Shown one piece after another: positions 1-34,425 of a stretch of DNA of 34,425 bases. The notes under the pieces are model-generated. The model was not told where the DNA came from. It did not search any database and worked only from the letters and a program-made list of their open reading frames with translations. Each line of letters starts with the position of its first letter. The first letter of the stretch is position 1. The stretch spans positions 1 through 34,425 of IMG/VR virus record IMGVR_UViG_3300031638_000007. One strand, given 5' to 3'. Origin of the DNA: a virus. The position numbers and the translations under genes are program-made.

Positions 1-291
1 CAAGGCAAGTAACGCTTCACGCGCAAAATCAGCCTCATCTTTGCCAAAGTCATTTAAACCTTTAATCATTTCTGAACCGTATTGATTAACATAGGTAGTT
101 GTTACTTTCTCTAACTGCTTGGCTAATGCTACTGCCCTGACGTTCTCATAATCTGACCTTATCTTTTCTGCTAAATCTTTTGAAAGCCTATTTAAATACT
201 TAACCAATCGCTTTGCTTCGCCAGCAGAATAACGCTCTATTAATATCTGGCGCAAAGTTAATGAATCAATTAATCCAGTATTGCTAGACAT
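1..291 (-). CDS. MuF-type minor head protein, N-terminal part (left-end copy, cut by window edge)
   Basis: These are the first 97 codons of the same gene that is complete at 32561-33574. The reading frame runs off base 1. The ATG (289-291) overlaps the portal stop (291-293), a tight translational coupling. The protein starts MSSNTGLIDSLTLRQ and differs from the complete copy at only two residues here (E/K and R/K in the segment SKDLAEKIRSDYEN). Its function is that of the complete copy, a minor head/injection protein of the Mu gpF/SPP1 gp7 family. The truncation is due to the window edge, not gene decay. Confidence 0.85.
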   Translation of the reverse strand, partial: MSSNTGLIDSLTLRQILIERYSAGEAKRLVKYLNRLSKDLAEKIRSDYENVRAVALAKQLEKVTTTYVNQYGSEMIKGLNDFGKDEADFAREALLAL

Positions 292-1142
292 TAGACAGGG
301 CTAACAGCCTCAGCATCACCAATAATATCTTCTTCGTCACGCTCAATTTCACCAGCCTTTCGTAATGCCATTCTTACGTCTTCTGCTGCAATTACGCCTC
401 TATCCATTAACTGAATTTTAGCCATTAACATTTGTGGATTAATAGTTTTATCGTAAAAATCATCATTAATTTTATATTCAGGCTCTACAGTCAAGCCCAT
501 GTAATTTGCAACCCAGCTTAATGAAAGCTCTATAGCGTCCGATGCATTTTGAACAATATTAGTTAATACTGAATTATCGCCAGCGTGTTTAATCCTTGCA
601 GCTTCTGCCGTTTCAGCTTGACCGCCTGATTCAATCATTCGTGCGCCAATACTTACCATTTGTTCTTCTTTCATTTTCATAGCTTCATAAGCTGCGCCAT
701 TACTTGCAGCCTGTAGTAAAGCAGCAGAGCCACCGCCAGTTGTCGCTATGCCTCGTCTTGCCCCAACTTCGATTCCGTTAGGGTTTAACGCTTCAAACTC
801 AGCAGCAGAAGTATTGCCAGTATCAATGTGCAGCATTGGCTGACCATGCAAAAATACACCTTCCTCATAATCGGCACTGTTGCGATAATGACCAATGTTA
901 ATTTCGGCAATGTCATATAAAGCAGCATCATCTACAGCAGGGTCGTTTGAGTATGTTCCTGCAATTACTATTGGGATATATTTTAATGTCGAGCCATTGG
1001 CTCTAGGCTGAAATGACTCAATCAATATGTCATCACGGTATACTTCTTGGGTGTAGATTCCATCAACTAACTTTAGAACCCTGAATTGCTTTTCGGTTTC
1101 TTGACTATACACATCATGCTCTAGCTCGTAGGTCTCCATTAA
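1..1142. repeat. Left copy of a diverged 1142-bp terminal repeat
   Basis: This segment aligns without gaps to 33284-34425. By hand count about 68 of 1142 bases differ, so identity is about 94%. It covers the first 97 codons of the MuF-type gene and the C-terminal 283 codons of the portal gene. Most differences are silent: about 15 amino-acid changes over some 380 codons. Both copies therefore look like functional alleles under selection. The simplest reading is a circular or circularly permuted genome of about 33,283 bp, assembled with one strain variant at each end. Confidence 0.95.
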
Positions 1143-1658
1143 ATTAACTAAAGACAAAACACTCTCGCCATTAATGACAGTTGTTTTCCAATTAATTATA
1201 TTTTCAGCGGTATAAAGTTTTATTGTGGCTTTTAACCCTAATTGGCTGATCTGCTCTTTACTCATGCCCTGCTCTGCTGATGGATAATCAGACAGCAACC
1301 CAATTCTCCCAACTTCTAACAAGTCACCAACAACAATCTTTGATAATTGCTCTAGGTTAGTTCCTGAACCGTTAGCGTTTTCTTCGATGTACTCAATACC
1401 AGTTAAATCATATTCTGGCGGTCGTCTAAACGCCATTCCAACCATTGCATTTCTGGTTCTAGCAGTTACATTTAAAAACTGCGCTCTTTTTCGGTATGGA
1501 TTATATCTGACATCTTTATCTGTAACATATGGGTCTGGGTCAGGCAGAAACACTGTACCCTCTCGTCTTACTGCTTGTGCGCCAGAAACACATTTTCTAA
1601 CTAGCGTCCATTTTGGTAAAGATTCGGTATATTCTGGATTTTCAGTTTCTATCGGCAT
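291..1658 (-). CDS. Portal protein (DUF4055-type)
   Basis: The 455-aa product matches what I know of the DUF4055 phage portal family. It would form the dodecameric ring at the capsid vertex through which DNA is packaged and ejected and to which the connector binds. It starts MPIETENPEYTESLPKW and has the family's early region NPYRKRAQFLNVTARTRN and a C-terminal part rich in Ala and Gly. Length fits the family. It lies directly after the large terminase (adjacent ends at 1659/1658) and overlaps the downstream MuF gene by one base, the standard TerL-portal-MuF order. A second, partial allele lies at 33574-34425. The family call rests on sequence recognition and synteny. Confidence 0.88.
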   Translation of the reverse strand: MPIETENPEYTESLPKWTLVRKCVSGAQAVRREGTVFLPDPDPYVTDKDVRYNPYRKRAQFLNVTARTRNAMVGMAFRRPPEYDLTGIEYIEENANGSGTNLEQLSKIVVGDLLEVGRIGLLSDYPSAEQGMSKEQISQLGLKATIKLYTAENIINWKTTVINGESVLSLVNLMETYELEHDVYSQETEKQFRVLKLVDGIYTQEVYRDDILIESFQPRANGSTLKYIPIVIAGTYSNDPAVDDAALYDIAEINIGHYRNSADYEEGVFLHGQPMLHIDTGNTSAAEFEALNPNGIEVGARRGIATTGGGSAALLQAASNGAAYEAMKMKEEQMVSIGARMIESGGQAETAEAARIKHAGDNSVLTNIVQNASDAIELSLSWVANYMGLTVEPEYKINDDFYDKTINPQMLMAKIQLMDRGVIAAEDVRMALRKAGEIERDEEDIIGDAEAVSPV

Positions 1659-2900
1659 TTATTTAAACCTTATATTCAAATCAATGGCTGGCTTTCTGAC
1701 AGGCCATTTACGATTAATAAAATAACCAGAAGCATCAACCCAATCGTCAATCGCTGGATGCTCATTGTATTTTTCAGGCTCACCTTTAATAGTATAGCCT
1801 TGTGTCTCTAAAGCATGAGTCAGGTTTGGACACGTATCAGTATTGATCTGCATCCTATCATGTGATAATAGAGCATTAAAAGCATTTATTCTATCCCTGA
1901 CCGCAGGATTAGCTGCTGGTGCGTCTACTTGGTAGCCAGCGTTTTCAATTAAACCTATATCAGAAAGTGTCGCGTTAGTGCTTCCAGAGCGTCCAGAGGC
2001 ATCTGGAAATATTACAAGTTGTTTACCGCTGTACTGGTTTAGATTGCTTATAAAGTCGTATGTGTCGTGACTTGAGAATTCATTAACAGCAATTGGTATA
2101 TTGTCCTCAATAATCCAAACAGTTGCACAAGTACCGCCAATGTTAAAATCTAATCCAACATATAGAAATTGATCTTTGCTTTCGACTATTCTACTAGTGT
2201 GATGTCTTGACCGACTAAAGAAATGGTAAACTTTGTTTTCAGTTAGACTGACAAATTCGCCTTCCAAATACATCTGAGCCAGTATTGGGTCGTAGTTTGA
2301 CTTAATCTGAGCAATGTAGTCGTCGGGTAGGTATGGATTACTCGCTGTTGGTGCTTTTATTAGCTCAAAGCCTTCCTTTGGGTTTTTACCCCATTTAGAG
2401 TAAACAAAGCCATTAAAGCCTTGGTCTGGTGTAGTCACCGCGCCTATTGTATTTGGGTAATTGCGCTTCTGCCTGTTCCGTTCTGTAATTTTACGCCAAA
2501 CTAAAGCAGCTTTATTTTTTGGTAGGGTATCTATCTCATCGACAATACTATGCGCTGCCTCGTAAGCTATGATTCTTTCTGGCCTGTCGTATGATCTTAA
2601 AATGATGCTTCCGTAGCCATGCAGTTTAATCGTGTAGTCAGATTTATTAATTGTGTAAGGTACGCCAAGCTGAATAAGGTCTTCTTCAATACCAGCCATT
2701 GCCCTTAACTTTATCAGGTCGTATGTTGGCATATAATAAGCACCATTAGCACCAACATCAGCCAATAGCTTTAATACTAGACGCATAGTGCCGCCTTTGG
2801 ACTTACCAGAACCTAACCCACCAATAATAGCTGGATATTTAGACTGTGATGATACGAAAGTCCTTTGAGGCGTTGTTAGCTTGACTTCAACATTAGGCAT
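1659..2900 (-). CDS. terL: Terminase large subunit
   Basis: This 413-aa protein is the ATP-driven packaging motor and nuclease. The Walker A motif GGLGSGKS is at residues 27-34 and the Walker B segment IVDEID at 119-124. The C-terminal RNase H-like nuclease shows acidic residues in GLDFN (D251), FPDASGR (D300) and DDWVDASGY near residue 385. The size and PTYDLIKLRAMAG region resemble PBSX-like/Terminase_6 large subunits. Its start overlaps the end of the small subunit by 8 nt. I cannot decide between cos and headful packaging from the protein alone. The diverged rather than identical window ends give no support for a fixed terminal repeat. Confidence 0.95.
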   Translation of the reverse strand: MPNVEVKLTTPQRTFVSSQSKYPAIIGGLGSGKSKGGTMRLVLKLLADVGANGAYYMPTYDLIKLRAMAGIEEDLIQLGVPYTINKSDYTIKLHGYGSIILRSYDRPERIIAYEAAHSIVDEIDTLPKNKAALVWRKITERNRQKRNYPNTIGAVTTPDQGFNGFVYSKWGKNPKEGFELIKAPTASNPYLPDDYIAQIKSNYDPILAQMYLEGEFVSLTENKVYHFFSRSRHHTSRIVESKDQFLYVGLDFNIGGTCATVWIIEDNIPIAVNEFSSHDTYDFISNLNQYSGKQLVIFPDASGRSGSTNATLSDIGLIENAGYQVDAPAANPAVRDRINAFNALLSHDRMQINTDTCPNLTHALETQGYTIKGEPEKYNEHPAIDDWVDASGYFINRKWPVRKPAIDLNIRFK

Positions 2901-3222
2901 CTACAATCGTAACCGTTATGCCTTCTGGCACTAAAACCTCCTGCGTTTCCTTCCATCCAGCCTGTGTTTTTAGATAGAATATTGCTGCTGTTACGTTTCC
3001 GTCTTTAGCCTGACCAATTAAATTGCCAGCAATTGAGCCTATAGCTTTAGCTTTGCCTCTTTTATAAGACCGAAAAACTTCTGGATCACGTTTCTTTATT
3101 GCTGCAAATGTATCTGAATCTATGCCAAAATAATCAGCAATCTGTTCTTGATTTAATACAGCAGCAAGTGTTTCAACTTCTCTAGCTTGCTCTGGTGTAA
3201 GCTTGATTAATGGTCTAGCCAT
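2893..3222 (-). CDS. terS: Terminase small subunit
   Basis: The 109-aa product begins MARPLIKLTPEQAREVETLA and has an N-terminal helix-turn-helix-like stretch (LNQEQIADYFGIDSDTFAAI, about residues 23-42). It ends with the segment DGNVTAAIFYLKTQAGWKE that is typical of phage small terminases. It would recognise the packaging site and load the large subunit. It overlaps terL by 8 nt. Its ATG (3220-3222) lies inside the last codons of the ParB-like small gene, so the three genes are likely translationally coupled. Confidence 0.9.
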   Translation of the reverse strand: MARPLIKLTPEQAREVETLAAVLNQEQIADYFGIDSDTFAAIKKRDPEVFRSYKRGKAKAIGSIAGNLIGQAKDGNVTAAIFYLKTQAGWKETQEVLVPEGITVTIVDA

Positions 3223-3337
3223 TAGCTAACTCTTTAATGCTGGCTGCTACTTGAGTGACTTGTTCTTCGCTATGAGTGCGAGAATTATTGATATACGGTA
3301 TTAAATCTACCGCCTTTCTGTACTTTACTTCCAACAT
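3215..3337 (-). CDS. Small ParB-like N-terminal domain fragment (40 aa)
   Basis: This short gene starts ATG TTG GAA at 3337 with a good ribosome binding site (GGAG, 5 nt upstream) and ends at TAG 3215-3217, overlapping the terS start. The product is 40 aa and contains VDLIPYINNSRTHSEEQ followed by VAASIKEL. This closely matches the opening of ParB/sulfiredoxin-like domains, usually followed by about 60-80 more residues and, in phages, often by a DNA methylase domain. Here the protein stops just after that segment, before the catalytic or CTP-binding GxxR-type motifs. It is either a decayed remnant kept for its RBS or a domain fragment with its own role. The similarity is clear by eye. Function is unknown. 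Confidence 0.6.
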   Translation of the reverse strand: MLEVKYRKAVDLIPYINNSRTHSEEQVTQVAASIKELANG

Positions 3338-3360
3338 AACCACTCCACTGAACTGGTTGT

Positions 3361-3375
3361 CCCATCACTGATGGG
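3361..3375. other. Small hairpin between holin-like gene and ParB-like fragment
   Basis: The arms CCCATC and GATGGG enclose a 3-nt loop. On the plus strand the hairpin is followed by TTTTGTTT, which is terminator-like, but no plus-strand gene runs into it. On the minus strand it lies between the holin-like gene and the packaging genes and has no U-tract after it. It could be a processing or cos-adjacent structure. Evidence is weak. Confidence 0.3.
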
Positions 3376-3381
3376 TTTTGT

Positions 3382-3579
3382 TTAATTTCCTAAAATGTGT
3401 TGAATTGATGGTGCAAATTCTAGCAGTAATATAGCCCCCATTACTATGTAAGCCGTTTTTTCTAATGTTCCAATCCTACTATCGTGCTTGTCTAATCTTG
3501 ATGCGTGTAAAACTTGCCTGTCTTTTAGGGCGTTTATCTCGCCATCCCGAAGGCCAGCAGAGTAATCATTATCTGGCAT
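3382..3579 (-). CDS. Holin-like / XhlA-like small membrane protein
   Basis: The 65-aa product MPDNDYSAGLRDGEIN... has a hydrophilic, probably helical N-terminal half (LKDRQVLHASRLDKHDSRI) and one C-terminal membrane segment (TAYIVMGAILLLEFAPSI, about residues 43-60). This layout is that of XhlA/hemolysin-type phage lysis proteins. I chose the ATG at 3579 because AAGGA lies 8-9 nt upstream and it overlaps the stop of the preceding gene by one base (TAATG). An in-frame ATG at 3600 lacks a comparable site. Its place next to the M15 peptidase supports a role in lysis. It could instead be an accessory membrane-anchored lysis factor rather than the holin. Confidence 0.6.
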   Translation of the reverse strand: MPDNDYSAGLRDGEINALKDRQVLHASRLDKHDSRIGTLEKTAYIVMGAILLLEFAPSIQHILGN

Positions 3580-3746
3580 TACATCTTTCCTTTCGCGCAT
3601 TTAAGAAAAAGCTCGCGATTCTCTCGGAATTTAGCTACAAATTGATTATCAAGGTCGGTATCTGAGCGTTGTGCTAATCTATCTGCATAGTCAAGTGCAG
3701 CATCTAATGCAAATTCAAAAAACCAGCCCATTAGTAATTTCTTCAT
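3579..3746 (-). CDS. Small protein of lysis region (55 aa), function unknown
   Basis: The product starts MKKLLMGWFFEFALDAALDYADRL when read from the ATG at 3746, which has AGGA 9 nt upstream. It has a short hydrophobic N-terminus (residues 4-18) and a charged C-terminal half ending KCAKGKM. Similar small proteins with a hydrophobic start and a DxxLD...FRENRELF-type tail are common next to phage holins. No function can be given. It overlaps the holin-like start by one base and follows the exported 84-aa protein after a 39-nt gap. Confidence 0.55.
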   Translation of the reverse strand: MKKLLMGWFFEFALDAALDYADRLAQRSDTDLDNQFVAKFRENRELFLKCAKGKM

Positions 3747-3785
3747 AACTGTCATTCCTATAAATTGCAATAAAAAAGGCATTTT

Positions 3786-4040
3786 CTAGCTCAGGTTAAT
3801 TGTTGGCTTTGTATAGCAATCTTTTAAAAAGCCTTTTTTGGGTGTAACTGCTGTACAAGTGTACCTGACAATAATTCCAGTATCATCATTTTTTCCAAAA
3901 CAGATTACATTCTTATCACTAGACTTACACATTAATACCTCGCTGCCTAGCTTAAAAAAATATATCGGATGCTTTGACCCAAGTAATGTTGCAGAGCCAA
4001 TGCTTGTGCTAAAAAATAATAATAGCGCAAATAGTTTCAT
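3786..4040 (-). CDS. Exported four-cysteine protein in lysis cassette
   Basis: The 84-aa product begins with a clear signal peptide (KLFALLLFFSTSIGSAT), with probable cleavage after about residue 17. The mature part has four cysteines (MCKS, VICF, YTCTA, DCYTK), so two disulfides are possible in the periplasm. The ATG follows the M15 peptidase stop with no gap. There is no lipobox (no Cys at a cleavage site), so it is not an Rz1-type spanin. It could be a periplasmic lysis accessory or an exclusion factor; family not recognised. Confidence 0.6.
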   Translation of the reverse strand: MKLFALLLFFSTSIGSATLLGSKHPIYFFKLGSEVLMCKSSDKNVICFGKNDDTGIIVRYTCTAVTPKKGFLKDCYTKPTINLS

Positions 4041-4391
4041 TTAAAACCTAGCTTTAAAATCTCTAACGTCAATATGCGTAAAAGTATCGTAATTGCCTAG
4101 CCCGTACTGATCACTATACATATCATTTAAAAAATTAAAAACATTAACAGGTGCAACACCTCTAACTTTAATATCAGCAGCTTTACCAAGCAAATGCTGG
4201 GAAAACTTAGAACCACCTATATTATTGTTGTGCGTGTAACATCTTGCAGCACTGTTAATTGTAACTGCTACGCCCCAACGATTTCTGACAACCTCTAGCA
4301 ATTTAATAAGTTCTACATCTACGACATTAAAGCCACAACCGCACTTACAGCTAAACTCTGACCTGTTAAAATGTAATGATATATCGCCCAT
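4041..4391 (-). CDS. Endolysin-like M15 peptidase
   Basis: The 116-aa protein belongs by motif to the M15 zinc D-Ala/L-Ala peptidases (Peptidase_M15_3 type). The metal site is visible as SQHLLGKAAD (H66 and D73) and THIDVR (H106). The N-terminus has SEFSCKCGCGF, with cysteines usual in this family. It would cleave peptide cross-links or stems of peptidoglycan during host lysis. I chose the ATG at 4391 because GGGA lies 5 nt upstream. A TTG extension to 4415 is less likely. It has no signal peptide, so it depends on a holin such as the small membrane protein downstream. Confidence 0.88.
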   Translation of the reverse strand: MGDISLHFNRSEFSCKCGCGFNVVDVELIKLLEVVRNRWGVAVTINSAARCYTHNNNIGGSKFSQHLLGKAADIKVRGVAPVNVFNFLNDMYSDQYGLGNYDTFTHIDVRDFKARF

Positions 4392-4483
4392 ATTATTCCC
4401 AGTTAATTCGCCCAAGCTGCAATAATTGTGTTTTGACTGTACTAGTCACATCTGATGGTTTGGCAGTTGGGCTGAAACCTATT

Positions 4484-4517
4484 AAAAGATATTATCTTTT
4501 TTAATTTAATTAATCAA
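4484..4517 (-). promoter_or_regulatory. Candidate lysis/late promoter with AT palindrome over -10
   Basis: On the minus strand TTGATT (4517-4512) and TAATAT (4494-4489) are separated by exactly 17 bp, about 100 bp before the M15 peptidase. A perfect inverted repeat, AAAAGATA and TATCTTTT around one central base (4484-4500), covers the -10 box and could be an operator. The region is very AT-rich, so chance matches are likely. This is only a candidate. Confidence 0.35.
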
Positions 4518-4552
4518 TATTACATAGGAACGAAAAATTATATAAATCGTTC

Positions 4553-4705
4553 CTAACTTTTTCTGCTTTTAGAAAAACCTAAATAATACCAAAACGGAAA
4601 AACCATAGTAATAGCAAGTTGCAATACTAAAGTCGCAATTGTAACAGGCACAATCCACACTAAAGTTCCAAGAACCTTAAATTCAGCCAGCCAAAATTTA
4701 TTCAT
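4553..4705 (-). CDS. Small membrane protein (50 aa)
   Basis: The product starts MNKFWLAEFKVLG and has one long hydrophobic segment (about residues 11-43, containing GTLVWIVPVTIATLVLQLAI) and a basic end (SKSRKS). The upstream site is weak (GAGA, 9 nt before ATG). It fills most of the otherwise empty stretch between the early genes and the lysis cassette. It may be a second holin-type protein or a pinholin, but there is no family match I can name. Confidence 0.5.
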   Translation of the reverse strand: MNKFWLAEFKVLGTLVWIVPVTIATLVLQLAITMVFPFWYYLGFSKSRKS

Positions 4706-4754
4706 AACTTATTTCTCGTTAAAATTTTATGTCGTTCATTTTTTTAAGTAGCTT

Positions 4755-5027
4755 TTATGCAAACTCGTCATAATTTTCACTCATGCTTTCGTTTGTAAGT
4801 GCTAATTGAGATTTTGAATATTCAATTTCTTGATTTGCTCGCAATACTGACAACGCGGTATCTGTTACATTTTCAATATGTATCCACGAATCAACTTTTC
4901 CGTATCCACTATTTTTGTAAAAAAAGATATGGTCTATGCCTGTATCTACATCTTCATCAGTAACAATTACAAAACCGTCATTTTGCAAAGCTGTAATAAT
5001 TTCTTGTTGATTTGTTGTAGTAGCCAT
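4755..5027 (-). CDS. Hypothetical acidic early protein (90 aa)
   Basis: The product begins MATTTNQQEIITALQNDGF and is acidic (VTDEDVDTGID, SENYDEFA). A strong purine-rich site (AGGGGAAAAAAAATG) precedes it, of the same style as several other early genes. A GC-rich hairpin (5044-5059) lies just before that site. No domain recognised. It is the last gene but one of the leftward early set before the lysis region. Confidence 0.6.
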   Translation of the reverse strand: MATTTNQQEIITALQNDGFVIVTDEDVDTGIDHIFFYKNSGYGKVDSWIHIENVTDTALSVLRANQEIEYSKSQLALTNESMSENYDEFA

Positions 5028-5043
5028 TTTTTTTCCCCTAATT

Positions 5044-5059
5044 AGCCCCTGAAGGGGCT
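5044..5059 (-). other. Recurrent intergenic hairpin, copy A
   Basis: The stem is AGCCCC paired with GGGGCT with a TTCA loop on the minus strand. It sits between two early genes, immediately before the RBS of the downstream gene. There is no U-tract, so it does not look like a terminator. Two near-copies occur at 10268-10283 and 10855-10870. Confidence 0.65.
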
Positions 5060-5072
5060 GGTTTATTTAAAC

Positions 5073-5261
5073 CTATATAGTGCAACGAATAGCATTAGCC
5101 TCAGCGCGATATGAAAATCTAGTGTCGCTGGTGTCGGTTGGTGCATAATTTTTTGTATCATCCTCAAGATTATCTAAAAAATATAATCGATTTACCGCTT
5201 CTTGCTGAGTATAAAGTTTAGTAATTTTTGAGCCTCTTCGAGTAATGTATTCAATTTTCAT
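5073..5261 (-). CDS. Hypothetical early protein (62 aa)
   Basis: The product starts MKIEYITRRGSKITKLYTQQ and ends YRAEANAIRCTI. AAGGGAAAAATAAAATG gives it a fair ribosome binding site. It is the first gene after the promoter/operator at 5290-5329, with a leader of about 20 nt, so it should be expressed from that promoter. No recognisable domain. Confidence 0.6.
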   Translation of the reverse strand: MKIEYITRRGSKITKLYTQQEAVNRLYFLDNLEDDTKNYAPTDTSDTRFSYRAEANAIRCTI

Positions 5262-5289
5262 TTTATTTTTCCCTTGTTTAAGTTTAATA

Positions 5290-5329
5290 ATTATAAATTA
5301 TTACCCATAGAATGTAAAGTTTTTTTACA
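5290..5329 (-). promoter_or_regulatory. Early leftward promoter with shared 17-bp operator, copy 1
   Basis: On the minus strand the -35 box TTTACA (5318-5313) and the -10 box TATAAT (5295-5290) are 17 bp apart. The operator TGTAAAGTTTTTTTACA (plus strand, 5313-5329) overlaps the -35 box. The same arrangement recurs at 7983-8022, 10561-10600 and 11105-11144. It drives the gene at 5073-5261 and those beyond it. Confidence 0.85.
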
Positions 5330-5336
5330 TAATAAA

Positions 5337-5573
5337 TTAATTATTCCCTTTACGCCTTGATTCTGCTATCTGATTAAGCTGTTCAGCGATCAATTCCTCT
5401 TCTGCAAATATGCATTTATCCTGTTCAGCCTGTATTAAATCTTTCATTTCTTTATTTCGCAGGGCATAGCCAGCACAAAATGATGATCCCATGTCGTAAA
5501 ACTTATAACTGTTTATTGAATCTGATAATTTAGAATCAGCAGACCATTTTAAAAACTTATCATACAAACTCAT
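5337..5573 (-). CDS. Hypothetical early protein (78 aa)
   Basis: The product starts MSLYDKFLKWSADSKLSDS and has a charged helical C-terminal half (AEQDKCIFAEEELIAEQLN). Its ATG overlaps the ninG stop by 4 nt (ATGA type), so it is translated with ninG. The promoter/operator at 5290-5329 lies directly downstream of its stop. No family recognised. Confidence 0.6.
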   Translation of the reverse strand: MSLYDKFLKWSADSKLSDSINSYKFYDMGSSFCAGYALRNKEMKDLIQAEQDKCIFAEEELIAEQLNQIAESRRKGNN

Positions 5574-5989
5574 TTTCCAACCCTCTCTTCGTGATATTTA
5601 ATCAAATTATTAAGCTCTTGAATCATATCTAAATATTCAGCCTTTCCTATTTTCTTAATTTTATTTTTAAAGATATGCATCATTTCAACGTAATCGCGAC
5701 CATAATAGTCAATCATGTTAATAGTGTATTGCTGCTCTGCTATTCCATATCGCATGCCAAACCCGTTGCACGATCGACATTGGGGATGAATATTGCTCGC
5801 GTCTAACGACCAATAGCTTGAATGTCCTTTTGCAATAAAGTGACCTCCATCCATTTCTTTGTAGTGATAAGCGTCACCGCACGACCAGCAATGAGCATAA
5901 CCATTGTCGTCAGCAGCCGATATTCTGGCTAATTTCTGAGCTAATTTGAGTGCCTTTTTACGCAGGATACCGCTAGTTTCTTTTTTCAT
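5570..5989 (-). CDS. ninG: NinG/Rap-type recombination protein
   Basis: The 139-aa protein matches lambda NinG (Rap), a structure-specific nuclease acting on recombination intermediates such as Holliday junctions. Near the N-terminus is LRKKALKLAQKLARI. The zinc-binding core is CWSCG, a GGHFIAKG segment and CRSCNGF. I chose the ATG at 5989 because GGAAG lies about 9 nt upstream; it lies inside the end of the preceding gene (17-nt overlap). Genes of this family lie with replication and recombination genes in lambdoid phages. Here it sits on the leftward strand, opposite to the erf/exonuclease operon. Confidence 0.88.
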   Translation of the reverse strand: MKKETSGILRKKALKLAQKLARISAADDNGYAHCWSCGDAYHYKEMDGGHFIAKGHSSYWSLDASNIHPQCRSCNGFGMRYGIAEQQYTINMIDYYGRDYVEMMHIFKNKIKKIGKAEYLDMIQELNNLIKYHEERVGK

Positions 5990-6305
5990 CTTTATTTTCT
6001 TCCGCAGGAAATGGAACTGTAACGCCATGCTTTTCACCAACAAACCTGATCATAACTTCCCATACTTCTTTTAATTCTTTGGTGCTTAGTTTGCTAGACG
6101 TTTCTTCAAACATAATGACAGCAATTGGGTTGAACATAAATTTCTTAATTGATTCTTTTGTCCAAGGTATGTCAACCTCTGCTTTTAAAACTTTTCGCAT
6201 ATCCAGACCTGAATCATTAAGCATATTGCCTAAATCATCAAAGCCTTTATGCAAGCTGTTATTTTGCTTTTTAGTGCGTTTAATGGATAGTTTCTGCATT
6301 CTCAT
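5973..6305 (-). CDS. Conserved phage early protein, function unknown (110 aa)
   Basis: The product contains LNDSGLDMRKVLKAEVDIPW, followed by TKESIKKFMFNP and ending near FVGEKHGVTVPFP. I recall this pattern from a family of early phage proteins with no known function. The N-terminus is basic (KLSIKRTKKQNN). It overlaps the upstream gene by 26 nt and ninG by 17 nt, so it belongs to the same operon. Starts at 6305 or 6299 (second Met) are both possible; neither has a strong RBS. A role in replication or recombination is inferred from context only. Confidence 0.65.
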   Translation of the reverse strand: MRMQKLSIKRTKKQNNSLHKGFDDLGNMLNDSGLDMRKVLKAEVDIPWTKESIKKFMFNPIAVIMFEETSSKLSTKELKEVWEVMIRFVGEKHGVTVPFPAEENKDEKRN

Positions 6306-6513
6306 ATTCGTAATATTCTGCCATTTCTGCTTTTTCTTCTTTCAACAGGTTTTTAAGGTCGTGAACTAGCAGCCTAATTTCTCTTGCCGCAACAATTAAA
6401 CATATGCAATCCGCAGAAGTTAAAACATTACCGAACTCATGGTGTCCTATGCTTTCAACAGAGTCAGCAATTTTAAGTTCTTCACAAAATTCATAATCTT
6501 CTTCATCGTTCAT
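6280..6513 (-). CDS. Hypothetical acidic early protein (77 aa)
   Basis: The product starts MNDEEDYEFCEELKIADS and is strongly acidic at both ends with a hydrophobic/helical middle (ADCICLIVAAREIRLLVHDL). Its start overlaps the upstream gene by 11 nt and its end overlaps the next gene. It could be a DNA mimic or an adaptor, but nothing in the sequence settles this. Confidence 0.55.
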   Translation of the reverse strand: MNDEEDYEFCEELKIADSVESIGHHEFGNVLTSADCICLIVAAREIRLLVHDLKNLLKEEKAEMAEYYEYENAETIH

Positions 6514-6694
6514 TTTTTTGCCTTTTTCGCTCGATGTTCATTAATCTAGTAATTTCAGCAACAGCCTCTTCACCCCTATGCTTTACTAACAAAGGTCGCC
6601 AAGTGTAGCGCCAGTAGTCCATCGGGTTTTTAGCTGAATTCACCAACCTTAAATGCTCGCGTATTTCGCATTCAAGGAGGTGATCTTTATCCAT
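6503..6694 (-). CDS. Hypothetical early protein (63 aa)
   Basis: The product starts MDKDHLLECEIREHLRLV, contains PMDYWRYTWRPLLVKHRG and ends in basic residues (NIERKRQKNER). It lies 8 nt after the SSB-tailed gene in the same leftward operon. The aromatic middle and basic tail could suit nucleic-acid binding, but no family was recognised. Confidence 0.55.
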   Translation of the reverse strand: MDKDHLLECEIREHLRLVNSAKNPMDYWRYTWRPLLVKHRGEEAVAEITRLMNIERKRQKNER

Positions 6695-6702
6695 GTTACT
6701 AA

Positions 6703-6972
6703 TTAGAAAGGTATGTCATCAAAGTCATTAACACTTGGCTGAACTGCTGCTGGCTGCGTAGCTGGCATTTCATCCTTAGCCGTTAAGCTAATGTTTAAAG
6801 CTGGTGATTTTGGGTTAGCGTCTGCTTTTCTCTTCCACAGAGATATCCAATAATCTTTGCCCTCAACATTAATCGAACCAGTAAAATCAGGCAGATTAGG
6901 GTTAGCCCCTTCAACCATCTTTTTGTCATTACCCCAAACAGAACCGCGATTTGTATTATCATAAGTCGTCAT
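6703..6972 (-). CDS. Small protein with SSB-like acidic C-terminal tip (89 aa)
   Basis: The product starts MTTYDNTNRGSVWGND. Its middle, INVEGKDYWISLWKRKAD, looks like strands of a small beta domain. The end DFDDIPF is almost the same as the acidic tip of bacterial and phage single-stranded DNA-binding proteins, which recruits replication partners. I chose the ATG at 6972 because GGAG lies 8 nt upstream; an ATG 24 nt further upstream has none. It may be a minimal SSB or a protein that borrows the SSB tip to compete for SSB partners. I cannot confirm an OB-fold by eye. Confidence 0.6.
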   Translation of the reverse strand: MTTYDNTNRGSVWGNDKKMVEGANPNLPDFTGSINVEGKDYWISLWKRKADANPKSPALNISLTAKDEMPATQPAAVQPSVNDFDDIPF

Positions 6973-7192
6973 TATTTTTCTCCAGTTTATCTTCATTTAA
7001 AATTTCAAGCCATCGGTTCAGCGAATCAATAGATTCTTGTATGTCAACCTCAAGCCCCTTTACACTCTTTCCAGCTCTAAGCAGTTTTTTAATTGCGTGT
7101 TGCTGCTCTGGCGCTGCTATGCCATAAATTCTAAAAATTCTATACGGGTCTAACTTTAAACCCTTGTACCAAAAGCTATAATGTTTACGCAT
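6959..7192 (-). CDS. Hypothetical early protein (77 aa)
   Basis: The product starts MRKHYSFWYKGLKLDPYRIF and contains AAPEQQHAIKKLLRAGKSVK and a C-terminal helical part with DIQESIDSLNRWLEI. This layout recalls small phage proteins with a DPYR-I...Y-I..P.QQHA-IKKLLRAG motif, seen by memory in other early regions without known function. It overlaps the SSB-tailed gene by 14 nt and the upstream zinc-ribbon gene by 8 nt. Confidence 0.6.
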   Translation of the reverse strand: MRKHYSFWYKGLKLDPYRIFRIYGIAAPEQQHAIKKLLRAGKSVKGLEVDIQESIDSLNRWLEILNEDKLEKNNDDL

Positions 7193-7415
7193 TATTCATG
7201 TCTTTAATTAAACTTATTCTGCCAAAATTAAAATGATCAATAGCAAGCACAGGTATTAATCGACTTGTTAAGCCTTTCCTTCGTTGACCAGCGCAATCGG
7301 TAGAGCAAGTTAGCCTCTGCACGTAATTACTCCAAACAAGGTATTTACCATTCCGATTAAATCTTGATATTTCCCCATTGCATACTGTGCAGTATCTTTT
7401 TGGTTCTTTTTTCAT
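7185..7415 (-). CDS. Putative zinc-ribbon protein (76 aa)
   Basis: Two cysteine pairs, CTVCNG near residue 9 and CSTDC near residue 37, are spaced as in a small zinc ribbon. The product starts MKKEPKRYCTVCNGEISRF and has a basic character. It might bind DNA or RNA. It lies 5 nt downstream of the next upstream gene and overlaps the following gene by 8 nt. No specific family assigned. Confidence 0.6.
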   Translation of the reverse strand: MKKEPKRYCTVCNGEISRFNRNGKYLVWSNYVQRLTCSTDCAGQRRKGLTSRLIPVLAIDHFNFGRISLIKDMNNA

Positions 7416-7419
7416 TATT

Positions 7420-7734
7420 TTAATCTGCGTTTTTAGCTAAATATATAGCTTCTTTTTGAAGAAAATAGCTATAGCAAAGGTTTTTTAAACTTTGCTTACT
7501 ATCCTGCTTTTCTTTTATGTAATTTTGATAAACAGCCACAACACTTTGATCAAAAGGTGCGGAAAAAACCCATTGTGTTTCTAGCTTAAAAGTTATATAT
7601 GCTAAAGATTGAAACTCTAAGCGTTTAGTGTCATATTTTTTTTGGTCTACTAATCTTCCGCCTGCCAAACGACCTAAAGCCCATAATCTAGCGTGATTAT
7701 AAATAGTTTCAAATTTTTTAATTTTACGTTTCAT
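7420..7734 (-). CDS. Hypothetical basic early protein (104 aa)
   Basis: The product starts MKRKIKKFETIYNHARLWAL and is rich in Lys, Tyr and Phe, likely mostly helical. The ribosome binding site AAAGGGGAAAAAAATG is strong. It is the second gene after the promoter/operator at 7983-8022. No domain was recognised. Confidence 0.6.
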   Translation of the reverse strand: MKRKIKKFETIYNHARLWALGRLAGGRLVDQKKYDTKRLEFQSLAYITFKLETQWVFSAPFDQSVVAVYQNYIKEKQDSKQSLKNLCYSYFLQKEAIYLAKNAD

Positions 7735-7755
7735 TTTTTTCCCCTTTAGTATTTG

Positions 7756-7956
7756 TTAAATTTTAGTAAAAGTAAAATGATCAGTTTGGCAGCAACGCTC
7801 TTTACCGCTTCTGCAACCTTTTATAATAAATGTAGCACCTTCGCTACCTTGTATCATTTGGGTTATACGGCCTTCGACTGTGTAATAGGTGTTCACGAGG
7901 TAAGACACTTTATCACCAACTTTAAACTCGTTATATTCATTTACTATTTGAGCCAT
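7756..7956 (-). CDS. Hypothetical early protein with small beta domain (66 aa)
   Basis: The product starts MAQIVNEYNEFKVGDKVSYL and alternates short strands (YYTVEGRITQMIQ, ATFIIKGCRSG), a pattern like a small KOW/SH3-type barrel. It has a strong RBS (AAAAGGGGAAAAAAAAATG) and is the first gene behind promoter/operator copy 2. The fold is an inference by eye; family unknown. Confidence 0.6.
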   Translation of the reverse strand: MAQIVNEYNEFKVGDKVSYLVNTYYTVEGRITQMIQGSEGATFIIKGCRSGKERCCQTDHFTFTKI

Positions 7957-7982
7957 TTTTTTTTCCCCTTTTAAGTTTAATA

Positions 7983-8022
7983 ATTATAAATTAAGTTGCG
8001 TTAGATGTAAAGTTTTTTAACA
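7983..8022 (-). promoter_or_regulatory. Early leftward promoter with shared 17-bp operator, copy 2
   Basis: On the minus strand, TTTACA (8011-8006) and TATAAT (7988-7983) are 17 bp apart. The operator at 8006-8022 differs from the others at one position (TGTAAAGTTTTTTAACA). The promoter lies between the end of the HNH gene and the gene at 7756-7956, so it restarts transcription downstream of the homing endonuclease. Confidence 0.85.
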
Positions 8023-8034
8023 TAAATAAATAAT

Positions 8035-8517
8035 TTATTTACCTGTATTGGCGTGATAGCCATTTTTAAACTCAAAAGATTTCCTAATGCAACACGCCTC
8101 GAAAAAATCTGCTGTACGCCCAATAAACTTTTGAGCTAACCTAACTCTATATATTTGATCTGGTTTATACCAAGTAACTCCTGATATCATTGTGCCTGAC
8201 CTTTTATCTAAAGATTGATTTTTTGCATTTTCCGCAGTAGTTACATTCCTTAAATTTACTAGCCGATTGTTCAGCCTATTATGATCAATATGATCAATTT
8301 GGTCAGGCCATGCGCCATAAACTAACAACCAAATAATTCGATGGGCAAGATAAGTTTTTTTTTGAAATTTAACTTTAATATAGCCAGCCATGTTGAAACC
8401 ACCAGCTAAAGAACCAGCCCATGCAGTTCCAGTTCTGCCTACTTTCCAGCGCAACTCACCATTAAATTTATTATACGAAAAATACTGGTTTGCCAATGCT
8501 TGTGTTAATTCGCTCAT
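8035..8517 (-). CDS. HNH homing endonuclease with AP2-like DNA-binding end
   Basis: The 160-aa product has the HNH_3 core: AHRIIWLLVYGAW followed by IDHIDHNRLNNR (about residues 74-84) and NLRNVTTAENAKNQ. A C-terminal part with SGVTWYKPDQIYRVRLAQ resembles the AP2-like DNA-binding domain common in free-standing phage HNH endonucleases. Such enzymes cut phage genomes that lack the gene and so spread themselves. It sits between the replication gene and promoter copy 2 with no group I intron visible, so it is a free-standing mobile gene. It appears intact. Confidence 0.88.
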   Translation of the reverse strand: MSELTQALANQYFSYNKFNGELRWKVGRTGTAWAGSLAGGFNMAGYIKVKFQKKTYLAHRIIWLLVYGAWPDQIDHIDHNRLNNRLVNLRNVTTAENAKNQSLDKRSGTMISGVTWYKPDQIYRVRLAQKFIGRTADFFEACCIRKSFEFKNGYHANTGK

Positions 8518-8538
8518 TTATTCCACCTTAGGTTATTT

Positions 8539-8868
8539 TTATAAATTGCCTTTACAGGCTTTTGCTAATTGTTCAGCATACTTACCAATCATAATTACCC
8601 TTTCATCTTTTGTAATTGCTTCATTACTTCTGTCAGCCAGTGCTAACTGATCACTTTTCATAGATTCTGAGCCAACCTTGCAAAGTGCTTTAAACTCTCC
8701 AATTGTTGGTGGCCAAGATGGGTATCTGTCGATCATAGTGTCTAAACCTTGTTTAATTTGATTATTAGATAAACTTGACAAATCCATTGCCCAAATCTTT
8801 TTCGCTTCGTCAGTAAAAGCTTCATCGGGAAACTGGCTAGCCCACTTGTGCGAGTATTTAATCATCAT
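8539..8868 (-). CDS. Replication protein P-like (helicase loader type)
   Basis: The product has the core seen in lambda P-like proteins: YSHKWASQFPDE, a helical part and RYPSWPPTIGEFKALC. In lambda, P brings the host DnaB helicase to the origin-bound O protein. I place the start at one of two adjacent ATGs (8868 or 8865), which overlap the end of the O-like gene; this gives about 109 aa. The open frame extends to 8997, but that would mean a 140-nt overlap and a non-matching N-terminus. At 109 aa it is much shorter than lambda P, so only the C-terminal DnaB-loading-type part is kept. Confidence 0.7.
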   Translation of the reverse strand: MMIKYSHKWASQFPDEAFTDEAKKIWAMDLSSLSNNQIKQGLDTMIDRYPSWPPTIGEFKALCKVGSESMKSDQLALADRSNEAITKDERVIMIGKYAEQLAKACKGNL

Positions 8869-9637
8869 CACTGAAAATACGCGCGATATTACATTCCCAG
8901 CCAAAGGGGTCTTCTGATGCAATGTCTGCTTGGAGTTTACGAGAGAGCCGAGCGAGATTTGATTCAGGTCTGGCATTATTGATTTTAGTTGTTTCATTGT
9001 TTTTTCCGTTTAGTTTTTTTGGAAATACACCAGCCCAGCGTGATTCTATACTCGTATCAATTGCAGTCTGCTGTTCTTCGTCTGTATAACCTTTTAATTT
9101 ATTACACACCTTTGTTTTTGACAAATCAGTAAATGGCTTATTCATTTCCTTTCGATGCTGAGTAAATTCTTTAAATGCTTTTTGATTAACCCATTCAGGA
9201 ATTTTAAACAAACATGTTTTAGTAGGTTTTGGGTTAGTAGGTATTGGGTATTGGGTATTGGGTAGTATAACGTTCGTATTACGCTCGCTATACGGATCAG
9301 ATACGTTCGTATTACGTTCGTATTTTTCCCACCGTTTATTAACGCTTTCACGGGCTTTTTCGGATTTCTTATAAATCTTGCCTAATACCAAATCAGCTTT
9401 ATCATTGTGATAACCATCATCTTTTAAGGTAAAAAACTCATCAAGAATGATATTAAGAGAATCTATTTGCTCACTAGTTAGGCGTAGCCTTCTTGATAAA
9501 ATAGCTATATTTGAAGGTAATGGAAGTTCTGACAGGTAATATTCATCAAGTAATTCGCGATAAATATAGTGTTCAATAACTGTTAAATGCCGCGTATCTT
9601 TACGGTAATCAGCTATATTAAATTGATAATAATGCAT
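8858..9637 (-). CDS. DUF1376/O-like replication initiation protein
   Basis: The 259-aa protein starts MHYYQFNIADYRKDTRHLTV, a clear DUF1376 (YdaU-type) opening with LTVIEHYIYRELLDEYYLSE and a winged-helix-like continuation. The middle is low complexity (ERNTNV repeated at 11-residue spacing, then Pro/Asn-rich) and is encoded by the tandem DNA repeats at 9241-9324. The C-terminal part has FKEFTQHRKEMNKPF and ends with an acidic tip. The ATG at 9637 has AAAGGAG 5-6 nt upstream, which fixes the start; an open frame reaching 9700 has no RBS. The O-like gene carrying repeats and followed by a P-like gene mirrors lambda O/P with its internal origin. Confidence 0.82.
   Translation of the reverse strand: MHYYQFNIADYRKDTRHLTVIEHYIYRELLDEYYLSELPLPSNIAILSRRLRLTSEQIDSLNIILDEFFTLKDDGYHNDKADLVLGKIYKKSEKARESVNKRWEKYERNTNVSDPYSERNTNVILPNTQYPIPTNPKPTKTCLFKIPEWVNQKAFKEFTQHRKEMNKPFTDLSKTKVCNKLKGYTDEEQQTAIDTSIESRWAGVFPKKLNGKNNETTKINNARPESNLARLSRKLQADIASEDPFGWECNIARIFSDDD
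9241..9324. repeat. Tandem repeats inside O-like gene, probable replication origin iterons
   Basis: Five consecutive 11-bp units cover 9270-9324. Units 1, 4 and 5 are exactly ACGTTCGTATT; units 2 (ACGCTCGCTAT) and 3 (ACGGATCAGAT) are degenerate but keep the phase. Beside them, 9241-9261 holds three exact 7-bp copies of GTATTGG. In lambda the origin is a set of iterons inside gene O, so this position and structure suggest the phage origin. An 11-bp period places the repeats on one face of the helix. Confidence 0.72.
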
Positions 9638-9658
9638 AAAAACTCCTTTAAACCCTTT

Positions 9659-9733
9659 AAAAAATAAGTGCGGTCTCACTGGAAAAGGGAGGAAAGCCAT
9701 ACAACAGGTAATTACTCCTGCTGCGAGACCGCA
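9659..9733 (-). promoter_or_regulatory. Structured RNA leader before the replication genes
   Basis: On the minus strand a 9-bp stem, TGCGGTCTC (9733-9725) with GAGACCGCA (9677-9669), encloses 47 nt. Inside is a second hairpin, CAGCAGG paired with CCTGTTG (9723-9717 with 9708-9702, one G-U). The outer stem is followed by CTTATTTTTT, as in an intrinsic terminator. The single-stranded part holds TTTCCTCCC, which could pair with the AAAGGAG ribosome binding site of the O-like gene 20 nt downstream. This could be an attenuator or a translation switch. Confidence 0.5.
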
Positions 9734-9741
9734 TAATTGAA

Positions 9742-9867
9742 TTATATATAATTAAATTTAGAATTAAAAGCAACTACTGCAATTAAAATGACACCTAGCA
9801 AATTAACACCTAAGTGATCAGCTCCCATTGCTAGCACAAAGCCAGCTACTAATATTATTTTTTCCAC
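9742..9867 (-). CDS. Small membrane protein (41 aa)
   Basis: Read from GTG at 9867, with AGGAG 8 nt upstream, the product is M-EKIILVAGFVLAMGADHLG followed by a second hydrophobic stretch (NLLGVILIAVVAF). It could form one long or two short membrane spans. It overlaps the 34-aa gene upstream by 13 nt. It lies just before the structured leader of the replication genes. Function unknown. Confidence 0.5.
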   Translation of the reverse strand: MEKIILVAGFVLAMGADHLGVNLLGVILIAVVAFNSKFNYI

Positions 9868-9959
9868 TGTAAAAACTCCTGCTGTGCTACTTTGTAGGCT
9901 TGGCTAACTGAATAGCCAGCTTTGATTAATCGTTTAACTCGCTTTTGTATATCAGTCAT
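9855..9959 (-). CDS. Tiny basic helical protein (34 aa)
   Basis: The product is MTDIQKRVKRLIKAGYSVSQ followed by AYKVAQQEFLQWKK. It is basic and helical, with a short GYSVSQAYKVA turn that resembles part of a helix-turn-helix. Its ATG (9957-9959) lies directly before the stop of the upstream gene (9961), which suggests coupling. No RBS of note. A small DNA-binding or regulatory peptide is possible. Confidence 0.45.
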   Translation of the reverse strand: MTDIQKRVKRLIKAGYSVSQAYKVAQQEFLQWKK

Positions 9960-9960
9960 T

Positions 9961-10245
9961 TTATTTACCAGCCCTGCTAATTTGCATTTCTAAAACTCGA
10001 TTATCATAGTCAGCTTTTAAAATAGACTCAAGATGATCAAATGCCTGTGAATAAACATCCTCGCTTAGAATATCCTTAATGCAAATCTCCGAGCCTTCAT
10101 TGCCGACTGGAGCAAGCAATTCCAACACTTCTAATTCTCCATCAAAGTCAAAGCAGTAAACCGCCTCAACGTGTACATTATCATCGATAATAATATCTAG
10201 CGTTTCAATACCTAGATTTGGTTGTGTCTTGTAAAATGATGCCAT
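9961..10245 (-). CDS. Hypothetical acidic early protein (94 aa)
   Basis: The product starts MASFYKTQPNLGIETLDIII. It is acidic, alternates short strands (EAVYCFDFDGELEVLELLAP) with a helical end, and has a good RBS (AGAGG). A GC-rich hairpin (10268-10283) precedes the RBS. It resembles small phage proteins with a strand-rich N-terminus and unknown function. No domain assigned. Confidence 0.6.
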   Translation of the reverse strand: MASFYKTQPNLGIETLDIIIDDNVHVEAVYCFDFDGELEVLELLAPVGNEGSEICIKDILSEDVYSQAFDHLESILKADYDNRVLEMQISRAGK

Positions 10246-10267
10246 TTTTTTATCCTCTTTTAAGTTA

Positions 10268-10283
10268 GCGCCCGAAGGGGCGT
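10268..10283 (-). other. Recurrent intergenic hairpin, copy B
   Basis: On the minus strand the stem ACGCCC pairs with GGGCGCT-side bases around a CTTC/TTCG loop. It lies between two early genes just upstream of the RBS, like copies A and C, and has no U-tract. Confidence 0.6.
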
Positions 10284-10303
10284 TTGTTTAAGTTTAATAA
10301 AGC

Positions 10304-10534
10304 CTAAAAAGGCATATCTGATCTATATTTAACGTTCAGGTATTTATGTGCAGTTTTCAAGTATTCAGTTAGGCGTAAACCTTCTACTAAGTAAACTTGA
10401 CGCTCTTCTGAGACATAAACATCCATGCCTCCACTATTAAGGTCAAATGTAGTCTCGTATTTTTTGTTTTCCCAGATACCTATAAAAACTTCTGTAAATC
10501 CGTAATTCTTTAACATTAGCTTTAATTTTTTCAT
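10304..10534 (-). CDS. Hypothetical early protein (76 aa)
   Basis: The product starts MKKLKLMLKNYGFTEVFIGI and is strand-rich (KKYETTFDLNSGGMDVYVSE, RQVYLVEGLRLTEYL). It has the RBS AAGAGGAAAACAAAATG and is the first gene behind promoter/operator copy 3. No family recognised. Confidence 0.6.
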   Translation of the reverse strand: MKKLKLMLKNYGFTEVFIGIWENKKYETTFDLNSGGMDVYVSEERQVYLVEGLRLTEYLKTAHKYLNVKYRSDMPF

Positions 10535-10560
10535 TTTGTTTTCCTCTTTTAAGTTTAATA

Positions 10561-10600
10561 ATTATATTTTATTTAAATTACTATGTAAAGTTTTTTTACA
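10561..10600 (-). promoter_or_regulatory. Early leftward promoter with shared 17-bp operator, copy 3
   Basis: On the minus strand, TTTACA (10589-10584) and TATAAT (10566-10561) are 17 bp apart. The operator TGTAAAGTTTTTTTACA is at 10584-10600. It lies between the genes at 10613-10837 and 10304-10534. Confidence 0.87.
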
Positions 10601-10612
10601 ATTAAATTAAAA

Positions 10613-10837
10613 TTAGTCTTCACCGCCAGAACGCTCTTTTCTTTCCTCTATTCTTTCTTCGATTGACAATGATTTTCTCCAAATTATTTCCTGTTTTCTT
10701 TCGCGTATTGCTCTAGCCTTTGATCTAGCCCTGTCATCAATAGCTGCTTGTGATGATTCATACTCTTTACTTTTAGCTAAAAGCTCTGCTTCATATTCTG
10801 CAAAAAATTCGCCCATTGGTCTTATTTTTTCTTTCAT
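10613..10837 (-). CDS. Hypothetical charged coiled-coil protein (74 aa)
   Basis: The product starts MKEKIRPMGEFFAEYEAELL and is almost entirely helix-forming and highly charged (RARSKARAIRERKQEIIWRK, then EERIEERKERSGGED). A coiled coil or a nucleic-acid-binding helix is likely. It is expressed with the gene at 10877-11074 from the main leftward promoter. Function unknown. Confidence 0.58.
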   Translation of the reverse strand: MKEKIRPMGEFFAEYEAELLAKSKEYESSQAAIDDRARSKARAIRERKQEIIWRKSLSIEERIEERKERSGGED

Positions 10838-10854
10838 TTTTTTTTACCTAAGTT

Positions 10855-10870
10855 AGCCCCCGAAGGGGCT
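10855..10870 (-). other. Recurrent intergenic hairpin, copy C (UUCG tetraloop)
   Basis: On the minus strand, AGCCCC-TTCG-GGGGCT forms a 6-bp stem with a very stable UUCG loop. It sits between the genes at 10877-11074 and 10613-10837. No U-tract follows on that strand. Confidence 0.7.
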
Positions 10871-10876
10871 GTTAGT

Positions 10877-11074
10877 TTATGAATTAAACTGTATTGCAGT
10901 TTCAATTTGCAAGTTAGCATCTTCAAAAGTAAAAGGCAGCTTGTAAGCTCTTAATACTTTTTGCATGTTAGCAATGTCTTTATTGTCTATAGAGTATATA
11001 TAAGCTGCATCTTCACATAAGTTAATGTGGTTGAAAACTTGCTCTTGATTCTTCATTATGTTTCCGTTTTTCAT
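10877..11074 (-). CDS. Hypothetical first leftward early protein (65 aa)
   Basis: The product starts MKNGNIMKNQEQVFNHINLC and ends DANLQIETAIQFNS; acidic, mostly helical. It occupies the position that a CI-type repressor takes in lambdoid phages (first gene left of the operators), but shows no helix-turn-helix or LexA-like cleavage domain. It is preceded by GAGAG and promoter/operator copy 4. It may be an early takeover or regulatory protein. Confidence 0.58.
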   Translation of the reverse strand: MKNGNIMKNQEQVFNHINLCEDAAYIYSIDNKDIANMQKVLRAYKLPFTFEDANLQIETAIQFNS

Positions 11075-11104
11075 TTTGTTTCTCTCTTTTGTTTAAGTAA
11101 GTAA

Positions 11105-11144
11105 AGTATAAGCTATATCAATCAGTATGTAAAGTTTTTTTACA
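11105..11144 (-). promoter_or_regulatory. Main early leftward promoter with shared 17-bp operator, copy 4
   Basis: On the minus strand, TTTACA (11133-11128) and TATACT (11110-11105) are 17 bp apart. The operator TGTAAAGTTTTTTTACA is at 11128-11144. It faces away from the cro-like promoter about 45 bp to the right, forming the divergent early control region. Confidence 0.87.
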
Positions 11145-11172
11145 CATTTATTTATTAATTAAATACGGCAAT

Positions 11173-11205
11173 TTACTTTACATCTATTGTAAAGTAATTT
11201 ACACT
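11173..11205 (+). promoter_or_regulatory. Rightward promoter/operator of the cro-like gene
   Basis: TTTACA (11177-11182) and TACACT (11200-11205) are 17 bp apart. A perfect inverted repeat, TTACTTTACA and TGTAAAGTAA around 5 nt (11173-11197), and a second overlapping one, TGTAAA-gtaa-TTTACA (11188-11203), cover the promoter. These are the same half-sites as in the four leftward operators. The predicted start (7 nt after the -10 box) is base 11212, the A of the ATG. Confidence 0.78.
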
Positions 11206-11211
11206 TGTCGG

Positions 11212-11388
11212 ATGAAAAAATCACACGCAATAAGTATTTTTGGTTCTACTAAAGAATTAGTTGAGGCTTTAGGCATGACACGACAGGCTGTACATTTATG
11301 GTCTGACGTTCTAACGCAAAAGCAGGCTGATCAAGTAGTTGGTGCAGCAGTTAGATTAAAGGTTAAATACAAAGAGGATTTAAAGTGA
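11212..11388 (+). CDS. Cro-like DNA-binding regulator (P22-Cro family type)
   Basis: The 58-aa product starts MKKSHAISIFGSTKELVEAL and continues GMTRQAVHLWSDVLTQKQAD. This is the short helix-turn-helix of P22-Cro-like proteins, which bind palindromic operators as dimers and shut off early promoters. It is the only clear DNA-binding regulator in the window and the first gene of the rightward operon. There is no Shine-Dalgarno site, and the predicted transcript begins at the ATG, so it may be leaderless. Its last codons overlap the GTG of the next gene (GTGA). I infer that it binds the TGTAAA/TTTACA operators found at five places. Confidence 0.78.
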   Translation: MKKSHAISIFGSTKELVEALGMTRQAVHLWSDVLTQKQADQVVGAAVRLKVKYKEDLK

Positions 11389-11672
11389 GTAATTTTATAA
11401 AAATATCCAACAAATATGCAATAGCATCTGATGCTAGGCAATGGATGGTTCAAAAGTATTCGCCCCGTAAAGATGATAAACCTGACTGGCAGTCAATATC
11501 ATTTCATGGCAAGCTGTCACAGGCTGTTAAAGCACTAGGGGAACATCTACTAATGACTAGCGGTTCAAGTAGCGTGACAGAGCTTGTCGGGGCAGCAACA
11601 GACATATCTAGGATGCTATCTAAGTCGTTTACTGTTGAATCCGAAGTTAAATACCCAGAGGATTTAAAATGA
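11385..11672 (+). CDS. Conserved phage early protein, function unknown (95 aa)
   Basis: Read from GTG at 11385 with AGAGG upstream. The product starts MSNFIKISNKYAIASDARQW, a pattern (ISDKYAI-SD-RQW) I recall from small early phage proteins, possibly related to DUF5405, although I am not sure. The C-terminus SEVKYPEDLK repeats that of the cro-like protein (VKYKEDLK), because a 27-bp sequence is duplicated at both gene ends. It is co-translated with its neighbours (4-nt overlaps). Confidence 0.65.
   Translation: MSNFIKISNKYAIASDARQWMVQKYSPRKDDKPDWQSISFHGKLSQAVKALGEHLLMTSGSSSVTELVGAATDISRMLSKSFTVESEVKYPEDLK
11646..11672 (+). repeat. 27-bp gene-junction repeat (second copy; first at 11362-11388)
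   Basis: The two 27-bp stretches differ at three positions. Each encodes VKYxEDLK and stop, carries the GAGG ribosome binding site of the next gene and ends in the overlapping GTGA or ATGA start/stop. They are 284 bp apart. Confidence 0.8.
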
Positions 11673-11833
11673 AAGTTAATTGGATAGACGTAAGGGAAGA
11701 CTATGCCCGTAAAGATGCTGAGATTAAACAGCTAACTGAGTTAAAAGAAACGCAAGAGCAAAGGATTAAAATGCTGATAGGTTTATTATCAGTTCAGGAT
11801 TTAAAGTATTATGAAGATGCAATAAATAGGTAG
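11669..11833 (+). CDS. Small coiled-coil protein (54 aa)
   Basis: The product starts MKVNWIDVREDYARKDAEIK and continues through a charged helix (LTELKETQEQRIKMLI). It overlaps the upstream gene by 4 nt with the RBS GAGG. It is the last gene before the terminator at 11844-11873. A regulatory role (for instance in antitermination) would fit the position, but it is not arginine-rich like lambda N and shows no known motif. Confidence 0.6.
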   Translation: MKVNWIDVREDYARKDAEIKQLTELKETQEQRIKMLIGLLSVQDLKYYEDAINR

Positions 11834-11843
11834 TTTCCTCATT

Positions 11844-11873
11844 GTGCGCGTTGTGATGGCGCGTACTTTTTTT
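11844..11873 (+). terminator. Rho-independent terminator within the rightward operon
   Basis: The arms GTGCGCG (11844-11850) and CGCGTAC (11860-11866) pair over 7 bp with one G-U, around a 9-nt loop, followed by seven T. It separates the cro-like group from the recombination genes. No promoter of comparable quality is visible between it and the next gene. Confidence 0.82.
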
Positions 11874-11891
11874 AATTTAAAAGGGTGATGT

Positions 11892-11993
11892 ATGAGTAAA
11901 ATGGGAGAATGGATTTTAGAAAATGCTGAGTTTAACGAAGATGAACTGGCGCAAAATAATCAAAACAATGAAGATAATCAAGGGGAAAAATAA
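11892..11993 (+). CDS. Tiny acidic protein (33 aa)
   Basis: The product MSKMGEWILENAEFNEDELA continues with an Asn/Gln/Glu-rich end (QNNQNNEDNQGEK). GGGTGA precedes the ATG and its stop overlaps the erf start by one base (TAATG). It probably serves translational coupling to erf or a minor early role. Confidence 0.5.
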   Translation: MSKMGEWILENAEFNEDELAQNNQNNEDNQGEK

Positions 11994-12568
11994 TGGAAGC
12001 ACTAAGTCATATTCAATTTGTGTTAGCCGCGCCAAAAAATGCAGAAAATAAATTTGGTGGCTATAAATATCGGACAGCAGAATCAATTTTAGAAGCTGTT
12101 AAGCCATTACTAAATGAGACAGGCTCAACAGTAACATTAAGTGATGATCTAGTCCTAGTCGGTGACAGATACTACGTTAAAGCAACAGCTACGTTTACTT
12201 GTAAAAGTGAAAGTTTTAGCGTTTCAGCTTTTGCGCGCGAAGCTTTACAACAAAAGGGCATGGTCGAACCAATGCTAACAGGTAGCTCTAGCAGCTATGC
12301 TAGAAAGTACGCATTAAACGGTTTATTTGCTATTGATAATTCCGAACAAGACCCAGACACAAAAGACAACAGGAATTACGAGCCAGTTGATGAAGTATGT
12401 AGGTCTGGTCAAGTCGAGTCGATTGAGAAATTAATCACAGAATCTAATTCTGACAAGTCGGTTTTTTGCAATTACTTTAGCATTAAAACAATTAGCGAAT
12501 TAAAGCAAAAAGATCACGCAACAGCAGTTGCAATGCTTAACGCTAAAATCAAAAATGGTTCAAAATAA
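11993..12568 (+). CDS. erf: ERF-family single-strand annealing recombinase
   Basis: The 191-aa protein has the ERF-family opening NKFGGYKYRTAESILEAVKP, followed by MLTGSSSSYARKYALNGLF, the core conserved in P22 Erf-like proteins. These annealing proteins coat ssDNA left by an exonuclease and promote strand annealing, here in the host cytoplasm. In P22, Erf circularises the incoming DNA. It ends in a C-terminal segment unlike the core. The partner exonuclease follows at once (TAATG overlap). Confidence 0.9.
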   Translation: MEALSHIQFVLAAPKNAENKFGGYKYRTAESILEAVKPLLNETGSTVTLSDDLVLVGDRYYVKATATFTCKSESFSVSAFAREALQQKGMVEPMLTGSSSSYARKYALNGLFAIDNSEQDPDTKDNRNYEPVDEVCRSGQVESIEKLITESNSDKSVFCNYFSIKTISELKQKDHATAVAMLNAKIKNGSK

Positions 12569-13194
12569 TGCATATATCTGAAAACGCACAAGGTACTGAT
12601 GAATGGATGATAGAAAGAACTGGTATTGTAACTGGTTCTAATTTCAACAGCATTTTTACAAGTACAGGAAAAAAGAGCGCATCAGCCGAAGGGTATAGGA
12701 ATCAGCTACTGGCAGAATGGGTTACAGGCACTAAAACATCGATAAAGGCCACGGAATGGATGCAGCGAGGCGTTGAGCTAGAACCAAGGGCAAAGCTTGC
12801 CTATGAAATTATAACAGGACACAGCGTCACTGAGGTAGGTCTGTGTCGAGATAGCAAAGATAGCTTAATAGGTGTATCACCTGACGGCTTAGTTGAAAAT
12901 ATGCTTATATACTCGCATGGCCTTGAAATTAAGTGTCCAATGCCAGCAAATCATATTCAATATATATCGGATAGAAAGCTGCCAACCGCCTACGTTCAGC
13001 AAGTACAAGGCTCAATGTTAATAACGGGAATCGATAGCTGGGATTTTATGAGCTACCATCCTGCTATGCCGCATTTCTTAATTACTGTGGAAAAAGATCA
13101 AAAATATCACAATTTGATAAAGCCAATTCTTGATGACTTTATTGGTGAAATGCTTAAAAAACGAGAATTTTTAAGTGATTTTATTAATGATTAA
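12568..13194 (+). CDS. YqaJ/lambda-exonuclease-like recombination nuclease
   Basis: The 208-aa product has the YqaJ viral recombinase pattern: GTDEWMIERTGIVTGSNF at the start, ELEPRAKLAYE, GVSPDGLVE (the metal-binding Asp), GLEIKCP (the E-x-K catalytic pair) and YVQQVQGSMLIT. It would resect DNA 5' to 3' to give ssDNA for the ERF protein. Gene order erf-exo with coupling is the usual two-component recombination module. Its stop overlaps the start of the next small gene by 8 nt. Confidence 0.92.
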   Translation: MHISENAQGTDEWMIERTGIVTGSNFNSIFTSTGKKSASAEGYRNQLLAEWVTGTKTSIKATEWMQRGVELEPRAKLAYEIITGHSVTEVGLCRDSKDSLIGVSPDGLVENMLIYSHGLEIKCPMPANHIQYISDRKLPTAYVQQVQGSMLITGIDSWDFMSYHPAMPHFLITVEKDQKYHNLIKPILDDFIGEMLKKREFLSDFIND

Positions 13195-13318
13195 TTTAAT
13201 CCAGTTTTTAGTTATAGTTTTTTTATTAACTGTGATGTTTGCTGGCGAGACCATTGTAATAGGTAGCCAGCAGCATCTTTTAGATTGGTCTTTTTGCGTA
13301 GCAACACAATTAAATTAG
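13187..13318 (+). CDS. Small membrane protein (43 aa)
   Basis: The product starts MINLIQFLVIVFLLTVMFAG and so has one N-terminal membrane helix, followed by about 20 polar residues (ETIVIGSQQHLLDWSF). It begins inside the end of the exonuclease gene and has no strong RBS of its own, so coupling is needed. A role in exclusion or in membrane attachment is possible. Coding status is plausible, not certain. Confidence 0.45.
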   Translation: MINLIQFLVIVFLLTVMFAGETIVIGSQQHLLDWSFCVATQLN

Positions 13319-13329
13319 AGGTAAAAAAA

Positions 13330-13554
13330 ATGAAAACATTATTATTATTATTAGTATTTAGCACTGCATCATTTGCAGGACAGAAATGCACCAAAGATTA
13401 TTTTGGGAATTATAGTTGCTACGGAACTGGTCAAGACTATGGCTATAGGTCTAGCGAGCAAAAAGATTATTTTGGAAATAGCACTTGGACTGACAATAAA
13501 GGCAATAGGACAAAATGTACCTATGATTATTTAGGTAATTATAGCTGCAACTAG
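13330..13554 (+). CDS. Exported cysteine-rich repeat protein (74 aa)
   Basis: Starting at the ATG 13330 (AGAGG 8 nt upstream), the product has a clear signal peptide (MKTLLLLLVFSTASFAG). The mature part is built of related units: CTKDYFGNYSC, QKDYFGNSTW and CTYDYLGNYSC. The cysteines are paired in the first and last units. A secreted or periplasmic role, such as blocking superinfection, is an inference from its type and position at the end of the early operon. An open frame reaching 13285 without RBS is less likely. Confidence 0.7.
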   Translation: MKTLLLLLVFSTASFAGQKCTKDYFGNYSCYGTGQDYGYRSSEQKDYFGNSTWTDNKGNRTKCTYDYLGNYSCN

Positions 13555-13656
13555 TTTAAACATGGAGCTGCGCCAGATCGCAGTAAAGTCCTGTGCAACG
13601 GAAGAAATGGTGCACTCATTAGAGCGTCTTTTATAATCACTTTCGACAGGCATTAA
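13555..13656. other. Gap between convergent operons
   Basis: About 100 bp separate the end of the rightward operon from the end of the leftward late operon. It holds a 5-bp stem (CTGCG and CGCAG, 6-nt loop) and a 5-bp GTGCA/TGCAC pair, neither followed by a clean T-run. No convincing terminator was found, and a 24-codon ATG-to-TAA frame on the plus strand has no RBS. Confidence 0.4.
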
Positions 13657-14814
13657 TTAGAGCTGGCTTGACCCGACCTTTATCCGTTGGGTTTCGCCAT
13701 GCTTTTTATCGTAAACTATAGCTGTCATAGTTCGTTTAGCACCATATCCCGAATCAGAATGCCAAGCATCCCCACATGGCAGAGCTTGAAACCATTCTGC
13801 AAATATACCGCCTACTTCTTTAGAAACTGCGTGATGTATATGACCCATTAACAAATGTCGGTGATCACAATCGCCCCATTCTTTAGACATAGACCTAGCG
13901 ATATATTCCTGCGCTCTTTCGGCTTTCATCCTGTCGCCATGATGTGTCACTAAAAGGTTATTGCCAAATACCATAGATTGAAACTTATGAGCATTATCTA
14001 GCACTGTAATTCTTGGCTCGTTCTCGTACCAAGCTTGTAAAATTATATTAATAGCCCTAGCTGTGTTTGAGTTGTGATTACCTCTGACCATCATCAAAGT
14101 TACATGGTCATGCTTTTCTAAAAGCAAATCTAATCCTTTTCTGTAAATTCTTACGCTTGCAGCTATTACTTCACCGTAATCGCATGACATATCCATGTGA
14201 TTCTTTCCACTGCTAGTCGTGCCTTCGATATTGTCAAAATGTTGAAAGTCACCAAGATCAAGAAATAACCCTTCTTTAGATTTAGGTGATAGCTGGCAAA
14301 GGTGAGCAATAGCATCAACAGTCTTATCTTCTGCTATTTTCAAATCCCAATTTCCTTCGCCATTATTTCTATTCTGATTAACGAGCATACCGATGTGTGC
14401 ATCACCAATTACGTAAGCTGTTAGCTCATCACTGCCGCTAGTCGTGTAGGGTTTAGGAATATATTTAGGCATTTCTTCAATCAGGGAATCGACAAAGTCT
14501 TGCAATACTGCCTGCTGGTTTTCTTTCTTTAAATCTGATTTTACCCATTGTCTAACAGGCAATCCATCTTGGTCGTAGTATGTTGATACGCCTTTTACTA
14601 CGTGAGTTGCTGGTGTGATATGAGTGTAATCATGGTCAGGACTCCAACCTCGTCTTGATGCTGCTGCTTTAGCTTTAGCCAGTAATCTTTCAAGTGATCT
14701 TGAGCCAATACCTAAAGAAATTGCAGCTTTTGCTTGAGTGCCATGTTCTTCAATTGCAAGTATGGCTTCCCACTGTCGATCTGTCGCAAACTCTTTTAAA
14801 TCTAATAAATTCAT
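13657..14814 (-). CDS. Metallophosphoesterase with N-terminal helix-turn-helix
   Basis: The 385-aa protein has all five calcineurin-type motifs in order: GDAH (137-140), GDFQHF (from 188), RGNHN (244-248), THHGD (290-294) and GHIHH (324-328). It should hydrolyse phosphodiester or phosphate bonds using two metal ions. The N-terminus (EHGTQAKAAISLGIGSRSLE, about residues 23-42) looks like a helix-turn-helix, so DNA may be the substrate. It is the last gene of the late leftward operon, after the tail fibres. Similar proteins in other phages are annotated only as phosphoesterases. Confidence 0.85.
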   Translation of the reverse strand: MNLLDLKEFATDRQWEAILAIEEHGTQAKAAISLGIGSRSLERLLAKAKAAASRRGWSPDHDYTHITPATHVVKGVSTYYDQDGLPVRQWVKSDLKKENQQAVLQDFVDSLIEEMPKYIPKPYTTSGSDELTAYVIGDAHIGMLVNQNRNNGEGNWDLKIAEDKTVDAIAHLCQLSPKSKEGLFLDLGDFQHFDNIEGTTSSGKNHMDMSCDYGEVIAASVRIYRKGLDLLLEKHDHVTLMMVRGNHNSNTARAINIILQAWYENEPRITVLDNAHKFQSMVFGNNLLVTHHGDRMKAERAQEYIARSMSKEWGDCDHRHLLMGHIHHAVSKEVGGIFAEWFQALPCGDAWHSDSGYGAKRTMTAIVYDKKHGETQRIKVGSSQL

Positions 14815-14821
14815 AAGATTA

Positions 14822-15130
14822 TTACACTATGATTGTTGACCTAGCCTTTGCCCTTGCCTTTTTAATTTTAGAAGGAATAGGCTCACCGCTATCTGCCTTG
14901 CGTATGACGTACCAATCGGTATCTGCAAGGTAGTCTAGGTTTTCTTGATTGATCTCTTGTTGAGCATTGGCTGCAATCTCTGCATCGGTGTACTCTGGCT
15001 TTGGCGTGTTGCCTTCGGCTATCCACTCTTGGACTTCGTGATAGTCTCGGTTGCCACCGTCGTTGGGTACTGACATTGAGCCATTGACTAGCCAACCTTC
15101 GCCTTGAATCTTTACAGTTTCAATCGTCAT
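14822..15130 (-). CDS. Tail-fibre-associated small protein (102 aa)
   Basis: The product starts MTIETVKIQGEGWLVNGSMS and contains EVQEWIAEGNTPKPEYT and NLDYLADTDWYVIRKADSGE, ending in basic residues (KKARAKARSTIIV). Such proteins lie directly downstream of fibre genes in many phages and may act as fibre assembly chaperones. The ATG at 15130 follows the fibre stop by one base. An open frame to 15199 inside the fibre gene is not needed. Confidence 0.62.
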   Translation of the reverse strand: MTIETVKIQGEGWLVNGSMSVPNDGGNRDYHEVQEWIAEGNTPKPEYTDAEIAANAQQEINQENLDYLADTDWYVIRKADSGEPIPSKIKKARAKARSTIIV

Positions 15131-15131
15131 T

Positions 15132-16085
15132 TTATAGCTCCGCTGAGGCTTTAAAAGTAAGAAGCACATTAGCTGCGCCTGAACCTGTTTTAGCTCCACA
15201 ACCTAGTTTGATAGTTGAAGTACTGGCGTAACCTGTTGCCGCATTGGGAAAGTCGTTATTTCCTCCCTTTACCATTACAATTGAAGGAATAGCTCGCTTT
15301 GTTGTTGCGAATTGCATATTCCAAATGGGAGTGTTTCCACTAGCTGCGTATATCCAAAAGTTACCATCCCCTGTTTCATAGTACCTCTCACACAAATCCA
15401 ACTCTTCGCCCACTGATCTTGGCTCAAATTCTGTGGCTACACTGCCAGCTTCCATTTGAACTTGTGAGAATTCAAACGTACCTGATTGTTGACCGAGGGA
15501 GTTTGTACGTGCGTTCCAGTTTGAGCCAGCGTCTAGCCAGAAATGTAGTACAAGATAATCATTACCATCAGTGCCTAAAACTTTATCTGCTATTGAAGGG
15601 ATTGCAATAGACACCGTGTGTTTTACCCACGATGTTGTTAAAGAAACAGTTATTGGAGAAACAAAACTAATGGCAGAAGGTGAGCCACCTGTTCCAAAAC
15701 TTTGAGCAAGCTCAAGAGCAATGTTTTTATTAGCATCAGCTTTTGCCCAAAAACTTACTGTTGCGGTAGTTCCTGCAAATGTCTCTACCCCTTCAATTCT
15801 TTGAAATTTAACTGCCAGATTACCAGCGCCAGCGACACTGCTAACAACAGTTCTTGAATAATACTTCGGGTTATTTGGGACATCCGTTTGACCCAATGCA
15901 AACGCTTGACGGCTGACTACTTGCGTTGACCCATTTCTACTATTTATCCATCGGTCATCACTACCATAACCATCATCCGTTTGACTTGTCCCACGTTGCC
16001 AGATGTCAAAGTTACCGTTGATGATGGCGTTCTTACCAACAACGCCAGCAATGTCAGCCGTTTCTCTAGTTGCCGATTTAGTCAT
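15132..16085 (-). CDS. Tail fibre/receptor-binding protein with CBM-like domain
   Basis: The 317-aa product has GKNAIINGNFDIWQRGTS near the start, a hallmark of phage fibre proteins with a carbohydrate-binding beta-sandwich. It continues with DDRWINSRN, SFWAKADANKNIALEL, then FEFSQVQMEAGSVATEFEPR and a C-terminal distal part. It likely contacts surface polysaccharide and sets host range. A good RBS (GGAG, 6 nt) precedes the ATG. It is the largest of the distal fibre genes, so it is the best candidate for the tip-most adhesin. Confidence 0.75.
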   Translation of the reverse strand: MTKSATRETADIAGVVGKNAIINGNFDIWQRGTSQTDDGYGSDDRWINSRNGSTQVVSRQAFALGQTDVPNNPKYYSRTVVSSVAGAGNLAVKFQRIEGVETFAGTTATVSFWAKADANKNIALELAQSFGTGGSPSAISFVSPITVSLTTSWVKHTVSIAIPSIADKVLGTDGNDYLVLHFWLDAGSNWNARTNSLGQQSGTFEFSQVQMEAGSVATEFEPRSVGEELDLCERYYETGDGNFWIYAASGNTPIWNMQFATTKRAIPSIVMVKGGNNDFPNAATGYASTSTIKLGCGAKTGSGAANVLLTFKASAEL

Positions 16086-16088
16086 CTG

Positions 16089-16319
16089 CTACTCCTGTGC
16101 TGGCATTAATGCTTTGAGTTCATCAGCGGTAGTTGCAGAATCCATTGATATCTGTAAGTCTGCATCTGCTGCACGAATAGCAGCACGACTTGCCTCCGCT
16201 GCTACTGCTTCGCTAGGTATTGTTGCTTTGATGTCTAATGGGGCGAAAGATGCATTGCGTACGCTTCTACGTACATCATGTGCAATAACCTTTGCCTTGT
16301 TCATATCTATTGTAATCAT
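16089..16319 (-). CDS. Small tail-region protein (76 aa)
   Basis: The product starts MITIDMNKAKVIAHDVRRSV and contains FAPLDIKATIPSEAVAAEAS, ending MDSATTADELKALMPA. I recall this pattern as a small conserved protein beside tail fibre genes in many phages; function unproven, perhaps a chaperone. Its ATG overlaps the upstream stop (ATGA) with GGAG 9 nt upstream. Confidence 0.65.
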   Translation of the reverse strand: MITIDMNKAKVIAHDVRRSVRNASFAPLDIKATIPSEAVAAEASRAAIRAADADLQISMDSATTADELKALMPAQE

Positions 16320-16606
16320 TTTGGAAACTCCAGTTTAATTGCAGCGATGGCATCTTGCCAAGTTGTCGTTGAGTTCATAAGATCGTCATAACGCATCTCA
16401 TCTTGATTCAGTAAGTCATACTTGGCTTTGCGTAAACGCGAATACTCTAAGGAGTCATAGACAGCTTGAAGTCGTATTACTTCTGCGTCAATTGCTTCAG
16501 GTGTTGGCTCGTCTTGGAGTTCGTCCAACCACTCAAGCTCATTACCGCGTAGTACCCATTCTGCTAACGGGCGTAGGCTTTGGATGGCATCTGCTTTATC
16601 TATCAT
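16316..16606 (-). CDS. Small tail-region protein (96 aa)
   Basis: The product contains RPLAEWVLRGNELEWLD, PTPEAIDAEVIRLQAVYD and a C-terminal TTTWQDAIAAIKLEFP. This matches in style the small proteins paired with the 76-aa type above in fibre clusters. The protein is mostly helical and acidic, which would suit a fibre-assembly chaperone. It overlaps its two neighbours by 4 nt each. Confidence 0.62.
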   Translation of the reverse strand: MIDKADAIQSLRPLAEWVLRGNELEWLDELQDEPTPEAIDAEVIRLQAVYDSLEYSRLRKAKYDLLNQDEMRYDDLMNSTTTWQDAIAAIKLEFPK

Positions 16607-17052
16607 CCTGCTATCTCCGTTGCAATCAGTGTGGTGCGATAAAGTGAATTTGCGTTAATTTTTACAAGTGTTGCGCTATAACCACGCGCCTGTACCTTGT
16701 AAGTAATTGCCGCAGTGCTGGCTGGAGAATCAATCTCTATATTACTTGTGCTAAGATGGTGTACTGTGTGGCTAGCATAAGTTGCATACCCAGCCCCAGC
16801 CGTAAAAAGAGGTGTTGTGTCACGTAAAAACCTAAATGAAATTCCGGTAGAGGCGACATCTAAAAGAAAGTTTTGAATCGCATATTCCAGTTTTACTTTA
16901 CTTGCTGTGGAAGCAAGAGTAATCGAGACTGATAACCCGATGTCTACCCAACTTGTTGTTGCTATGGCAACGTATGTGTCATTTGTGGCAGAAACAACAT
17001 TAGATGGAAGCGAGCTGTCCCAATTATCATTGCCTCGTATCGTTGTAGCCAT
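16603..17052 (-). CDS. Putative tail fibre/structural protein (149 aa)
   Basis: The product starts MATTIRGNDNWDSSLPSNVV and is Ser/Thr/Ala-rich with alternating strands (YVAIATTSWVDIGLSVSITL). The composition and position suggest a beta-rich virion tip or fibre protein. It starts in a TAATG overlap with the 70-aa gene. No named domain. Confidence 0.55.
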   Translation of the reverse strand: MATTIRGNDNWDSSLPSNVVSATNDTYVAIATTSWVDIGLSVSITLASTASKVKLEYAIQNFLLDVASTGISFRFLRDTTPLFTAGAGYATYASHTVHHLSTSNIEIDSPASTAAITYKVQARGYSATLVKINANSLYRTTLIATEIAG

Positions 17053-17264
17053 TAGTCACCCACCCCATCGGTCAACTCAGCCTCATCTACCGTCCATGCG
17101 TTTCTGAATGTTCTGTCGCTTGGCACATATGAGTCCTCTACAATCTTAAACTTGAGTCCTGTAGGCACGTCTTTCAGTGCTGTCTCCATATCGCTAAGTG
17201 GACAATTAGGGGCTGGTGTAACTACTGAAACTGTACCTTCTGGTGTTTGATAGATTATTTTCAT
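17052..17264 (-). CDS. Small tail-region protein (70 aa)
   Basis: The product starts MKIIYQTPEGTVSVVTPAPN and contains DVPTGLKFKIVEDSYVPSDR and FRNAWTVDEAELTDGVGD. This short pattern is familiar from phage tail regions, though with no known role. It lies between two fibre-like genes. Confidence 0.6.
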   Translation of the reverse strand: MKIIYQTPEGTVSVVTPAPNCPLSDMETALKDVPTGLKFKIVEDSYVPSDRTFRNAWTVDEAELTDGVGD

Positions 17265-17275
17265 TTGTTTGTTCC

Positions 17276-17665
17276 TTAATTTGCGAATACGACGAGCGAA
17301 ACGAGCGTAGCGTCAACCGTAGTGCTATTTTCTGCGTGATATACATGGACGTAAGCTGTTGACGTACCAAGAATAGCAGTCTCTGTACCTATCCAGTTAA
17401 GTACTGCATTGCCAGTTATTAATGCGACATAAGTTGCGCTAGGCATTGGATTTGTAAAATTGACAAGTTGATTACCAGCGGCGGTATCAGTAATACTACT
17501 AAAGCCGTAAACATCACCCGTACCATTTAGTGTCCCTGTGCTTACAGTCGCCATATTCCATGTTATAAATGCCTTAGCCATGCGCTTATCTAACGCTGGA
17601 ATACTAGGCGCAGTTGTTGATGTACCATCGGCTGCTAGGAGGGTATTTGCTTTAATTGTACTCAT
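17276..17665 (-). CDS. Fibre-like protein, paralog A (129 aa)
   Basis: From the ATG at 17665 (GGAGGT 7 nt upstream, a strong site) the product starts MSTIKANTLLAADGTSTTAP. Openings of this MST(I/L)K type are common in fibre proteins of aquatic phages. The core (DVYGFSSITDTAAGNQLVNF) is related to that of the next gene (NVSSITDLGTGYYRATF). The two genes are thus tandem paralogs and probably structural. The longer open frame to 17707 is not needed. Confidence 0.65.
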   Translation of the reverse strand: MSTIKANTLLAADGTSTTAPSIPALDKRMAKAFITWNMATVSTGTLNGTGDVYGFSSITDTAAGNQLVNFTNPMPSATYVALITGNAVLNWIGTETAILGTSTAYVHVYHAENSTTVDATLVSLVVFAN

Positions 17666-17666
17666 G

Positions 17667-18038
17667 TTACTGACCTCCGAAGATGTGAACACATAATGAT
17701 GAAACATCTAGTGCAGCCTTTTGGTTACTAAAGCCAGTAGGGTACACAGATTGAACGGCAATATGGTCAGCGGTAGACGCAGATGTAACTTCACGAGCCA
17801 TTGTGCTATTGGTTGTTACCGTAGAACAGTAGTTTGTGGTTGCCATTGCAGTAACAAAGGTAGCGCGGTAGTAACCCGTACCTAAATCCGTAATGCTTGA
17901 AACATTCTCAGAATCACTAATAGCTATTGTTCCTGTGCCATTTAGCCTAACCCACGCGGTACATATTAACTTCTGCCCTTTAACCGTTGGAATTCCACCA
18001 GATGCATTCTGTAAATCATTTGCTTTAATTGTACTCAT
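17667..18038 (-). CDS. Fibre-like protein, paralog B (123 aa)
   Basis: The product starts MSTIKANDLQNASGGIPTVK and shares with paralog A both the N-terminal heptapeptide MSTIKAN and the SSITD...G...F core with AM/PM and a following Tyr. The ATG overlaps the stop of the upstream fibre gene (TATGA). Likely a virion tip protein; two similar subunits may form heteromers or be alternatives. Confidence 0.65.
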   Translation of the reverse strand: MSTIKANDLQNASGGIPTVKGQKLICTAWVRLNGTGTIAISDSENVSSITDLGTGYYRATFVTAMATTNYCSTVTTNSTMAREVTSASTADHIAVQSVYPTGFSNQKAALDVSSLCVHIFGGQ

Positions 18039-18865
18039 ACGATTGTCCAAGTTGAGCCAGTAGGCACTGTTACTGTTACGCCTGAGTTGACCGTAATTGC
18101 CCCTGCGGTCATAGCATTCTTATTCGTTGTGATGGTGTAGTCAGTAGCTACGGTAGTTGGGTTTTCCCAAAAGACCCCACCTTGTACTCCAACCGCTGCA
18201 TCTTTAGCGTCAATCTGAGCTTGTGTATATGTATCTGCTACAACGAATGTAGTGAATGCAATAATGCGTACAATCTTGCCAACTATCGCACCATCAGCTA
18301 ATACAATACTTGTGCCATTAGTTGCAGTAAAATCACTAAAGGCTAAATCTAAACCGCCATAAGTTACTAATGTATTTCCTGCGGTATAACTAAGCGTCTG
18401 ACCGTTTAGGTCTGCACCTGAAAAAGTTGTCTGTCCTGCTGTAGCTATGTACTCATAAGTAAACTTTGAAACCTCACCACCGCCAGCAATTGAACCCCAT
18501 TCAGTCCCGTTATAGCCTTCAAAAGTTTCATCAGTTGAATTAAATCTAAATAAGCCAGCAGCGCCAGTAGGTCTTTGCGCTGTAGTTCCAACAGGTATTT
18601 CTGCTGCTCCTGTAGCACCACCACTAATACCCAATAAACCAAGATTAGCTTCTGCCATCGTGCCGATTGTTACCCAAGCATTATTAGCAGCATTTCTTTG
18701 CTTCAATAAACCAGAATTAGTATCAGCCCAAAATTGATATGCATAAATCGTTGCTGGCTCAGTAGCAGAGCTATTATTGCTAACTATAGCAGCAGCCATT
18801 GAGTTTAAATCTGCAAGAAATAATAATCCTGTTTGATCTGCGATCGTATAATCATGTTGTGACAT
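18035..18865 (-). CDS. Tail fibre protein, second copy of adaptor domain (276 aa)
   Basis: The first ~80 residues (MSQHDYTIADQTGLLFLADL; VSNNSSATEPATIYAYQFWA; SGLLKQRNAANNAWVTIGTM) are almost the same as in the fibre gene at 19233-20012. The rest differs: a GNTLVTYGGLDLAFSDF-type part and a C-terminal DYTITTNKNAMTAGAITVNS segment with VTVTVPTGSTWTIV at the very end, typical of phage tail fibres. The shared part is probably the adaptor that docks the fibre on gpJ. Confidence 0.72.
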   Translation of the reverse strand: MSQHDYTIADQTGLLFLADLNSMAAAIVSNNSSATEPATIYAYQFWADTNSGLLKQRNAANNAWVTIGTMAEANLGLLGISGGATGAAEIPVGTTAQRPTGAAGLFRFNSTDETFEGYNGTEWGSIAGGGEVSKFTYEYIATAGQTTFSGADLNGQTLSYTAGNTLVTYGGLDLAFSDFTATNGTSIVLADGAIVGKIVRIIAFTTFVVADTYTQAQIDAKDAAVGVQGGVFWENPTTVATDYTITTNKNAMTAGAITVNSGVTVTVPTGSTWTIV

Positions 18866-18979
18866 TTAATAACCCCTTGCTATGTAGTCGAAAGTACGGC
18901 TAATTGCAAAACTGTTTATATTTAGAAACGTTTGCCAGCTTGTACAGTATGTCACGATATTACTGTTTATGAATAACAT
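18866..18979 (-). CDS. 37-aa ORF resembling the gpJ C-terminal end (duplication remnant)
   Basis: The ORF starts ATG at 18979 with AGGTGA just upstream and ends with TAA directly before the fibre ATG. Its last residues, ISRTFDYIARGY, match the last residues of gpJ, VNRTFDHITKGY, and it lies before a second copy of the fibre N-terminal domain just as gpJ lies before the first. It is therefore best read as the leftover end of a duplicated gpJ-fibre junction. It may still be translated. Confidence 0.55.
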   Translation of the reverse strand: MLFINSNIVTYCTSWQTFLNINSFAISRTFDYIARGY

Positions 18980-18982
18980 TTA

Positions 18983-19243
18983 TCACCTTCCCGATATTTC
19001 ACGAGCTTCAACTTCATATGGGTTGTTCTCATAGCCATACTTCCATTGGTAATAGAAATATTTAATGTAGAATCCAATCAACCAACCATCTTGCTGTTGG
19101 CGTATGTGTACCATCTCATGTGCCAGTAGACCTTTATCGTGAGGATTAACCATGAAGATAAAAGGCCAGATAGTTAGACCCGTGTAGTTGCCGTGTAGTT
19201 TTGGTACTTTAATGATGAATGGTTTCATTGTGTTAATCAACAT
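18983..19243 (-). CDS. Zincin-like small protein with HExxH motif (86 aa)
   Basis: The product has the zinc-protease signature HEMVHIRQQ (H-E-x-x-H) and a downstream Glu in EVEARE, which could be the third ligand. Hydrophobic stretches (LTIWPFIFMV and WLIGFYIKYFYY) suggest membrane association. It lies between the two fibre genes and starts within the end of the first. An ATG at 19228 is an alternative start. It might process virion proteins or act on the envelope, but no activity is shown. Confidence 0.62.
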   Translation of the reverse strand: MLINTMKPFIIKVPKLHGNYTGLTIWPFIFMVNPHDKGLLAHEMVHIRQQQDGWLIGFYIKYFYYQWKYGYENNPYEVEAREISGR

Positions 19244-20012
19244 ATTGAATTGTTATGTAACCACGGTTAATTGATGTTGAATTCCACAGAGAACTATAGA
19301 AGTAGCCGCCAGTCTGCCTACTTAGTATTACGTCAGTGAGGTAGACATTGATAACAGAAGCTCCAGTAGCAGAAGCTCCCGTACTAGCACCATAATTAGC
19401 TAAAAAGTTGGTTATGTGATTACCGTTATCTTGATATATCATGCAGTCAACCTGACGTATCTTTGAAAATGTTAGGCCATGTGCTACCGTAAGACTAGAT
19501 GCTCCATTACGCATATCCCAAGCACCAATATTTATAATCTTAGTATTAATGGTTTCATTCAACTTAGTGTGATCTGCATCGGTAAACACATTGGAATCTG
19601 TGGCTGCCTCAACTGCGGCGCGTATTTGAGCATCGGTTTGATCGGTGGTAGCCCCAGCTTCGATACCCGATAATTTAGAAACAGCCGTATCTAATGCGCC
19701 ACCATCTACAGCTACATCACGACCATCAAAAGTGCTGTTGGTAGTAATAGCACCTGTCATAGCTCCACCACTAAGGCTCAATAATCCTAAGTTAGTCTGC
19801 GCCATTGTCCCGATAGTTACCCAGCCATTATTAGCAGCGTTCCTCTGTTTTAATAAGCCAGAATTTGTATCAGCCCACCATTGATAAGCATACATTGTAG
19901 CTGGCTCAGTTGCAGAGCTGTTATTTGATACTATTGCCGACAAGGTATCATTTAAATCTGCTCGAAATAGATTTCCAGCTTGATTTGCAATTATATAGTC
20001 TGCTTGTGCCAT
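19233..20012 (-). CDS. Tail fibre protein, first copy of adaptor domain (259 aa)
   Basis: The N-terminus (MAQADYIIANQAGNLFRADL; VSNNSSATEPATMYAYQWWA; KQRNAANNGWVTIGTMAQTN) is shared with the fibre gene at 18035-18865. The middle has GAMTGAITTNSTFDGRDVAV and AGATTDQTDAQIRAAVEAAT, a motif common in phage fibres. The C-terminal half is unique. It starts 3 nt after gpJ, as fibre genes attached to the tip usually do. Confidence 0.75.
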   Translation of the reverse strand: MAQADYIIANQAGNLFRADLNDTLSAIVSNNSSATEPATMYAYQWWADTNSGLLKQRNAANNGWVTIGTMAQTNLGLLSLSGGAMTGAITTNSTFDGRDVAVDGGALDTAVSKLSGIEAGATTDQTDAQIRAAVEAATDSNVFTDADHTKLNETINTKIINIGAWDMRNGASSLTVAHGLTFSKIRQVDCMIYQDNGNHITNFLANYGASTGASATGASVINVYLTDVILSRQTGGYFYSSLWNSTSINRGYITIQYVD

Positions 20013-20014
20013 TT

Positions 20015-23000
20015 TTAATAACCTTTTGTAATGTGGTCAAATGTTCTATTGACAGCCGTACCACCTGAATTTTTAAATACTATATCAAAACCAGCGGTGT
20101 TTTTGTTTGATAATTCATAAAAGTCTCCTGCTTCCATATTTTGTGCAGTTATTGCTAAAGCTGGTGCGACTCTAAAAGTAAACGGGTATGATACTGATTT
20201 AGTTCCTGCACCACTTACAATATCTTCACCGCTCGCTATCCTGTCTGGCATATCAATAGTAACAAGCAAAGAACCAACACTTATATTATGCGTTTCATAA
20301 AAACTTCTAAGCACAAGCTTAAACTCAAAAGCCCTAGCTAAGTAGTCACCTACAACCAATGCCTGATAGTCGCCAAATGTCACATTATCAGTTGATGTTC
20401 TGACATATAATTTAGCATCAACATCGTCAATAAACCCTCCATCAATGTTAGGCCAAGTATCAATTAATGGTAGCGTATCAATTGTACTACTGACATCGAT
20501 TCCCAAAACGGATAGAGCTGTTGTAAGCCTAGATGTTTGCACAAGACCTAGATCGACTGATTCATCAAAGATATAAGTACCCGACGAAGCAATACCACCG
20601 ATTGCTGAAATAGTAGGCCAAGTGCTAACAATAATTTCTTGCTCACCAACCGTATTAGCTGAATCAAGAATCAGCCTCCCATCTACAACGCCAACATTCT
20701 GTTTAACACCTGTAAAACCTGTTTCTGGTAAATCTTCAATAAAATTCATATTGTTTATGCTAGGGGCATTTGTAATTATGCCCAAAGCATCTTCACTTTG
20801 GTTTCCTGTTGAATCGACCCATTTAGCAAGATAAGCACCTGAAATAAGGGGTAGTGTTGCTGATGTACTATTTCCAGAAATAGCCTCACTTATTACAGTA
20901 GCATTCGACCAATCTGGTGCTGAACTATTAGTCGTGTGCTTAATTCTAATATAACCGCCAACCAATACGTCTAGGTCAGTTGATTTATCCCAAGTAAAAG
21001 TTGCTACGTTTCCAGCAGCTTGCAGACCAAAGTTTGTAACATTGTTTGGCAATAGCGTTAGGCCATAAATAATTACAGCTTCTGATGATGTTTGTGACTT
21101 AACGCCAATTTCATTTATAGCCGTAACTTTTACTTCATAATTACCAGCAGTAACAGGCTCTATATCGATTGACGGAATAGATGTATTTAATACTGTCCAG
21201 TTGCCATCTTCTCGTCTATATTCAACCTCAAACCTTGACCCACTATCAGCCAGCCAGCTAACTGACATCCTAACGCCTACGATGGACTTAGTTAGCAAGA
21301 ATAAAGACTCACTAATAACAATATCCGTTGGCTCACTTGGGATTTGCTTAATATTAGATGTTGGTATTGGTAGCAATAAAATATTAGATTCAATAGCAGC
21401 GTATTTATCAGACCGATATTCAAGTGCAGATATTTCAGCATTAACGCCATCTTCTGTTACAGATAAGACTTTCCAAGTTTCAGGATTAACACTCGTTGAT
21501 CCTAAAACCCAAACGGAATTTACTTCTGGCGCTGCGCTAAAAGCTGGTGATACTGTTAAAGCTGATGTAGTTGAAGCACCTGTTGTAACCGTCCTTTGTT
21601 CAACATCCCCATCTGGCATAATCGCCCAAAGTGTATAAACAGAAACCCCATCTATTGTTACATCAGCGTCTAAAGTAAAATTAGTTGTAGTTGCTGCGAG
21701 TAATCGACCGCCAAACCTATCGCCTGATCTAATGGGGTCTGATGTTTGTATTACGTCCGACGGTGATATTGATAACCCGTCTAAACCGCAAGAAAAAATA
21801 ACAATTTCTGTTTCCATTTTTTCAGCAAACATAATAGCTTTGCCAAATCTATGCGCTTGTCCTCTCGATGTGCAGCCAAATGCAACTACATCTTTTTTTC
21901 TATAACCAAACCTTTCGATTCCATCATGGTCTTCTATATATTCAATGGCTTGTCGATAAAGGTCATCAGGGTCATTCCAAGTAACCGATATAACCGTTGA
22001 TCTTGTTTTAGCACTTGAGCCACTGTAACTAAAAGCACCATCAATAACATTTGCTGGCGTAAAAAGCGCAGTAGGCTGTGTAGGTGAATCTTGATTTAAT
22101 CGAATAGAACCAGCCGACCAATAACTTATAGCTGCAAATGCTGATGCTAAAGACTGAACAAGTTTAATAGCCTCTGCACGTTGCTGGATATAAGCATTAA
22201 CAGTATATCTCGGCTCAGTACCGCCTTGCCCGTTATCTACTAGTTCATCACAATATACACCGATTTCGTAAAGGCCATATTTATCAACTAATGCTTCTGG
22301 AACATTATCGCCAAGACCATAACGCGAATTAGTAATTAAATCGTAAAATATCCACGCAGGATTATTTGAATAAGCCGTTATAAAAGTTCCATTCCAAGTT
22401 CCCGAATAGGTTTTACTGACAGCGTTATAATTAGACGGGACTTTAATAATCAAGCCCTCAATCTCATAACCTCGCGTTGGTATCTTGCTGTAAAGCTCGC
22501 TGTCAATTGACAATGCCATCAAGGCACTATTTGGATAAGAGAATTTTTCATCTTGGATTTCAGTAAAAGAATCCCAAAAAGTAGCATTTTGCAAAGCTGC
22601 CGAAGTGCTGTCAGCAGTTATTCTTCTAACGCGAATATCCCACGGTGCATCACCTGTTAATTCCAAATCAAAAGATTTTTGGTATCGGCTGGAAGTTTTA
22701 CCTTTTATTTCAGTAAAGCCAAAATTTTCAGCAGCATAACCGCTGGGCATAGTTACTGTTCCTGTTCCGCTTGTCTTTAAAACCCTAAATTCATAATTGT
22801 TTTCAGGCAAATATATAAAGCTTTCTCGCGTGTTTGATGGTGGTGTAATTGTACTACCGCCCGTACTTCTACCATCTTCGTCAACATTTCTAACGTATGT
22901 ACCAGAACCACTAAAGCTATTATTCGCATGAGTTAGCCAAGTTCCAGAGCCAATAACCCTATACTGAACTGAATAAAATATGCTTTGAAATGCAAATCCA

Positions 23001-23587
23001 GAACCAACCCAATTAATTTTTACTGTTGGGTTAAAGATTTCATTTGTCAGGCTTGATAGTCCAGTTGAGTCTGCACTTAAATCTATCCTTCGAAGCCCTG
23101 TCGTTGTTGTGACAAAACCGCCTCCGTTGCTTTGTAAGTCAATAGCAACGCGAACTGATGTACCGCTAATATCACCAGTTGTCGTGTCTTGTTCTTGCAA
23201 AGCTGGAACTGATATTGTTACTCTTGCTGTATCAACAAGGCTGTTAGTTATCGTTCTTGTAACACTTGTGGTTTTAGTAACAGCCACGCCAACAATTTGT
23301 TCGCTTTCAACTTCTGCAAAACTTCGCATTCTAGTCTGGGCTTGAGTACCGTTTCTAAAATCAAAACCTACACCATTTACGTTAAAGCTTCCGTTGTCAT
23401 TTTGAATAGGTAAATTATCAAGGTAAACTGATTTAAGCCCGTCAACTAATCCTTGTATTTCACCTTCACAGATTAGGTCAACAACTCTAGCGTCTTGTCT
23501 TGATCGTAAACTATCAGCAGCTTCAATAGAGACTCTCGCACTGCCACCGCTGCCTTTACCACCGCCTGAACCTCGTATAATACTCAA
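20015..23587 (-). CDS. Tail tip attachment protein (gpJ-like)
   Basis: The protein of about 1190 aa matches lambda gpJ, the central tip protein that binds the receptor. The N-terminus GSGGGKGSGGSARVSIEAAD leads into DLICEGEIQGLVDGLKSVYL, the best known gpJ segment. The middle has the tip-attachment region (IEYIEDHDGIERFGYRKKDV) and fibronectin-like domains follow. I place the start at TTG 23587, overlapping the gpI stop, because the gpJ match begins there. The open frame extends to 23656, also a TTG, but would overlap gpI by 73 nt. The start is therefore uncertain. Confidence 0.88.
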   Translation of the reverse strand: MSIIRGSGGGKGSGGSARVSIEAADSLRSRQDARVVDLICEGEIQGLVDGLKSVYLDNLPIQNDNGSFNVNGVGFDFRNGTQAQTRMRSFAEVESEQIVGVAVTKTTSVTRTITNSLVDTARVTISVPALQEQDTTTGDISGTSVRVAIDLQSNGGGFVTTTTGLRRIDLSADSTGLSSLTNEIFNPTVKINWVGSGFAFQSIFYSVQYRVIGSGTWLTHANNSFSGSGTYVRNVDEDGRSTGGSTITPPSNTRESFIYLPENNYEFRVLKTSGTGTVTMPSGYAAENFGFTEIKGKTSSRYQKSFDLELTGDAPWDIRVRRITADSTSAALQNATFWDSFTEIQDEKFSYPNSALMALSIDSELYSKIPTRGYEIEGLIIKVPSNYNAVSKTYSGTWNGTFITAYSNNPAWIFYDLITNSRYGLGDNVPEALVDKYGLYEIGVYCDELVDNGQGGTEPRYTVNAYIQQRAEAIKLVQSLASAFAAISYWSAGSIRLNQDSPTQPTALFTPANVIDGAFSYSGSSAKTRSTVISVTWNDPDDLYRQAIEYIEDHDGIERFGYRKKDVVAFGCTSRGQAHRFGKAIMFAEKMETEIVIFSCGLDGLSISPSDVIQTSDPIRSGDRFGGRLLAATTTNFTLDADVTIDGVSVYTLWAIMPDGDVEQRTVTTGASTTSALTVSPAFSAAPEVNSVWVLGSTSVNPETWKVLSVTEDGVNAEISALEYRSDKYAAIESNILLLPIPTSNIKQIPSEPTDIVISESLFLLTKSIVGVRMSVSWLADSGSRFEVEYRREDGNWTVLNTSIPSIDIEPVTAGNYEVKVTAINEIGVKSQTSSEAVIIYGLTLLPNNVTNFGLQAAGNVATFTWDKSTDLDVLVGGYIRIKHTTNSSAPDWSNATVISEAISGNSTSATLPLISGAYLAKWVDSTGNQSEDALGIITNAPSINNMNFIEDLPETGFTGVKQNVGVVDGRLILDSANTVGEQEIIVSTWPTISAIGGIASSGTYIFDESVDLGLVQTSRLTTALSVLGIDVSSTIDTLPLIDTWPNIDGGFIDDVDAKLYVRTSTDNVTFGDYQALVVGDYLARAFEFKLVLRSFYETHNISVGSLLVTIDMPDRIASGEDIVSGAGTKSVSYPFTFRVAPALAITAQNMEAGDFYELSNKNTAGFDIVFKNSGGTAVNRTFDHITKGY

Positions 23588-24144
23588 ACTCTTATACCCG
23601 TTACAGATAATCCTGCGCTTATAACCTGTGAACCAACTATCATTCTGCCGTAGCAAATTGGAACTGGATTGCCTTGCCTTGTCGTATTAATAGCGCCATT
23701 AAATATAAACGAAGGCATATTTTCCGCGCGTTCTTGTGCTGCTTCTGGCTTTGGTGGTGCAAATAAAAGCTCACTAACACCGCCTAAAACCATTGATGTT
23801 CCTACACCCTGAACAAAACTTGCAGCAAGACCAGTTCCTAGGCCACCTGATGCATAAATCAATGCAGCTCCTAAAACAATCTTTCCTACGCCACTTGCCC
23901 CTGTAATGACAGGTACAATCCTTATAGTTTCTTTTGTTGATATTGGGTTTTCTGACTCATCTAAATCTATTGTTGATTTTCCGCCAACAATCAATCGATA
24001 TGAACCGCCGTCTATAAAAGCCTGTTTAAAACCTTTGATAGTTGCGCTTAATGCCCTTACAGCCTCGGCTGGTGTTCTAACATCGTAATTATGAACACGA
24101 CCAAACTTAGAACCTAGTGACCCGTATAATAAAATAGTGTTCAT
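23584..24144 (-). CDS. Tail assembly protein I-like
   Basis: The 186-aa product has the gpI layout: a small ubiquitin-like N-terminus (MNTILLYGSLGSKFGRVHNY, PAEAVRALSATIKGF), a hydrophobic glycine-rich middle (VLGAALIYASGGLGTGLAAS) and the conserved end GNPVPICYGRMIVGSQVISA. In lambda, I works with K and J in assembly of the tip. It overlaps the K-like gene by 4 nt. The middle part could insert into a membrane. Confidence 0.88.
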   Translation of the reverse strand: MNTILLYGSLGSKFGRVHNYDVRTPAEAVRALSATIKGFKQAFIDGGSYRLIVGGKSTIDLDESENPISTKETIRIVPVITGASGVGKIVLGAALIYASGGLGTGLAASFVQGVGTSMVLGGVSELLFAPPKPEAAQERAENMPSFIFNGAINTTRQGNPVPICYGRMIVGSQVISAGLSVTGIRV

Positions 24145-24824
24145 TTATGCCTCGCAATATGCGTTGTGATTTTTTCATACCACCCACCATAAACATCAAT
24201 AGATGATAATCGACCCACTTGATGATGACCTATCTTACCATCACCTAAGTATATAGCGCCATGATTTGGGACTTGGCTACCTACAGTCATAAATATAACA
24301 TCATTCTTTTTTAATTCGTCAACTAAATAGAATCCAGCATCATTAGCTCTATCTAAATAATGACTCTCACCAGACAGCCACCAGTTATCAGCCCTGTAGT
24401 AGTCGGGCATTTCAATTCCTAACTCTTGCATATAGTAATCGCGAATAAAGGTAAAACAATCGACAGTACCATGCTGAAACTCACGCCCGTATAAAGGCAA
24501 GACATAACCGCTTGGCTTGAATTCGTAGATGTTTCCGTTTGGATAGCTAATAATAAGCCATTTTAAGCCTGATTTTTCGCAGCTTATTAAATCAGATGGT
24601 GATGGTAAAGGCGAAGTGTTAGGATGACTATGCACTATCGTATCAATTACACCTAAATCCTCTGCATCAGCGTAATCTTCTGGGTGAATAGCAAACTGTA
24701 AACCTGTTGCTATATTTCTGCATTTTTTGTAACGTTTTCTACCTTTTACAATAACAATTAAACCGCAGCACTCGTTTGGGTAACACTCTTCTGCGTGTTT
24801 TAATATGTCATTTTCAACAGACAT
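24141..24824 (-). CDS. Tail assembly protein K-like: JAMM plus NlpC/P60 domains
   Basis: The 227-aa product fuses two domains. Residues 1-110 are a Mov34/JAMM domain with E18 and the metal motif H65-x-H67-x7-S75-x2-D78 (HSHPNTSPLPSPSD). Residues 115-227 are an NlpC/P60 peptidase with C123 (GTVDCFTFIRDYY) and H188 (NHGAIYLGDG). Lambda gpK has the same layout and helps assemble the tip. The cell-wall peptidase domain could also open peptidoglycan on entry. All key residues are kept. It starts at the last base of the L-like gene. Confidence 0.93.
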   Translation of the reverse strand: MSVENDILKHAEECYPNECCGLIVIVKGRKRYKKCRNIATGLQFAIHPEDYADAEDLGVIDTIVHSHPNTSPLPSPSDLISCEKSGLKWLIISYPNGNIYEFKPSGYVLPLYGREFQHGTVDCFTFIRDYYMQELGIEMPDYYRADNWWLSGESHYLDRANDAGFYLVDELKKNDVIFMTVGSQVPNHGAIYLGDGKIGHHQVGRLSSIDVYGGWYEKITTHIARHK

Positions 24825-25507
24825 TATTTAGAGCTGCCAGTAAACCCACCAAATGGCAAAACTGCATTACTTCCAAATCGTAATTTACAAGACTCTACAC
24901 GATGACCGCATACATCATCAGCCAAAGAAGAAACAGCTACATCCATAATATTAGCTACTGCTCCTCCAGCATAACCGCACTCAGCACTTCGATATTGCCA
25001 AGCGCAAGTTTTTTGCGTGACCTGTCTTTTAGGTAACATTGTTCCAGACAAGTCCATTGCCGATGATAATTCAAATTCAATAAAAATACCGTTTTCAGAA
25101 ACCTTTCTGTCAATAAACCAAATTTCATCAGCAAAATGAACGTTAGGGTCTGCTTGTGCGTTACCGCTAGCAAAGTTTGCAGCATCTAAGTATTTAACAA
25201 AGGTACGTCTGCGCGTGAATTTAGCGCCTATTAAATCTTGAAGCGATCTCGTTAAAGCACCAACAGCGCCAGATACATTTGACGCTTTGATAGTTGGTCT
25301 TGGTTGTGTGCCTTTTCCGCTTGTACTAAACCCTTTAGCTTCAATAGGGAATCTGGAATAGGTATTACCCTGCCAGATAATATCAGCGTTTAATTCATTA
25401 ACGTCATCTACCCATCTTAGTACAGTACCGCCTATAGCTGTATTATCGATTTCAAATAAATCAATAACATTACCAGCAGCAAGCTTTTGTACATCAGTTG
25501 CAATCAT
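24824..25507 (-). CDS. Minor tail protein L-like, four-cysteine (Fe-S type)
   Basis: The 227-aa protein matches lambda gpL. The first half has NVIDLFEIDNTAIGGTVLRW and RPTIKASNVSGAVGALTRSL. The C-terminal part has four cysteines in KTCAWQYRSAECGYAG and DDVCGHRVESCKLRFG, the positions at which lambda gpL binds an iron-sulfur cluster. It would sit at the tip between tape measure and gpJ. It overlaps the M-like gene by 4 nt. That the cluster is present here is inferred from the kept cysteines. Confidence 0.92.
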   Translation of the reverse strand: MIATDVQKLAAGNVIDLFEIDNTAIGGTVLRWVDDVNELNADIIWQGNTYSRFPIEAKGFSTSGKGTQPRPTIKASNVSGAVGALTRSLQDLIGAKFTRRRTFVKYLDAANFASGNAQADPNVHFADEIWFIDRKVSENGIFIEFELSSAMDLSGTMLPKRQVTQKTCAWQYRSAECGYAGGAVANIMDVAVSSLADDVCGHRVESCKLRFGSNAVLPFGGFTGSSK

Positions 25508-25836
25508 TCTCCAAAGACCTCCTGAAAGTTAGCTGTTAGGCTCCAGTGATCATATTCAATTATAGCATTAGACCATTGGCTACAAATCCACTTTCCAGCC
25601 GAACCTGTTGGCGGTGTCCAATCAAAAGATGTTACACCGTTTTCTGTTGCTAGAAATAATTCAATAGCATCAATCTCGGTTTTAGTTCCTTCAAAACTTA
25701 ATGACCAGCCCCTTGCCGTTGTGTTAATACCATCAGCAACTCTTTGCTGGTAGCCATCACCAAAAGCAGCAATTCTAACTTTAGGGGATTTCGTAAAAGC
25801 TGCACCGTAGGAGGGGGAAAAGGTGAATGTACTCAT
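25504..25836 (-). CDS. Minor tail protein M-like
   Basis: The 110-aa product has the gpM pattern: FSPSYGAAFTKSPKVRIAAF, GDGYQQRVADGINTTARGWS and the Trp-rich end FDWTPPTGSAGKWICSQW. In lambda, M joins the tape-measure/V complex to the tip. It overlaps the tape measure and L-like genes by 4 nt each, so translation is coupled. Confidence 0.9.
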   Translation of the reverse strand: MSTFTFSPSYGAAFTKSPKVRIAAFGDGYQQRVADGINTTARGWSLSFEGTKTEIDAIELFLATENGVTSFDWTPPTGSAGKWICSQWSNAIIEYDHWSLTANFQEVFGE

Positions 25837-27788
25837 GCTAATAGTCCCCCCTGTCTGCTTTCTTCAATCAGTATCGACCTGACAGCAACGCCTATCATGT
25901 TGCCTAGTTTCTGACTATCGCCTTTGGTGCTTGTGCCTGACGCATCAACATTTACAACAACATTACCCATCGTCTGGCCTTTAGTGTGATCTATTATTGT
26001 TTCGTTTGGATGCAGGATAGCAGGAAAGCCACCAATACCATCAACACCGCCAACTCTAGCACCAGTTCCAGTAAAGCCACCACCGTTTGCAGACGGTGCG
26101 CCACCACCTGTTAAGTTAGCAGTTGAACCAGAAATTGGGTTAGTGCTAAACAAAGTTTTGAATGAACCACTAAACCCGTCAAACAATGGCTGAGTAGCTT
26201 GCTGAATTGCTATAACTTGCATTTGTTTAACAATAGTAGAAGCAAAATCCTTAAATGAACCGCTTCCATTAACCATAGTCTGCGCAAAAGTCATACCCCA
26301 GCTTTCTATCGCCGCTCCAAAAGCATCAAAGTTATTTTTGCTTCTAAACAACGATTCGTCAATCGTACTCATTGCATCAGCAGATATTAAAGCCGTCTCT
26401 TCTTGGCTATCAGCAAACTTTTGTTCCGCTTCTATCCTAGCCCTGTTGTAAGTCTCTTGGCTTATTAAAGATTCATTAAGTCTTTCATTTCTTGCATTTT
26501 TTAATTTATCTAAAGCTTGGATTTCTTGGTCAAATATTTCTTTAGGCGTTCTTATAGATTCATTTAACGCTTGTGATGCACTAAATAGATTATCATATTC
26601 TGTAGCCATTTGAGATAAAGCATAAGTTTCAGACCTAAGTTTTTCTTCTTCTGTATCGCTTGTGCTAGTAGTTTTGTTATTACCGTTTTGGTTTGTAAAA
26701 TTAATACGGTTAGAAGCGCCAAGGTCTATAACACCAAGCAAGCCAGCTTTTTCTTGCAATAAGACAAGCTCCATCTGCAAGTTTTGTAAATCTTTTTTTC
26801 TGATTTCTTGCTGAGTTATTGCAGCCTTACTTGTCTTATCATTATTTAATATTATTTCTTTTTGTAATTCTGATATTTCGGTGTTCAATTCTTTTATAGA
26901 ATCGCCTCCAAATATCATACCTATACCTTTAGCGGCAAATGCACCAGCTTTTGCAATTGCTAAAAACCCACTAACAATAACTTGCATTCCGTCTTTAACT
27001 TCTTTGCTGTTTAAAACATCAGTTAATCCATTAATCTCATCTGTTAGTGCAGAAGGCGAACCCTTGTCAGCTTCTAACAAACCACCAAATGAATTGCTTA
27101 GTGACTTCAATGAGCCGCCTAATGTATTTCTAGCAGCAAAAGCACTGCCTCCAAATTGTGTTTCTAATTCTTTTAATATTAATTTTTGAGCGCCAACAGT
27201 ATTGCCAACGGCAATCATATCTTTAACTAAATCTTTTTGAACTTGTGAAAAGGTTATGCCTGACTCGCTTAATGCACTTAAACCTATCAATGGGTCATTC
27301 AATGCTTTACCGACTTGGATTGATGCGCTTTTTAGGTCAGTACCCATAGCAGTTGCAACATTTAAAACTGCCTCAGTAGTTTGAGGCATTATCTCAGAGC
27401 CAATTCTTGTAAATGTAAGAATCAGCGCTTGGCTAGCAATAATTGTTTCGTCACTAAAAGTTGTTAATTTTTGAAGTTCTGCTGCATAGTCCTGTAGCCC
27501 TTCTGAAGCACTAACACTAAATCTACCTGTTGATTTTAAGGTTTGATTTAATTGGGCAATAACCCTTTCTTGTTCTATCGTGTTTTTTATTGATTTAACA
27601 AAAAGGCCAACACCAAGCGCAGCAGCAGCAACACCAGCGACAGCACCAAGCCTGACAAATGACTTGCCTAAACTCTTAGTCATAGCAGTTGCTTTACTGC
27701 CTTGAGTTTCAAGCCCTTTTAAATCTTTTGTGGTTTTACTAATTCCACTAGACTTAACCTTGATTAATAGACTTGCTGCGTCTGCCAT
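25833..27788 (-). CDS. Tape measure protein (lambda gpH type)
   Basis: The 651-aa protein sets tail length and later enters the host envelope. It starts MADAASLLIKVKSSGISKTT, with an early hydrophobic segment (LGAVAGVAAAALGVGLFVKS), then the conserved region FSDETIIASQALILTFTRIG and ALNDPLIGLSALSESGITFS found in lambda-like tape measures. Long helical regions follow, and the end has GGFPAILHPNETIIDHTKG. By the usual 1.5 angstrom per residue rule the tail would be about 90-100 nm long; that number is an estimate. The preceding frameshifted chaperone supports this call. Confidence 0.92.
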   Translation of the reverse strand: MADAASLLIKVKSSGISKTTKDLKGLETQGSKATAMTKSLGKSFVRLGAVAGVAAAALGVGLFVKSIKNTIEQERVIAQLNQTLKSTGRFSVSASEGLQDYAAELQKLTTFSDETIIASQALILTFTRIGSEIMPQTTEAVLNVATAMGTDLKSASIQVGKALNDPLIGLSALSESGITFSQVQKDLVKDMIAVGNTVGAQKLILKELETQFGGSAFAARNTLGGSLKSLSNSFGGLLEADKGSPSALTDEINGLTDVLNSKEVKDGMQVIVSGFLAIAKAGAFAAKGIGMIFGGDSIKELNTEISELQKEIILNNDKTSKAAITQQEIRKKDLQNLQMELVLLQEKAGLLGVIDLGASNRINFTNQNGNNKTTSTSDTEEEKLRSETYALSQMATEYDNLFSASQALNESIRTPKEIFDQEIQALDKLKNARNERLNESLISQETYNRARIEAEQKFADSQEETALISADAMSTIDESLFRSKNNFDAFGAAIESWGMTFAQTMVNGSGSFKDFASTIVKQMQVIAIQQATQPLFDGFSGSFKTLFSTNPISGSTANLTGGGAPSANGGGFTGTGARVGGVDGIGGFPAILHPNETIIDHTKGQTMGNVVVNVDASGTSTKGDSQKLGNMIGVAVRSILIEESRQGGLLA

Positions 27789-27789
27789 T

Positions 27790-28478
27790 TTATCTATTCC
27801 TAAGTATGTTCTGAATTGCTTGGCTACTTTCTTTTACATTGCCAACATAAGGTCTTGGTGCTTCTTTGCCATCATACTCACTTATTTTATTGCTGTAGAC
27901 AAGGCTTATCATGTGAATGGCTTTAGTTTCAAACTTATTTAAATGAGCCTGAGTTAATTCATTCCATGCGTTTAACTCAGACCATTCAGGTTTTAAACCA
28001 AAATCTATCGCCATATCTAAAATGTAATTACACTGCCCTATATCTGGGAAGTCATACTCTACTAATTCACGCCTAGACTTAGACTTGCTTTCATTTCGAG
28101 AATTTAACCACGCTAACTGATCTGCATATAAATTTAAATCTGCTAGCGTTTTGGCAAAAAATTCTTCTGCTCCAGAATAAACATTTCAACTTGCCTACGT
28201 ACTGGCAGCATATCCATCGAGTAAATCTTTTTAGCATTCTCGCTATTAAATGGCAAATCTTCACCGTCTAGGCTTAGATTAACCCAGCCAACAGTTAAAT
28301 CAATGAGCAGCTTTAAAGCATCTGATTCTTTGCGTGATGACTCTTTTTTAAAAGCTTCAGCGTATTGCTTAGAATAAGAACCATAAACACTGATAACAAT
28401 ATCCGTATCGTCATCAGTGTAAGGGTCTTTAATTACGCAATCAGCCGTTTCATTGGCTATGAGTAATGATAAATCCAT
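27790..28478 (-). CDS. Tail assembly chaperone fusion gpG-T type, made by -1 frameshift
   Basis: The frame of 28143-28478 can slip by -1 at the heptamer T TTT TTG (28161-28155). After the slip, GCC AAA ACG CTA continues open through 28014 to the stop at 27790. The fusion would be 108 + 121 = about 229 aa. The bases 28015-28142 would otherwise be empty, and the downstream part alone has no RBS. In lambda, G and GT made this way in a fixed ratio guide the tape measure into the tail. Position just before the tape measure and after the tail tube supports it. Confidence 0.88.
28143..28478 (-). CDS. Tail assembly chaperone, short form (gpG type)
   Basis: The 111-aa unshifted product starts MDLSLLIANETADCVIKDPY and ends QKNFLPKR with TAG 10 nt after the slippery site. 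It contains the acidic/strand region DDTDIVISVYGS and a helical second half (SDALKLLIDLTVGWVNLSLD). In lambda-type phages the short form coats the tape measure during assembly. It begins at the last base of the tail tube gene (stop/start overlap). Confidence 0.85.
   Translation of the reverse strand: MDLSLLIANETADCVIKDPYTDDDTDIVISVYGSYSKQYAEAFKKESSRKESDALKLLIDLTVGWVNLSLDGEDLPFNSENAKKIYSMDMLPVRRQVEMFILEQKNFLPKR
28155..28161 (-). promoter_or_regulatory. Programmed -1 frameshift slippery site T TTT TTG
   Basis: In the zero frame the codons are AAT TTT TTG, so the heptamer TTTTTTG fits X XXY YYZ. Slipping back one base lets the tRNAs re-pair with TTT TTT. The zero-frame stop follows 10 nt later, and the -1 frame stays open for 122 codons including stop. 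Confidence 0.88.
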
Positions 28479-28933
28479 TATGTAGTAGCTTGAATAACAC
28501 CGCGATAATCAACGCGAAGTGTTGCAGTAACAGCGCGAATTGTGTCAGCATCACCACCAGCATCAGCAAAGCTAAAGGTTAATGCTTGAAAGTAATCAAC
28601 CTCGCCGTTTGAATATGCGATCTTAAAAGAATGGTTAGCATCAGAATCACTAGCTGCTTTTAAAATGACTTGACCAGCATCAGCACGATCAACGCCAATC
28701 TCGATAGCCAATTCAGATTCATCATATGAACCTTTTTTATGAACTGTTCCGCGTGTTGCTAAATTGGTGTAAGAAACATCGTTATAAGTTCGACCTTTTC
28801 CGCCAATGCTTGTAACTTCACCGATTGCCGTAAAAACTACGCCTACCGCTTCAAAACCAGCTTCGTCGTATGTTGCTGGAATGTCATCAGATATTGATAC
28901 AGTTGAGCCAGCGAATGTAATTGGAGTTGCCAT
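28478..28933 (-). CDS. Major tail tube protein
   Basis: The 151-aa product starts MATPITFAGSTVSISDDIPA and is strand-rich with YNDVSYTNLATRGTVHKKGS and a C-terminal DADTIRAVTATLRVDYRGVI. This is the pattern of lambda-V/tail-tube-like proteins that stack as hexamers round the tape measure. It stands between the tail terminator and the chaperone genes, as expected. The identification rests on size, pattern and synteny. Confidence 0.8.
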   Translation of the reverse strand: MATPITFAGSTVSISDDIPATYDEAGFEAVGVVFTAIGEVTSIGGKGRTYNDVSYTNLATRGTVHKKGSYDESELAIEIGVDRADAGQVILKAASDSDANHSFKIAYSNGEVDYFQALTFSFADAGGDADTIRAVTATLRVDYRGVIQATT

Positions 28934-28936
28934 TTT

Positions 28937-29353
28937 TTAACTTCCTATAATTGATTGATAATTGATAAAAACAGGCACTATTAACCAAGACGCATCACGC
29001 GAGCCTGAACCGCGAGACACTGATTTTATTTGTAACTTAACACTGTTATATGTCAACTCACCTCTGGCAAAGTGCGTAGCCAGTAAATCTGCTTGCGTAA
29101 AAGCTTCGCCTTTACCTTGATCAATTGGCGCAATAATATCAACTTGATATATTCCAATGTGATCCTCTGCGCTAGTATTACCAATACCAATTGCGATTGT
29201 ATCAGACGGTAATAAGGTCGGCCTTATAAATAAAGTCCCGATTACTGGCTGATAGTCTATGTTTTCCCATGCCACTGAAATGGAATTAGCTACAGCATAG
29301 GTATTTAATTTAGTATCTAGTGCCGCAGAAATATCTAAAAATGATGTACTCAT
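28937..29353 (-). CDS. Tail terminator protein (gpU-like)
   Basis: The 138-aa product has IDYQPVIGTLFIRPTLLPSD, IYQVDIIAPIDQGKGEAFTQ and a C-terminal SASWLIVPV-like strand. This corresponds to DUF4128/lambda gpU-type proteins that cap the tail tube and bind the head connector. It overlaps the upstream connector gene by 4 nt and is followed by the tube gene. Confidence 0.78.
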   Translation of the reverse strand: MSTSFLDISAALDTKLNTYAVANSISVAWENIDYQPVIGTLFIRPTLLPSDTIAIGIGNTSAEDHIGIYQVDIIAPIDQGKGEAFTQADLLATHFARGELTYNSVKLQIKSVSRGSGSRDASWLIVPVFINYQSIIGS

Positions 29354-29763
29354 TTAACTTTTCCAGCCTGTCGTTCAATTTCGCGCTCAAACTCAGCAGC
29401 AGTTACTCCCACCATTCCTGCTGGTGCTTGCGTAGAGTAATTTCCATTTTCTACAAGCTGTGCATAAGGTAAATTATTAGCCATATAAATTGTGTCCTCA
29501 AGCGAAGCCTTTCCTACACCTCGTTGAATCTTAAATTTACTTTCTGAGTTTATTTTATTTAAAGGACTATTGTCATCCATTGATAAAATACCTATTGGCG
29601 GTTTATTAACGTCTATTTGCCAATTACCTTTTAGTCTACCTGTTACAACAGGTGTTCTTTTTATAATCCTACCAAACAAGTTAATAGTCGTGCCTCTAAA
29701 TATTTTTTCAGCATTCTTACCAGCTTTTTTTGTGAAGTCGTTAAGTTCTGAGTTGAAGCTCAT
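29350..29763 (-). CDS. HK97 gp10-like neck / tail completion protein
   Basis: The 137-aa product has IINLFGRII-type and KRTPVVTGRLKGNWQIDV, the conserved TPVxTGxLxxxW of HK97 gp10-like proteins, and the end LPYAQLVENGNYSTQAPAGM. It joins head and tail. It starts inside the head closure gene (23-nt overlap), with GGTGAT upstream. Confidence 0.82.
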   Translation of the reverse strand: MSFNSELNDFTKKAGKNAEKIFRGTTINLFGRIIKRTPVVTGRLKGNWQIDVNKPPIGILSMDDNSPLNKINSESKFKIQRGVGKASLEDTIYMANNLPYAQLVENGNYSTQAPAGMVGVTAAEFEREIERQAGKVK

Positions 29764-30097
29764 ACATCACCGCCGTTCCTGCTGGATTAACTGGCTTAAC
29801 AGCTAAAACTTGATAACCAATAGAATTCACTGTCACAAGGTCACTTACTTCTGGCACATTACCAGCAGACATTATACAGCGTCTATCTGATGCAATTACA
29901 AACACACCATCTATTCTAGCATCGCTAAAATTCAACAAAACACCTTTAGCACTATAAGCAGTTGTTGAACCGCCTGACTTAACGCCAGTAACAGGGTTAA
30001 AACTACCGTTATTATTGTCGTGCAGCCAGCTTACATTCTGACCTTTATCAGTCAGTAGTTTAGTTGCTGTATTTTTAAGCCCGACATAAAAACTCAT
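29741..30097 (-). CDS. Head closure / head-tail connector protein
   Basis: The 118-aa product has the pattern of small beta-barrel stopper proteins: AKGVLLNFSDARIDG, VPEVSDLVTVNSIGYQVLAV and KPVNPAGTAVMYELQLRT. Such proteins cap the portal-adaptor channel after packaging. It overlaps the upstream adaptor gene by 4 nt. GGTGA precedes the ATG. Confidence 0.72.
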   Translation of the reverse strand: MSFYVGLKNTATKLLTDKGQNVSWLHDNNNGSFNPVTGVKSGGSTTAYSAKGVLLNFSDARIDGVFVIASDRRCIMSAGNVPEVSDLVTVNSIGYQVLAVKPVNPAGTAVMYELQLRT

Positions 30098-30573
30098 CGT
30101 CTAGTCACCGTAAAACTAAGTCCACCGCTCATATTCGTTAGTTTTCTTTCTAACGCTTTAATCTTTAAATTGTAAACAAAAGGCGCAGCACTATCGGCAT
30201 ATTCGACTTCGATAGCGTCAACCTTTTCCTTTTTAGTAGCTCTTGCCACTGTAGCTAATGGGTCTTCACCAGTATCTATAGCTAAAGCAACCTCACATTG
30301 GAGGTCGATTAATAATTTTGGTATTTCTGTTGAAAGGTAATTCCAGCCATCGATATAAACATCATTTCTAGGCCATTGCATTGTTTGTTCTTTTGTTTGT
30401 TTAGTTCCAACAAAAGATAATTGTTCAACGTATATAGCAGCATTTAATAATAACTTAGCAGCTACACCTGTGACGGTTATTCCATGATCTGCTGCATATG
30501 TTGCAAAATCAGCATCAGACACATAGGAATTGGCATTAGCAACAATAGTTCCATTTTCGACAATAGTAGTCAT
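30094..30573 (-). CDS. Head-tail adaptor with DnaT-like domain
   Basis: The 159-aa product has NANSYVSDADFATYAADHG and MQWPRNDVYIDG with a helical core. This pattern is annotated in phage genomes as DnaT-like ssDNA-binding, yet the gene is always in the connector cluster after the coat gene. I therefore take it as the gp6/gp15-like adaptor that binds the portal ring rather than a replication protein. It starts in a TAATG overlap with an 18-aa gene. Confidence 0.75.
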   Translation of the reverse strand: MTTIVENGTIVANANSYVSDADFATYAADHGITVTGVAAKLLLNAAIYVEQLSFVGTKQTKEQTMQWPRNDVYIDGWNYLSTEIPKLLIDLQCEVALAIDTGEDPLATVARATKKEKVDAIEVEYADSAAPFVYNLKIKALERKLTNMSGGLSFTVTRR

Positions 30574-30629
30574 TAATATTCAACCTTTTTGGGTTTTTTA
30601 ACTGGTTTTGTCTTCTTATATTTTGCCAT
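30573..30629 (-). CDS. 18-aa basic microprotein
   Basis: The ORF reads MAKYKKTKPVKKPKKVEY: eight Lys in 18 residues. It has a good RBS (AGGTGA, 6 nt before ATG) and its stop overlaps the adaptor start (TAATG). It may be a true peptide that binds DNA or the capsid or may only couple translation to the adaptor gene. It sits right after the coat gene terminator. Confidence 0.5.
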   Translation of the reverse strand: MAKYKKTKPVKKPKKVEY

Positions 30630-30644
30630 TATTATCACCTATAG

Positions 30645-30674
30645 AAAAGGCTGCCAGCTTTTACACTGACAGCC
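30645..30674 (-). terminator. Rho-independent terminator after the coat gene
   Basis: On the minus strand, GGCTGTCAG (30674-30666) pairs with CTGGCAGCC (30657-30649) over 9 bp with one G-U, with an 8-nt loop, followed by TTTTC. It begins 7 bp after the coat stop. Partial termination here would give more coat than connector mRNA. Confidence 0.85.
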
Positions 30675-30681
30675 AATTATA

Positions 30682-31845
30682 CTAGCCTAGTAACAAAGCA
30701 GTATGCTCAGGCTTGATGTTTTTAACACCCCAAGCCAAACCGACTTCATAACGAACTTTTCTATAGCCTTTGTACATAGCAAATTCCATAGACATTCCAG
30801 AGCGAGGGTCAGTGATTACAATTACGTCAGTAGCCATATCACCTTCGCTAGGTCGTGCAGGAGCGCGAGCAGCTAATACTAAAGCAGATCGTGAAAAGCA
30901 CATATTGCGAGTAGCAGCAGCTACAACAGTAATTGCAACATTAGCACCAGCAATAGCCTTTTGCAGACCGTTAGCACCAATAGTAACAACGTCACCAGTC
31001 GCAGGGTTAGCGCCAGCAAATACAGCAGAAGTAACAACATACTGGTTGGTATCACCAGCAAAAGTAATTACATCACCAGCAACTAGACTACCCGTTCCTG
31101 TAGCATTTTGCAGACCAAAGCTATTAGCTCCAATTGCATAACCAGCGTTGTTAGTCTTACCACCAGCCATTGCTCCAACCGCAGGAGTTAGGATTTGTGC
31201 AGACTCGCGAAGAGGCATACCAGCAACATCTAACAATACGCCTTGACGTAATAGACTGTCAGTGCCAGCAGAATTAACCGCAGACTGTTTGCCAATCATG
31301 TTAGCGCCAGCAGTTGTATCGATTACTAGTTGTGGGTCAATGTCACCGCCATTATCTTTCAAGATTTTACGGGCAAGTGAAGCACCAGTATAATCGTTAG
31401 CAGTTCCGAAAGGAGTAGTCCCAGCAACACCTACAGCGCGAGAAAATGTAGCTTGTAATCCAGCTAAGTCAGTTTCAACTTCATTAACAACAGATCGAAT
31501 TGCTTGTGCAATCTTCTGAGCGCGAACACTCGTATAGCCAATGCCAGAATTTAATTTTAATTGGTCATCACCAATAAAACCAAAGTTAGCTGCGCGTGAC
31601 TTAGTAATTACTATGTCAGTTGAGCCGGAAGTTTGACCAGTAGGGTCTGGAGTTGTCATCGCAGGCGTAATATCTGCAACATTACCAGCAGGTTCTACGT
31701 CTATGCGGATATTTTGACCAACACCAGCAGTTGCAGCGGATGCGTTCATTGTTACAGAAGGAATTAAGCCCGTAAGCTCTCGTGATACAACGTCTAGTGC
31801 TTCATAAATGTCGGGCACTAACGCTGTGATTGTATTTTCAGCCAT
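30682..31845 (-). CDS. Major capsid protein, P22 coat (gp5)-like
   Basis: The 387-aa product matches the P22 coat family of the HK97 fold. It has TALVPDIYEALDVVSRELTG at the start, then TMNASAATAGVGQNIRIDV, NFGFIGDDQLKLNSGIGYT, and the C-terminal DVIVITDPRSGMSMEFAMYK. The length fits, although P22 gp5 is a little longer (about 430 aa), so the inserted domain may be reduced. It is made in bulk and followed by a terminator. The scaffold gene is upstream, as in P22. Confidence 0.92.
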   Translation of the reverse strand: MAENTITALVPDIYEALDVVSRELTGLIPSVTMNASAATAGVGQNIRIDVEPAGNVADITPAMTTPDPTGQTSGSTDIVITKSRAANFGFIGDDQLKLNSGIGYTSVRAQKIAQAIRSVVNEVETDLAGLQATFSRAVGVAGTTPFGTANDYTGASLARKILKDNGGDIDPQLVIDTTAGANMIGKQSAVNSAGTDSLLRQGVLLDVAGMPLRESAQILTPAVGAMAGGKTNNAGYAIGANSFGLQNATGTGSLVAGDVITFAGDTNQYVVTSAVFAGANPATGDVVTIGANGLQKAIAGANVAITVVAAATRNMCFSRSALVLAARAPARPSEGDMATDVIVITDPRSGMSMEFAMYKGYRKVRYEVGLAWGVKNIKPEHTALLLG

Positions 31846-31865
31846 TTCTAATTACCTATAATAAA

Positions 31866-32519
31866 TTATGTGATTTCAGCTTTACCAGAACGCATTTCTT
31901 TTGAGAATGCCATCTGTTCTACTGGGTTTAATGCCGCAAATTCGGCTCGTGATACTACTTTTGCAGCACCGCTGCCATTATTGTTGCCAGTAGCACTGCC
32001 ACCCGACGAATCAACACCATCTATTAGAAAATCATAGTCTGGATTTTTTTGCACTTCTAACTTTAAATCTGCCATTGTAGAAACTGTTAGATTTCCGTTT
32101 GAATCTGTAATTCTAATGCCATCATCGGTAAATTTAAACCTAGACATTAACTCTTTTGCCAGTAATTTAGCCCGTCTTGTGTCTTTCGTCAAGTCATTGG
32201 CTAACTCGTAGGCTGATTTAGTTTCTTCACTTCTCGCAGCCTTTTCTTTGCCAGCTAGTATTTCTTGGGTTAAAGCCTCGCGTTCTAATTCTGAACTTTT
32301 GTATAACTGTTCAAAATCATTAGCTGCTCTAAGCCTTTCCTTTTCTTCTGATGCTGCTTTAGCCTCTGCCGCTTTAGTATGTTTGTTAGATTCGTTAATC
32401 TTTGCTTTTAGCCTGTCATTATCAGCTATAATTGCATCTAACTTTTCTTGCAAAGCAATAGTAGGATCAACACCATCATCTTTAACATCGTCTTCAATCA
32501 CTTCGTTTTCTTCTGACAT
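31866..32519 (-). CDS. Scaffolding protein
   Basis: The 217-aa product is highly charged and helical: an acidic start (MSEENEVIEDDVKDDGVDPT), a long coiled coil (residues ~25-105, rich in Glu/Lys/Ala), then a small domain and a C-terminal NPVEQMAFSKEMRSGKAEIT. The layout and place immediately before the coat gene are those of phage scaffolds, which guide coat assembly and then leave. The basic C-terminal end could bind the coat as in P22. Confidence 0.85.
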   Translation of the reverse strand: MSEENEVIEDDVKDDGVDPTIALQEKLDAIIADNDRLKAKINESNKHTKAAEAKAASEEKERLRAANDFEQLYKSSELEREALTQEILAGKEKAARSEETKSAYELANDLTKDTRRAKLLAKELMSRFKFTDDGIRITDSNGNLTVSTMADLKLEVQKNPDYDFLIDGVDSSGGSATGNNNGSGAAKVVSRAEFAALNPVEQMAFSKEMRSGKAEIT

Positions 32520-32560
32520 TTCTACTCCTAGCCACTGGCTAAATTATGTGCAACTTGCAC

Positions 32561-33574
32561 TTAAAACGCTAAAGGGTTTAATTTCTTTAGCTCTGGTAAT
32601 GTATAAATCTTCCCAGACTTATCCGTAAATTTACCTATTGATAATTTACCACTATCAAATAGCTTTGCTCGTTCTTCACCTAACACTTCAATTCTGACTG
32701 ATTTGTTTTGGTCTTTTAGCCAACCGCCATAAGTTCTATTAGCTGGAACGGAACCATTAATACTAGCTCGCTCACCGATAATTTCAGAACCTAAATCATA
32801 TTCTGGGTTTACTTTAGGAACTGCAACACTTCGACAATTCCAGTGTAGTTTAGGTAGTGGGCCTGTGTTTAATGGGTATTTATTACCGTCAAGACTTGCA
32901 CAAGTAATAGATGTTTTACCATCGAGCGTAGCTGTAAACTCCCAGCCGTCTATAACGTCATCATTAGCTAAATAAGTTTCTTTTCTTGCTTGCTCACCCA
33001 TATGCCCTGTAGTTGTTTTAACTAAAGTAGCTGCTTGGCTTTCAAACTGAGTACCAACAAGCCCTGTTATATCGTCAACAATTTCATCAGTAGTTTTACC
33101 TAGCAAAGCGCCATCACGTAACATTTGCCCTACTTGCTTTGATTTATTCTTGCTAAAGCTTTTAACTGCTTCGTCAATAGTAATGCCTTCTGTTGATTTG
33201 CCAGATATTAGCTTCATTGGCACTTTAGTGATTACGGCTTTTATCTGACGTAGTGATGCAGGATTAACAGTTTCAGCAGCAGTCAAGGCAAGTAACGCTT
33301 CACGCGCAAAATCAGCCTCATCTTTGCCAAAGTCATTTAAACCTTTAATCATTTCTGAACCGTATTGATTAACATAGGTAGTCGTTACTTTTTCTAACTG
33401 CTTGGCTAATGCTACTGCCCTGACGTTTTCATAATCTGACTTTATCTTTTTGGCTAAATCTTTTGACAGCCTATTTAAATACTTAACTAACCTTTTTGCT
33501 TCGCCAGCAGAATAACGCTCTATTAATATCTGGCGCAAAGTTAATGAATCAATTAACCCAGTATTGCTAGACAT
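32561..33574 (-). CDS. MuF/SPP1 gp7-like minor head protein (complete copy)
   Basis: The 337-aa product has a helical N-terminal half and the MuF core: FESQAATLVKTTTGHMGEQA, TLDGKTSITCASLDG and LPKLHWNCRSVAVPKV. The cysteine and CxxLDG/HxNCR signature is typical of this family. Such proteins enter the head through the portal and are involved in morphogenesis or ejection. In some phages the C-terminus is a toxin; here it ends with a short tail (KIYTLPELKKLNPLAF) and no toxin domain is seen. The start overlaps the portal stop. Confidence 0.9.
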   Translation of the reverse strand: MSSNTGLIDSLTLRQILIERYSAGEAKRLVKYLNRLSKDLAKKIKSDYENVRAVALAKQLEKVTTTYVNQYGSEMIKGLNDFGKDEADFAREALLALTAAETVNPASLRQIKAVITKVPMKLISGKSTEGITIDEAVKSFSKNKSKQVGQMLRDGALLGKTTDEIVDDITGLVGTQFESQAATLVKTTTGHMGEQARKETYLANDDVIDGWEFTATLDGKTSITCASLDGNKYPLNTGPLPKLHWNCRSVAVPKVNPEYDLGSEIIGERASINGSVPANRTYGGWLKDQNKSVRIEVLGEERAKLFDSGKLSIGKFTDKSGKIYTLPELKKLNPLAF

Positions 33575-34425
33575 TAGACGGGGCTAACAGCCTCAGCATC
33601 ACCAATAATATCTTCTTCTTCACGCTCAATTTCACCAGCCTTTCGTAGTGTCATCCTTACATCTTCTGGTGCAATTACACCTCTATCCATTAACTGAATT
33701 TTAGCCATTAACATTTGTGGGTTAATAGTTTTATCGTAAAAATCATCGTTAATTTTATATTCAGGCTCTACTGTCAAGCCCATGTAATTTGCAACCCAGC
33801 TTAATGAAAGCTCTATCGCATCTGATGCATTTTGTACAATATTAGTTAATACTGAATTATCGCCAGCGTGTTTAATCCTTGCAGCTTCTGCCGTTTCAGC
33901 TTGACCACCTGCTTCAATCATTCTTGCGCCAATACTAACCATTTGTTCTTCTTTCATTTTCATTGCTTCATAAGCTGCGCCATTACTTGCAGCTTGCAGT
34001 AAAGCAGCAGAGCCACCGCCTGTTGTCGCTATACCTCGTCTTGCACCGACTTCGATTCCGTTAGGATTTAATGCTTCAAACTCAGCAGCAGAAGTATTGC
34101 CAGTATCAATATGCAGCATTGGCTGGCCATGTAAAAATACACCTTCCTCATAATCGGCACTGTTACGATAATGCCCAATGTTAATTTCGGCAATGTCATA
34201 TAAGGCAGCATCATCTACAGCAGGGTCGTTTGAGTATGTTCCTGCAATCACTATCGGGATATAATTTAACCTTAAACCGTTAGCTCTAGGCTGAAATGAA
34301 TCAACCAATATGTCATCACGGTATAGTTCTTGCGTGTAGATTCCATCAACTAACTTTAGAACCCTGAATTGCTTTTCGGTTTCTTGGGAAAACTCATCAT
34401 GCTTTAGCTCGTAAGTTTCCATTAA
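33284..34425. repeat. Right copy of the diverged 1142-bp terminal repeat
   Basis: Equivalent of 1-1142 without gaps at about 94% identity. It holds the beginning of the complete MuF gene and most of the C-terminal two-thirds of the second portal allele. The differences are spread evenly, with a denser patch near 34243-34264. Confidence 0.95.
33574..34425 (-). CDS. Portal protein, C-terminal part (right-end allele, cut by window edge)
   Basis: The 283 codons to the window edge correspond to the C-terminal 283 residues of the complete portal at 291-1658. The alleles differ at about 13 residues, e.g. ELEHDVYS against ELKHDEFS and ANGSTLKYIP against ANGLRLNYIP. The frame is still open at base 34425, so the missing N-terminus lies outside the window and in a circular map would be that of the left copy. 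It is the same gene from a related strain, not a second portal. Confidence 0.88.
   Translation of the reverse strand, partial: LMETYELKHDEFSQETEKQFRVLKLVDGIYTQELYRDDILVDSFQPRANGLRLNYIPIVIAGTYSNDPAVDDAALYDIAEINIGHYRNSADYEEGVFLHGQPMLHIDTGNTSAAEFEALNPNGIEVGARRGIATTGGGSAALLQAASNGAAYEAMKMKEEQMVSIGARMIEAGGQAETAEAARIKHAGDNSVLTNIVQNASDAIELSLSWVANYMGLTVEPEYKINDDFYDKTINPQMLMAKIQLMDRGVIAPEDVRMTLRKAGEIEREEEDIIGDAEAVSPV

Follow-up and report, generated by a model that had tools for sequence, protein, structure and literature searches.

Operators and promoter modules dispersed over a phage genome have been published for P1 and for the cluster A and cluster K mycobacteriophages, so that the distributed regulon that a sequence-only reading of the DNA analysed here had taken to be undescribed does have precedents. 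P1 has 22 dispersed 17-bp operators for one phage regulator, C1 (PMC8546580), and L5 and the cluster A phages have >20 dispersed repressor sites, comprising operators and stoperators (PMC9283540). In the ESAS elements of cluster K (Adephagia, TM4), SigA-like intergenic promoters are combined with a conserved inverted repeat, with seven of them in Adephagia, and repression through the repeats by an unidentified regulator has been proposed (PMC3203893, PMC11373665). As for small Cro-type proteins, CP-933P YdaS is a Cro analogue and binds inverted repeats that overlap divergent promoters (PMC8630535).

The window examined here comprises an entire virus record (34,425 bases). Bases 1-300 are repeated at 33284-33583 with 96% identity, and the end of the record (33256-34425) is matched at 94% by the near-identical contig L005, which is the same phage (99.98%). 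From this imperfect end overlap (94-96% identity; probable extent 1-1142 with 33284-34425), the genome is probably circularly permuted and ∼33.3 kb long, its two ends having been assembled from strain variants. The structural genes are siphophage-like, and TerL is 57-60% identical to those of Plesiomonas phage phiP4-7 and Kagunavirus. Among the leftward genes are DUF1376/primosomal, P-like, SSB-like, NinG-like and endolysin genes; a short rightward series has a P22-Cro/YdaS-like gene first and contains ERF and YqaJ-type recombination genes. Family searches of the genome gave no integrase or resolvase match (PF00589, PF00239) and no match to a CI-type lysogeny repressor (HTH_3 and S24; PF01381, PF00717), so the earlier description of the phage as lambdoid is not supported in its full sense.

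Four 17-bp dyads, each supplying the -35 box of a leftward promoter, are found in this genome. The sequence TGTAAAGTTTTTTTACA is exact at 5313, 10584 and 11128 and has one mismatch at 8006, the same positions that the sequence-only reading had given, and a scan of the whole genome at up to 3 mismatches returned these four sites and no further one; 0.77 were expected, and four were reached in 0/100 shuffles. At 8006 it is the half-site distal to the -35 box that carries the mismatch (TGTTAA). Relaxing the search to TGTAAA-N5-TTTACA with 2 mismatches gave no enrichment (8 sites vs 5 expected), hence the signal resides in the exact 17-mer and its promoter position. The same site sequence is present at several separate places of the genome, where it overlaps promoters or lies between genes.

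Regarding the promoters, the pattern CTTTACA-N15..19-TATAMT occurs four times in the genome, always on the minus strand and at the dyads, against 0.04 expected; the spacer from TTTACA to TATAAT or TATACT is 17 bp at 4/4 sites, which bears out the identical spacing reported earlier. When promoters were scored over bases 1-17000, three of the four were the best-scoring ones (11/12), and the fourth reached 10/12. The predicted starts are 11098, 10554, 7976 and 5283, and start codons follow at 11074, 10534, 7956 and 5261, that is 24, 20, 20 and 22 nt further on (P11098, P10554, P7976 and P5283, respectively), so a gene does begin shortly after each promoter. Three of the four promoters also have in common TATAATTATTAAACTTAAA, the -10 box with the 13 nt that follow it, for which 0.12 occurrences were expected. 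The elements are as follows:

11128..11144, minus strand: operator-like dyad 1 (minus-strand TGTAAAAAAACTTTACA), with 11128-11133 as the -35 box of P11098
11105..11110, minus strand: -10 box TATACT of P11098
10877..11074, minus strand: 65-aa ORF after P11098, without family match
10584..10600, minus strand: operator-like dyad 2, with 10584-10589 as the -35 box of P10554
10561..10566, minus strand: -10 box TATAAT of P10554, then TATTAAACTTAAA
10304..10534, minus strand: 76-aa ORF after P10554
8006..8022, minus strand: operator-like dyad 3 (one mismatch), with 8006-8011 as the -35 box of P7976
7983..7988, minus strand: -10 box TATAAT of P7976, then TATTAAACTTAAA
7756..7956, minus strand: 66-aa ORF after P7976
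5313..5329, minus strand: operator-like dyad 4, with 5313-5318 as the -35 box of P5283
5290..5295, minus strand: -10 box TATAAT of P5283, then TATTAAACTTAAA
5073..5261, minus strand: 62-aa ORF after P5283

The proposed division of the early region into four separate transcription units was not borne out: a scan for terminators yielded no candidate on the minus strand immediately upstream of the four promoters, and in the simplest picture these look like re-initiation points within one leftward gene series. This series continues into the lysis and packaging genes, to which the last promoter, P5283, leads. The recognised genes downstream of the promoters are:

8858-9700: DUF1376 primosomal-type gene, downstream of P10554 and its 76-aa ORF
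8539-8997: P-like helicase loader gene, downstream of P10554
8035-8517: HNH gene, downstream of P10554
6703-6972: SSB-like gene, downstream of P7976
5570-5995: NinG-like gene, downstream of P7976
4041-4391: endolysin gene, downstream of P5283
2893-3222: putative terminase small subunit gene, downstream of P5283
1659-2900: TerL gene, downstream of P5283

Upstream of the endolysin gene, the inverted repeat GGAACGA-N13-TCGTTCC (4527-4553) encloses a minus-strand TATAAT and may represent a late promoter that carries an operator of its own. As for folding, the copy at 10835-10885 is the only copy that folds clearly better than shuffles (z -3.6).

The sole DNA-binding regulator recognised in the genome is encoded beside dyad 1, and its promoter holds two further dyads:

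11212..11388, plus strand: P22-Cro/YdaS-like DNA-binding protein, 58 aa, the candidate regulator
11177..11205, plus strand: rightward cro promoter, TTTACA-17-TACACT, with predicted start at ∼11212
11173..11197, plus strand: perfect dyad TTACTTTACA-N5-TGTAAAGTAA, in the cro promoter
11188..11203, plus strand: dyad TGTAAAGTAATTTACA (TGTAAA-N4-TTTACA), overlapping the -10 box of the cro promoter

The matches of this protein to PF14549 (25.0 bits, cut-off 30.2) and PF15943 (23.6 bits, cut-off 30) fall under the curated Pfam and NCBIfam cut-offs; it matches phrog_409 at E 2e-7, and P22 Cro (PDB 1rzs, E 0.003) is its sole PDB sequence match. A single-sequence fold model had low confidence (mean pLDDT 66), and Foldseek with this model found nothing within an E limit of 0.001. 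For the gene that follows cro (11385-11672), a YdaT/CII-like identity was considered and dropped, since Pfam and NCBIfam gave no match; it matches only phrog_154, whose annotation is replication initiation protein. Transcription from the cro promoter is predicted to start on the cro ATG, for which reason the cro message may be leaderless. The dyads in this promoter, missed in the earlier reading, are built from the CTTTACA/TGTAAAG half-site of the four leftward operators, and apart from the one at 11173-11197, the genome has a single dyad whose perfect arms reach ≥9 bp with a gap of at most 9. To judge from the sequence, candidate cognate dyads are thus present in the promoter of the candidate regulator itself.

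On these grounds, the four 17-bp dyads are probably operators of the Cro-like protein, which would repress several early promoters through them. Early in infection, host RNA polymerase with its main sigma factor would read the four leftward promoters and the divergent cro promoter; as the Cro-like protein accumulates, its dimers would bind TGTAAA-N5-TTTACA and cover the -35 box, lowering transcription from all four leftward promoters and, through the half-sites at 11173-11203, from its own gene. P7976, whose distal half-site is damaged, would be repressed least or last. This model starts from sites, spacing, conservation against diverged surroundings, a Cro-like gene and a half-site in the cro promoter, all of them observed; promoter activity, binding, repression and timing are the parts that we infer. 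In its favor, the four sites and four promoters are far above chance, the gene for a P22-Cro/YdaS/DicC-like protein adjoins operator 1, and, of the perfect dyads in the genome, one of the two longest lies in the cro promoter and has the same half-site. CP-933P YdaS, as a Cro analogue that binds inverted repeats over divergent promoters, also speaks for the model. From the shared half-site we infer a shared regulator, and the uneven half-site spacing is a real weakness of this step: it is N5 in the leftward operators, and N4 plus an inverted N5 arrangement at cro. It should also be noted that P5283 precedes lysis and packaging genes, where an early-type shut-off is unexpected unless another late promoter exists. 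The sub-threshold family matches and low-confidence fold model of the Cro-like protein weigh against the model as well.

A first alternative, which we consider unlikely, is that the block is only a strong promoter type, a UP-element-like A-tract with a TTTACA -35 box that was duplicated and is bound by no regulator. The A7 tract at about -43 to -37 fits this reading, being in what we take to be the expected place of the proximal UP subsite, and so does Bacillus phage G, which repeats AAAAAC(A/T)GTTTACA-17-TATAAT with the deviating bases in the distal half. When the four copies are aligned on the dyad, however, pairwise identity is 94-100% within its 17 bp, but only 29-59% across the spacer (17 bp) and 33-67% across the 15 bp on the upstream side. 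The identity block starts with the distal TGT, a triplet required neither by sigma70 nor by an A-tract; this TGT and the C preceding the -35 box are the same in 4/4 copies while their neighbors vary. Four-way identity of an unconstrained distal TGT would have a probability of ∼1e-7 from local base frequencies, assuming independent copies and saturated flanks. Further, identical half-sites build the dyads of the cro promoter in other arrangements. Being conserved in diverged surroundings, the dyad resembles a site for protein binding, something more than an A-tract joined to a -35 box.

A second alternative is that the dyad is bound by another regulator, either an unrecognised phage protein or a host one, and not by the Cro-like protein. 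This is quite improbable, given that the Cro-like gene adjoins operator 1 and has the half-site in its own promoter, but several observations point that way. The host TyrR box is TGTAAA-N6-TTTACA, which the dyads resemble, although their spacing of N5 or N4 departs from the N6 consensus. Several early ORFs are without family match, and the promoter inverted repeats of cluster K likewise lack a known binder (PMC11373665). Finally, the phages around L007 have a similar half-site and no recognised Cro homologue beside their promoter modules, a point that also counts against the operator model.

L007 is the closest long relative (TerL 82%) and is without the 17-mer; it has two neighboring promoter modules with CTTTACA as the -35 box and TGTAAAATACTTTACA over the -10 box. 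The module pattern in the related group (L007, L422-L427) is CTTTACA at -35 and TGTAAA-N4-TTTACA over -10, which speaks for the operator model, and five further contigs of the group carry a matching module; the letters searched for were fixed by the search, so that conservation can be read only from the unsearched bases (TTCTCT, TCAACTAA). A few hundred bases downstream of the modules is a gene whose 65-aa product is conserved; by eye this protein had seemed Cro-like, but no reliable result came from family, PDB or fold searches.

As for other comparisons, no relative sharing this early region was found for a conservation test. The 17-mer is absent from L006-L011, and the early regions of the TerL relatives differ; the ERF and DUF1376 relatives have no counterpart of the small early genes, the Cro relatives L411 and L412 are too distant to help, and Pantoea phage PdC23, which has a Cro relative, has no repeated dyad. 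Another TerL relative, L014, has three promoters (573, 2911 and 5348) that share TAAAATAANNCTAGACA before the -10 box; by its sequence this is another repeated promoter family. An exact scan of IMG/VR for the 17-mer gave 68 matches, nearly all single and taken as chance. Those in L224, L245, L260, L277, L281, L282 and L285 were rejected as promoters, being tandem arrays of 6-7 TGTAAAGTTTCTTTACA-like dyads spaced ∼31-33 bp, with some wider gaps between copies; these are perhaps iterons, a partition site or clustered operators. The promoter TGTAAA-N5-TTTACA-17-TATAAT also recurs 2-5 times in short stretches of the unrelated contigs L367 (Bacillus phage G), L379, L305, L316, L317, L372, L326, L336 and L391.

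That the dyads bind an activator, with the regulon switched on and not off, is very improbable: some phage regulators, such as CII, do act near the -35 region, but near-consensus -35 and -10 boxes with a 17-bp spacer (10-11 of 12) make an activator unnecessary, a protein with its centre on the -35 box would be expected to obstruct polymerase, and neither an HTH nor a YdaT match was obtained for the gene that follows cro (11385-11672).

Returning to repression by the Cro-like protein, a more tentative extension, which may well not hold, is that this protein is a lone timing device: operators on the -35 boxes would shut the leftward series together, and operator quality would set the order. The phage has no recognisable lysogeny repressor, and three of its operators are exact and one is damaged. 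If the operator model is true, the phage would offer a compact and easily tested dispersed regulon of the Cro type in a phage without recognised CI or integrase, and a defined operator for studying how promoter modules multiply within an operon.

In comparison with the known systems, the 17-bp sites are spread over the genome as those of P1 C1 are, but the P1 operators are asymmetric and belong to the lysogeny repressor, whereas this phage has a dyad as its site and gave no match to a lysogeny repressor. Dispersed sites are also shared with L5 and cluster A; there a monomer binds asymmetric 13-mers, many of which are thought to stop elongation and not initiation. CP-933P YdaS and P22 Cro offer the parallel of a small Cro-type protein with inverted-repeat operators over divergent promoters; their operators, in contrast, are concentrated at control regions and oppose a CI-type repressor, while those of this phage are dispersed, with no CI recognised. 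Bacillus phage G repeats TGTAAA-N5-TTTACA-17-TATAAT at several positions, but it is an unrelated jumbo phage in which the distal half-site is often imperfect. With ESAS the locus shares several promoter copies with an inverted repeat, the ESAS promoter spacing being 17-18 bp; the ESAS repeats are longer and 12-14 bp apart, and the known immunity repressor of those phages is probably not the binder, whereas the dyad here is compact, lies on the -35 box and has a Cro-like gene adjoining. The design is therefore already known from other phages, and this phage is a tidy new example of it; less usual is that a Cro-like protein goes with it while no lysogeny repressor is recognised. If the reading is true, it would support the idea that promoter-plus-dyad repeats, as in cluster K and Bacillus phage G, arise repeatedly.
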